Shown: positions 1-64,000 of the stretch, one piece after another
Position numbering within the stretch: the stretch's first letter is position 1
Layout: every line of letters begins with the position of its first letter
Assembly (NCBI RefSeq): GCF_964355755.1
Contig: NC_092678.1
Coordinates: 6,296,922-6,360,921 of the forward strand
Direction of reading: 5' to 3'
DNA: 64,000 bases
Source of the DNA: Antedon mediterranea
Taxonomy: Eukaryota > Echinodermata > Crinoidea > Comatulida > Antedonidae
Notes under the pieces: model-generated
The model's input: the letters and a program-made list of their open reading frames with translations, nothing else
Databases searched by the model: none
Told to the model about the DNA's origin: nothing
Translations under genes and position numbers: made by a program

Positions 1-139
1 CACCATGCCCAGGCTGGCCAAATGATTGGTTTGTACCATTCCATATTTAACTATGGTTTCCTTCTTTAACTAATTCTTTGTATGTATAGAATAAGGTAAA
101 ATGTACATCCGATTTACAGTGCTGTATCTCAACATACTA

Positions 140-285
140 TCTATTTCCGAGGTATTTGGTAATATTATTTATATCACATGTGGTGCCTGTATCATGTAAG
201 GTTAGGTTAAGGGTTAGGTTACTCTAGATACATGTGAAACACATGTGATGTTGTATTACCAAATATTCCTATGATACTGGAGAAA
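140..285. mobile_element. MITE family C copy (palindromic, about 140 bp)
   Basis: GGTATTTGGTAATA near 151 pairs with TATTACCAAATATTCC near 256-271, and ATCACATGTG pairs with CACATGTGAT, giving a long imperfect hairpin. Related inverted repeats occur at 10264-10420 and 34425-34510, sharing CATGTGACA.CTGTATT and CCTATGATAC. Confidence 0.55.
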
Positions 286-557
286 TAAATACAGTACCGA
301 GAATCGGCTGAGAGCTTACGATGTGACTGTGAATAGAGAAGGTAAATAAATAAGTTACCTTCGACATTTTAAATATCAAATGTAATGCTGAACTTATTAC
401 TTATACATGCATACACTGCCGTACAGATCTAGATTTTATAGAAAAAAGGGCTGTGGTTTCCAGGGGTAAACAAAAAAGAAACGCATGAAAAAATTGTATT
501 TTTGTATTAATAAATCTCTTTAAATTATAATATATTTCTCAAAATTAATTATTACAG

Positions 558-2392
558 ATAACTTGAATTCGGAAGTACAGCTATCCAAGAAAAAGGATAT
601 GCAGTTGGAAGATCTTAAAAGTAAATATTTCTTATTCTGTAAACAAATTCTTTGTAGTGAACAATTTTACCTTTATTTTTGTTGGATACATAAGAAATAC
701 GTAAGAAATACTTCTTTGGCAGAACCTTTTAAGCTCTGTCTACAAAATCAAACTAGTTTAACAAAAAAAGTGTGATGTGCCCAAATATGGCAGTGATATG
801 CTTAAATATGGTAATGATGTGACATCATCATGTCCATATATGGGCATATAAAATGTTTTTTCACATAAAGTTTGATAGTGTAGGCTATAGACCACAAAGC
901 CCAAACAAAAAATGCTGAAACACTTCCAAAAGCAGAATTGTCCTAAGGTTCCAATATTTTTAAAAAGGCTATCTGAAAAGGCGTATTCGACTGGTCACTT
1001 CAATGATAGCACTGCTCATATAGAAATATGAGGATCGAGTTTGGGGACTAGGTCTGCAGATTATCAACTCATAACATCCTAATTGAACACGTCTAATAAA
1101 TTGGTTTTCTTGTCTTCTATTTAGAACAACTGATTGAATCACAGCGATTATCAAAAAGCAGTGCAAATGAAGTTGAAGATTTAAAAAGTAAGAATTTAAA
1201 CCATTTACTATTTTAAATTGTATGCAGTATTATAGCATATTTTTCCTTGATACTAGCTACTATAAGCCAATCAGCAGCTTGCTATTAAGTCCTATATTAG
1301 AAGCCAATCAACAGCTTAGTATTTAGTCCTAGATGCAGCCTGCTATTTGGTCCTAAATATTTTAAGCAAATCAACAGCTTGCTATTTGATCTTAGATATT
1401 GGAAGCCAATCAACAACTTCCTACTGGGTCTTAGCTACTATAAGCCAATCAGCTTTGGCTTGCTTTCTTTATGCAACAAGGTCAAGTTCAATATTGAATA
1501 TCGAAACGTGGCAGGCTATAGGCGCTTGACCTTTGAGAATATCGCCTAAAATGTATAATTTAAAACTACGATACTTGGTATTGTATATTCAGGAATAGCC
1601 GTTCCATAGTCTCTTTGCTTTTCTTCCTTATATCTTATTAACTAAATTTTTAAATTTTTATACTTACAAACATTACTATTAATATGCCTGTTGACATAAT
1701 TTCATTAAACTTCGACACAGTACAACTCTTAACAAAATGTTTTCAATCTTCTATCAACTAAAAGTCGTAGTTAGTCATGTCTCGGGTCACATTCTATGGT
1801 CACCGTACAGATAGGCTAATACATCAGTACTTCTATGAATGGATGACTAGTTGGTGACAAGAACGCTAGTTGGTCATACCCAGTACCGTTTTGATTTTAC
1901 GATCATTTGGGAAACCACCTCACGAAGGAAAAAAATATATTATAATGTGAAGCTTTTAAATTGTAATTAGTAATAATGGTATAATTGACAATGAATGGTG
2001 TTGCTTTTTATGGCTACCAGAATCATGTGTTCAAATCATAGCCTTGTCTCAACAAATCAACAACAAAAGTATAAATCATTTACTACATTATATGTAAAAA
2101 AATAATATTTTTATTATTGATTTAATATAATTTTTTTTTTTCAGAGCAAATACGCAAATTGAGCAGTGAACTGGAAAAGACAAAGTTAGAAAATAATAAA
2201 TCTTTCGCAGAATTATCTCCCACCGGACCTCTTAGTCCTACGCAGGACGACTTGATGAAACTTAAAAAGCCCGATAAGGAGAGAAGGAAAAGTGTTAAAG
2301 GTTTGTATATCTTAAAATCACTTCTTCCGAGACTATGCAATTAACTAATTATTAAATAATTCTAAATACACTGGGAACACTTTTATAAAATG

Positions 2393-2430
<38 letters not shown>

Positions 2431-5400
2431 TTTAGTTCTCTACAAATACAGTTATGTTCAGACTTAAAGCTGACTTAAAGCTCTGTCCACACTATCAAAG
2501 AGTTGTAAAAAAATTAGATTATTGACCTGTTACCTTTATTTCCTAAGCTCTGTCCACACTATCAAACTGTATGTGACAAAAAATGTGATGTGCCCATATA
2601 TGGACATGAAGATGTCATACCACTAATACATTATATATATATCACTACCATATTTGGGCACATCACTAGTTTTATCAAACTAGTTTGATAGTGTAGACAG
2701 AGCTTTAGGAGAAAATCAAAATTATCTAAAAAACTATTCCATTGTAAAGTTGTTATAAAAAAGCTTTTGTAGGCCTAGGAACAAAAATCATGTGTTCTGG
2801 TCATGACAAAAGTGATTTATCAAGATTGTTATTGGCCAATGTAAGGCAACCAGAATGTGGCATGTTTTTTGTACCGTCTGAACACAGCCTTAGATAGCCA
2901 GGTGTTGTATGATTGACACATTCACAATATATAATTTACAGGAATTTTCTCTCTGGGTTTATTTTTTTTAAAGATCATTTCAAAATTAATCTACTGCAGT
3001 TACTGCAGTAACTAATTAATGCAATTACATGTGATTTTAATTTATTTAACTGTATGACGTTTATAATGCAGTCACTGCAATAAAGAGTAATTACTGCAGT
3101 AACTGCAGTGCAATAAGTTGTTGTGGTCCCTTATTTTTGCACCAAAATTGTGTACAAATCAGTCTCATCTTATTAAATTTATTTTTTACATTAATTTTTT
3201 TTTCTTTTTCAATTTCATGTTTATTTAACTACCCCCTGTAATATTCATATGAAATTATTGTGTAGGGAAAAGTACATAGTATTATATAAGCTGAATGTTG
3301 TTCGTGCCAATAACTTATATCAATATTGCATTATTAATTAATTTGACCAATCACAAGCGTTAGAGTATTCAAACTATTGCCTGTCATTGGTCAACATGTT
3401 TGAATTGTGTCCCTATTGGGAACCAAGCATTATTATTGACTTCTTTGTCAATATTATTTATTATTGGCCCTTACCATTTTTATATTCCATTTTTCAACAC
3501 AGAATTAAAATTTGTCTAAACAAATTGTAAATACTTGATTTATATCATGTAACACCAGAAATAGAGAGAACTCCAAATAAAGAACTAATCTGTTGATTTT
3601 CTTTTTTATAAAATATTATCCACCCATTAGTCAATTTGAAAACATACCAGCCACCCATTGGTCAATTCAAAAACATATCAGCCTCCCATTGGTCAATTCA
3701 AAAACATATCAGCCACCCATTGGTCAATTCAAAAGCATCAGCCACCCATTGGGCAATTTAAACTTATATTATCTCTTTATTTGGAGTTAAAAAATTGTTT
3801 TATTTTAATTTATCTTGCAACAATTTTCTCATTTTACATTTACTTTTTTATATACATTTTTTTACTTTTGGTTCAACATTATTTCCAACACCTTGGCACT
3901 TCATTAATGCTAACATTAAAACATGAAATTAAATTGTCAATACATCTTTTGGAATTTGTTCTTTTTATGTTTTTCTTTTGTTAGTAAAATACTTGCAATT
4001 GAATGCTTAGATAAGTTTTCATGTTATAATACCAAATCATTTGCTTTTTTTAGTTTGCATGAATTTTATTTTTTTCTTCCTTCTTTATCTTTCTGGAATC
4101 TAAATTAAACAAAATAAAAACATTTAATTCCCCATTAAAATATAGAAAATAAATTTAAATTTAACTCATGAATATTAATGAGTTTGGCTGTTAATTACCA
4201 TAAATTATGAATTTCTATTATATTTTTCTCAACCTAACCTCCTCGCTTACAGATGATGATGATACCTCGCAAGATGTTGACCCTCAGAATTCAGGTATTC
4301 TAAAAACCTTGACCCCTGACCTTTGTGTCAGGGTTGTCTCACCTTTGACATGACCTTTCATCTAGATATGTGTACAATCTTATACTAGTGACAATGTATT
4401 AATTCATTGGTTGGTTTTGTATCTAATGCGAGTTTGGCCGCTCTTTCTCTTTTATCACTTGCTTTCTTTTTCTGTTATCATTTGCTGGCCTCGTTTTTTT
4501 TTTTGCCTGCTAACTTTTTATTAAAGCATCTTTTCTTTTAAATCATTTTTAATGTTGTATATAAAGCATTTATATCACCTATATATTATTTTCATTATGA
4601 ATAACAATATTAGTAGATTTCATTTTTTTTTAAATGTTATGTTTAATTTTGTTCTAGCTCAATTTAATTTTAAATAACAGTCTTTTTTTTGCTTGTAATA
4701 GTAAAACAATCGCAAGCAATAGAAAAATATTTAATATTATATTAATATTTCTGAACCGTTTTTCTTTATTTACTTTTTTATGCCACTGTGCAAGTGGACT
4801 TCTTGTTATAATTAATAAGTTAATACAGTAACATTATTATTTATATAATATGTTATATAATATTATGTAATAATTGTATTATATAATATAATTATTATTG
4901 AAACAGTATACAATCTATAGCTTTGGATAAATATAATCGTAGGCCTACTGTACCTAGACTACCAAGTTTGCGCTGATGGCTAGGGTTGGATTAAATACTA
5001 AAGAAATAGCAGCCTTAACCCTAGCTATCAACTCTAGCTTGGTGGTCTAGAGGTATTTATGTCTAGCTAGTGATCTGGAGGTTGTGGGTTCGAGTCCCAC
5101 CCAAGGATTACTTACAGAATATACTACTTAGCACTTTAGTAGTACAATTAGATTTGGCATGTCAATCAGATAGTTACAATGTTACATTGCATACCATATC
5201 ATATCTTTTCATCTATCTATTAAATTTAAAATTCTTCTTATAAGTCATATAAGGTTGAAGTATAACTGACCCCTGGTGGTAAATGTCCCCTTCTATTAAG
5301 AATACTTGGAACACTAATTATACAATAATCCCCTAGAAATATCATTATACTAATATTTTGATAGTTAAATTAAAATCGGTTCTTCAGATTTAGATGATAG

Positions 5401-8400
5401 TACGGTAGATAAAAAAGATTTAATTTAACAGAACATGACGAGAGGAGTGTGCATTCTGTTCATGTTTCACAACCGTCGCTATCTGTTAAATTACCGTATC
5501 CTTCGTCTATTGTCTATCGCTTATTAAGCAATCAGTTATTTTACAATTTTTTTATTTTTACGATGTTAATTTTTTTAACTTATAAATTTTTATGCAATAT
5601 CTATTTTAAACTTGGTTCCCATTTGGGCACAACATGACGTAAGCTCTTAGTAAGTAATTTGACCTATTACAAAGCAGTAGGTTATCTGAACTGTGATGGT
5701 CAACTTACTGGTGTTGTGCCTAAGTGGTCAACTTACTGGTGTTGTGCCTAAGTGGTCAACTTACTGGTGTTGTGCCTAAGTGGTCAACTTACTGGTGTTG
5801 TACCTAAGTGGTCAACTTACTGGTGTTTTGCCTAATTGGTCAACTTACTGGTGTTGTGCCTAATTGGTCAACTTACTGGTGTTGTGCCTAAGTGGTCAAC
5901 TTACTGGTGTTGTGCCTAATTGGTCAACTTACTGGTGTTGTGCCTAAGTGTTCAACTTACTGGTGTTGTGCCTAAGTGGTCAACTTACTGGTGTTGTGCC
6001 TAATTGGTCAACTTACTGGTGTTGTGCCTAAGTGTTCAACTTACTGGTGTTGTGCCTAAGTGGTCAACTTACTGGTGTTGTGCCTAAGTGGTCAACTTAC
6101 TGGTGTTGTGCCTAAGTGGTCAACTTACTGGTGTTGTGCCTAAGTGGTCAACTTACTGGTGTTGTGCCTAAGTTGTTGCATTGTGTCCAAATGCGAACCA
6201 ACCTTTACTCTAAGCAATGTACTGTATGTTTAATAGGAGTGGTGAAATGTTGCAAAAATACAGCTTTTTAGTTTGGGTTTCTTTGAACTTAAAGCTCTGT
6301 CTACACTATCAAACTGTATGTGACAAAAAATGTCTTGTGCCCATATATGGACATGATGATGTCATAGCACTATCATATTTGGGCACACCACATTTGTTTG
6401 TCACATAAAGTTTGTGTAGACAGAGCCTAACCAATTGTTTCCTACAGCTTGCTTGTGTGGGTTTTTCTTGGCATTCTTTGGATGCACTGCTAAATGTTAT
6501 AAACAACTTTTTCATTTCTAATTGTTACTAGGAATAGTTTATTAAAAATGCTAATTTTGTATCTCCTTTTTAGGCGATCCAACACGAGAGGAGAATGCCG
6601 GGCTAAAGCGAAGGCTGCAAACAGTAGAAGCTGAACTCAGGAAGTACGGAAATTATATAAAATCCTCTCCTCTCCCCCCGTATAAAATAGAAAATTTATT
6701 AATGTTATACCGTGTCTGTGTGGTGGGTGACCATATAAAAATTATTATTATTTTTTTTCTTTCATAAACAAATATCATTTTTTACAATATACAGAAAAAC
6801 AATGAAGGAGGCACTGTTTTTAAAAAAGCCTCTCTTAATAGAACTCGCTCTTGATCAATGTAAACAGCTGCTCATAAGCAGCTCATGAGTAAACTAAGAG
6901 ACCTTGCTTTAAATAAACCATCCAGGAACAAGCGTAATGACTTGTTGGATCAAAGTACTATACATGCACTAAATTTGGCCTTGAGATATATTTAATATTG
7001 GTGAATGTTTTAGTGTTCCCATAAAATGGTTTAAATACAAAATTTGGCAAAATTCTGCTATAAAAACCAGGAAGACTTTTTTCAGTAGTTAGGAAGTTTG
7101 ATCTAATGTAATAACATGTCTGGTGACTCCCTAGAAGGTGAAAAAAGATGGTGGATATATGGTTGATAATTTTTGCTATAGCATGAAAATAAAACTCTGA
7201 AGCTGAATAAAAATACTAGAAATGTAAAATTCAAGTTATATTACCTATATTTAGTCATCTGATAACATTTTTTACCACACTGTTTTTTTTAAACACTAAA
7301 CTTGTTTATTTTTAGAACACGAAAAGACAATGCGATTTTAAACCAGGATGTACGAAGACTACAGACATCACTAAAAGATTTAGATCAGCAGAAAAAAGAC
7401 ATTTCAGATAAAGAAGTTGTTGTTAAGTCTAAGATGCAACATGCTAAAGAAGAAGTTACCACTGCAAAATCTGAGGTTTTAATTATTTCATTTTTAAATT
7501 GATTATTAAATATTGTACTTTAATATGTTTTTAATATTAAAAAATTCATACACATCCAACATCCAAGAGCATAGATTAACATGCAGACTAAATCATTTGA
7601 TACTTACTTGATACTTGATATTGGGGAAAGTTTAGGCCTTAAACATTTGAGTGTTATAAGTAGTGGAGTATTTTTACAGTCATGAGTTATAACCCTGGTA
7701 CTAGGTCAGGATTGAACTCTGGTACTAGGCCGGGATTGAACAGTGGCACTAGGTCAGGATTGAACCCTGGTACTAGGCCAAAATTGAACCCTGGCACTAG
7801 GTCTAGATTGAACCCTGGCACTAGGTCAGGATTGAACCCTGGCACTAGGTCAGGATTGAACCCTGGCACTAGGTCAGGATTGAACCCTGGCACTAGGTCA
7901 GGATTGAACCCTGGCACTAGGTCAGGATTGAACCCTGGCACTAGGTCAGGATTGAACCCTGAACCTTAAGAATGAAAAGCAGCATGTTCTTGGTTGCTTA
8001 ATACTGTTCACACTTTGCTGTGCATAGGCAATCCACAGCTGAACGCCAGTTCCCTCTGCCCTGAGCAAGACTCCCTATGCTGTTCTATGTTAATAAGTTT
8101 TAATTCCGTGATCTACTTTTCTTCTCCATGTTAAATACAGCTCCACTACTATATATATTATATACTAAGACATTTGACTAAGCATCATAAAACAATGACT
8201 GATTGTTGAAAATTATTTAATGTTTCACCTGTTGTCAAGATCTCCAGTGTGTCTGACAGACCTGGTCATTGGAACTCCCTTTTTATCTTCTTCTATGTAA
8301 CAAAATTAACTAAAATATATTTTATTTGAATTTCAGGTTTCAACTATCCAACAAGAAATGACAGTGCATCGAGAAGAAAACAAGAAACTAAGGGCAGAAC

Positions 8401-9747
8401 TTTCAAAACTTAAAACATTATCTGGAAATGGTGCAACAGTAAGTGTTTTTAACAATAATATTTCTTTTTAAAGCAATCAATCATTTATGCAAAATAAATT
8501 GCCAACACAGGCTTACTTATACTTGGTTCAGTCAATCATCCAAGAAAATGCAGTTAATTGTGTAACCCAGACATTTATATTGCAAGAGTTTGATGATGTA
8601 GTGGAGCTGTAACTCGGTGGTTAATGTGCTTGCCTTGCAATCCCAAAGTTCAGGGTTCAATCCTGACTTCATGCCAGGGTTGTAACTCACGAATATTTCA
8701 ACTCCACTCCCTAAGCCTCAAATGAGACTTAAGCATGATAGATTATAAAATAGTTTATCAGTCCTGTAATTGGCGAGTTTGTGCTTGCTGTTGGATGCGT
8801 AAAAAAAAAAATACAAATAAAGATATTCATGTTGTTAGAATCTTTGTGTACACTTTGTTTTAGAGGCTTCACTCCTTGTAAGCTTGGACCATCACCATAG
8901 TAACTGCTGTTTTTTAAACCATGTATGTTGTGAGCAGCATCTGCATGGACTGTGGCACTGTTTATGAATATGCATTAGATAAGCTAATAAAGAATGAATA
9001 TGCATTAGATTTTTAATAAGAATGAATATGCATCAGATTTTAAATAAGAATGAGTATGCATTGAATACCAATCAAGAATAAATATGCATTAGATAATCTT
9101 AATAAGGAATGAATATGCATTAGATTTCTAATAAGAATAAATATGCATTAAATTTCTAATAAATATGAATATGCATAGATTTCGAATAAATATGAATATG
9201 CATAAGATTTCTAATAAAAAGAATATGCATAGCTTTCTAATTTGAATGAATATGCATTAGATTTCGAATAAGAATGAATATTCATCAAATTTCTAATAAG
9301 AATGAATATGCATTAGATTTCTAATAAAAATAAAGATTCATTAGATTTCTGATAAGAATGAATATGCATTAGATTTCTAATAATAAAAATAAATATTTAT
9401 TATAATATATTTAATAAAAATGAATATGCATTAGATTTTAATAAGACTGAATATGCATTTGGTACCTAATAAGAATGAATGTCAATTTTTTTTTGCATTT
9501 TTTCACCGTGCATGGAAAACTGTTAAAAATAGATCCTCCAATTTCAGACCCAGCCAATCAAAGCCTCCAATTACAACTTACCCCGAGACCATCCATTAGA
9601 TGGCATGGTGTAGCACTTTGTTTTTCTAACATTTTTTTATTTTATTTATAGGGACCATTCATGACATATTTACCAGTTTTTGTCATCATCATCGCTATAG
9701 CAGCCGCAGTCTTTCAGTTGTTTTATGCTTTCAGTGGACGAGTATGA
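558..9747 (+). CDS. C-terminal part of a tail-anchored coiled-coil protein (8 exons, 5' end outside window)
   Basis: Eight exons chain in one consistent reading frame with GT/AG borders: 558-620, 1125-1187, 2145-2300, 4253-4294, 6574-6643, 7316-7475, 8337-8438 and 9652-9747 (stop TGA 9745-9747). The first four junctions all split a codon after base 1, so some exons could be skipped without a frameshift. About 249 residues are visible. They are mostly charged heptad-type coiled coil (e.g. EVQLSKKKDMQLEDLK, NAILNQDVRRLQTSLKDL, HREENKKLRAELSKLK), interrupted by a Pro/Ser linker SPTGPLSPTQDD and an acidic exon (DDDDTSQDVD). The last exon encodes one hydrophobic span of about 22 residues (YLPVFVIIIAIAAAVFQLFY) followed by only a few residues, the plan of a tail-anchored ER or outer-membrane protein. 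I do not recognise the family with confidence; SLMAP-like proteins share the plan (coiled coil plus alternative C-terminal membrane segments), but the part that would decide (an N-terminal FHA domain) is outside the window. Confidence 0.75.
731..890. mobile_element. MITE family A copy (worn right end)
   Basis: Begins AAGCTCTGTCTACA and carries the family core (GTGATGTGCCCAAATATGG ... CATCATGTCCATATATGGGC) and right arm CATAAAGTTTGATAGTGTAG, but the last bases are diverged. It lies in the intron between the exons at 558 and 1125. Confidence 0.75.
1250..1465. repeat. Degenerate tandem repeat, unit about 43 bp, about 5 copies
   Basis: The phrase AAGCCAATCA(A/G)CAGCTTGCTATT recurs with spacing near 43 bases, alternating with TAGTCCTAGATATT. 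Copies are diverged. It sits in an intron of the coiled-coil gene. Confidence 0.7.
2145..2300 (+). CDS. Exon with coiled coil and Pro/Ser linker of the tail-anchored protein
   Basis: A 156-bp (52-codon) exon after a T-rich tract and CAG, ending AAAG|GTTTGT. It encodes a basic/acidic helix (QIRKLSSELEKTKLENN), then LSPTGPLSPTQDD and a strongly basic KKPDKERRKSVK. The SP dipeptides and the RRKS sequence look like kinase sites; that is inference. A reverse-strand frame over the same bases is a shadow. Confidence 0.75.
2393..2432. repeat. (ATT)n microsatellite
   Basis: About 13 uninterrupted ATT units. Confidence 0.95.
2477..2706. mobile_element. MITE family A copy preceded by a partial second left end
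   Basis: A left end AAGCTCTGTCCACACTATCA occurs twice, at about 2477 and 2544; the right end (AGTTTGATAGTGTAGACAGA, then GCTTTA) is at 2685-2706. This is either a nested insertion or an internal duplication of the left arm. Confidence 0.85.
2985..3120. repeat. CTGCAG-rich repeat
   Basis: ACTGCAGTTACTGCAGTAAC at about 2993-3012 and TTACTGCAGTAACTGCAGTG at about 3091-3110 flank about 80 bases, with further CTGCA motifs between. The same phrase recurs at 45340-45362 and in 58018-58560. Confidence 0.65.
3340..3432. mobile_element. MITE family B copy, right half
   Basis: GACCAATCACAAGCG pairs with GTCATTGGTCAAC, and the right end ATTGGGAACCAAGC is intact. The left terminal arm is not clear. Confidence 0.65.
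3637..3765. repeat. Minisatellite, unit about 31 bp, 4 copies
   Basis: CCACCCATTGGTCAATTC then AAAAACATATCAG recurs four times. Overlapping open frames of about 65-108 residues here are products of the repeat, not genes. Confidence 0.9.
5036..5108 (+). other. tRNA-like sequence (SINE head or tRNA pseudogene)
   Basis: A box A match (TGGTCTAGAGG) and a perfect box B (GGTTCGAGTCC) lie 73 bases end to end, with a T-arm stem GTGGG/CCCAC and an acceptor stem CTTGG/CCAAG; the first two acceptor pairs fail. The D stem is poor. Best read as the head of a tRNA-derived SINE. Confidence 0.55.
5432..5637 (+). CDS. Possible alternative terminal exon with a second membrane segment
   Basis: After TTTAACAG at 5431 an open frame continues in the phase left by the exon ending at 4294 and runs 67 residues to TGA at 5635-5637. 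It starts EHDERSVHSVHVSQ and ends in a strongly hydrophobic span (LFYNFFIFTMLIFLTYKFL) with a short tail. This is the same design as the annotated last exon: linker, one membrane span, stop. The last dozen residues are encoded by the left end of a MITE that starts near 5609. Just upstream (5387-5428) another frame-compatible stretch, DLDDSTVDKKDLI then stop, follows TTCTTCAG. Either could be a real alternative 3' end or chance; no transcript evidence is visible. Confidence 0.27.
5609..6203. mobile_element. MITE family B copy expanded by an internal minisatellite
   Basis: The left end CTTGGTTCCCATTTGGGCAC at 5611-5630 has its inverted partner TTGTGTCCAAATGCGAACCA at 6181-6200. Between the arms, one right-arm segment (GGTCAACTTACTGGTGTTGT) has been amplified into a tandem array. 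Compare compact copies of 100-150 bp elsewhere in the window. Confidence 0.8.
5697..6175. repeat. 28-bp minisatellite, about 17 copies
   Basis: Unit TGGTCAACTTACTGGTGTTG then TGCCTAAG, 28 bases, nearly exact; the variants are mostly CTAATTGG or AAGTGTT. It lies wholly within the MITE at 5609-6203. Confidence 0.95.
6291..6428. mobile_element. MITE family A copy
   Basis: AAAGCTCTGTCTACACTATC at the left and GTGTAGACAGAGCC at the right, flanked by TTAA and TAA; the core palindrome has CCCATATATGG and CATATTTGGGC. An open frame running across it on each strand is a shadow. Confidence 0.85.
7688..7968. repeat. 24-bp minisatellite, about 11 copies
   Basis: Unit CCCTGGCACTAGGTCAGGAT then TGAA. Because 24 is a multiple of three, both strands stay open (a Pro-Gly-Thr-Arg-Ser type repeat peptide), which is not evidence of coding. 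It is in the intron after the exon ending at 7475. Confidence 0.95.
8603..8680 (+). other. tRNA-like sequence (SINE head)
   Basis: Box A-like AACTCGGTGGTTAATG and box B GGGTTCAATCC lie about 45 bases apart around CTTGCCTTGCAATCC, which would form an anticodon arm with TGC. Sequence on either side is not a clean acceptor stem, so a SINE head is more likely than a tRNA gene. Confidence 0.5.
8960..9480. repeat. Degenerate A/T-rich minisatellite, unit about 28 bp, about 18 copies
   Basis: The phrase GAATATGCATTAGATTTCTA then ATAAGAAT recurs with substitutions and length changes. The palindrome ATGCAT is kept in nearly all units. It occupies the last intron of the coiled-coil gene. Confidence 0.9.
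9652..9747 (+). CDS. Last exon: C-terminal membrane anchor
   Basis: Acceptor TTTATTTATAG then 31 codons and TGA. It encodes GPFMTYLPVF followed by an uninterrupted hydrophobic stretch and the short tail FSGRV. With nothing but coiled coil before it, this acts as a tail anchor: insertion after translation, bulk of the protein in the cytosol. A polyadenylation signal AATAAA lies at 10051-10056, about 300 bases after the stop. Confidence 0.75.
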   Translation, partial: GPFMTYLPVFVIIIAIAAAVFQLFYAFSGRV

Positions 9748-10069
9748 CAGAGATGATAGAATTATACAAACACTGTGACAAAATGTACAAATTGTGTACA
9801 GCTTATAAGAAAATAGTATTATTTGTATAACGCAGTAATAATGGGTGATGTGTACAACATCACTTAGAGGTGGTTAAAGAGTGGGGACGTAATACAAGTG
9901 TTGTGTAACCAGAGAGCAAGCCAGAGAGATTTATATGGTTAGAGTATGTCTCTGAACAGATATAAGGAGATAAACTGTTGAAGGAAATACAGAAAGCAGG
10001 CCAAGAAATGAAAGTTGTATGAGCACACCAGAGAAGGATCAATTGAACTCAATAAAACAAAGTAGCATA

Positions 10070-10215
10070 AAGCTCTATCTGTACACTATCAAATTCATTT
10101 GACAAAAAATGTTTGCCCAAATATGGTAGTGATATACCCAAATATGGTAGTGATATGATGTCATCGTGTCCATATATGGGCACATTACATAAAGTTTTAT
10201 AGTGTAGACAGAGCT
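10070..10215. mobile_element. MITE family A copy
   Basis: Left end AAAGCTCTATCTGTACACTA and right end TAGTGTAGACAGAGCT, with the internal GCCCAAATATGGTAGTGATA repeated. Just downstream of the coiled-coil gene. Confidence 0.8.
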
Positions 10216-10263
10216 CAATAGAGCACCCAATTCTCTGTACTGTATCTCAACAAATGGCTCGCA

Positions 10264-10420
10264 TAATTTGTCCAGTATCATAGCAAATTCTGTAATACAG
10301 TGTCACGTATGTACAATATGTATAACATAGCATTAGTTTTGGATTATGACCTATTATACAGGCATCACATGTGACAAACATGTGACACTGTATTGCAGAT
10401 TTTACCTATGATACTAGATA
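10264..10420. mobile_element. MITE family C copy (palindromic)
   Basis: GTATCATAGCAAATTCTGTA at about 10272 pairs with the run ending CCTATGATAC at about 10420; CAGTGTCAC pairs with GTGACACTG. Arms are about 30 bases with a few mismatches. Confidence 0.7.
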
Positions 10421-10552
10421 ATGTATACATACATTAGAATCGCCTAATAAGATTATATAAAATCTACCAGTATTCATGAACCAGTTTACTACTAGTTAAC
10501 TCAACCTGCAAACATTTAAACATTGTATTGCTATTGGTAGCCCTGTAGTTTA

Positions 10553-10702
10553 AAGCTCTGTCTACACTATCAAACAAAACAAGTGTGATGTGCCTAAATA
10601 TGGAAGTGCTATGCCCAAATACGGTAGTGATATGACATCATCGTGTCCGTTATGGGCACATCATTTTGTTGTCACATAAAGTTTGATAGTGTAGACAGAG
10701 CT
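10553..10702. mobile_element. MITE family A copy, near intact
   Basis: TTTAAAGCTCTGTCTACACT at the left and AGTGTAGACAGAGCTTAATA at the right give inverted ends and a flanking TAA on both sides. A 3-bp TAA duplication is what PIF/Harbinger-type elements make; no transposase is encoded. Confidence 0.88.
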
Positions 10703-11097
10703 TAATATTATAAAATATTCATCATCATCAGTTTGATCATCTATCTATTGAATTATAATTTATTAAAATATAATGCAAGAAAGAATGAAGTACTTGAACA
10801 GACACCACCTATTAGCTTAAAGTATAAAACTTTTCTCTGTTTTGTTGGGACAGCCAACTGTTAAGTTTTTACCATTTTTTAAATCTAAACATAAAGTGTG
10901 CCTTCCAAACCTTTTTTTCTATTAAAGTAGATGTTTGTATTTCATTTTTTTTTCTACTAAAATCGAGGCATAAGAATTTATTTTTCATTAAGATACTATA
11001 GTGGGATATTTACTATACTTATTTATATCAATTTTAATACAAAATGAATTAATGTAATCATACATCCCGACCTCCCACAAACCCCACTCCTCATAAG

Positions 11098-11450
11098 AAT
11101 GTGGCCCCTTGATAGGAGTGTCCCCTGAATAGAGGTGGCCCCTTGATAGGAGTGTCCCCTGAATAGAGGTGTCCCTTTGATAGGAGTGTCCTCTGAATAG
11201 AGGTGTCCCCTTGATAGGAGTGTCCTCTGAATAGAGGTGTCCCCTTGATAGGAGTCTCCTCTGAATAGAGGTGGCCCCTTGATAGGAGTGTCCCCTGAAT
11301 AGAGGTGTCCCCTTGATAGGAGTGTCCTCTGAATAGAGGTGTCCCCTTGATAAGAGTGTCCCCTGAATAGAGGTGTCCCCTTGGTAGGAGTGTCCTCTGA
11401 ATAGAGGTTTCTCCTTGATAGAAGTGTCCTCTCAATAGAGGTGGCCCCTG
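11098..11450. repeat. 34-bp minisatellite, about 10 copies
   Basis: Unit CCTCTGAATAGAGGTGTCCC then CTTGATAGGAGTGT. The long reverse-strand open frames (up to 171 codons) come from the array. Single or few units of the same theme occur at about 11870-11990, 23720-23750, 36545-36575, 48180-48220, 52150-52400 and 63090-63300. Confidence 0.95.
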
Positions 11451-11540
11451 AATAAAGGTGTCCCAAAGGAAAGGTTTTAATATAGAGGTCTTTTGCACTA
11501 TTTATGACAATGTACCTATTCTTTGGATATAAGCCCACCT

Positions 11541-11706
11541 AAAGCTCTGTCTACACTATCAAACTTTATGTGACAAAGACAAATGTGATGTGCCCATATA
11601 TGGACACAATGATGTCATATCACTACCATATTTAAGCATATCACTACCATATTTGGGCACATAACACTTTTTTGTCAAACTAGTTTGATAGTGTAGACAG
11701 GGCTTT
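11541..11706. mobile_element. MITE family A copy
   Basis: AAAGCTCTGTCTACACTATC at the left; TTGATAGTGTAGACAGGGCT at the right. Core has CCCATATATGGACA and two CCATATTT(A/G)(A/G)GCA units. Confidence 0.88.
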
Positions 11707-12699
11707 ACTCAATTATTTAGCCAAATTTTGTTTAATTTGAGTTAAGAGTGAGCTAAGCCCTAGTATGATATGTACAACATGATTTAACCCCTCTTAAAGA
11801 TATGGTTACGTAAATAGTCAATACAGTAGAGCACCTATTAAGAAGACATTTTCAGATTCCAGCAAAGTGTCTTCTTTAATAGGGGTGTCCCCTATGAATA
11901 AGGATTGGCCAAGGTAATGTTGAAACATATACAGTTCACAGTATAGTATCCCTTTAATATGGCTGGCCCCTGAATAGAGGTGTCCCAGTAGCGTGGTCCC
12001 ACTGTAATAGTACTCAGTTACTTAATGGACACCATGATTATATTTATAATGACGATGGTGTCATAATATATCTAGAGTTTCATCTACTGCGTATATACCT
12101 CTGACACAACACAGTGCGTTTAGACAAAGTTTGGGGAAAGGAGATCAAAGATAATCTACATTGTCGGAGAATATACCGAGGGTTTATTTAATTGAAATAG
12201 ATTAATTATTACATTATAACGAATTATAATTAATATAAAGTATGTGTCCTTGGCTTTGGGTATTAGAAAGGATTCATTTATTACATTCAAATAAAATGTA
12301 TATAGCTGTTGTGTTTACAGCAATACTGTATATGCCTGTTTTTCACTTTTCTTCTTGTCTTGAAAGTTTGTTAATATTTACATTCATTTAGTGTGATGAT
12401 TGTTTATGGTGCTGCTGAATTGGTTTTAGTAAGATCATTTTCGAATCATCTGAATGCAGCTTAAATGGCAAACAAATGAAGTAACATGTGATGTGAAAAT
12501 AAACCTATAACTTTAATTTATTTTATTTTAATTCATTATTGCGTTATTTATGACGATACACTTTTATGATATGACACTATACTGATATATTGTGAGCCGA
12601 AAATATCACCTATTTGAATTAAACTATCAATTATTTTTTTGGATTGGTGGGCAAAATGTGGGCGAGTTCGTCAAATTCATAAACAAAATGCAGTGTAGG

Positions 12700-12876
12700 C
12701 GTTCCATACACAAACGTCACGCTTGAATGGTTGGACTTGGAACCGAACGAAACGCAAAAGCAGGGGAGATAGCGAGCGAGCAGTTAGGCCTAGGCTTAGT
12801 GTTGAAATCGATAAGGAAACGGACGGGAAAAGACGATACATTTCAACATTTTTAGCTGTACGGGTTGTTTGAAACC
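12700..12876 (+). promoter_or_regulatory. Promoter-proximal region and 5' UTR of the LHFPL gene
   Basis: A locally CpG-richer, TATA-less stretch precedes the start codon (e.g. AACCGAACGAAACGC, GATAGCGAGCGAGCAG, GAAACGGACGGGAAAAGACG). An in-frame TAG at 12853-12855 closes the frame upstream, so ATG 12877 is the first possible start. The transcription start itself cannot be placed. Confidence 0.45.
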
Positions 12877-13294
12877 ATGAAGGAGGTTAAGGATAACTCG
12901 TATAGTTACTACTACCATACAAATTACGTTCGAAACAGTCGCGCTATAGCGATTGCTTGGGCCATTTTTACCATTTGTTTTGCCATAATTTTGATAGTCG
13001 TATTCGTTCAGCCGTACTGGATCGGTGATGGCCGTGAAGCTCAAGGGGTTGGCTACGCTGGCCTATATCATGTCTGTGTAAGCTTTGGCCTAAGAGGAGA
13101 ACCGGACTGTACGAGAGATATATTTGATTTCGGTCAAATTGATGGGAATTCGGCTTTAGTAGCTGCCACAGTTTTTGTTGGATTGGGCGTTATTTTTGTT
13201 TTGTTATCCGTTTGCGGAATGTGTTGTTTCATGTGTCGAAAGCCAACAACAGCCACCGTCTTCAGAATTTGTGGTGTTTTACAGCTATTGACAG
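12877..13294 (+). CDS. LHFPL exon 1 (TM1, first loop, TM2, start of TM3)
   Basis: Encodes residues 1-139 and the first base of codon 140; donor ACAG|GTACGT. Contains the family signature RNSRAI, the QPYW motif that closes TM1 and the Cys67/Cys78 pair. A reverse-strand frame over it is a shadow. Confidence 0.93.
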
Positions 13295-16200
13295 GTACGT
13301 ATGTACAGTTAATTGTTCCGGTCCGGCAAATCACATCTCTGTCTATGTTCTTTTTCACAACGCTCCATGCGGCTATTTGCCAATCTTGATTGATATCACA
13401 TACAGTTGCCACACATAGCTTATTGTTAAAACAAAAAGCAATGTTCTGTACAAACAAGCAATCTGACACAAACCTATACTCTGAAGCCGGACCGGAACAG
13501 ATGGGAAAGACCCTTTATTTGGATTAAATCCATGTATTCAATCAATGTGACATTATGATATGGAAGGAGGCTATTCGTATACAATTCGTTTGGCAATTTA
13601 GGCTAGTTGATTCTATTAAATGCTTTTGTAGTCCAGATGACATCACAAAATATTTTAAAGGCCGCTGCAAAATGACTTTGACATAGTTTGAATTAAACTC
13701 CTCCTGGACTTGCCAGAAATCGAAGCTCCATCAAATTAATTAGTTACTTCACTTTTTTGTGACTGTTGTCTGAAAGAGTTAATACAGTAAAGGTTTAGGT
13801 CAAAGCTATGATTTGTATTTTATCAAATATTCAGGAATGTACAGTAGGCCATGCTTATCCAACGTCCATACAGTACTCACTCAAGGCATACTTATCCACT
13901 TATTAATACAGGCTTACTGTCTACATTGACATTGTTAATTGCCTACCAACCACTGGAATACTGTACCTGCCATAAACATAAATACTGTATTTACTTTAAT
14001 GTGATTAATCTATTTCAATTACATTGTAGCACTTCACTTTCATTAATTAATGACTAATCTATTTAATATGATCCATTTAAATGTTGTATTAATGATTTAC
14101 ATAAGTTTTGTTTCGGTATATGGCTACTCTACTGTAGTTTGCTGCTGTGTTCAATTATGTTGGTGTACTCACAACAGAAAGAAATCAATTATTAGCTAGG
14201 TACCAAATCCTACAAGTGGAATACAGTGTACTGTGTCTAAATACAAAATGACGTCAAATATAATGTACTAGTAGTACAGTACTGTACCAGTATCAATAAT
14301 CTTATCATGGAATATGACAAAATATCCTCAAAATATAGGCCTAGCCTCCAGTTGCTTTGATGCTTTTATTGGCTATTACAGTAGGCCTAGCTTACCACAG
14401 TTTGTGTTTTACACTTATCTGTTTTCTCATTGAAATTTCAGAAAAAGAGAAAAAGAATAAGTTAGATGGCATTGGTGTATGAAACCACCCGTTTCTAATT
14501 TAACACTATTTTGCCATCTGTACAATATTATCCTATGACTGACAAACTAAAGACAAAATGTGTCATGTCCGGATAAAAAACCTGCCATTAATAATTTATG
14601 TTGCATGTTGGTTTTTACACCCTACTACCAGATGACTCGCCACATATTTTTGAATACTCCCCGACTTCTCTAATACAGTTCAGATGTAGCTTGATGCAAG
14701 TCGTCCGTTTCCACTAGGAAACAACAGAGCCACCTGGTTGGTCAGTGGTCAACCATTTTTGATAGGACAAACTTTATATAAACAGAAAATTTAAATTCAC
14801 TTAACCTTACCCCCTGCAATGCCACATGGCTACGTACAGCATGCACATTAAAGTATGATGTACTTTGATTACGATTTAATCTACAAAATGCTCAAAACCT
14901 TTTTAAGAATAAGTATTGTATTTGTACATTTTTCAATATTATAGAAATTTGTTTCATGATGGGAAAACTGTACTGTACATTGTCTTTTGACCCACCTAAA
15001 TTATAATCACTTTTAATTTCCACTAAAAACTATAGATTACTATACAATACAAAATCAAAAGAATTCCATATAGTATCGTTTCTCTCTTAAGAATGTGGTT
15101 TATAATCGTTGGCACTCCTAAATTGTTTTCAAGTTTAAGAGTACCAGATTTGCTTCTTTTGTATCAGTGTTGAGGTTATAAACCTCAATTATTTGATTAA
15201 TTGTTCTCAATGAAGGACATGGAGTGTTTGCTGTTTCTGTCATAATAGGGTACTACGCTCAGTGTATCCATTTATCCACCCACTGTACACTAAGTCTATT
15301 ATACAGCTTTGTATAGGAATACTGTGAACAGCTAGCAATGGATCTACTGAAATCACATTCAGTATATTTAATTATATTATGTACAATTGTACAGTATTCA
15401 CGTATACCATTTTACATCCTGATACATTTATAGAGTAGTAAAGCTACTGTATATTACCTGTATAGTTACTCTTTATTCCAAACACCTATTTTCAATAACG
15501 TTAAAATAAAAGAACACATATTTGTTATAGGGACAACTCCACAGTATTATCGTTTCAAATTAATTAATTAAAATTTCAGTATATCACCGGGCGGTTTAGA
15601 ACTAATATTCTTTGCCTGTCGTGTTTATATATTATATTAATGAAATGTATTATTTGTAACTCGTACTTACTTTTTTTAATACCTTATTCATTTGTTTTAT
15701 TATTGAATGAAAGAAAGAAAATAAATGTTTACGTTGAGTTGAGTTGAGTATACTACATACTGTATGACACCTTTATGCAGTCAAAGCAAAGTAATAATTA
15801 TAGAATTAATGTAGATATGAATTCATATACAAATTAAGCCCATATCTGATGTTGTAACGTTATCATATGGCCAGTTAAAGCAAAAAAGTAGTTTTTAAAT
15901 TTCTTTAGTCAAAGTTATACAAATTTCAAAGAGCGCGCACAGCGCTTCTACGTGCCAAATTTTCTTCCAATTGTTATATTTTATTCATTCATTATCTTTC
16001 GATAATGTCATCATACCAAAAAGTTAGATCATGATGTGTGTCCGTAATTTCACCAATGCTACACTGTATATAGATATACAGTATATACTGTACATAATGT
16101 ATATGGCATATAATAGGCACAACTCAGCACTATATACGTATAATAGGATGGCGTACATCAACATTTTCTGATCGTATGTTAACATACGTGCATGTTTACA

Positions 16201-19200
16201 AAATATTAAAAATGATCACCTATAATTCGTCATAGAATAGAATTATTCTACTGCAGTTTATTTAATATGCAATAATGTTTAATTTTTTTTTAGACATTCA
16301 GTTCACACTGTACAGTATAATAATTGAAAACAGGCTAAAGGGTAAATGGAATGTACAATAATTTTGACAAATTACCTTTGATAAAGACAATGGCTATATG
16401 ACTCAAGTCATTATGTTCAAACCAATGTACTGTAATTACTGTACTGTACTCCTCCCTGTCCAACATACATTAAGGATTGTTTCGTTTCAGCACTCTCCAA
16501 AAAGAAAACGGGCCCTACAGTAAAGTAATTTGACCATTATGAAAGACAAGATAGTAGAAATTACAAGAAACTTTTTAAATTTAAATTCATTTATTTGTAA
16601 TTAATGGTAAAGTTGAATTTTTGAATCAGAACTCAAATACTGTACCATACAGAATTAATTGAAAGCCATACAGCTAGAATTATGTACTGTGTTTATACTG
16701 TGTTTATACTGTGTTTATACTGTGTTTATACTGTGTTTATACTGTGTTTACACATTGATAATGTAAAATTGTTTTATCTACTTTGATACATTGGTTCAAA
16801 GTATATAAAGATAAAGTTTGGTATGTGTGAAACAATATGGTTTTACCACGTTGAAACAATATGGTTTTACCACGTTGAAACACCGGTTCTCGTCAGATCA
16901 CCGAAGTTAAGCAATGTTCGGCCTGGTTAGAGCTTGGATGGGAGACCATCTGGGAATATCGGGTGCTGTATATGGAGCTGGGGTCCCATAGGCACTTGAA
17001 ATCAGGACTGCTGACACTTATGGCAGCCTCTGCTAGTATCTGCCTCAGACGTATTGGCCCATGTCTTTCCTCTAGTCAAGGTGGCCACTGGACGAGAGAA
17101 GCCCTTGATCAATGTTAGGACCAATCAAGGTGCTTTAAATAGCCCTGGCTTTGTTTGTATCAAACCTGTTAGTGGCGGTAATTATCGCTGTTGGTTTTCG
17201 ATAGAATAAAAAAAATAAATAAAAAATAAAACATGATTTATTATAACCTAGTGAGTGAGTGAGTGAGTGAGTGGCCGAGCGGTTAAGACAGTGGAACCGT
17301 AATTAAGTAGCCATAACATCGGCAAGGGTTCGAGGCTCACTCGCTCCATGGTTCTGGTGGTAGAACGAGTCTTCTCGGATAAGGACTATAAACCGTAGGT
17401 CCAGTGTACACATAGCTCATGCGCACTTTAAAGAACCTAGTACATCTTTCGAGACGAGTAGGGGGTTACCCCGGTGTACTAGTCCACACAAACACAGCCA
17501 CTGTCACACACAGCCACTGTGCAAATTGGGACTGGGCCGTTTTAGAGGTGTTTACCACCTGTTGGTCCAGATCCTTCACTAACTGAGTTAGTGAGAAGTC
17601 GAATAAATAAAATAAACCTACAGTACATGTACTACTGTAGTTTGGTTCAAGAGTAAGATTGGGTGTGGTTGGGGTGTGAACTACTGTACTGTTTTGCGGT
17701 GTAATGTAGATACATTCAACCAAATATTACATTGCTTTGTTTTAGCACTAATGGTAAACAATTATACAGTAGTCTAATGGGTTGTCCAACACATGTCATT
17801 TGTAATTTATATTTATTTAATTTCAAAACTCAATTAAATATATTACTGTCTGTTACGACTACTTAATAGACCTTGCCATGCTGTGAATTGTCAAGGTAAT
17901 CAAAACAATATTCTTTTATTTGTCAAATTAATTATTGAATGCAATTATAGTAGTAGCGTTATAGATCTGTTTATTTGTCAATAACACAGAGAATGCAAAT
18001 GAACTGTGTTTCAAAGAATGCGACCAAGAATTTTAAATAAAATTGATTTTTCGATTTAGTGTGGAATAAAACTGAATTACAGTATCTTATACTCAGAAAA
18101 TAATTCATTCTGGCATATCGTTTTATTATACATATTATTTATTAATAAAAAATATTCTGTAAATATCTATTAATGTTCAGTCAATTATGTTTACTCCTCA
18201 AATATTAATTTACCAAACATATCTAAATTTTAATATTTTTATTTTAATCATGAATATGAATAAATTTCTTGTCCAAATGAAGAAAAGAAATGTACTGTAT
18301 CAAAGCATATCTCATATACTGTAAGCACTGTTCGTTTTTCCTCTCTATATTATCAAACTAGTTTGACAAAAAAAGTGTGCTGTCCCCAAATATGGTAGTA
18401 ATATGCTTAAATTATGGTAGTGTGATATGCTTAAATATTGTAGTGATGCTTAAATATTGTAGTAATATGACATTATAATGTCCATATACGGTACATGGGC
18501 ACATCACATTTTTTTGTCACATAAAGTTGATAGTTAATAGACAGAGTTTAATGTTCATATTTACAGTTGCCCTATGGTACATTTCCTTACTTAGAAATAT
18601 CACAGCAGTGCATATAATTTCTCATAAAAACATATCAAAATTGACAGTGCCCATGACATAGTAACAACAATGGCTAATAGTGCCCGTGATGAATGCACCT
18701 CTATTCGCCCAGTCATTTAGTCAAACGTGTAAAAAGATTTTACTGTTTTAACCAATACAAACGAAGTTGATTCTATAAACATAATTTAAGTAATAAACCC
18801 TCTTACACCCTTTACTAACATAACAAAGGGTTACTTAAATACTGTTTGATAGATAATACTAAAATATACCTGGTTAAGTTCTGTCTAAAAACCGTGGGAA
18901 TTTAATAGAAATATATCATACAAAAAGAATTCCATTGTGATGTTATTATATTCAACAGCATTGATATGTAAATTCAGGGCATAGAGAAGATGCTTATTTT
19001 TCTAGTAACAATATCATTCTACTGGTGGTACAGAGTTATACCTGAATTGTCAGTGGTGTCAGTTTTTTTTGTCAAACTAGTCTGATAGTGTAGACAGAGC
19101 TTTAGGGATATTTTTGTTTACTGTACTGTTTTTGTATGCCTACTAACTATATACTGTATAGGGTTATGTTTGAACTTTGTTTGAAAGAAATCTTCTCACT

Positions 19201-20745
19201 TCAAACTGTAGATCCAGTGTACATTATTAGGGAGGTTTCGCAACCTTACGAATACGGATACGTCACACATTTGTGAAACTTTTGAGCTGATCCCCATTTC
19301 ATATTCGTAAAGCGTATTCGTGTTGATGAATATCACCAGTCATATGCGTAACTACAAAACGAGTATAGTTTTTGATCTATTTTGCATTTGAATCAGGAAT
19401 GATTCATGATTATAATATAATTATAGATTTATTGAAAGTAATTTACTAAAATGCCATGCAAATGCCATGTCATGCAAATGCAAATGTCAATTTTGATAAA
19501 TAGCAGTTTTTAAAGTCCTCACTCGCTTTGATGTTACGCTAGGCCTAGGACGCCAAGCACCAAGCTACACGTACCTGCGCTTCGCTCAAATTTACCGCAG
19601 TCATATTTTGGACGCGCCTCAATATTTCGTTGCCATGCGAAACAGATTTTTTTATGGCTGACGAAAACGAATACGTGTGCATGACTTATCCGTTTTCGTT
19701 ATCGTATTCGTAAGATTGCGAAACCTCTCTATTATTAGACCATGTGCACTTAAAAATCCTGCCTAAGTACTGTTTCCACATGGCATAATTATACATGTCC
19801 AGTGTCATACTGGTTCTGTAGGCAAATCTGTATTACTTAGCTTAGCTAAAATTCCCATGTTATTCATCTATCTTATTTTAGGAGTATTTGTACTCATTGG
19901 TATCATCGTCTATCCAGCTGGTTGGGATCACAGCGTCATTCAGTCTCTCTGTGGCAGCGATTCCTATGATCTTGGTGGATGTCAGCTACGCTGGGTGTTT
20001 GTGTTGGCAATCGTGGCAGTCTTTGATGCCATCATTTTGGGTATCTTAGCTCTTTTGCTTGCCAGCAAGCATGACAAACTCCACCCTGAACACTTTTCTG
20101 AGTACTATGCGCCTAAAGGTAAGCCTATGATTTGTTTGATTGCCCACTGGACTAGTCAGATTGTACTTGCCCAGTTAGATAGTATACATTTTGAATTTCA
20201 TACACTCTTACAGTAACTTGCCAATATACAGTATCATGGACTACAGTAAGTCTTATTTATTAGTAGTATATGTATTTGAGGTGCCCTGGAAGGGGAGTAA
20301 AATAGTCACAACCCTAGATTGAACCCTTGACCACCAAGCTACAGCCCATTCAATTTTAGCCAAATCAGACTGTGTTTTGCTAACTAAAACTGAACTGACA
20401 ATACAAAGCTAGGAAATGGTAATGCAGAATTTGTTGTGGGAAAAAAAGAAAATGTTTAGATTGTGTTTTCTCTTTTCGTAACCAGCCGGAAAATACTCTG
20501 AAAAAGGCTCCGTTTCCCGAGCGTCCATAGTATCAAGAAACTTCAATGTAAATCCACTTCCAGTAGGAGAAGGCAACGATGACGACCGAAGCAACGCAGC
20601 ATCATCTAGCCATCATGCAGCATCCCCCGTTACCAACCCAACTTACGCAACGATTCAGAAGAGAAATAAAATTCACCCAGATGGTAGTGATTCTAGAATA
20701 GATTCGGACCCAGGACATGATGATAGACAGGATCTTGTGAGGTAG
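12877..20745 (+). CDS. LHFPL tetraspan subfamily protein (LHFPL3/4/5-like, TMHS-type)
   Basis: Three exons, 12877-13294, 19882-20118 and 20486-20745, give 304 residues in one frame with clean GT/AG borders. Four membrane spans are visible: about 23-44, 93-117, 130-152 (across the first junction) and 177-201. The start region (YHTNYVRNSRAI, then FTICFAI and QPYWIGD) is the hallmark of the LHFPL3/4/5 clade. The first extracellular loop keeps the claudin-superfamily pattern Trp48, Gly62-Leu-Tyr, Cys67 and Cys78; loop 2 has Cys163 and Cys173. Human members are about 220-250 residues; this one has an unusually long hydrophilic tail encoded by exon 3. In vertebrates LHFPL5 is a subunit of the hair-cell mechanotransduction complex and LHFPL4 helps place GABA-A receptors at synapses; which role applies here is not decided by the sequence. 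The 6.6-kb intron 1 holds SINEs and MITEs. Confidence 0.92.
13295..16820. other. LHFPL intron 1, first part: no element recognised
   Basis: About 3.5 kb of A+T-rich intron with many copies of short TACTGTA/TACAGTA words (e.g. GTACAGTACTGTACC) and some TAGGCCTA. I see no exon, RNA gene or clear mobile element apart from the 12-bp repeat at 16684. Confidence 0.6.
16684..16752. repeat. 12-bp tandem repeat, about 5.5 copies
   Basis: TACTGTGTTTAT repeated head to tail in LHFPL intron 1. Confidence 0.95.
16829..17232 (+). mobile_element. 5S rRNA-derived SINE
   Basis: Bases about 16867-16972 match eukaryotic 5S rRNA over nearly its whole length: ACCACGTTGAA, GGTTCTCGTC, GATCACCGAAGTTAAGCAA, GCCTGGTTAG, CTTGGATGGGAGACC and GGGTGCTGTA are all in order, so the internal Pol III promoter (box A, IE, box C) is present. 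About 225 bases of unrelated body follow, then an A-rich tail (AATAAAAAAAATAAATAAAA). Lack of the normal 5S 3' end and the tail show this is a SINE, not a 5S gene. A 24-bp segment before it (GAAACAATATGGTTTTACCA then CGTT) is duplicated in tandem at 16829-16852 and 16853-16876. Confidence 0.85.
17251..17616 (+). mobile_element. tRNA-derived SINE (family S1), plus-strand copy
   Basis: Starts with GTGAGTGAGTGGCCGAGCGG, a Leu/Ser-type box A (GGCCGAGCGGTTAAG), then box B GGTTCGAGGCTC about 50 bases on; the acceptor-like ends GAGTGAG/CTCACTC pair. A body of about 270 bases (CATGGTTCTGGTGGTAGAAC, GGTCCAGTGTACACA, AAAGAACCTAGTACATC) ends in AATAAATAAAATAAA. Related copies lie at 40899-41208 and 51005-51300, both reversed. 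Confidence 0.85.
18351..18552. mobile_element. MITE family A copy, degenerate
   Basis: Left arm worn (TATTATCAAACTAGTTTGAC), core ATGGTAGTAATATGCTTAAA repeated several times, right arm CACATAAAGTTGATAG then ACAGAGTTTAA. In LHFPL intron 1. Confidence 0.6.
19062..19104. mobile_element. MITE family A right-end fragment
   Basis: TTTTTTGTCAAACTAGTCTG then ATAGTGTAGACAGAGCTTTA, with no left half nearby. Confidence 0.75.
19223..19738. mobile_element. hAT-like non-autonomous element, 500 bp, with 8-bp target duplication
   Basis: ATTATTAG at 19223-19230 and again at 19731-19738 flank an element whose ends are inverted repeats: GGAGGTTTCGCAACCTTACG at the left and CGTAAGATTGCGAAACCTCT at the right. 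An 8-bp duplication is the signature of hAT transposition. The interior (CATGCAAATGCCATGTCATG and so on) encodes nothing recognisable. It lies about 140 bases before LHFPL exon 2. Confidence 0.8.
19882..20118 (+). CDS. LHFPL exon 2 (rest of TM3, second loop, TM4)
   Basis: Acceptor CTTATTTTAG, donor AAAG|GTAAGC. Encodes GVFVLIGIIVYPAGWD, the second loop with CGSDSYDLGGC, TM4 and the start of the tail (HDKLHPEHFSEYY). YP-GWD after TM3 and the G-C-x-x-RW motif before TM4 are shared with LHFPL3/4/5. Confidence 0.93.
20486..20745 (+). CDS. LHFPL exon 3 (long cytoplasmic tail)
   Basis: Acceptor TTTTCGTAACCAG; 86 codons counting the stop TAG. The tail is hydrophilic, rich in Ser, Asn, Asp and His, with NPTYATIQKRNK and a C-terminus DDRQDLVR. 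It shows no membrane span or recognised domain. Exon phase (1) and frame fit exon 2 exactly. Confidence 0.85.
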
Positions 20746-21169
20746 ATTGTACTCACCAACAAGCCGGACCTTGTTACGTACAGCGCCCTAAAAGTGTAAA
20801 TTATCCTATTAGGCTTTATTTTTTATAACCTTTTATACAGTGGTTCGATGTTGAGAATTCAATAATATTTTAATTAATTGTGTCTGTCACAGTGTCATAA
20901 ATTTAATTATTCATTATTTTATTGCTTTTGTTCAGATGTATTTGTTTATTTATTTATTTATTGAGATGCATGTATTGCATTTTTTTTATTGCATTACTGA
21001 GCTTAATTTTACCAGTGGAGTCTTTGACAATCTTCCACTATATCTCTGCATCCTTAATTATCCCTTAGGTTTCCACACTACCCCTGGATACTCCACTAAA
21101 CCATGGCTGTTGTTCTCCCCAGTACCCACTATCTCAACTAGCCACTGGATATCTCCACTTATCCCTAGA

Positions 21170-21450
21170 TCCTCCAATTAACCATGGATCTCTCCAATAA
21201 ACCATGGATCTCCTCTCCAATAGCCACTGGATATCTCCACTAGCCACTGGATATCTCCACTAAACCATGGCTCTCTCCACTAAACCATGGCTCTCTCCAC
21301 TAAACCATGGATCTCTCCACTAAACCATGGATCTGTCTACTAAACCACTGGATCTCTCCACTAAACCATGGATCTCTCTACTAAACCATGGATCTCTCTA
21401 CTAAACCATGGATATCTCCACTAGCCCCTTGATCTCTCCACTAAACCACA
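21170..21450. repeat. Minisatellite, unit about 20 bp
   Basis: CTAAACCATGGATCTCTCCA repeated about 13 times, alternating with CTAGCCACTGGATATCTCCA. Downstream of the LHFPL stop, so possibly in its 3' UTR. Confidence 0.9.
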
Positions 21451-21599
21451 CATGGCTATCTTCATGTATATCTTCATTAAACTGTAGATATTTTCCAAAT
21501 AAACTATGGCTCTCCACTCTCCATTGAATCTCTCCACTCTCCATTAAATCTCTCCACTAACATCTGAATCCCCTCACTTATCTCTGCAACCATGACACT

Positions 21600-21752
21600 G
21601 CCCTGATATCCTCCACTACCCCTGATCCTCCATTGCCTCCTGATCCTCCATTGACCCTTGATCCTCCATTGACCCTTGATCCTCCATTGACCCTTGATCC
21701 TCCATTGACCCTTGATCCTCCATTGACCCCTGATCCTCCAGTAACCCCTACT
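21600..21752. repeat. 18-bp minisatellite, about 8 copies
   Basis: TGATCCTCCATTGACCCT repeated; variation is mostly C/T at the last positions. A reverse-strand glycine-rich open frame here is a by-product. Confidence 0.93.
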
Positions 21753-21779
21753 GTAGAGTGAACCCCATACATTATGGCC

Positions 21780-23368
21780 TTATACTGTTTATAGTTGCCA
21801 TGTTAATGGTGTATTGTTTTGAATACTGTAAAAATGTAATGTAAAATGTTTGACGGTGTGAAATATTTAGCTTTTAAAAAATTATGTTAAGTATGAGATG
21901 ATCTGGCATAATGTCGTTTCTGTAAGCATTTTCTTATATCTGGACTCCTTCTGTTAAGGAGTGGCCTTGATTAACTAAAACCTTGCGTTCTTTCAGAAAT
22001 TTTAGCCTTTTAATTATAAATTTAAAGACATTTTCTTATATTATAAATGATACCTTGATTTTTTTTTATTGGGTGGATGTACATACTTATACTAGTTAAC
22101 TAAAGTTCTTTCATAAAAATAAGAAATATTTTGAAAAACTAAAGCATTTTATGTAAATTTGTTACTGTATTTTGTTAGTACAGTAAATTTTGTTATTATC
22201 ATGTGATGATACAAAATTAATATTAATATTTATAATCATAGATTACGATTTATAGATTTCCAAAATAACTATATGTATTTTTACATTTGATATTCCATTA
22301 GTCCATAATATCCTTCCAACTAAATAAATGGATGAAAAGGAAATAGTATTGAAATAAATAATTATGAAAGGTTGTTGAATAGTATGTATAGGACAAATGT
22401 GTTACCGTAGTAATGATAAAGCATCAATTTGTGGATGCAACCAGGGCATCTAGTGCCAATGCATCGTTAGCAACCAAATCGTTGCTAAGAAACTGCTTGG
22501 TTACAGTAAACCACTTTCATTCCTTCAAAATCAAGCTGGAATTTTGAATTAATAAATTACCTTTTTTTTGTATATTTTTTACAATGCAGTCTATGCTGTA
22601 GTAGTAAATATATCAATTATTTACATTTATTTTTAATTCTTATTCAAGTTTAGTTTGAATTTTTAATTAATTTGTTTCTTTAAATAAATATACCACCTTG
22701 GTTGGTTTAAATTTAATTGAATATATTATAATAAATATATGTATATAATATTAGGTGATGATGAATTAATACCTTGTAAATTTAATTTTATTAATTATGA
22801 AATTATTAATTTTTATTATTCAAATATATGGTTTACTGTACGTGTGTCTTGCTTTGTAAATAGGTTTCATTGTATATGCTTGTTGCCTAGGTAACCAAAT
22901 TCATGATGTTAGTAACGATTACTGTAACATTTTCTATTTCTGGAGATCGAAATATTTTAATGTATTCCATTACTCAGTGTACATGTAGAGTATGGTTTAC
23001 CTGATATTGTGCACAACCTAATATGCTGGGTCTGGTTCAATTCCCTGGACGAATACTATACTCATATTCGCCAATCACACTTAAGCCAGATATTTAAATC
23101 AATCAATCAAAATTAACATTTATTTCCAAAATGGTGGCGTCACAAAAAAGCAAAAGCTTGTGTCAGGGACGCCAAAACAAAACATTCAAAAGCAAAAAAA
23201 ACATTTGAATGCTAAGTATTTCTTTTCACTTAAGTAAATATTTTTAAAGATTTCCCTTAAGTGGTATTTATGTAAGTGTTATCAATTAGTGTGATTGTTG
23301 ACAGCCATTAAAATCTATTTTCAAATCCAGTGAAATATGGTTTACAAAAAGTAATGAACACAGAATCA
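21780..23368. other. Intergenic: nothing recognised
   Basis: A+T-rich sequence after the LHFPL gene. Candidate AATAAA signals occur (e.g. near 22325 and 22355) but none can be assigned to the gene. No exon or element seen. Confidence 0.6.
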
Positions 23369-23473
23369 GTAAAGCTCTGTTTACACTATCAAACTAGTGA
23401 TATGACATCATCATCCATATATGGGCACATCACGATTTTGGCACGTAAAGTTTGATAGTGTAGACAGAGCTTA
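23369..23473. mobile_element. MITE family A copy, short
   Basis: AAAGCTCTGTTTACACTATC at the left, TTGATAGTGTAGACAGAGCT at the right; about half the core is missing. Flanks TAA/TAT. Confidence 0.85.
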
Positions 23474-23479
23474 TCAGAC

Positions 23480-25205
23480 ATATTTGGTTGTACTGTATAT
23501 TTTGTTATTAAACAGAACTAGAATCATCATAAAATCTAGAATGTGAAAGAGGAACTTTATACTAAAACTGCAATATAATTGCAATTAATTATTTTGTTTT
23601 GATCTGAGCAAAGCGCAATGTGAACACACCTTTATACAAATGTGACATTTTAACCTGTTATTAAAGAACACTGGTATTCTACTAAACATTGAATTGTTTT
23701 TTGTTCTTTAGTCCCTAAATTGACACACCCCCTATTCAGGGGAGTTCCCTCTTAGGAGATCCTTTCCATGAAATGACTGAGGGGATATGTTTTAACAACA
23801 ACACGGCCTATTACTGGCACACTTTGTTGGGCCTTGAAGCTCTCCTGTACTTAAAGCAGTGGTGTAATGCAGATACCTAAGGCCCCTGGTTTAGGAACCC
23901 TTAGGCGTGTTAGCCTTTTAAGTATATTTTAATGCCTGTATTTTCCTCTGGGCACTGCTCAGCTCATAAGCTCCGGGGTTTGTGGGTTTAGCCAGTGAGC
24001 ACTCGTAGCCTTGACAAAATGATATATTTCAAATTACAACACATTTAATTCATTTTAATGGGGAAATCCAGACATTGTTATCAACTACAGCATATAGACA
24101 CAACCAGTAGATTCGTCCATCCACAGCCCTTTAAACAAATAATATTTTCTCACATATCTCAAGATAGCAACGTAAAGATTAGGAAATATTGCTCAAACTT
24201 TGGAACTAACATTTTTATATATTTGCATATTGAATATTATCTTTAGATTATGTTTAATCGTTATCTAAAATGTCGGTTAATAATATTATATTTTGCTTCC
24301 TTAAAAAAAAAAAAAGGTTTACATTCTTTCATTCATTTATTCGTTGAATGAATGAACAAGTTACATACAGTAGGCCTACTGCTACCTTCTTTTTCATATG
24401 TTTCTTTTATACACGATCATGGGTTACAATATGGCCTCTGAGTACTTCCTAGGATAGATCATGGATAAAATAGTTAGCTAACTTTTTTATCCATGATAGG
24501 ATATAAATCTATATTTTTTCTAAATTCATAATAACCAAACAAGAGAGGGGGCTATAACAGATATAAATAGATTAACCTATAGAGGGCGATATTTAAAAAT
24601 ATTGGAATAGTGTGATAATATAAATATTCAATAAATAAAATATAATGATACACTCCATTTAAATATAAGTTAAGTTAGCCTTCAAATACAATACATTACA
24701 ATCATTAATTGATAAGTTTACCCCTCTATATAGCATTATTATCTGGTAGACAACTCTCCAAAAAATGTTAAATTGTTTGATGTATTTTGTCGCCGTTGGC
24801 GCATCATACGAACTCTGTTATTTTATTTCAAATAATTATGCACACTCAAAAGCTCCCTTTTGAAATACAGGAATGACGTCATCTTTGCCATTACAATGCC
24901 TATTGTCTGTGTAAATCGCTGCCGATTCTATTGTATGCATTTACGAATCAGTTATTAACTGATTTATATATGCATTGTCATATTTTTTATAGTGTAAAAC
25001 GATACCCGTAATAATAATATACTAAAGGATATATATTAATAAGAAAATAGCTTACAGTATATGGATAACAGCATGATCAGAATTATACTGTACTATGATG
25101 AAATGTCTTCCCCCCCACAACAATGCAATATCTCGAATTACTAATGTAATGATTTTAAGTATGACATATAATATTATACGTATAAACATGAAATTGTTTT
25201 TTATA
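23480..25205. other. Intergenic: nothing recognised
   Basis: No exon or RNA gene that I can support. A short stretch at about 23720-23750 (CCCCCTATTCAGGGGAG) belongs to the dispersed gaatagagg minisatellite theme. A poly-A run lies at 24302-24315. Confidence 0.55.
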
Positions 25206-25208
25206 GAA

Positions 25209-25338
25209 TAAAGCTTGGTTCCAACTAGGACGCAACGCAATGATGTAAGCGCAATGCAAGTGATTTGACCAATAACGAAACACGATAAATAGCAAACTGT
25301 CATTTGTCATTGGTCAACTCGCTTGCGTCGCGCAAAAT
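25209..25338. mobile_element. MITE family B copy
   Basis: GCTTGGTTCCAACTAGGACG then CAACGCAATGATGTAAGCGC; internal palindrome TTTGACCAATAACG / CATTGGTCAACTCGC. The right terminal arm is worn. Confidence 0.8.
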
Positions 25339-26024
25339 CACTGCCGTGACTTTAAATTTCGTGGACAAAGAATTTGTTATAATATGCCTAATATTATATT
25401 AATAATAATCAACAATTGGAAAATGTCAGTCAGTTTAAGAGGCAGTTGAAGATATTTTCTTCAAGTAAAACACTGCTGATTGTATTAATGTACAAATGTG
25501 CGCTACTATTTCGATAAACCCTTCAAAGACTTAATCAAATAATTCCGTCGATTTTCATAGTATCCAGATCTAATGATATAATTAGTCATTGTGCAATTTA
25601 AAATCACCTGTGTGACCATGCAACTATAGCTCCATGGTGTGACCTATTTGAAACTTAATTACAAGTATACATTTACGGTCGGATCGATCGAATTCCGAGA
25701 GCTGCTGTTTGTTGCTTTATAAATCGCTTTATATTCAACAGTTCCCAGGCATGTTCAACCCTAAATTTCGGAAATGCAAACGATAGGATTATAGGCCAAG
25801 TTTATTTTTATCCTCCTCCCTCTCTTTTTTTCAACCGGGATTCATCATGTTCCGCTATTTTGATTAGTAGATGTACTTTTTTAAATGCTAGTTATATTTA
25901 CAAAAAATCGCAAAAAAAACCCATTTCACACCAAAACTACACAGTGATCTCCGGAGACACACCGGGTTTGTGGTCATTCAACGTCGAGAAACTCCGGAGA
26001 GACCACGATCACATCAACGACGCA

Positions 26025-26147
26025 ACCCAGGAACGCAAGAGCGCGCCGCGAATAATCTGACCAATCACGACTCGATGGATAATCCCAATCGCTTGTGATT
26101 GGTCAACTTGTTGTTGTACTTGTCCTTGCGTCCATGGGAACCAATTT
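26025..26147. mobile_element. MITE family B copy
   Basis: AGGAACGCAAGAGCG, GACCAATCACGACTCG, then GCTTGTGATTGGTCAACTTG and TTGCGTCCATGGGAACCA. The left outer end is unclear. Confidence 0.7.
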
Positions 26148-26494
26148 TAAAATACAGTAATTTTGTTTGGTTACGCATTTTTTTTGTCGTGATAGCTTAC
26201 TAATCCGCTTCCTGATCGATGCTAGTTGAATAGAACGTTTGATACGTATCGTTCTAATAGGCCTAATGATAGACAGGTAACACATTTATGCATCCATAGA
26301 GTGTGAAAGCAGGCGCTGTGTGGACACCGATATCTGTGTTAATATTGTTTACAATGGTGGCTATCAATATGGGGCGTTCCATAGTACCAAACGTTGGACA
26401 CCAAATTGTGGTTTATGAGAATGTTTTGCTTTATTCACATGTACAGTTTTGAGCAATGCGCTTATACTATAATGCGCCGTTTAAAAACATCGTG

Positions 26495-27212
26495 TGTTTT
26501 TTTTATTTTTTTATTTTTTTTTTATTTATTAGGTATAACACTCAAAATGCAACAAAAGTTGAAAACCTTATGAGTTTACAAAAGGTACAACAAAAAAACC
26601 GAGATAAAGATATAAAACAATAGGCCTATACTAAAATTGACATAAAAACAAAACCAATTAAAACATCATACAAAAAAATAATATGCACAACTTTAAAATT
26701 AATGATTATTATTAGATCTAATTAATAGAAATTCAGAAATATATACAAGTTTAAAATTATTCATTATTCATTATTTATAAAGTCCACTTAAAATTTAAAT
26801 TCAAAAATGTCATTAATTCCAAGGATCAATACAATTACTGTATTATTATTTATTTAAAATTCTTATTGCACTAGGAAGAGTTGAATTCCCATAACGGTTA
26901 GTTCTACATCTAGGTACACAGTACTTGTTGAAGGAACGTAAAGTCCTCTCGGGCTTGATGTTCTCGGGTATCCACGAAGTGAAACGCCCAGATGTCACCA
27001 GACTGCTTCCAAATTTGGCAAGTACACCTAACCGTCTGTCTTGTAAAGATGTTATATTCAAGATTTCTAAAGTGTCTTGGTACCCCGTGTAGTTGTTATA
27101 TCCGATGATGATCTTAAAGGCTCTTTTTTGAACAAATTCCAACTGGGTGCATTGCTGTTTAGTGATTGCTGAATGCCATAGAGGACTAGCATACTCCAGT
27201 AAGGGCCTGATG
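26495..27212 (-). mobile_element. 5'-truncated LINE (non-LTR retrotransposon) 3' end
   Basis: On the minus strand the frame RPLLEYASPLWHSAIT, then QLEFVQKRAFKIIIGY, then LEILNITSLQDRRLGVLAKF and a closing SFNKYCVPRCRTNRYGNSTL reads through to a stop near 26846. This is the conserved end of the reverse-transcriptase polypeptide of jockey/CR1-type LINEs (LEY...LWH, QK.A...I.G, L..L..RR). A 3' UTR follows and ends in an A-rich tail, seen on the plus strand as the T run at 26497-26526. Everything upstream of the thumb region is missing, the usual result of incomplete reverse transcription. It is dead. Confidence 0.82.
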
Positions 27213-27448
27213 TACTAAAGGCTTTAAAACCTCGCGATTGGCCAGTAACGACGTCGTAGGCCTACGCCAGTATGTTTTTGTCATGTGGTTCTTATTCGTT
27301 TGGTTACATTCTAAATCTGAAAATCGCATGTTTTTACTCTTAGACATAATACAGCCTCTGAGAGGAGGACTAGAGGGTGCTATTACTGGGGTAATAATGT
27401 TCAGCGCATTGAGAGCTTGCTTATATGCGCTATATAAGAATGAACTAT

Positions 27449-27467
27449 TATTATTATTATTATTATT

Positions 27468-27550
<83 letters not shown>
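27449..27550. repeat. (ATT)n microsatellite, about 100 bp
   Basis: ATT units with one interruption near 27469. A poly-leucine open frame across it is an artefact. Confidence 0.95.
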
Positions 27551-27868
27551 GTAATTGTTTAAATAATAAAGAAACAACAAGGATATTAGGTTCTATAGTT
27601 TATTGCACGTAAACGTTGGAATGTTCAACGAAAATAAATTGCATAACATTATGCAGTATAATAAATAGAGCAAAACATAAAAACATACTAAATAATTTAT
27701 TATTGAAGAATTATTTACATAAACCGCTAGGTTATAAATATGTAGGTTACTAAAGCATTAACAATGTGCTATTTGAGTAGAGCCAAATCCAATTTTTTCC
27801 TGTATCAGTGCTAACTTAGTCTAAATATATTCTTTGGTTAGTGAGTTATATAGTTTTTGTAACGAATT

Positions 27869-28027
27869 TGACGTCATCATAAACCATAGTGCGCATGCGT
27901 CATCGCACGTTTCGGTAATGAACTACTGACCAATCAGAAATAATCACCCATCATGCACCACAAAACATCAGACGACACCGCACGGCGCATCGACGAATAA
28001 AATACATGAAAAGACCATTGGAAAATT
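27869..28027 (+). promoter_or_regulatory. Promoter-like patch and candidate first exon
   Basis: Within 70 bases lie a full CRE (TGACGTCA, 27869-27876), an NRF-1-type palindrome (TGCGCATGCGT, 27890-27900) and a CCAAT box (CCAATCA, 27930-27936), in an otherwise A+T-rich region. Downstream, ATG at 28006 opens seven codons (MKRPLEN) that end at a strong donor, AATT|GTAAGT. A second similar start, ATG 28274 with donor AATT|GTAAGT at 28299, follows 270 bases on. No matching downstream exon was found, so it may be a non-coding or distant-gene promoter. Confidence 0.35.
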
Positions 28028-28619
28028 GTAAGTTTTAAACACTAATTTTAAATATATTTTTAGTTAATTTAGCTTTCATAGCAGTAGGATTACCCAAACG
28101 TAGTAGGCCTATTCGGCCTAGAGGCCTAGTAGAGATTATTAAATATACATTTCTATCCATTCATCTGTTATTAATATTATCTCTAGCAAGCCTAGCCTAG
28201 GCCTAGGCCTCCAGAGCAGAGGCTAGGTAGACCTCTACCTAGGCTACCCCGACAAGGTTTCCGACACGGCGAAATGATGGAAAGAAAATTGAGAAATTGT
28301 AAGTTAAATTAATCATACATTTATTTAGAGTTTAAATTAGCACCAGGGATATTTTTACTCGTTTAGGCCCCTAGTTAGTAGCTAGCCTTAAGGGCCAGAA
28401 TATGCCTAAATTATTTAAGTACGTCTACCTACGTTGTAGGCTAATAATTTTCATCGCATGAGAATGGAGGCCTAGCCTAGGTCTACTAAACTAGGCTTAT
28501 TGCGGGGGATGATCGTGACACTAGACCCAGTCAATGTGTAGGCCTAAACAGATCGCTAGTAGCATAATATATAGCAAACTGTCCATGCTTCTGAAATTCT
28601 TACAATTTTTAATTAGTAA

Positions 28620-28649
28620 TCAATTATTGTCTTAAAAGACAATAATTGA
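28620..28649. repeat. Perfect 30-bp palindrome
   Basis: TCAATTATTGTCTTA is followed directly by its exact reverse complement; no spacer. Function unknown. Confidence 0.9.
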
Positions 28650-29068
28650 ATAAAAATGTACATCCGCCCATGTTGAATTTAAATTACATTTAATACACAT
28701 ATGAATTACATTTATTTATATTACTATATATAGCTTGATATTTTGCAGTTATTTTAACTAAAATTAAGAGAAAAAGCGACGAAATAAATAAAACGTTAGC
28801 GTACGTGTAGTGGGGTTTGGAAAGTTCAAAAACATTCATAAAATAAAGTTTTGTGGCACTATTGTCTATATAATAAGTAAATTAATAAGTGAAGTCTTAT
28901 AATCCCTTCCGCTTACAAAAACATACTGTATTTAGTACGCGCGCGTACTTATAAACAACGTTTGATATCAGCTACTTAGTCATGTGAGTAGCCTAGTCCA
29001 AGTTTTCGGCAAAAAGTGTTATCTCACTCAATGAATATTTTCAGTGTTAATAAATACGACGATAACAA

Positions 29069-29568
29069 TTACGACTTTTGTGGTGATTTTACAATTGCAT
29101 TATTGATTGTTGACGTTTCTAGTTCACTTCTTGAATTCGATATAATTTGTAAATTGGGTGGAGTTGAATGATGAATCTTCGGTATTGCTAAACCAAGTGG
29201 AAAATGAGTCAGCAGTCTAGAGGGCGCTGAGCACGATTGTAAGTTTATCAGGCCAGAAGGCGAGAGGCAGAATGTTGGACCAGATGGCAACGCACTGGTG
29301 GTTCGTGTTTGAGACATTTGCCGGAATAGCCCAGCAGCTTGGAATGGATGATTCATCCCGATCATAAGCGGGAACAGAGAAGCAGGTGGTGGTGTAGACT
29401 GTCGAGATGACGCTGCGAAGTGAGGCGACATGAAGTGACTGATGCTGTGCCTACGATTGTTAGTAATTTCTCTTGACTCTGATGAAGTCGGTGTTGTAGA
29501 CGTTGTTGATGGTAAGGTAGGATGCAGTACAGCGATGTTTGGTATCGATAAAAACGACGGCACCACCG
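29069..29568 (-). CDS. Poxn: Poxn exon 5 (Ser/Thr/Pro-rich C-terminus)
   Basis: Acceptor AATCTCATTTCAG; codes residues 220-385 and stop TAA. Rich in Ser, Thr, Pro and His ([33 protein letters not shown]), typical of a transcriptional effector region; ends KSPQKS. I recognise no named motif. The in-frame join to exon 4 depends on a split codon. Confidence 0.82.
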
Positions 29569-32500
29569 CTGAAATGAGATTAAAATACACTAAATAATAA
29601 AAATCAATAAAAAATCTATATCTACTCCGTTCGTGCCTATTTTACCTGGATAAACGGGCATTAGCCCTTCTCTCCACCGAACAACTAAGAAGAATTTGTA
29701 ACTGAACCACCCTCTCTGCAAATAGGACAGTCTTAAAAAGACTAAAATAGGACAGGATTGTACACTCACAGACCTACTTGACGCCGTCTCTTTAAATCTA
29801 CAAGTTATTAAAGCTTAGTTCACTCTACAAGGACGCCGTAAGCGCATGCAAAGCAATTGTGTTCGGATGGTCCATCGCGTCGTGATTGGTCAAATTACTT
29901 GCAAAGCGATTACATCCTTGCGTTTCGTTATGTTTTACTGTAGTTAATTTTAAAACAGGTGAAATAAACGTATTAACATAGATTCATATATTTCAGAGTA
30001 TAAAATAAACCCCTTTGTTAAGATTCTCCATGGAACATTAACTCCAATACACACATATGCCGATACAATAACCTACGTTATAATAGGACTCGGGCTTACG
30101 GTACATTGAATTATACGTATTTTAAAGACAATTTATCCGGGCATCAAGCGTATCAACCCACGTGTAAGCCATCATTAGTTTTGGCCTAGCAATTTTAATC
30201 GAATAGTATTGTACGAGATGGTTAGAGTTTTAAGAGTAATGATGCGAACCGACTCGGTGAATGTACGTCGATTACACTATATTAAACTTAATCGATCTTT
30301 AATTTAATTATCGCAATCAAGCATACAGAAATTAATTATTAAGGATATCTGCCCAATAGGAGACGATATAGAGATGACGAGATGTTACCGCGCAATAGTT
30401 GACCCAATCACAAGGGAGCAAGCACTAGTACTATCTTTGGTGAGAACGAGGCTCATATTACCGTTTCAAAAGAAGACGTTTTATGTCGTTTTTTAAATAT
30501 ATATTGTCTCCAAAAACATGAAAAATAAAATTATTATTAATAAACCAAACTTGTTTAGTTTTAATAAAGTTATTAAAATAAAAGCAAGAATAACGATTTC
30601 GCTTATAAAACAGAAATAAACAGTTAATTTAACCAAAAACTCGATCATTAACTTCCAAATGTACTTCCAGTTGTCTATTTTTCTCTTTAAATTACGGTTT
30701 TATCAGGTAAATAATTTGGATTATTTGACATGAAGATGGCCTATTCATAGTCATCTGTAATGGTGAAAAAAGTTATAAAGCAACTGCAGATAACAATACC
30801 TCTGAATTTTGATTTCGGACCATTCGATAAACTTCTTTCATCGTCGTCATCATCATTGTCGCCATTCGTTTTTAGTTTTCTTTTCACTCCATTCTTTTGA
30901 AACATCGGCGAATGAAGCGTGAGCGATGACGGTACGGGAGGCATGATGCGTGGGAACGCGTTTAGCGTCGTCTCACGCGTTGGCTTCTGTGGAGTCGGTG
31001 CTGCTAAAGTTGACCCAAACGAGATGTGACGGTGCAGAAACGCCTGTACATAAAATAAAGAAGATTTTATAGAATCAGCATTTTATTACAATAGAACTTT
31101 CCTTTAAAATTAAATACATGCAGAAACACCAGAACAGGACACCTCATATTAAGAAACACGTTGTTCGGTCGCGAATGTGTCTCGTTTTACATGGGCAGTT
31201 CTACCCACATTTTGAATGAATACCCCCCCCCCCCTTGTGACGTATGCGGCGCTTTGATCTGCGTCACCGTTTTTAAGGCGTTGCAAACTAAATGGTCCTG
31301 TATAAAAAAATCTTTGTTATTAGAAGAGAATAGTTAAAAAGAATAGGCCTGCGCTTATAATAATCATGCGTACGGTAGAGAGTTGCTCGCACTGTTTAGG
31401 CCTCCATGGTTGAAGATAACGAACAATCTAGGCCTCAATTCGTACAAGTTCGTAGGCTACTTACCTTATCTGATATTACGATGGAGCTATTGCGAAGAAT
31501 TCTGTTAATTGAACTGACGCTCGGAATGGTGGTCTCATCGCAGACACGTTCTTGCAATAATTTATCCCGAATTTCCCACGCAAAAATAGACGGGTTTTCG
31601 TGTTTGTAGCTCATGATCTTCTTTACAACCAGCGGCGTAGCTACCTGTAAATAAGTCGAACTATTAATACCAGTAGGCCTAGACAATCAGTTTGAAAACG
31701 CCGTTTTTTCTCTTGATCTGTGTGACGCTAGATCAAATAGAGAAGCAAATGTGTTTATGGAATTATAATTCTTTTCTGGTTATTCTGGGTTCGAATCTCT
31801 TTGAGTAAATATAATGTTTTTCGAACTTGCATGCTTTAATTAATATAAAATCTATATATGTGTGGCTTCACTTAGTTCTGAGTTTGAGAAGTTTGGTTAC
31901 CACTTTGACGCAATGTAATGACGTAAGCGCAACATTTTGATCAATCGCCTCATGATTGGTCAATTACTTGCGGTGCGCTTAACGCAAGTAAGGACGTAAG
32001 CTTGGTTCCCACTAGAGGACGCAACGCAAGGACATAGACGCAACGCAAGCGAGTTGACCAATCACACGCGACTGTTCGAGTAATCTATCGCTCGTGATTA
32101 GTCAAATTAATTTGCCTTGCGTTGCGTCATAGTGGCAAACAAGCTTTATTAAGACCTCAATGACAACATTAATAGTGTCAGACCTAATTACAATTAATAT
32201 TCGATTATATAATTCTCTATGTTTCTTGTCATTGTTGATGACGAGAATTTTTTTTGGGTCATGCAACGTCATAAGATAACCACGTGACCTATAAATGAAT
32301 ATAAAATATAATGCATATAATCAAAACTTTTGATTATTTTTTGTACAAAGCTCATCACTTTAAAAGATCTGTGATATCAATATCGTTATTATCCGGACAG
32401 CGTAGAGCGTGTATGCGTAAGAGACTGTTTAAAATCAATAGAATATTTATTTTTTAATTCTGATGTCATTGTTTTCCGAAATTTTCGAGATCAACTCATG

Positions 32501-35500
32501 CGATGTCCTCGTAACGCATCTAATGTAGCTTTTTCCTGTTCTTTGTAATGTTTCATGATTGATGTGATTTTTAAAAGTTTAAATGGGCCATCGGCGGACA
32601 GGTGAAAACATTTAAACGTGTGCATTTATAATCAATAATGACGTCACCAACCTTTGGTTTGCTGCCACCTATACTGCCCGGCTTGATAGATCCAGTTTCG
32701 TAATAACGCGTTAGTATCTTGCTGACGCAACCATGAGAAACGAGTAGTTGACGTGATATGTCACACGGACGCACGCCTAGATGTGCAAGTTCGACGATTC
32801 GTGCGCGAATAAAATCTGGCAGTGGTCTACCATTGACAAAGACCCCGCCCAGTTGATTAACACCGGCCTGACCTAGAAGATAAAAAAGTTATTTTTAGAG
32901 ATAGGCCTACCTCTAATAAAGAAAACTTGTTTAGATTTGTTTTTTATAAATTTCTTATAGATTTTTGAAAGAGCTCTCTATACTATATCCTATTATTCAT
33001 GTTTAATAGAGTTATAGATGTGATATAGAAGTGTTATATAGATATAGATGTAGGCTTATATAGATTTTAATTCGTAGAACAGATAACATATTTCTAAAAA
33101 GTTATGGTATAAATTTCTTATGCTAAAATATTTTTCTAAAGAAGTGCTATTATTGTGTACTGTAGAGTTCTCATAGACTTATCGATAGAGTTGTTATACT
33201 TATATATTTCGTTATAGAGGTTTTTATAAAAATTGTAGGCTTGTGTAGAAATATATATATATTATAGGCCTAATGTTAAATATATAACATTTTATATAAA
33301 TCTATAAAACCTCTATATCGATGTTTCTAAGGATATCTCTATACAATTTCTATCTACACGATATCTATAACAAATCTATCGAAAAATGCCATAGAGTAAA
33401 TAGTTAGAATTTATATAAACATTTTTCTAGATTTAAAAAAAAAATTCTATATAGGCCTAATATATTTTCCTACGGGGCAAATCCATGCTTCCATTGTAGT
33501 AGGCTGATACGGAGTTAACTAATGGCCTAAACAGGTTATAATGTTGACGAATATAACATCGTTTTAACATTCAGCAGATATCGACATATCAATCAGTAAT
33601 TATTACCCTCAATTGGTATAGGCTATAATTTGTATTATATCTCTATAGGTATTTAAAAAAGGTAACATCGGTACATGACTATGCATGCCGAATGTTAACA
33701 GGCCGCCTAACAATACAATAACCTGAAATTTAAATTACTTATTCGATTTGAGAAGGGGGAATTACAAAGCTTTTCTTAACATTGCGGCAGTGAGTCTCAC
33801 TGTATCACCTGCATCTGTCGCGAACCCACATTTTATGTAACAACATCCATTTAGTTTCATACAATTGGGACAGGGATGGTTCAATACATAATCATGTAAT
33901 TTAATTAATTATTAATTTGTTGTCGATTTGCAGAACCCAGTTCCGTTTGTTGTTGATATAGATAAATAGGTCGAAACTCACTACTTAACAATAGGACATG
34001 CCGAATAGGACTTTCCCGTTTTAGAGTAATCATAAATAGATAATATCGTATTTATATAAACAACTGTCTTGCGTAAGTTAATGTTCTTAGCGATTTACTT
34101 ACAGTAGTTATAATGATAATTATGATGAGTAGGCCTATGACAAAAAAAAAATCACGATTGCGTAGTATTTCACCGATGCCCTTATAAAGGCATTACTCTC
34201 GCTTCTAAATACTGTGATATCTAAATTTATAGCTACAATTTCTCAAAGCTTATTCATTATTAAAAATATTATTATGTCATATAATACAAAAATACAATAA
34301 TTGGTGTCACTGATTAAATTATAAAGAATAAATAAATACAGCATAAACAAGAAGTCACATACATTTTTTATTTACCCAATTCTATTTCATAAGAAAGTGC
34401 CATATAAGGTTTGGTTAGGCTTATTATGGCCTATGATACAGACGTCATGTGATACAAATGTGACACTGTATTGCAGAATTTGACTGGATATATTACAGAT
34501 ACAGTACCGCGGATTTAAAAAAAAAAAATTCAATTTCGGGCGTTACCATTTAACGTCATCTATAACACAAATGTATCTTTAATTTTAATGCATAAAGTAT
34601 GGGGCGCCATAATCAGCAAAAGTATACCTTGATTTGTAATATATGGCGCCTTGTTGAGCTACCGTCACTAATTCGATGCTAAACACAAAAGTATCTTTAG
34701 TTTAATTACAGCATAAAGTATGAGGCGCCATAATCAGAAAAAGTATACATTGATGTGTTAGATAGGCTAATATGGCGCCGCGTTGAGCTACCGTAACTAA
34801 TTCTTAAGTCAGTCAATACAATTACTTAAGGTAATTCAAGATATCTTGCCATATTCATTCACAGCTTATGTTGCTTCCTCCTTTACTCTTTTTCATCATT
34901 GCCAAGGTGACCACAGTACCAGAATTGAATAACAGTAGTATAATATGCATGAAATGTTTTGTGCCTATACCTGGATAAACCAACTTTAGCCCCTACCCTC
35001 CGTAGTGAGAGAACAAAACGAATCCCTCTACTTAAAAATGGGACAGTCCGCAACTTTGCCCTCTAGTGGAAACATCCATGCATGCTTAAAACGAAAGTGA
35101 GATCGAAACAGTTTTTGGTTTACTGTCAGCCTTTTCGATAGATATTATTGTAACATTTTTTCCAGCCATAATACTATAAGCTATAGTATGTTATAACTGT
35201 TTCCTAATGCTTTTCCGTTCTCTTGAATATAACTGCCTAAAAGCGCGGCGCGAAAAACACCATAAGCATGAATACATTTTGCTATTATAAATTGACCGGA
35301 TTGATTAAGTTGATAGTAAGAAAGAAAGTATAACGAATGTGTGTAAATGGTCATGATGAATAACGTAGATTCTATATTTTTATTACCGTTACCGCTAGTC
35401 TGTGTGTAAACTGGCCTTTAATGAAAAGAACCTGTTACTCGGTGTAATAGACGTATATAAATATCTCATCTGTGCGTTCAATATTGAAATAATAAACGCG

Positions 35501-38500
35501 TGTTAGACCGTTCGTCTGAAACTCTTAATGTGTCATATTGTTGACGACTAAATTACATTTTATAATCGTTCTTTAAGTACAAATATGTCATTTCACATTC
35601 ACTTACTCACATAAAGCAGTTGTCGAACAATTGAAACGAATACATAAAAGTGGTACAAATCGCGTTAAAACGTCATGATGACGTTGATATGACGAAGTTC
35701 TTATTATTTATTTTTTTTAAACCAGGGTAGGTACAGTGCACAGTAAATTGCTTAAATAAATATGTTAATTGATTTTAAAAAAAATTGAAATTTTATAAGG
35801 GGATTGAAGTCAAATCCAAATTGATTTGCCCTGATTTTCCGGGTTTACCAAAGCTCTGTCTACACTATCAAACTTTATGTGACAAATTAATTAATTGATT
35901 GACAACACCACATTCCTAATACAGAATATTGTCTAACATACAATCTAACAATCTAACAATCTAACAATCTAACTATACATAATAGTTGACGCACACTTTT
36001 AAAGATATATTGTCCCCCTAAAAAAATATTTTTTTTAAATTTTGTTGTTGAATATGTTATTTTAATGTCGCATGCCTAATAGTTATTCACTCTCACAAAA
36101 AATTGGGTCTGAAAAAAATTTATTTACCTGAGAAAAATGTAATTTAAAGCAAAAAATTGTCAAATTGTCTGGAAGACAATGAGTTTTTGGGTAATTTAAC
36201 TGTTTATTTGTCTTTATATAGGTAAAATAATTTTTTCCCCCGTTTTTTTTCTTATGGAAGTGAACAACTTCATTAAAACTGCAAAATGGCCTATTCAAAG
36301 TCCGATTTTAAAAATCTTAATTTTTCATGATTTTGGGGGACAATACATCTTTAATGAGTAGGCTATAATTTATCATTATCTGTCTACACTATCTAATTTT
36401 ATGTGACAAAACAAATGTGATGTACCCTTATAATGGACATAATGATGTCATATAACTACCATATTTGGTCATATTACTACCATATTTGGGCACATCACAC
36501 TTTTTGTGTCAAACTAGTTTACAATTATGTAGAACCTTCCTTTGAAACATCCCTATTCAGGGACACCCCTAAGGAGACACGTTTCTCAGAAACGAAAGAT
36601 GGGAAAATATCACAGGGTCATAGGGTCAACCTCTATTTACAGGCAACATCCTTCGTGGTTTTCTATGTATTTGTTAATTAGAGTATACTGAAGGTGTGCG
36701 AACAGACAAAGTCTACCGAATGTTGGCAATGTTTTTTTTTAACGAAACAACCGCATTATTTTTTTCCTATAGGCCTAAATAGAATAGGGGAAAAAATGAT
36801 GCCGCCCGGCCATTATACCATTTTGTTGGTGGTGACATAAACACGATATAGGTCCCGTTTCTATTTTGTAAACATTTAAGGTATTTGTGGTATGAATATG
36901 ATGGTATGGTGATGAAATCATGGGGGAATATATAATTTGTTCCCATAGATTTCTGGAAAATGGAAAAAAGATAATGCCGCCCGGCCATTATACCATTTCT
37001 GTTGGTGGTGGCATAGACACGATATAGGTCCCATTTATATATTTCGAAACATCTTCTAAACAATGATAGTTTGGTGGTGAAATCATGGATAAATAAAATT
37101 ACAAAGTTAGCATAATTCTGTAATCCACCATAAAGGCAAATTTACACAAATTTATACAAATACCATAAAAATGTTGATTCTTATGACCATGTACACAAAA
37201 CGCGGGGAGTGGACGGGCGGTCTCTGCTTATTTCAAATACTAAAAGGGGTGATCCATTTAATGCCATGGAGGAAGCTGACCCCCGAGGGGCTCCATTATC
37301 ATTATTACATAATATAAAACAAGGTGCCGCATGCATCTGTAACAATTAAGGTTACATAAAAAAGAAGTTATATAAAATAATTAATAATTTTTATCAGGCC
37401 TATCAAATTTTCATTCGTTAGTTCTTATTTTCTCATTTAATGTATTTAACATTTAAAATGTGCCTAAAGTTATTTTCACAGGAATGAATATTACCTGTTT
37501 TGAATGTATGTATGCGTCGCAACAATACAAAATAGGCCTAAATTTTATAATAGGCGTATCTTTCTTTAAAGATATATTTTTCCCCTGAAATCATAATGTC
37601 ATAATATAGTTTTCACTTTTGATTTTTCACTTGAATCGAAAAAAGATATATATTTACCTGAATAAAATGTAATTTAAAGCAAAAAATAATTGTCTCAGAC
37701 AATGAGTTTTTGGTTAAAATTAACCGTTTATTTTATCTTTTTTATAAGTGAAATAATAATTATTTTTGGGGGTTTTTTATTCTACAGAAGTGAATAACTT
37801 AATTAAATGTGAAAAATGAACTTAATGTTTTCATGTTTTTTTTAATTATTTTGATAAAATGTCTTTGAATGCGCCGCAATGTACTGAATACTTAAACGGA
37901 CTTAAATGAAAAATAGGCCTAACGTATATGTTTTCACATGAATGATGACTATTTTATTTATTATTTATTTTTATAAAATGTATTTGAATACTGGATTGTT
38001 ATTTTACCGTTTGTTGTTTTACCGTTTGTTGCGTACATTGCGATGATGGTGAGCAATTAATTGTCTGTTGATCTTTTAAATGTTTTTTTTTATGGTATTC
38101 AATGTTATATTTTTGTACGTGAATAATAAAGAAAGCTTACAAAAATCATGGTGGAAGAATTATTTAGATAAACATTATATTATTATACAGTACTGTATAT
38201 AATTCCTATGCTCATATATTTATTTATTTATTTACATTTATTTACTCAGGGTGGCCCAAACAGTTAAAAACTGGTTTCCATTGGGGCCCTGCATTTTACG
38301 TACAAAAGCAATAGCACACAGTTAATAATGTATAACAATAAAAATATGGAAAAATGATCATCTTTATGTATCTCCCTGAATTACTATGTTTTTATTGTCT
38401 GTGTTTTAGACTGCTTATTATAGACATGTTTTGATTTATTTACAGATTGTATTAGGCCTCTGTACAAATTAGCAAATCTGTTTTAGTTCCGTTTTAGTGC

Positions 38501-39467
38501 GAAAATAAAGCAATTCTCCTGGAGTGCTGAATACGTTATTGAAATTTTGGCCTACTACTAATAATAATGATTTCAAACGAAACAGTTTTTTTATGTTGTT
38601 AATGTGGTAGGCCTATTTTCTGGTAATAATTTAATTTACTGTGGCCTATGACATAGTCTTAAACAAATTAACTCGACTATATCAATTTATATGATTTGTT
38701 TATCATTGTTATTACTATTACAAAATGTTTTAATAATGATTTTTTCAAATTCTACAAACAAAATATTCTTTTTCATTTTGTTTATTTCAGTTTTTAATTT
38801 TTAATTTTAGTTTAGTTTCCCTTGAACATGGGTTTAGTATTCAAGTTAGTTTAATCACGTCCAAGTTTAATCACTTCCAAAATTAATTAATATTGGCCTA
38901 TATAAACATTTTACTGTACACAATTATTTACGGCTTTTATCGAAGAAGAAGAATTACAATTACATTCGATAACTCCAAAAATAAAATTGCGTATAACGTA
39001 AATGTCAGGATACAACAAATAATATTACGATAACGCGCGCAGAAGATAAAAAAAACGCCAGGATATACCCCTCTCAGGTCAAAACTGCATTAACATTAAT
39101 TTTGTAGCAAAAACAATATTACGATAACGCGCGCAGAAGATACGTAATTGCGTATATAATTCGTTACTCGATGGACTTACAGACCGACCAGAACAAATGG
39201 TACGAATTCAATTTATTAAAGCTTTATAAAAAATTATTAAAAACTCGTCAATTTGATTTAATGTCATTAACAATTCGTTACCCGATGGACTTACAGACCG
39301 ACCAGAAAAAATGGTACATAATGCATGCATGTCGGTCACTGCTGCAGCAGGATAGACCGTTACTCAATTATTTTGATTTTTATCGTGAACTCATCAATTT
39401 GAGTTATTTTCATTAACAAAATATATATAATTATTTTTCTTTTTGATGTCTTACCTGTATGCGGCAT
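29069..39467 (-). CDS. Poxn: Pox neuro-type paired-box transcription factor
   Basis: Five exons on the minus strand, 39455-39467, 32652-32872, 31465-31644, 30800-31043 and 29069-29568, join in frame to a 385-residue protein. Residues 5-131 are a full paired domain: the PAI half ([40 protein letters not shown]) and the RED half ([37 protein letters not shown]). Pax proteins bind DNA through these two helix-turn-helix units in the nucleus. [14 protein letters not shown] at the start, [36 protein letters not shown] and LLQERVCD are the residues that mark Pox neuro rather than Pax2/5/8. No octapeptide and no homeodomain, whole or partial, is present in exons 4-5, as expected for Poxn. Pox neuro specifies sensory-organ and neuronal fates in flies and is lost in vertebrates. 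Start choice is fixed by the exon-1 splice and the MPHTG match. Confidence 0.92.
29810..29945. mobile_element. MITE family B copy in Poxn intron 4
   Basis: AAGCTTAGTTCACTCTACAA then GGACGCCGTAAGCGCATGCA; internal CATCGCGTCGTGATTGGTCA and TACATCCTTGCGTTTCG. Confidence 0.75.
30800..31043 (-). CDS. Poxn: Poxn exon 4 (basic/acidic region)
   Basis: Acceptor TTTATGTACAG, 244 bases, donor AGAG|GTATTG; residues 139-219. Pro/Thr-rich at first, then a basic cluster KRKLK (192-196), which could be a nuclear-localisation signal, and an acidic run DNDDDDDE (200-207). No octapeptide or homeodomain. Confidence 0.85.
31465..31644 (-). CDS. Poxn: Poxn exon 3 (RED subdomain)
   Basis: Acceptor TTATTTACAG, exactly 60 codons (residues 79-138), donor AAG|GTAAGT. 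Encodes [20 protein letters not shown] and [20 protein letters not shown], then [14 protein letters not shown]. The K|VATP junction is the usual intron site within paired domains. An opposite-strand frame is a shadow. Confidence 0.95.
31893..31995. mobile_element. MITE family B copy
   Basis: GTTTGGTTACCACTTTGACG then CAATGTAATGACGTAAGCGC; core TTTTGATCAATCGCCTCATG / ATTGGTCAATTACTTGCG. Directly abuts the next copy. Confidence 0.75.
31996..32150. mobile_element. MITE family B copy, near intact
   Basis: AAGCTTGGTTCCCACTAGAG then GACGCAACGCAAGGACATAG; core GAGTTGACCAATCACACGCG / GCTCGTGATTAGTCAA; right end TTGCGTCATAGTGGCAAACA then AGCTTTA. In Poxn intron 2, head to tail with the copy before it. 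Confidence 0.85.
32652..32872 (-). CDS. Poxn: Poxn exon 2 (PAI subdomain)
   Basis: Acceptor TCTTCTAG, 221 bases, donor AAG|GTTGGT. Encodes residues 6-78, the N-terminal beta hairpin and three helices of the paired domain, ending [13 protein letters not shown]. Confidence 0.95.
33000..33440. other. Poxn intron 1: TATA(G/T)A-rich stretch
   Basis: A run of loosely repeated TATAGA/TCTATA words (e.g. TTATAGAGTT, CTCTATATCGATG). No element or exon recognised. Confidence 0.5.
34425..34512. mobile_element. MITE family C copy, partial
   Basis: CCTATGATACAGACGTCATG then TGATACAAATGTGACACTGT and ATTGCAGAATTTGAC, matching the copy at 10264-10420; only one arm is well kept. Confidence 0.6.
34552..34803. 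repeat. Tandem duplication, unit about 120 bp
   Basis: Two copies of a segment containing GCATAAAGTATGGGGCGCCA, TAATCAGCAAAAGTATAC and GGCGCC..GTTGAGCTACCGT, ending ACTAATTC. Copies differ at about one base in ten. Confidence 0.88.
35849..35890. mobile_element. MITE family A left-end fragment
   Basis: AAAGCTCTGTCTACACTATC then AAACTTTATGTGACAAAT; no right half follows. Confidence 0.85.
35936..35985. repeat. 11-bp tandem repeat
   Basis: AATCTAACAAT-type units, about four copies. Confidence 0.85.
35999..36356. mobile_element. MITE family D copy (ends TTAAAGATATATTGTCCCCC)
   Basis: TTAAAGATATATTGTCCCCC at 35999-36018 is inverted at 36335-36354 (GGGGGACAATACATCTTTAA). The interior (TTTACCTGAGAAAAATGTAA, AGACAATGAGTTTTTGGGTA) recurs at 37563-37850. 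Confidence 0.8.
36379..36532. mobile_element. MITE family A copy
   Basis: CTGTCTACACTATCTAATTT at the left; core CCTTATAATGGACA and CATATTTGGGCACATCAC; right end CAAACTAGTTTACAATTATG is worn. Confidence 0.75.
36790..37065. repeat. Tandem duplication, unit about 175 bp
   Basis: ATGCCGCCCGGCCATTATAC, then GTTGGTGGTG and ACACGATATAGGTCCC, occurs at 36798 and 36973. The reverse-strand open frame of 98 codons reflects the duplication. Confidence 0.9.
37563..37850. mobile_element. MITE family D copy, worn
   Basis: TTTAAAGATATATTTTTCCC at the left; TTTACCTGAATAAAATGTAA then TTTAAAGCAAAAAATAATTG and CAGACAATGAGTTTTTGG match the copy at 35999. The right end is not clear. Confidence 0.65.
38217..38300 (-). 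mobile_element. LINE/SINE 3' tail fragment
   Basis: T-rich run ATTTATTTATTTATTTACAT then ACTCAGGGTGGCC ... AAAACTGGTTTCC ... GGGGCCCTG. The same arrangement (ACTGGGTAACC ... AAAGACTGGTCTCC ... GGACCCAG) forms the tail of the SINE at 40899, so this is probably the shared 3' end of a LINE and its SINE. Confidence 0.5.
39015..39320. repeat. Interleaved short duplications upstream of Poxn exon 1
   Basis: AATATTACGATAACGCGCGC then AGAAGATA occurs at about 39021 and 39115; AATTCGTTAC(T/C)CGATGGAC then TTACAGACCGACCAGAA occurs at about 39159 and 39271. They lie inside Poxn intron 1, just 3' of exon 1 on the gene strand. Confidence 0.85.
39455..39467 (-). CDS. Poxn: Poxn coding exon 1 (start codon, MPHT-G)
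   Basis: Thirteen coding bases: ATG CCG CAT ACA G, then the donor GTAAGA. Joined to exon 2 (GT CAG GCC ...) it reads [15 protein letters not shown] tiny first coding exon before the paired domain is common in Pax genes. The 5' UTR continues to higher coordinates. Intron 1 is 6.6 kb. Confidence 0.85.
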
Positions 39468-40030
39468 TATTTGTTTTTCTTTATACGCGTTGTCACCTTC
39501 CAATCAAACAGAAGTTGTTGAAACTGTAGCCAAAACCCACACGACAACTTTCCTATTCGCACGCAGAGTCGTGAAAAGCCGGAGATTCACTGGCTTGTGT
39601 CTTGACGTCAAATGACATGAAATCCAGATTGATCGTTTTAGTTTTGTCCCCGATTTGCCTATTAAAAGCGATAACGATTCGCTGAGGTGTTGGACGCCAC
39701 TTACACTGCAAACAGATCGAACGTCTGATCAACCGAGCGTGTAGCGAGTAACAGGCGTATTACCCGAATTTGTCATTCCCAATCCAAAATTGATACCGCC
39801 ATAGAAACAAAACACCTGCGTATTCTTGGTTACCATAGCGATCAAAGCATTCTCCCCTTAGCGCGGAAATTGCGAGGAAGTTTACCGTAGCAGGCGTAGC
39901 GTGAAGCAACCATCAGAACGTGCATCGGAAGGCCGACAAATAAATTGTTTTTCATTACTATACGTCTCTTGTCGCTAAACTGTGTTCGCAGCGCATAGTG
40001 TGACGGCCTGGGCAGGTGTTTCTCTAGTCT
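39468..40030 (-). promoter_or_regulatory. Poxn 5' UTR and CpG-richer upstream region
   Basis: CpG dinucleotides are more frequent here than in the surrounding DNA (e.g. CGAGCGTGTAGCGAG, CCTTAGCGCGGAAATTGCG, GCAGGCGTAGCGTG). This fits a Poxn promoter on the minus strand, but no transcription start or factor site can be fixed. A reverse-strand open frame of 63 codons within it has no recognised product. Confidence 0.4.
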
Positions 40031-40359
40031 CATGTACCTAGGCCATTGTCCTTCGATACAGGCCTAACAGTTTTAGATAATAGCATGTTAAAAAATCTTA
40101 ACTACTTTGAATTAATATGGACGACTAAGAACATGAACAATTCATGCATGGTCATAATTATAGCAAAGCTAATCCGTCTGTGTCAGTTTTTCTACATTGA
40201 TCATTTCACATTGAAGCTGACTTTAACTCTTTCAATAATACGAGAAGAAAAAAGATTTAACGTATTAGGCCGTTTAAATGTTTAAATAAAACGTAAGGTA
40301 ATGAATAACAAAGTATGCTGCTTATGCACAAAAATAATAACCGATTATTTTTGTTTTTA

Positions 40360-40475
40360 AAGCTCTATCTACACTATCAAACTGGTGTCCAAATAGCCCA
40401 AATATGATAGTGATGACATCATCATGTCCATATAAGGGCACATCATATAAAGTTAGATAGTGTAGACAGAGCTTA
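40360..40475. mobile_element. MITE family A copy, short
   Basis: TAAAGCTCTATCTACACTAT at the left, GATAGTGTAGACAGAGCTTA at the right; TAA on both sides. Confidence 0.85.
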
Positions 40476-40898
40476 AGTGAATGATAAATTATACTCATTA
40501 AAAGTGTGCATCAACTATTGTATGTTATATAATATTTAATAATTTTGTATTATGAATCTGGTGTTGTTAATAAATTAATTCATTCATAATTAATAATTTA
40601 TTAATTAGACTCGTAAAATATTTATAATACGTCGATCTAGCGCTTAATGTACAAGCCTCTAAGCGCTTCACATGGAGAGTAAAGTTATATCCGCGCCGAA
40701 CGCAACGTGCGCCACGTATGTTAAAATACGTGCGCAAATTTTATATGTTGACCTGAAGTATAATTGTTAACATTAGGTAATAGAGCATATGTATATTACA
40801 AGGTCAAACATCGAACGTTTGTTTTTAATTGCATCTTGATGTATTTCCAAATGAAATTTTGCTTTGTTATAGGCCTATACTTTGAAATTGATTGATTG

Positions 40899-41208
40899 AA
40901 ATTTATATTTATACTGGGTAACCTCTTCAGTCAAAGACTGGTCTCCCAGAGGACCCAGTTGGTGATCACTGGCTGTGATGTACTAATACACCGGGGTAAT
41001 CCCCTACTCGTCTCGAAAGATGTACTAGGTTCTTTAAAGGGCACACGAGCTAGATGTGTACACTGGACCTACAGTTTATAGTCCTTTATCCGAGAAGACT
41101 CGTTCTACCACCAGAACCATGGAGTGAGTGAGCTTAGAAACCCCTGCCGATGTTATGACTACGTAATTACGGTTCCACTGTCTTAACCGCTCGGCCACTC
41201 ACTCACTT
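40899..41208 (-). mobile_element. tRNA-derived SINE (family S1), minus-strand copy
   Basis: On the minus strand: AGTGAGTGAGTGGCCGAGCG (box A region), ACATCGGCAGGGGTTTCTAA (box B worn), CATGGTTCTGGTGGTAGAAC, GGTCCAGTGTACACAT, AAAGAACCTAGTACATC. After CACAGCCAGTGATCACC the tail differs from the copy at 17251 and instead ends CTGGGTCCTCTGGGAGACCA ... AACCCAGTATAAATATAAAT. Confidence 0.85.
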
Positions 41209-42174
41209 AGATTTGCATTATTAAGTACAGTAATTATGTTTAACACCAGAAATAACAACATAAATAAACACATTTTAGGTTTTGCATAGAACGCCATTAA
41301 AATAAACAATAGACCTATTCGTAGTGTAGGCCTACTGACAATCACCTATTATCTCAATCAATGACGTAATGAGTCGAAGAACACAACATGTGCATTAAGT
41401 GAAAACTTTTCAAAACGTAGAGGTCGCTACAAATGAAAAGCAACAAGAGCGTAATTGAAGTCGCTGCGCTTGAGACTATTCCATTTTGTTGCAGGGGTAG
41501 TTTTGCTTACGAAATGAATACAATTAACTAACGATAAAAGAAAATACATGTGTGTCATGGCAGGCACTTTTGCAGAGCTGGCGTACGTATAGGTATAAAC
41601 AAATAAAAATATATAATATACATATAATCAATAAGTAATAATAATTTTTAATAATAATACTAATGTGTAGGCATAATAATATGGCTTTCTCAACACAAGT
41701 TTCAATCAATTTTAATTTTAAGTTTATGATTTAAGATAAATAACACTTTTGGTTTGGCCCTTCCATCTCTTATAATTTAATTATGCATGCGTGGTGAGTA
41801 CAGATGTACGATTATATTTAAACAATACTGTACTTGAGTGGATTTAAATGTCCTTTTGAGATCATAAATAATTTATGGCAGTTTTGTAGGTACAGGGTAC
41901 GGTAAAGTACAGTCCATTCGTCGCGCGCCTCGATTTTTTTCGTTACCATGTTGAAAATCGTGTTTGGCAACGCACATCGTATCATAGAAACGCATCCGCG
42001 TGCGCATATCAACTCGCGTACGAAATAGTAGATTCTGATTGAATAGCCGGCGGTTTTGTGTCATGGAAACTGTGTTTTGGCTAAATGAACAACTGCGTTT
42101 GTGAAAGACTTTATACCATAAAAATACTTCGAATTGTCAACACGTTCTGAATTTAGTACACAACAATAAGAAGA

Positions 42175-43161
42175 ATGTTTACCACTATGTTATTAATTAA
42201 CCGTTTTATGTCTGGAAAGCAAGTGAACAGGCTTGTGTAAGTAATAATATAAGAATAATTATGGCTTATTTTCGATTTTTTTTTTCGATAAAAATGTAGG
42301 CAATTGTATGCGTTGTGCTCTGCGCACTGTGGCTCTTTAAGATGGTTTCGCTTCGTTTATTTATTTATTCGATACAATAAGCCTATATTTCTAAAAAGCA
42401 ACAAAGAGATAAAAAATGCTTGGCAGGGACAGCTTAAGAAAAATATATCGCTGTAACTCATATGAGTTACGTATACCATTGTGATCTGATATGTGTTTTG
42501 TTGAAATAGATCAATCGAACCACCAAAGACCAAGCCGGCAGAACCGATGGCTCCTTACACATTATACGTATTAAAGAAAAACCTTAAAAAGTGCCCAGCT
42601 GTGGAGACCAACAACTCCTTCTGTGTGTTCGCCAAAGCTCAATGGCCTTGGATGTCAGCTCTTTGCTATCATCCGAACGTCAGTTCCGTAGAAGGCACTA
42701 ATGACGGGCTTGCAGCTCATGTAGATCTACTCAAAGACCAAAAAGACTACCTCGCCTCTAAGCCTAAAGAATTAGCAAACATGGCAAAGGAACACGAAGA
42801 GCATCTGGCTAAAAGAGATGTTCTTCAAGGACAGAATGCTGCTTTAGAAGCTGTGTTGAATCTGATGGACCATGCTATGGAGAAAAAGAAATCCGCCATC
42901 GAATGTGAAGAAAAACGGATTGCTAATATTGCCAAAGAGCTCATGCTAACAGCTGGTAAAAGAGACACTGCTAAATATGTATTGGACAACTTCAAGAAGC
43001 AGTTGGAGTCCTTCGAGAAATACTTCGAAGAAAAGAAGGAAGAATACCAGAAAGCGATGGCAGCACTTGATGAAAAGGTGGATGGTCTATTCGAGGAAGA
43101 TAAGACACAACTCCACCGCAGTTACTCCTCAAACTCTTCTGATCTTCCGAACCTTCAATAA
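42175..43161 (+). CDS. Coiled-coil protein with HMG-box-like start (SMARCE1/HMG20-like order)
   Basis: Exon 2 (42510-43161) is a long clean frame; exon 1 (42175-42236, donor CTTGT|GTAAGT, acceptor TTGAAATAG) joins in frame to give 237 residues. Residues 25-73 resemble an HMG box: PPK....P.APYTLYVLKK, then SFCVFAKAQWPWMSAL, close to the family pattern (P-Y--Y--K, then SF---AK-----W--M) but one residue short and with the third helix missing. HPNVSSVEG follows, then a charged coiled coil over about residues 85-225 (HEEHLAKRDVLQGQNAALEA, LDNFKKQLESFEKYFEEKKE), and a Ser/Asn-rich end. SMARCE1 (BAF57) and HMG20 proteins have HMG box followed by coiled coil in chromatin complexes; that link is tentative. 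Polyadenylation signal AATAAA at 43301. An overlapping +1-frame ORF near the end is a shadow. If exon 1 is wrong, ATG 42547 would give 204 residues. Confidence 0.7.
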
Positions 43162-43300
43162 TTAATTTAAAACATTCTGAGAATATTTTGACATAATTAT
43201 AATACTTTGATAGAACATTACCGATGCATCATTAACTTTTAACAGTCTTTCTTTTTAAATAATAATTCTCATACGAAAATAATTTTAATTGAAAATGTGC

Positions 43301-43306
43301 AATAAA
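43301..43306 (+). terminator. Polyadenylation signal AATAAA
   Basis: AATAAA 140 bases after the stop at 43159-43161, followed by a T-rich stretch; well placed for the gene at 42175. Confidence 0.6.
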
Positions 43307-43329
43307 TATTTTTTAAGTGGATTTATTTG

Positions 43330-44870
43330 TATGGTTTAGTTATTCTCTTCTCTCTAATCGTCTTTTAATCTGATGGCTTGGAGCATTTATCCTACTTCTT
43401 GTAGTCTCCCCCATCTTTATTTCTTTATAAAATAATCCTGATAATTACAGAAAAGGTAAGTACGCCCTCTTGGGATATTGGCGGATTGCTTAAAAACAGT
43501 GTAGAGAGTATAGAGTGAAACACGACGGGCACACGGCCGGCAGACAATTAATTTCTATAGGCCTCTCCTACTTCACGAACGAAAAGTTTAACTTTTGATT
43601 GTAAGTAAGTTTGTATGGCATAAATAACTGCGTAATACTTATTATTGTGGATTATTTAAAAAAAAAAAAGATAACGTTAAATGTATGCTTTTAAGGTCAC
43701 CTCAGGTTTCCACCAAGGCCTATTCTTGTAATTAATTTATACCATTATTCTTACCGCAATTCTCCTAATAATAATCCTCTCTAGGAGGCCTGTAGGCTGT
43801 AGAGTAGGAGTAGTAGGCCGTAGAGTAGTAGGCTGTGCGCCTGGGGGCTGAGCCCTACTCGCCTAACCCCCAGCCAGTAGGTATGAAGGGGAAATTAGCC
43901 TTCCCTATCCCACCAATACTGGCCTTTTAGTAGAGTTGTAGGCAGGATGCCCTAACCTGCTCAGACAAATGCGCCTAAAGGCCTAATAGCCTAGGCTAGT
44001 ACCCAAAAAATTGTTGTTTTTTTTCTGCTGTGGTTGGTATGGGAACTCAACACACACAGCATTGTTTTTTTCGGGTGGATTTACAACTCCCTGGATTTTT
44101 AGGACAAAATGGCAAGGATTTTTATTTTACTTTTTAGGGATGGGAGTTCGGCAGTTGAAAAAGGAGAGGTACAATACAGTCAAAATATTATTCAGTATTT
44201 ATTAATTCATGGTCAAACACAGTAAAATATGTACATGGTTTTAAATTTTCAAAATTATTTTTAGGCCTTCCATCTATCTGTGGCTTTTTCTCTCGCATCC
44301 ACATAAATGTTAAATACAAAATATTCATAAAACCATCATTTTTAATTATCTAACCTATAATTTTGAAGAAACATTACTTAGGCCAACATTTTATTAATTG
44401 ATTGGAGCATAAATTTACTATGTTTATAATGTGGGCTATTTTTTATATAGCCGGTGACGTCTATATATTTGGTGGAAAACTAAATATTGAGGCCGCTTTA
44501 TTTTGTATTATTACATAAAAGGTGCGCGCTATATTAAGTTATTAATACAAAGAGGACGCTACATTTAGCTACAAGTTATCACACACATTGGTCACTGAAA
44601 AAGTTGGCATATACTGTATAATAACTTAGTTATTAAATATTGTTTATCATCTTTGTGTTACTGTTAGGCATCATTGGAGCTCAGAATATACTGTATGAGA
44701 CATACTTGTTACAGTTATGCTCCCGTAAAGGATCACTTATTAAGCACTAATGACGTCCCACTAGACTGCAACATTTCTTAAGGTAGGCTTGAATTAAGTA
44801 GTTTAACATTAAACAATAATATCTTTAAAAAAAAATACATTAGGGATCATGTCTAAATTATTAAATTATT
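43330..44870. other. Intergenic: nothing recognised
   Basis: Contains a patch of TAGGCC/GTAGGCTGTAGAGTAG words (43785-43990), an imperfect short tandem theme. No exon or element supported. Confidence 0.55.
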
Positions 44871-44875
44871 CTTAA

Positions 44876-44995
44876 GGCCTGGTTCACACTAGGATGCAAT
44901 GCAAGTTTGACCCATCATATGATCATCTGAACTGTTGCTTGTGATTGGTCAACTTGTGTTGCCCCTACATTGTTGCGTTACGTTGAAATGCAATT
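44876..44995. mobile_element. MITE family B copy, worn
   Basis: AAGGCCTGGTTCACACTAGG then ATGCAATGCAAG; core TTGACCCATCATATGATCAT / GCTTGTGATTGGTCAACTTG; the right end is diverged. Confidence 0.7.
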
Positions 44996-45000
44996 TAATC

Positions 45001-45229
45001 ATTTGTCGTATTCGATTTAGACTTTCACCATTGAGTGCAGTTTTTCCGTTGAGTACTTCTTTAACAGAGTATTTTGAGCGTTGAGATTGTTCTTAACGAA
45101 AAAGCTTTCGTTGTCAACGTTTTCTATTCAAATGACTTTCTGTTGAGCACAAATTTACAATTCGAATACAAAAAGTACTCAACGAATCTTTACGTTGACA
45201 ACGAAAGTTCCCAATCGAATACGACAAAT
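45001..45229. mobile_element. Inverted-repeat element, 229 bp
   Basis: ATTTGTCGTATTCGATT at 45001-45017 is exactly inverted at 45213-45229. A second inverted pair inside (CTTTCGTTGTCAACGT near 45105, ACGTTGACAACGAAAG near 45192) gives a long stem-loop. ATC flanks both sides. An open frame of 67 codons inside is not convincing. Confidence 0.8.
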
Positions 45230-46097
45230 ATCATCATTATACACAATGGAAAAATCTATTATTATAGTTATTTATAGTCACGGTAATAACCAGTGTGTAT
45301 GATTACCTTGAAAAAGCTTGCTTAATAGATGCATAAATTACTGCAGTAACTGCAGTAGAATAAGTTTGACATGCTCCCTTACTATAGTAGTATACAAACA
45401 ATCTTTATATTTTCTTCCCATGAATGTGCCTGATTATGAGAAAAAGTACATGAAAATTAATCACGCCAAATCTTATCTTATAAAGAGGTAATCGCCAGCG
45501 GAAGTTCATTCTCTTGTAATCTTTTATTTCCTTGGAGCGTTAAATGAAGCCGATATATACATACACGGTTATACAGTAAAAATGGCCTTGGGAATTCTTC
45601 AATAATTACTAAGATCTTACTGAGCTTAAGTAATAGAATTCTTTAATTCCCCCATTGAAAAATTAAGCAACATTTCCCCTGTTCAATTGTCAGACTATTC
45701 ATTCGTAATTTTGCTGATGTTTGACAGCGTTTAAAGTTTAAGTATCCTGGTACACATAAAGTACGTTAAAAACGTAAATCATGTTCACCTTGTACTCAAA
45801 TAACTTTTTAAATTAAAGCCATGTGAGTGCAGTCATCAAACACACTTGCCACTGAAAGGTGTAAGGTTTGAATGTTTGTTCTAATGATGTTACCGCATGC
45901 CTCGTAAGGTTCAATTACAGCTACTGTACATGTTATTGTTAGATAACTAACAGCATTCCTTTTTATATAGTAAAAACAGTTGGCCAACTGTGTGTTTGTG
46001 TGACAGTGTTTTAAGTTTAAACCATAGTTACATCTAACTGTAAATGTAACAAATTGGCTCATACAAAGAAACTTTTTAAACTGTTGGGAACACATAG

Positions 46098-46793
46098 GGC
46101 CTGTTAGTAGGGGTTGAAAATACCAGCTTATTCCCGATTTCCGTTCGCGTGACCCAATTAACTTTTGCCTCAGGCTACAAAAAATTTGAGGCAAAATGTT
46201 CACCAAATTTGCAGGTTATTTCAGCGATAATCCAATTATACTCGGCCTTCGAGGATAATAAATCTCCGATAGAGGCATTGTGTCAAATTTTGACAAACGT
46301 TCGCTGCCTAGGCCCGTCATTTCTCCTACGAAGCTCTTCCATACACGCTTCGAGAGCGATCGTCGGCTGGTGCTGTCCTTGTTGGTGTAGACCGCTTAGT
46401 AGGCCTAGCTGGTCGGTGGTGTTTCGTCTAACATTGGGCTCAAATTCTTCGTCAATGAGTAAAATAATGGTCGTCAGGAGAAGGCATATTTCGGCAGGAT
46501 TATCGGCGTTAAGAGGCATAAGGTTTGTCGCAAGGATAAGCAGTGTAAAAGGTAGCAAGTAATTGTTATTGTAAAGAAAGATCGCGAGTAAAAAATATAC
46601 AACAAGAAACTAGCGCGCGAAAATTGGGTCGTAGGTTGTAAAGACAAATGACCTTAAAACGTAATTTCCGGTTTGTGATTTGTCGATTAAGCATTCAAGC
46701 GGTTAAATATTTCAAGTACGAACGACGCTCAATTTATAACCCGACGCATGGGTGAAATTAAGCGCTTATTTTAACCACCGTACGAACACGACC
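46098..46793. mobile_element. 0.7-kb inverted-repeat element, copy 1
   Basis: GGCCTGTTAGTAGGGGTTGA at the left and, reversed, GGTCGTGTTCGTACGGTGGT at the right form imperfect inverted ends. ATAG flanks both sides. The whole unit is about 95% identical to 53075-53776. A reverse-strand frame of 91 codons (NPAEICLLLTTIILLID, TIALEACMEELRRRNDGPRQ) has a counterpart in copy 2. Family unknown to me. Confidence 0.85.
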
Positions 46794-48718
46794 ATAGACT
46801 AACAGTATTATATGATGACACCATTAGCTGCAATGTATTATATAATGTATGTTTGGTGTTTGGAGTTTTGTTATCTGCTATATTAAATGAACTCATCAAA
46901 TGTCATCTTGTTGACAAATACCAGGAAGCCACCTCATTGGGAGGTGTTGCTAATGGAAGCAAATCAAAAGGACTACAGAATCATGTCTCAAAAAAGATAT
47001 ATTAATCCCCAGACCACTATAGCAAAACTCTACCCTATTCCCTGGATGCCTAAATTGATCCATGCCACCAGTCTAGCCTATCCCAAGGTGTCCAGTTCTT
47101 CAATCAGCAAATTTATCAATGTCTGTCCATTACTGTCAGGTGAATCTCAAATTCTATCCAAGGACTTTCTTAATTGTTAAGATAATGTTTTGGTGGTAGC
47201 CAATGTAGCATATTGGCCTACTGTACTTATTCTTGGTGTTATTTTCTCGTTAATTTTTCATACTCATTGCAGAAAAGTGGACTGTTTGTTGAGATATGTT
47301 TAGGTGAGAGCCACTTTAGCATGTTTGTTGGGTTAATGTTTCTTCAAGCTATTTATATACTGTAATTAACTATCTTTATAGAGAATGATATTAAGGTGTC
47401 CTCTGCAAATTGGCCTACTGATAAATGATGATGGTAGCAAACTACAGCCTAATTTTTAATAATTACCCTTCACTTATTACTAAACTTCACAATAGCCATT
47501 TTGAGGTTGCTATGTACAGTTCATCAGCCACAGTCACGTTTTTCTGCCAAAGCGGTTGCACATTCGTCTGCCAGAATTGATTTTTTCTGCCAAAGCAATT
47601 GCACATTCATCAGCCAGAGTCAACTTTTCCTGCCAATACTGTACGCGTCACCATATTAATTATTAGAGGTTAAATATAGAAGAAATCATATCTACAGTAT
47701 TGGTACACAGGATAGCATTATCAGCTAATTCTGTAGTGTGAACAGGGCTTTAATATCTATCCCTGGTGTTATTGAATTAATTGAATTAAAACCAGTAGGA
47801 ATAGGATACAAATTGATGGTGACAGATTAACTGCCTATACTACTTAATGGAAATACTCTTATCATAACACAACTCAAATTCACAGTCATCAACACCAAAT
47901 GCTATTACACTGAGATGTAAACAAACTGCTTTCTTTAATTGAAGAGTTATTAGGTTTTAGTAATTGAGGTTTTCAGTGTGAGAGATGCACTGAGATAGGT
48001 CAGCATACTGGTCAAATAGATGGGCGTCAATATGACCATTTTAAATGCATCTTATCTTTATTATTTTGAATATTTCTCAAAAGGGTCAATGTACAATAGT
48101 CCTTTGGAACCCAATAAGTGGTTGTTGGATGTTGGGTTACAATTATTTGTTTCACAGGAAATGTCTCCTTAATAATATGGATGTCTTCCTATTGATGTGA
48201 GTGTCTTTTAAATAGGAGCGCCCAAAGAATATTTTCTACTGTAGTAGTAATTTTATGTTTTACATCCTATCTCTTTTTCTGCGGTTGTGCCCAAGGATAC
48301 AACCAATACAAATAAAAAAAATTACATTATAATATGGCCATTGGCAGCTACTATTTAATTCATGGCATACTTTTTGGCAACCGTAAAAATCTAAAAAAGC
48401 AACTAGATTTAATTCGTCACTATGACGAATTATAGGTTATATGCATTGATTTAAATAAAGATAATTGATTGATTTAAGATATATTGATTGATTGATTTTC
48501 TCAGAATCATTAGTTATTTATAATATATGACAGGATCTTGCTAACGCAAATACAATAGCCGGTATCATAATCCGATCAAAGATCTTTCTGCGTATATAAT
48601 GTCATAAACCACATTTGTGTTTTTATTTAGATTTCATTATAAATCATGTGTATAATCTATACACTAAGAAATATAATTGAACAACCAATACGGATAATAA
48701 AAAAAATCTTATTTCGTT

Positions 48719-48800
48719 TGGTTTCCCAAGGTGAGACTCGAACTCGGTACTTGACTGCTATAGACACGAGCAAAGACCACCGAGCCATACACAACTGACT
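48719..48800 (-). other. tRNA-like sequence (SINE head or pseudogene)
   Basis: On the minus strand TATGGCTCGGTGGTC (box A) and GAGTTCGAGTCTCAC (box B) lie about 45 bases apart, ending CTTGGGAAACC. D and acceptor stems are poor. Confidence 0.5.
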
Positions 48801-49827
48801 AAAAGTTATGGAAAAATTCCTCCGTGTATTTACTATGCAGTAACCACTTTGGTGCAGATAGATTATTACATACCGCAATGAATTATATTGTTTTACTATG
48901 ATGACATCTTTAAAAATTTAAAAAAATGATGCACTGTCAAACTATATACTTTTAACTTTAATATGAACTTCTTAAGGAAGAAAGTTAATGTTAAGTTTGT
49001 TATTTTGGCCTAAGAAAATGTTATAATTTGTTTGATTGTCGAAATTAATTTTGTTAAATTTAATATGCCATTAATGATGACTTAATCAACTTTTGTTCTT
49101 CTAATTTCATAATAAATCATACATATTATACATACACTTCAAGAAAATTAAATAAAAAATAGGTGTTCCCGAGCATTCTAACGATATATATTAATTTTAA
49201 AATTTAGCATATTTTCACCATTTTGTTAACTTACACGTGCGTAGCCTGTCACTTTTGACGTGCTCGTATAACGCTGTTTCGCGTTGAAAAGGGAATAAAA
49301 TATGATGATATTATTAAAGAAAGGTTATACAACAGTAATCGGACAAAAACAGTAAGCATTAACGTTTGACGCGCAGTGCGCGTGCAATAATCTGCGCACT
49401 CATGGCAATTTTTTAAACGGTTAAAATTGCCTGAAACGTACTCTAATTTCATCGAAAATAAATTCTGACAATTTTCAACATTTTAAGCGCGCGTACGCAT
49501 GCGTTATATGCGCTACGCACGTAATTGTATTGCCATATGATGAAATATGACCTGAAATTTATGAGTACCAAATTTTGTTTAATTGTGATTCATGCTTGTG
49601 AAGATATGATTACAAACGTGATTTCGTTAAATCGCGCGTAGACCGCATAATTTTTGATTGCGCATCGTGAAAACATAACCACATCGATTCCTGGCCATAA
49701 GGAATATACTCTGAAAAATTTACTTAGTTAGATGAAACTGATATCAAGATAATTGACGGACCAATAGTGCTAAGGAAAGAATAAATAAATAAATAAAGAA
49801 ATAAATAAAGATTCTGACAGAATCAAG

Positions 49828-49859
49828 AGGTTATATGCATGAATGCATGCATATAACCT
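49828..49859. repeat. Perfect hairpin, 14-bp arms, 4-base loop
   Basis: AGGTTATATGCATG, loop AATG, then CATGCATATAACCT. No mismatches. Confidence 0.9.
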
Positions 49860-49925
49860 AATAAATATTTAACTTTGTTTACCAATGAGTGTTCAGATAT
49901 CTGGTATTTTGAGGGCCAATAAATC

Positions 49926-50074
49926 TAAAGCTCTGTATACACTATCAAACTTTTTGTGACAGAAAAATGTGATGTGTCCATATATGGGCATGATGATGTC
50001 ATATCACTACCACCATATTTGAGCCTATCACTACCATCTCTTTTTTTGTGAAACTAGTTTGATAGTGTAGACAG
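49926..50074. mobile_element. MITE family A copy
   Basis: AAAGCTCTGTATACACTATC at the left; GTTTGATAGTGTAGACAGC at the right, where the terminal bases are lost at the start of a tandem duplication. Confidence 0.8.
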
Positions 50075-50430
50075 CAATAATAAGTATCCCATAATGATGT
50101 AACAAAAATCATAAAGCACACTATTTCTACCGTAATTATATCATCACCCAATAGAAAAGAATATGAAGCATAAATATTTACCAATGGTATTAGAGTCCCA
50201 CGCTATTGTAGGTTTCACGGGATCATGTTAAAAACACCAGTTTGATAGTGTAGACAGAGCTTAATAAAATACTCCATCAAATAATGATGTGATTAAAGTC
50301 ATAAAGCACACTATTTCTACCGTAATTATATCATCACCCAATAGAAAAGAATATGAAGCATAAATATTTGCCAATGGTATTAAAATCCGATGCTATTGTA
50401 GGTTTCACAGGATCATGATAAAAACACGGG
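50046..50430. repeat. Tandem duplication of about 190 bp including a MITE end
   Basis: TTTGATAGTGTAGACAG, then ATAATGATGT, ATCATAAAGCACACTATTTC, TATCATCACCCAATAGAAAA and GCTATTGTAGGTTTCAC, occurs twice with spacing near 190. The second copy's MITE end (50240-50263) is more complete (GACAGAGCTTAA) than the first. Confidence 0.88.
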
Positions 50431-51004
50431 TTAGAATTCAGCTTAAAATCAATAATAATAATCGTACTAATTCACAAACTTGTTTTTCTTTCACACATCT
50501 TTGTGTGAGTTCGTGCTTTACATTCCCTTGAGATACTGAGGATTTAAGTATATTATTTGAATACAGATTAACACAGTTCGCAAGTACAGGTGAAATACTA
50601 AATAAAACCCTTTCATGTCTGTCTATGATTTTGTATACATTCAGAGTAACAACAGCCTCATAGCCAAGTGGTATAATAACCATTAAGAAAATACCAATTG
50701 CTACAAAGCCTTGTACAAGTTCTTAGAACTATCAAAAATATTTGTAATTGTTTCCCAAAATTCAATTTGAGGTTGTGTAGGTTCATATTTTTAAATTTAC
50801 CATCTTTTCAAATTAATTAGACTTATTATATAAATCAATTTATTTTTTGTGTGAAATTAATTTCCTTGTTGACTTGTTAACTTGTCGGCTTATATATTCC
50901 TTGGTGAGTCATAACTTTATTTTTATACCAAATCCAAATTGACCACAATGTAATGTTTTTCTGTAACCAACTTTGAAAAATGAGTTTTGGAGTTGACGAT
51001 TTAG

Positions 51005-51300
51005 ATTATATCCATTTGTATAGCGCCATTCCAATGATCTTTGCTGATGCCCAGTGTTATACTTTTACTACTGACACTGACATGCTTGTGCGAGCTATAG
51101 TGCACCTTAGGTAACCTTGTGTGCCCATCTCAAATAATGTACTAGGTTCTTTAAAGTGAATTTACACTGGACCTACTCTACCTAGGCCTAGTCCTTACCT
51201 GAGAAGACTTGTTCTACCACGAGAACTATGAGTCTTGAACCGCCCATGCTGATATTGTATGGATGGATTGCAGTACTAACCGCTAGGCCAATCACTCAAT
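51005..51300 (-). mobile_element. tRNA-derived SINE (family S1), degenerate minus-strand copy
   Basis: On the minus strand: TTGAGTGATTGGCCTAGCGG, CATAGTTCTCGTGGTAGAAC, AAGTCTTCTCAGGTAAGGAC, AAAGAACCTAGTACATT. Clearly older than the other two copies. Confidence 0.75.
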
Positions 51301-52149
51301 TAGTCTCCTAATTTCTTTTCATTTAATGCATAAATAATCACAAGTTTATCTAATGAATATCTATGTAATACAACTTTTTAAAATATTAAATATTCATGTT
51401 ATGTGTACTTTATTGCTACCACGTAATTATAATTGATACCTTAAAAAGGTATCTTGTCATGAAAGCATTTTTACACCCAATTATGAGCAGAATAATATAA
51501 CATTTGATTCTTTACAAACAAAAATGAAATTCATTTAATCTCATCTTTAATGCATTAAACCAATTTTTCAAAAGTACACTTCACTTAAGTTGTAAAGGAG
51601 AGCTTTATTTTGATGGGTCTGATAAATCACAACTGACGGCATCGTTGTGTCTTGTCGCTACCTCAATCTTTTGCTCTTTGTTTTAACATGAATTACCGCA
51701 GCCCAAATAAACGCATTTGTTTCCCGCAGCTTGTGGATCCGGCTGTAATCTGAAGATTAAAGCGCGTTCAGCAGTTTGTTCTCCTCGTTAGCGTAATTTC
51801 TGCATTTGGATTATTTCTAGTAATCCAGACCATTAACTTCTTACTCTATTTATCATAAGTACTGTACTGTACACTACATTGTAAGAAAGGACTTTGGTTT
51901 AAATAATGTACTGTAACTTATGATGCACCAACTTTAATAAGGAAAAATGAACTCAAGAAATTGGGAAAAAATTGTTTTAGTAGCAAGAAACATCAATTTG
52001 TTAAACAATGGCAAAAAAATTAAAAATGACAGTATTGTGCCAAAAATCCCGCCACTGATATAATACAGTACTGAGCCTCCACAGCATTTTTCAGTAGAAC
52101 TCTTATTAAGGGTCACCTTTGAGACCTACTAAGTTACTAACAATATGGC

Positions 52150-52405
52150 TGTCCCTTAATTTAAATAGGGGTTGGTTCGTTTCATCGAAAAGTATCCCTT
52201 AGGGGTGTTCTGAATAGAGGAATCGTTGTCCTTTAAATCAAGGTGTCTCCTTAATAGGTGTCCTGTTAATAGACTGAGGCGACTCCTTTTTATAGGGTTG
52301 TCCTCTGAATAGAGGCGTCTCCTTAATAGGGTTGTCCTCTAAATACTCCTCTAATGTGTCTCCTTAATAGGGGTGTCCTGAATAGAGGCGTCTCCTTATT
52401 TATCC
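52150..52405. repeat. Degenerate minisatellite of the gaatagagg theme
   Basis: TCCTCTGAATAGAGGCGTCT then CCTTAATAGGGTTG, about 6 diverged units; same theme as 11098-11450. Confidence 0.8.
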
Positions 52406-53074
52406 CGCAAGAAGGACTATACTGTGAAAAGTGTGAACATTTTATTTTTTATTCATATTTTAAATCAAATCTGTTTTCTATTTATAGATGAATAATTATC
52501 CTATTCTATTCATTGCCAGCCATTCTGTTTGTCCTAATTAGTAATTTAGCAAATCCATAGGTTTTCATCCCATTCCTATCTGTTTTCTGGGATTAATATC
52601 CATATAAAGTGACCACATAAATAGGTCATTGCCCAGTCAGTAACACTAAAAGGTTAAATAGGACATTATAGGTCTATGTAAATGATGTTTGACAATATAA
52701 TGATCATTTTCAACACGTTTTTACACCTATATTATCAAAATTTATTGTTGAATATTATTAAATAAAGGGAAAGTGTTAAAGGTTAAGCCTTAAGGGAACA
52801 AGTAAGTGGAGTAAATGTGGAATAAATAAGATTTTGTGAAAAGAGAAATTAATCATCAATATTCCAAAAGCGAGTTATTTATGTTAAAAACCATTGACCA
52901 TGTCAAAGGAATTTTATGTTGAAAATAAATTATGATTTTCTTGCTGTTAATTATGACAAACATTCTTATAATGAGGTCAGCTCCAGAACAGAATGCTTAG
53001 CACGTTGTATATTATCAACAAAGGTTTATTAAAATTTATGAGCAGTTTCTAGGATCTGGGTGCTTTACATTTAG

Positions 53075-53776
53075 GGCCTGTTCGTAGGGGTTGAAAATAC
53101 CAGCTTATTCCCGATTTCCGTTCGCGTGATCCAATTAACTTTTGCCTCAGGCTACAAAAAATTCGAGGCAAAATGTTCACCAAATTTGCAGGTTATTTCA
53201 GCGATAATCCAATTATACTCGGCCTTCGAGGATAATAAATCTCCGATAGAGGCAAAACGTTCGCTGCCTAGGCCCGTCATTTCTCCTACGAAGCACTTCC
53301 ATACACGCTTCGAGAGCGATCGTCAGCTGGTGCTGTCCTTGTTGGTGTAGACCGCTTAGGAATACACCCCGCTTAGTAGGCCTAGCTGGTCGGTGGTGTT
53401 TCCGTCGTGTAACATTGGGCTCAAATTCTTGGTCAATGAGTAAAATAATGGTCGTCAGGAGAAGGCATATTTCGGCAGGATTATTGGCGTTAAGAAGCAT
53501 AAGGTTTGTCGCAAGGATAAGCAGTGTAAAAGGTCTAGCAAGTAATTGTTATTGTAAAGAAAGATCGCGAGTAAAAAATATACAACACGAAACTAGCGTG
53601 CGAAAATGGGGTCGTAGGTTGTAAAGACAACTGACCTTAAAACGTAATTTCCGGTTTGTTATTCGTCGATTAAGCATTTAAGCGGTTAAATATTTCAAGT
53701 ACGAACAACGCTCAATTTATAACCCGAGGCATGGGTGAAATTAAGCGCTTATTTTAACCACCGTACGAACACGACC
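53075..53776. mobile_element. 0.7-kb inverted-repeat element, copy 2
   Basis: Matches 46098-46793 end to end. Relative to copy 1 it has a 17-base and a 4-base gain within the reverse-strand frame (near 53360 and 53401) and lacks 17 bases near 53254. Ends GGCCTGTTCGTAGGGGTTGA and CCGTACGAACACGACC. Confidence 0.87.
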
Positions 53777-53779
53777 ACA

Positions 53780-55390
53780 GTAAGCTGATTGGTAGAAACT
53801 TAATTACAGTTATAAATATAACATTACATAGCCTACTGTTTCGATAGATTTTGTAAAGGTTTCACCAAAAGGGCTGGGCATGGAAAAAGTGAAGGGAAAG
53901 CAACAATGAAAATATGTTATTTGTATTTTAAAAATTCTTTATTTCGTTTGTTAATGTTATTTTTTATATTTTGTACATAATTTAGTTTAAAGTTTCCTTG
54001 TAAATAGGCCTATTGTTAAATCATTTTTTTCTACTAATTTTTATTTTACTTACTCTGGACGCACCTTCATTCAAGAAGTGTTTCAAAAGTGTAGCTTCCA
54101 AATAAATTATTATATTATTAAAAAGGTGATTGATCACAATTACACATGACTATGCACTGTGTGTTTCAACAAATATTGACTGCATTTATTGTTTGTGTTA
54201 TAACATTTAAGACCCCCAGAGGGAATTAAATTTTTCTTGAGGGATTATATTGACTGCATCATACAGTCAATATCTGTATACTGTGCAATATAAAATTTCA
54301 AGTTATTGTCAGCAAACAACAACAAACAACATATCAGCAGAAATGTGGCATTCTAACTATATTAAATTTATCACCGGTATTGCCTAAGATTTAATGTTAA
54401 TAAATTTAACACCAGTGAGTTTTAATTTAGCAGGCTAAATTATCTATTATACTTCTTTCTCTCCCAGCATTCATAATTTTATAATTAAATAATTATTTTC
54501 ATATAAATTCTACCCATTAAACCTGAATATTCCCAGCTGTCTTCTTGTCAACTATGCACTAATTTCTTGAAAAGCTTAATTGCAATTTCATCACATTATT
54601 TTTGGACATTACATTTTCTTGATGTCAGAGTCTAGACATATGATGATAGATTAAATAAAACATGATAATACATTGTGTTGTTTTAATCTATATTTTCTTG
54701 TAGCAAATACAATTTGAAAAGACATATTATAGTATACAGTTTGTGTACATTACCTAATTTGTTATGGTTTACTAAATTGTGGGACAAATGCACCTTAATT
54801 TTGATTGTTACAGTAGTAGCCTAGGTGATATGTGCGATATGAAAATTGTGAACACTGTAGATATAGGGAGGGGTTTGGGATTAAGAAAGTGGTAGTAAAT
54901 AGGCTGGCCTAACTCATGACAATTTACCCAATTTCTATCTAGCCAGCAGGAAAATTCAATTTACTGGCTAGGCCTAAAACAATCCTTTCTTTGGACTGTT
55001 ACTATCATTTTTAGTGCTTACTTACACTCATGTATGTCCCTTTTTTGCCCTGTAACTATAATAATAATATCCTGGATTTATAAAGTAATGTTATGGAAGC
55101 TTTTTATATTATTATCCTGGTCATCTTTTTTGATTAAACATAATGCAGTATCAGCGCAAAGTTGTGTCTTTACATTACCAATACCAGTACCCATTTGTAC
55201 ACCTGGGTGGAGAGATGCAAAAGTAAGAAAGTGTCTTGCCTAAGGATGATACAAGCAATGCGACAAGTGTTGGATTCAAACCCACTGGACCACATGCCCT
55301 TACTTACAGTAAGGCCTTCTATAACAAAACATAGCACATCACATAGGTTTTACCGGGGTTTTACACAGACACATAATGCGCCACATGCAC
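53780..55390. other. Intergenic: nothing recognised
   Basis: A+T-rich; open frames near 55034-55398 show no recognisable domain and no splice support. Confidence 0.55.
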
Positions 55391-55396
55391 TTACTT

Positions 55397-56896
55397 AAAG
55401 GCTGGTTTCCTGTCGACGTAAGAAGTCGAATTTTGTAACGATTCTTGCGTTTCATACGTTTCTTACGTCTCTTACGTCTCTTACGAAAGTTGAGAAAAAA
55501 TTGACGTCGTTGACGTTAGTCAAGATCGTGTCGGGCCGCAGAAAAACATCTGTAGTTATGCTGCTCCCGAAAGTTGAAATTTTAGCTGTGAAACACACGT
55601 CGTATGCTTACGTCGATTTTAGTGTTGTTACGAAAGTTGAAATTGTTTTCTTACGTCGGTCAGATTTATGACGTATTTGAAACAACATCTCTGATTGGTG
55701 TTTCTTTTTAGAGCGGGTTTTATCATTTTTCGCGCGAAATGTTGAATGATGTTATTGTACCTGTAGCTACTCAGCATCAGTGTCAGTGCAACTCAGCATC
55801 AGTGTCAGTGCAGCACACCAACATATTATTTTTAGTAGATAGGCTAGGCCCTAGTATTAGTAATAATACTTAATTAATACTGTACTAATAGGAATTGATT
55901 TGACCAAAATCTAATCAAACTAGCCTATAAGGAGCCTAGGCTAGTAGGCCTATGTATTATTGTATGAATCAAAATATGAATGAATTATCCTGGCCCTTTA
56001 GGCCTAGCCTTAAATAGTTTTCAAAATTAAAAAAAGGAAAATCATTTCGGGATTCCTATTATTATTAGACCTACCTAGGCCCTAGGCTAGGCCTTGGCCT
56101 ATGGGCCCAGGCATACTCTAATCGAGCATGAGATAGTACTACCGCAGTAAGATACCCATTATTTACAGGCCTATAATAAGAATAAATTTAACAAAACAAT
56201 ATAAATTATACAAAATCAAGCAAACAATTTTTTTTTAAAGTTACATAATAATATTATATTGCTTACAAAGGGGCTTTCTATATCTTATCTTGTTGCAAAT
56301 GTTCATTTTCGTGACGTTTCTACCGATGCTGATTGTTTATTGCACGTCCATAAATAAGAGTATTAGATTTTAATATGAGTTGTAAACTCCCTGATTAGAA
56401 CATTATTAGGCCTATATTGACACTACTGTGCATTTGTAAAGTATGTACAACATCGTAAAGTGGGCTAAAATTATAGTAGTAAATACATACAAATGTTATT
56501 GTCCGGCTTTATTTCACTATAAGGACATACACATTACGTCATAACTCTTGTCGCTCATTGGTTGCTTGTTACGATTGCGCTTACGTCTCTTGCGAAAGTT
56601 GACTTCAAGTCAACTTTCGTAAGAGACGTAAGAAACGTGACGCAAGGGCGTTCATTCAAGCGTAAGATAAAAAATCCCGGTTTCCTGTAAAATCGGAAGA
56701 AAACGTCGTAACGCAACAATTGTTAGGTCATCGGTTTCCTGTAAAATCGTTTGTCGTTACCATTTTTCTTACGTTGCGTCGATCATTGTAAATTTTCGAT
56801 CGTAATCGGTTTCCTGTAAAATCCGCATTTCTTACGACAAATCGACGTAGTCGCAACAAAAGTGATGTTCTTACGTCGACAGGAAACCAGCCTTAA
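55397..56896. mobile_element. 1.5-kb element with long inverted ends flanked by TTAA
   Basis: GGCTGGTTTCCTGTCGACGT then AAGAA near 55400 is exactly inverted near 56871-56894 (TTCTTACGTCGACAGGAAAC then CAGCC), with TTAA at both borders. Inside are more copies of CTTACGTCTCTTACGAAAGT in both orientations, including a near-perfect hairpin with 26-base arms at 56580-56632, and three copies of CGGTTTCCTGTAAAATCG (about 56685, 56731, 56807). The central 800 bases have no recognisable coding content. Confidence 0.8.
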
Positions 56897-57069
56897 GGCC
56901 TTATATGATAGCATAACAGCACGTAGGCCTACAGTACTGTTGATAACACATGATAGGTCTAAAAAAAAGTTATTTTATTGTCCATATGTACTATGATGAT
57001 TCATTTCAAACACAAACACTTTTTAATGATGTGGATTACTTTCAAAGCTTGTGACCAAAAGCTATCAAC

Positions 57070-57295
57070 ATTAACAAAAATCCCTGACCGATATAATAGT
57101 ATCATCTAAAGGCATTTAAAATATAGTAAAGCAGGATTTTATTATTAAAGGGGACAACAATTGTTCAAGCAACTGACAATAATACATTATGAATTCAAAG
57201 TCTATCTTTAATTGGCTCCAATTATTGGATCAAAAACTAACTACACCCCTGACCGATATAGCATCAATTAAAGGTATTCAAAAAGAAAATTGTAT
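57070..57295. repeat. Degenerate duplication
   Basis: CCCTGACCGATATA, ATCA.CTAAAGGCATT and following bases recur about 167 bases on with several changes. Confidence 0.5.
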
Positions 57296-58017
57296 TAGCC
57301 TACATAATATATAAACATAGTACGTACTATTGAATGCCATGTGACCCCACAACCATCCAATCAAATTTACAGGAATTTATTTAGGTGTAATTGCAATAAA
57401 TATTTACATCACAAAATATAAACAGTAGTTAGCTATTGAAGTCTTGTCTTGAGCTGTTATTATCACTCTTTTTGCTTACCGTAAGTCAAGATATGAACTG
57501 CTTAAGTGAAAAACTGGTTTATTAATATCAAACTCGTTCTATCTCAGGAAATAGACTTTGTCATCTAATTTGTTTTGGGTGTTTTGAAAACAGACTTAAG
57601 CAAAATGATTAACTTAGTTCCTGCATGGTGAAATAACCTAACTTGAATACAGTGAATTAATAATGATAATATTATTAATACTGTTAGTTACTGTTATGTT
57701 TAGATGATGTAGAATTTTCCTTGGTTCGATGATCTATAGTCTGTCGGCTTCAGATTGTGTTTACTGGACATTGTGGCACCACTTATTTTTGTATAATTGA
57801 CTAATTGATGGTGTTTTCCTTCTTTGTGAACGCATTGTAAATATAACATAACATATTGAAAATGTCATTTGTTAAGGATTACCTATTGTATATCAAATAA
57901 CCCAGTTTTCTGACAATTAATGATTTTTGATTATACAGTAGGCTATTTGTAATGTTGTATCTGATGTGATATTTCGCATTTCAATTAATTTTTTCTAATT
58001 TCATCTATCTGTTTATC

Positions 58018-58560
58018 ATTACTGCAGTAGAATAATTTGTTACTGAAGTAACTGCATTAATTTTTTACTGTATTGCAGAAAGGATTTTATCTAATTTCAA
58101 TGTAGAAGTTTATAAGGCAGGTAGGCCTATGTAAAGATGAATTGGGAAAAGCTTGCTAATTATTGCATAAAGAGTAAACAAAATGCAGAATACTGCAGTA
58201 GAATAATCTGTTACTGAAGTAACTACTATACATTTATTTTTACTGCAGTGCAGTAATTTAGGATTTTATTCAAATTTCAATGTAGAAGTTTATGAGGCAG
58301 GTATAGTAATAGTATATGTATAATCTGTTAACTATTAAAAGTACTGTAACTACATTTAATTTTACTGCAGTGCAGTAAAGTAGGATTTTAATTTATTCTC
58401 TTCAATGTTAATGTTTATAGTTTATAAGGCAGGCATAATATATATATATTATACAATTAAACTATATGCGTGATGAATGAATTAAACAAGTAAACAAAAT
58501 GAAGTTACTGCAGTAACTGCAGTAGAATAATGTTATGATTCCTTATTCTATACTACTTTA
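58018..58560. repeat. Diverged tandem repeat, CTGCAG-rich, about 4 units
   Basis: Each unit carries ACTGCAGTAGAATAA, GTTACTGAAGTAACT, TTTTACTGCAGTGCAGTAA and TTTCAATGTAGAAGTTTATA then AGGCAG. Spacing is 110-180 bases. Confidence 0.8.
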
Positions 58561-58635
58561 AGTGTTTAGGTATATAGAATGGTAAATCCCTTTATCTTCT
58601 TTTCTAGATTGACGTTAATTTATGAAGTAAGCCCT

Positions 58636-58719
58636 CCCAGCATGGAGAACTACATTAAAAAGGCAACAACTTTTATCCATTAATATTCAATAAGCTCTTT
58701 TCAAAGGCTCCATGCTGGG
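58636..58719. repeat. 12-bp inverted repeat around 60 bases
   Basis: CCCAGCATGGAG at 58636-58647 and CTCCATGCTGGG at 58708-58719, exact. Confidence 0.8.
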
Positions 58720-59260
58720 GTGTGTATTGTGTATTATGTTATGTACATGTACAACCTGTGTGAATTGTCAGCTGTTAGTTAATTAAGTCTATAAATCAAG
58801 TCAACAAATGTGTCTATGAACATAAACATTAATATTTAATGTTTTACTGTCACTGTGTATTTAGATAATTTGTAACAGGTCAGGTGGTACAATCATAGAA
58901 TTAATTGGAGCAAAGAATTTACCTTGCTTTTTGAAGTTACAGAACTTTTTAAAATGTGGTTTTCAACTTCTCTATTCATTCGAAACAAGTAATTGAGGAA
59001 AAAATTGAATTCACCACGTCATAATATGTAATTTGTTTTGGGGGTGGGGGAAAGATGTAATGTAGTCAGTTAAGGCAGGGACGCTGCAAACCATACTATT
59101 ACTAATACAATCATGGAGTGAAATCAACAAAGGTTTCTGGTAAAGGACTTAAAAACTGGAGGTTCAATGTGTATATCTGACCTGTGTGCAGTTTAAATAA
59201 CCAAGTGCATCTTTTGGAAAAGTAGAGTCACCCTTCGGTACTGGTCTGTCTCAGCCTATT

Positions 59261-59300
59261 GTTTGTGGTAGGCACCGCACTGCGACTACCACAAACTTAT
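59261..59300. repeat. 11-bp inverted repeat, 14-base loop
   Basis: GTTTGTGGTAG and CTACCACAAAC, exact. An open frame starting here (59259-59480) shows no known domain. Confidence 0.75.
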
Positions 59301-59712
59301 TTTGAGGATGCATATTTTACAAATTCTAAGGCAGAGTTGCAAAAGTTGCAGAGGCAAGTTTCAGAGGAAGGGGTGTGTGGTTATTACCCTGAGCTCACTT
59401 GTGGAAAAAAGGCCTTTTACTACTTTCTGGGTGACATCTTGGTTGTCACTGTGAACATACTGTACAGTAATCTAAAATAATGTCTGCTTAACTGCAGAAT
59501 GTCAATACCATTTTACTATGGAACTTCAACACATACGTACAAAAATAAAGATGCGCTGTACAATAATTGATGTTGAAACTTCTGTTAACCATGTCAATGT
59601 CAAGGTCAAGGTCATTGTCAATTTCTGTCACTTTCATTGATTAGGTATTTTTAATTGATTGGTATGGATATTTAGGTCAAGAACACAATTGACTCAGCCA
59701 TTATGTAATGCA

Positions 59713-59877
59713 TTAAGCTTTGTCTACACTATCAAACTTTATGTGACAACAAAATGGAATGAGCCCATATTATATATGGACATGAATAATGTCATATCAC
59801 TACTACTATATTTGGGAATATCACTACTATATTTGGACACATCAAACTTTTTTGTCAAACTAGTTTGATAGTGTTAT
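59713..59877. mobile_element. MITE family A copy
   Basis: TTAAGCTTTGTCTACACTAT at the left; core with CATATTTGGGAATATCACTA and TATATTTGGACACATCA; right end CTAGTTTGATAGTGTTATAA has lost its last bases. Confidence 0.85.
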
Positions 59878-60702
59878 AAATGCCCCACCACAAGCATACT
59901 TACTATATACATACAATATTGTATTAAAACATATTGCACGTTGTAGTAGAATTCATTGATTGACATGATCTACAATTTACCAATCATTTTGATATAATTT
60001 TTACTGTATTTTATCACTTCTTCTTCTTGTTTTTTTTCATGCAGTATCTAGTGGATATTTATTTGATTATGTTGCCATATTACACCCAAAAAAATAAATG
60101 CCTCCCCGAATGAATGCCTCCATTTTATTTATTCAAATAAATATGGTAAATTTACTATTATACAAAATACAATGGGCTTTATTCTATGATTTATGTAAAT
60201 TTATTATGGCTTTTAATATGTCAATATTTACTTATTAGGATGGCTGATAAATCCTGTTTATTTTCTATTAGTATTAGTAATAGTATTTAAACTACTGTAT
60301 TAATACTGTCAATATTGTGAGTACAATACAATGACTGAATAAAGTTTGTGGTAGGAAATTGTAAATAGGTTTGTTAAGTTTATTTCTTACCCATATGCCA
60401 GCCTGCACTACAAAGTTGTATATAAAATAGTGTCTAGTATTGTTAAAGATTGTCCCACTGAATAATTTTAGCTTTGTTGAGCCATTTCAATGTATTGTCA
60501 CTTTTTATGGAATTGGAAGTTCTTGAACTTATTTAGTGCAGACGATCTTTTAAATCTAGGTCATTCATATTCCTACAGTAAGATTTCTATCCATCAGGAT
60601 TAATTAAACAACATACAGAACTAATCAGGCAACCTAAACAACATGACTAATAAAATTACATGTAAAATTTAACAACATCCAGTTTTATAGAAGTTATACT
60701 AA

Positions 60703-60838
60703 AGCCTTGTCTACCCTATCAAACTTTATGTGACCAAAAAAATGTGCCCATATATGGATGTGATGATGTCATATCACCATATTTGGCCATATCACTACCA
60801 TATTTAGACACATCAAACTAGTTTGATACTGTAGTTAT
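60703..60838. mobile_element. MITE family A copy
   Basis: AAAGCCTTGTCTACCCTATC at the left; GCCCATATATGGATG core; right end CAAACTAGTTTGATACTGTA. Confidence 0.8.
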
Positions 60839-61214
60839 TAAACCATGTGTCTGCTGCCCTCAATAGTGATATCAGATTGTTGAGTTAATGAGTAACCAAG
60901 CAAGGCTTGTCAAAGACACAGTTGGAGTTGGCCAGAACACAACACGTTGGAATTTACATCTCTTTGAACAATATACTGTGACAATACGACCGGTACTGTG
61001 TATTATATTATTAGGATCATTTCATTTTGGATACATTTTAAGGATATTTCTGTCTTGTCAGGTAAGTGTTATTTGAACGTGTTTTTTGAACATTGATAAT
61101 TCAGTGGTGTTGGATGAATGGTTTTAATATATTCTATAGGATGGAGAATATTATTCATGTACACGTTGAAATGCTAATGAGAGGAAAATGAAGCAATAGT
61201 GCCAGTCAGTGCTG

Positions 61215-61318
61215 TGTTACTATTGAACATAGCAATGTACTATTGAACATAGCAATGTACTATTGAACATAGCAATGTACTATTGAACATAGATATGTAC
61301 TATTGAACATAGCAATAA
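61215..61318. repeat. 20-bp tandem repeat, 5 copies
   Basis: TACTATTGAACATAGCAATG repeated almost exactly. Confidence 0.95.
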
Positions 61319-61389
61319 ACCACTAGGAATGTTAATAGATGGAGTAGTGAGAAATAATGAAAAAGGGTTGTTGACCTGATGGTCAGAGT

Positions 61390-61690
61390 GTTACATTAGT
61401 ATATAACAATGTACTGTTAAACATAGCATGTAGTAATATATTATTGAACATACTGTAGGTGATGTTCAATACTATTTAACACAAACATAGTGATGTTTTA
61501 TTCAACATATAGTGATATTACTGAACATAGTCACAGTGATCTTGAACATAATGATGTATATTATTGAACATAGTAATGTATTTTAATTGATCATAGTGAT
61601 GTATTGAACATAGTGATGTATTGAACATACAGTAGTGATGTAGTGAACATAGTGATGTATTGAACATAGTGATGTATTGAACATAGTGAT
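61390..61690. repeat. Degenerate extension of the GAACATAG repeat
   Basis: ATGTATTGAACATAGTG and variants about a dozen times with irregular spacing; clearly derived from the unit at 61215. Confidence 0.85.
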
Positions 61691-61819
61691 GACCTCTCTG
61701 TTCAATATTTGTAATTTATAATTTAATTAGGCTGTTTTTAGTTATAGGTAAATTATATAGTGCTTCAGTACAATGACCCATCTACATTAATATTGCGGAT
61801 ACATTTCTATTCTTTACAA

Positions 61820-62050
61820 TACAGTTGGCAGTCAGCAATTTTGAAGGCTATAGTGTTATATTAAAATAGTTTTATAGTTAATATTACCGTATACTGTTAA
61901 TAATAATATGTTGGTTTTTATAAAGCCGGTATTAGACTTTACAATACAGTGGCAGTCAGGAATTTTGAAATAGGAGGCTAGTGTTATATTAAAATAGTTT
62001 TATAGTTAATATTATACTGTTAATAATAATATGTTGGTTTTTATAAAGCT
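61820..62050. repeat. Tandem duplication, unit about 118 bp
   Basis: ACAATACAGT.GGCAGTCAG, AATTTTGAA, AGTGTTATATTAAAATAGTT and AATAATATGTTGGTTTTTAT then AAAGC occur twice. Confidence 0.92.
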
Positions 62051-62059
62051 AAAACTCGA

Positions 62060-63085
62060 CAGCTTTTTTAGTTTTATCTTTTTTATAAACATCATATCAG
62101 GAGTTTTGTTACTATTCTTTTGATTCAAGGTCCAAACTTATATTGGATTGTGTTAATATTACACAGGCTTTTTTAATACACCCTTACAAATGTATACAAC
62201 CTCTAGCAGATGACATTAATATATACTAATAATACTGTTAGCTCTGATATTAAAACAAAACCCTTCATATATTGAACCTTCTAATCTTGTAGCTTAAAAC
62301 CCTATACAAAGTATGGTAATAATATTGTAAAATCCTTCGATTATTATCATAAACTTGTGTATATAATCAACAACAAGTTTGTCGTCATTACTATCTAATG
62401 GATGTTTTCATTACAAATATAAAAACTGTCCAATACCTCATTAAATATTCTCCAATTTTTTTTCTGTTTATAATGGAGAGGATGATGATTGAAGAAATAA
62501 TTATGCTCTTGCGTTAATTTCTTTTCCATGGCAACTAATAACGTGCTGTCTTTCTATCGTATTTTCTGTCTCTGTATATTGATTAATAAACATGTTGTTT
62601 TAACAATATCGTATTGATGAATACGGTAATAATGTTGTAATATTCTAATACAAATACAATTATAATACACTTAAAAGTAGCCTTGTGAAATATATTCTTG
62701 TAAATTTGTTTTTTATTTTATACCACATTTCTGTGTAATTGTTTTTACCACTGTTTATGTCAAAACTGGATATTTCTCACAGGGGGTAGCCAAAAAAATG
62801 AAATTGTTTATAAAGTGAGCCACCGAAGGTCGTTCAACTTTTGTGTCATAAGCCCATGGGGCAGTATTATGTCTCTAGTGTGCATTATTATACTGTATAC
62901 AATGATTTTAATGACATACAGTACAGTTTGTGGTATTTAGGTAATGAAAATCTATGTATAAGCAGTGAGAAATTATGTGGGAGTTTGTCCAAAATGCGCT
63001 CAAGCATAAAGTCCACTAATTGGTTATGAGGTATGAATATTTCACTATCATGGTAAGGAAAATATGCAAAAAGAGCACCTCATTA
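62060..63085. other. Intergenic: nothing recognised
   Basis: A+T-rich, no exon, RNA gene or element that I can support. Confidence 0.55.
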
Positions 63086-63089
63086 TATA

Positions 63090-63238
63090 CATCCTTATTC
63101 AAGGGACACCCCTAGGGCACACCCCTATTCAAGGGACACCCCTATGGCACACACCTGTTCAAGGGAAACCCCTAGGGCACACACCTGTTCAGGGGACACC
63201 CCTATGGCACACCCCTATTCAAGGGACACCGAATCGAT
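63090..63238. repeat. 30-bp minisatellite, about 4.5 copies
   Basis: ACACCCCTATTCAAGGGACA then CCCCTAGGGC; related to the gaatagagg theme (reverse reading CCCTTGAATAGGGGTGT). Confidence 0.93.
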
Positions 63239-63239
63239 C

Positions 63240-64000
63240 TATATCGATTTGTTATAATATAACTTAGGCCATCCACTATTCAGCGAACACCTATATTTTC
63301 ATGAAGATCAAAAGGTGTCTAATAATATTATAATAATATTTATTCATGACATCATAACTCATAACTTTATTTATATTCATATCAATATAAATTTATTATT
63401 TCCAGTCTACATTTTCCAAACAGGCAATAATAATTTAATATTCAAACAGGGGTGTGTTTAGTACCTTTGTTGGATGTCCTGTACAAATGTTTACGACCAA
63501 AGTACACAATAGTTTGATTTACCTTTAAATATAAATAACAATGTGTTAGATTGTTAAGTAATCTGATTGTAATCAATTTTGTATTCTTTATACATTGATA
63601 CCTGGCACTGGCAGTAAAGGTATACATACTTACATTTTAATTACTTAAAAGAGAAAACTTTATTTCTATAAAAAAGCACTGAATTTTTCTTCCTTTATTC
63701 GATAATATTGATAATAGAAATAATATTTGTTTGCCAAATTTGGAGTACAGTACAATTGAAACAAGTTAATTAAATGAATAAGACAATCATAACAAATGAA
63801 CTATATTAATTTAAATTAACATAGTAAAACTGTATTCTTGCCATTTTACTATAAACTTAACCAATAAAAAAAAAACAATACTGCATTTAACATTGACATT
63901 TCCAATTATTTTGGGTCTGGGTTTGTTAAATTTTACTATTAATAATCGGATAATAACGCAATATATGATGACATATTCACGTCTACTGTAGTACTTAACT
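63240..64000. other. Intergenic: nothing recognised
   Basis: A+T-rich end of window; no gene or element supported. Confidence 0.55.

Follow-up and report, generated by a model that had tools for sequence, protein, structure and literature searches.

According to the available part of PMC6065069, the nephrozoan ancestor had at least seven subfamilies of Pax genes, one of them Pox neuro (Poxn), and the accessible portions of two further reports place Poxn in hemichordates and echinoderms (PMC5333810) and in cephalochordates, with a loss in tunicates and vertebrates (PMC4488758). As far as the excerpted text of PMC5333810 goes, the exon 2/3 junction of Drosophila PoxNeuro lies at KPKQVAT, lophotrochozoan PoxNeuro has an inserted Q (KPKQVAT) and a first helix that is tribasic, and an octapeptide is credited to ecdysozoan Poxn, implied for Poxn of Saccoglossus and not clear for lophotrochozoan Poxn. 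The gene described here lies on the minus strand of a window of 64,000 nucleotides (the whole stretch of DNA that was analysed). With a probability of roughly 0.9, judged from its sequence, it would be the only Poxn orthologue in the genome of an ambulacrarian, perhaps of a crinoid, and would encode a transcription factor whose only DNA-binding part is a paired domain. It resembles Poxn of Drosophila melanogaster in having a paired domain and no homeodomain and in L44, T55, PGSIGGSK and TPxVVKKI, and it shares with the Poxn genes of Saccoglossus kowalevskii, echinoderms and cephalochordates an occurrence among deuterostomes other than tunicates and vertebrates (PMC5333810 and PMC4488758, both in excerpt).

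The coding sequence runs from an ATG at 39467 to a stop codon ending at 29069 and encodes 385 residues in a single open frame, so that the extent given in the preliminary description (29069..39467) is exact, and its overall observation of a complete gene with a paired domain is confirmed; its mention of five exon junctions is to be corrected, as five exons give four. The exon lengths of 13, 221, 180, 244 and 500 nt add up to 1158 nt in the same frame throughout, and each of the four introns has a GT donor and an AG acceptor, with phases of 1, 0, 0 and 1 (Table 1). With these four introns, an intact domain and no internal stop codon, it is most improbable that the gene is a retrocopy or a decayed pseudogene. 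The full paired domain noted earlier is borne out by a match to all 125 positions of Pfam PAX (1-125; 228.8 bits, E 1.7e-68, cut-off 22). In the genome search, exon 2 corresponds to PAX positions 1-86 and exon 3 to positions 64-125, the former match continuing beyond the donor and the latter starting upstream of the acceptor. Exons 4 and 5 matched no Pfam family, and exons 1, 4 and 5 are predicted from splice sites, phase and frame. The opening residues of exon 1 are identical to those of Drosophila Poxn. Sixty simulated windows with the dinucleotide frequencies of the real one served as a control for frame length: exon 5 lies within a stop-to-stop frame of 190 aa, which barely exceeds chance because the longest simulated frame was 189 aa, and exon 4 is the least certain exon because its frame of 113 aa is within chance (on average 2.08 frames of that length per simulated window).

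Table 1. Predicted exons of the Poxn gene (window positions) and other Pax loci of the same genome (contig positions)
Feature	Position	Strand	Description
Exon 1, coding part (predicted)	39455..39467	-	MPHTG; in-frame ATG; donor GTAAGACA; ends in phase 1
Exon 2	32652..32872	-	N-terminal half of paired domain, QAGVNQLGG...GGSKPK; acceptor CTTCTAG, donor GTTGGT; ends in phase 0
Exon 3	31465..31644	-	C-terminal half of paired domain, from VATPLVV; acceptor TTTACAG, donor GTAAGTAG
Exon 4 (predicted)	30800..31043	-	Linker with basic/acidic stretch; acceptor TGTACAG, donor GTATTG; ends in phase 1
Exon 5 (predicted)	29069..29568	-	Ser/Thr/Pro-rich C-terminal region and stop; acceptor CATTTCAG; frame agrees with phase
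Pax1/9	C10		Read from translation
Pax4/6	C7		Read from translation
Pax2/5/8	C6, 9.7 Mb		Read from translation
Diverged second Pax2/5/8-like copy (L008 and L006)	C6:25634831-25635723		GGSYANGRPLPPTIRQ; lysine at position 44; has the two Pax2/5/8 introns, in phase
L003, Pax with FSVENILG and KKRKHE	C8:10496331-10496705		Perhaps Pax-alpha/beta
eyg-like candidate	C8, 15.3 Mb		Partial PAX match (57-109) with a homeodomain match about 1 kb away; named by position only

The highest paired-domain identity was found to human PAX5 (101 of 124 residues), against 100 of 126 for Drosophila Poxn. This leading single match, the missing Q insertion in KPKVATP and the short basic/acidic stretch that follows the paired domain would all fit a diverged Pax2/5/8 duplicate which kept its paired domain and lost the octapeptide and the partial homeodomain that chordate Pax2/5/8 proteins possess. 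The phylogenetic analysis comprised 17 rows, namely the window gene, five paralogues from its own genome, four PDB chains and seven paired domains entered without a database record, among them Drosophila Poxn as the sole Poxn reference. In the tree of all 17 rows the window gene grouped with this Poxn row at 80/77 (bootstrap/SH-aLRT), and support rose to 96/92 without the long-branch paralogue L003, was 96/91 without L003 and the diverged copy at 25.6 Mb on C6, and reached 94/95 in a set of 9 rows; in a tree free of all rows that lacked a database record the window gene was unplaced. Constraining it into Pax2/5/8, the grouping named beforehand as speaking against Poxn, was disfavoured, with AU p values of 0.048 in the 17-row and 0.014 in the 9-row analysis, 0.054 with the 25.6-Mb copy of C6 included and 0.023 without both long branches. 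In addition, neither of the two residues unique to the Pax2/5/8 rows is present in the window gene, and the introns, considered below, speak against a Pax2/5/8 duplicate as well, which leaves this reading improbable.

The paired domain of the window gene, which we regard as Poxn, is cut by an intron in phase 0 at KPK|VAT. Pax3/7 genes have an intron at the same place. Both Pax2/5/8-type loci on C6 contain phase-2 introns at ILxR| (ILxR|YYETG) and SINR|, and both of these cuts are absent from the window gene although the C6 loci have retained them in the same phase. The paired domains of two further loci, L001 and L003, are uncut and lie in one exon each. The KPK|VAT intron coincides with the published junction of Drosophila Poxn, which separates the PAI half of the domain from the RED half there as it does here (PMC5333810, as excerpted), and the intron position supports the orthology with Poxn as an independent line of evidence.

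A second competing explanation, according to which the gene belongs to Pax-alpha/Pax-beta or another minor Pax subfamily resembling Poxn, hinges on L003, the presumed member of that subfamily in this genome. The window gene and L003 are identical at 89 of 126 residues and share QLLVSHGC and NRILRNS, and in the 17-row tree the window gene, Poxn and L003 formed one group (74/81). Three alternative arrangements had p values above 0.05: L003 with Poxn (p 0.30), L003 with the window gene (p 0.20) and the window gene with the 25.6-Mb copy of C6 (p 0.076). With regard to the tree proposed as a check in the preliminary description, the gene groups with Poxn (80/77, and 96/92 once L003 is left aside), but the pairing of L003 with the window gene was not rejected. 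On the other hand, Pax-alpha/beta would be represented more plausibly by L003 itself, because this gene combines the octapeptide FSVENILG, a subsequent KKRKHE and an uncut paired domain, none of which is found in the window gene; a KRKHEDED signal has been described in one Pax-beta (PMC5333810, in the part available). Identity to Drosophila Poxn likewise favours the window gene (100 of 126 residues versus 87 of 126 for L003), and we consider its assignment to Pax-alpha/beta improbable too, by a shade more so than a Pax2/5/8 origin.

QLLVSHGC and NRILRNS had been taken initially to distinguish Poxn from Pax2/5/8, yet both are unspecific and cannot separate Poxn from every other Pax gene, because L003 of the same genome carries both. 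At the columns where Drosophila Poxn differs from 8 other rows (n=24), the window gene shares six residues (Q2, A3, L44, T55, S67, Q106) and L003 five; Q2 is also present in the rows of PAX3 and Gsb. Both the Q insertion and the tribasic first helix are missing in the window gene, which reads KPKVAT and RAR and in this respect differs from Drosophila Poxn, which has RRR. At the acceptor of exon 3 (TTTACAG|GTAG) there is no AG immediately before the CAG that would allow a variant with an additional Q. Since the insertion and the tribasic helix were published for lophotrochozoans and not as a rule for deuterostomes (PMC5333810, excerpted text), we regard them as features of a lineage rather than as defining features of Poxn.

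The absence of a homeodomain, part of the original description of the gene, holds both for the protein and for the window, into which fell none of the 104 matches of a whole-genome homeodomain search (150 of 163 candidates scored). A consensus octapeptide is likewise missing: the strict pattern matched neither the 385-aa protein nor any of the six frames of positions 28000-40500, where the single hit to a looser EH1 pattern lay in a 38-residue frame within intron 1. A loose look-alike in the protein is HSISHFM at residue 260 in exon 5; when the C-terminal part was shuffled, 2.9% of the shuffled sequences contained a match of this kind, and we would not count HSISHFM as an octapeptide. A missing octapeptide had also been put forward as a mark of Poxn; it is no hallmark, however, because ecdysozoan Poxn and, by implication, Saccoglossus Poxn are said to have one in the accessible text of PMC5333810. 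Here the window gene departs from both Drosophila Poxn, in having no consensus octapeptide, and Saccoglossus Poxn, with at best HSISHFM in place of the octapeptide implied there. One might speculate, with considerable doubt, that Poxn lost or eroded its octapeptide in this lineage, and with it a direct contact to Groucho, and that a protein capable of repression would have become octapeptide-free independently of lophotrochozoans. Taken together, the interpretation as Poxn is supported in part: the tree (96/92 without L003, 80/77 with all rows) and the intron position speak for it, while the signature peptides, the octapeptide argument and the dating of the loss (see below) do not hold in the form first given.

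By analogy with Drosophila Poxn, the protein is predicted to specify sensory-neuron or, more generally, neuronal identity. The PAI and RED halves of its paired domain, both helix-turn-helix units, would bind a bipartite DNA site, and the Ser/Thr/Pro-rich tail would carry regulatory activity. Position 44 sets specificity in Pax5 and Pax6, where it is occupied by arginine or glutamine (R44 in human PAX5); the window gene has leucine there (in QLLVSHGC), and its site preference should differ from that of Pax2/5/8 for this reason.

The assembly comprises 354.4 Mb in 18 contigs, C1 to C11 holding at least 339.8 Mb, a lower bound obtained by adding the lengths of five of them to the farthest match position on each of the remaining six. 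A search for PAX returned 10 matches at seven loci, and no second gene of the same kind as the window gene is among them; none of the 10 matches was read as Pax3/7 from the translations of all loci except that at C8, 15.3 Mb. Cnidarian PaxA is likewise devoid of octapeptide and homeodomain; this identity was considered and dropped because the host possesses an ordered Hox cluster of 12 genes. The cluster is located at C2:7827797-8206132 and consists of 12 homeodomains, 11 on one strand and one inverted at 7848422, which by their signatures we take to be, in order along the cluster, Hox1 to Hox8, Hox9/10 and three genes of the Hox11/13 type; a further homeodomain match at 7793581 is a thirteenth beside it. 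It is best read as ambulacrarian, and the earlier notion of a probable echinoderm is plausible insofar as the cluster points to an ambulacrarian, the phylum and the class (echinoderm, crinoid) being inferred. COX1, sought in the assembly for a phylum test based on the mitochondrial code, gave no match. Eleven large contigs would fit a crinoid. The available parts of two reports give 23 chromosomes in two hemichordates (PMC11175523) and a diploid number of 36 to 46 in most echinoderms (PMC3308324), which makes 11 look atypical of the phylum. Beyond this genome, a pattern for the half of the paired domain that exon 2 encodes matched 18 stretches among the viral contigs (viral_contigs), none of which encodes a relative.

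The gene adds one more example, sound and unremarkable, to Poxn, a family of regulators of neural development already known in echinoderms, acorn worms and amphioxus. It had been suggested that a deuterostome gene model helps to date the loss of Poxn from vertebrates; this date is unchanged, because cephalochordate Poxn already puts the loss in tunicates and vertebrates (PMC4488758) and Poxn of echinoderms and hemichordates is in print (PMC5333810), both sources being available in part. Among the open-access papers listed, none named a crinoid Poxn, which is a weak negative. The complete gene model with its intron positions, from an ambulacrarian whose Hox genes form an ordered cluster, can serve as a reference for the classification of Pax genes, and it is useful for asking which role Poxn plays in such an animal.

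Several other features were noted in the window. Poxn is neighboured by a gene for a tetraspan protein of the LHFPL family (12856-20216, plus strand), which has at least two exons matching Pfam L_HMGIC_fpl with 85.2 and 63.3 bits; the PDB matches of its first exon are LHFPL4 and LHFPL5. On the opposite strand to Poxn and 3 kb upstream of its start, a frame of 218 aa with the look of a coiled coil (42505-43161, plus strand) showed no Pfam family above the cut-off. A stretch on the minus strand at 26846-27214 resembles in appearance the C-terminal part of the reverse-transcriptase ORF of a LINE; it had no Pfam match at E 0.1 and is adjoined by a TAT microsatellite (27446-27550). The palindrome TAGGCCTA occurs in 34 copies in the window, compared with 0.65 (first-order) to 1.2 (second-order) expected, and nothing among the literature titles listed bears on it as a taxonomic mark. 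Finally, a repeat of about 700 bases occurs twice (46090-46797 and 53067-53780) at a distance of about 6,980 bases, and its copies are 96-97% alike over three ungapped blocks.
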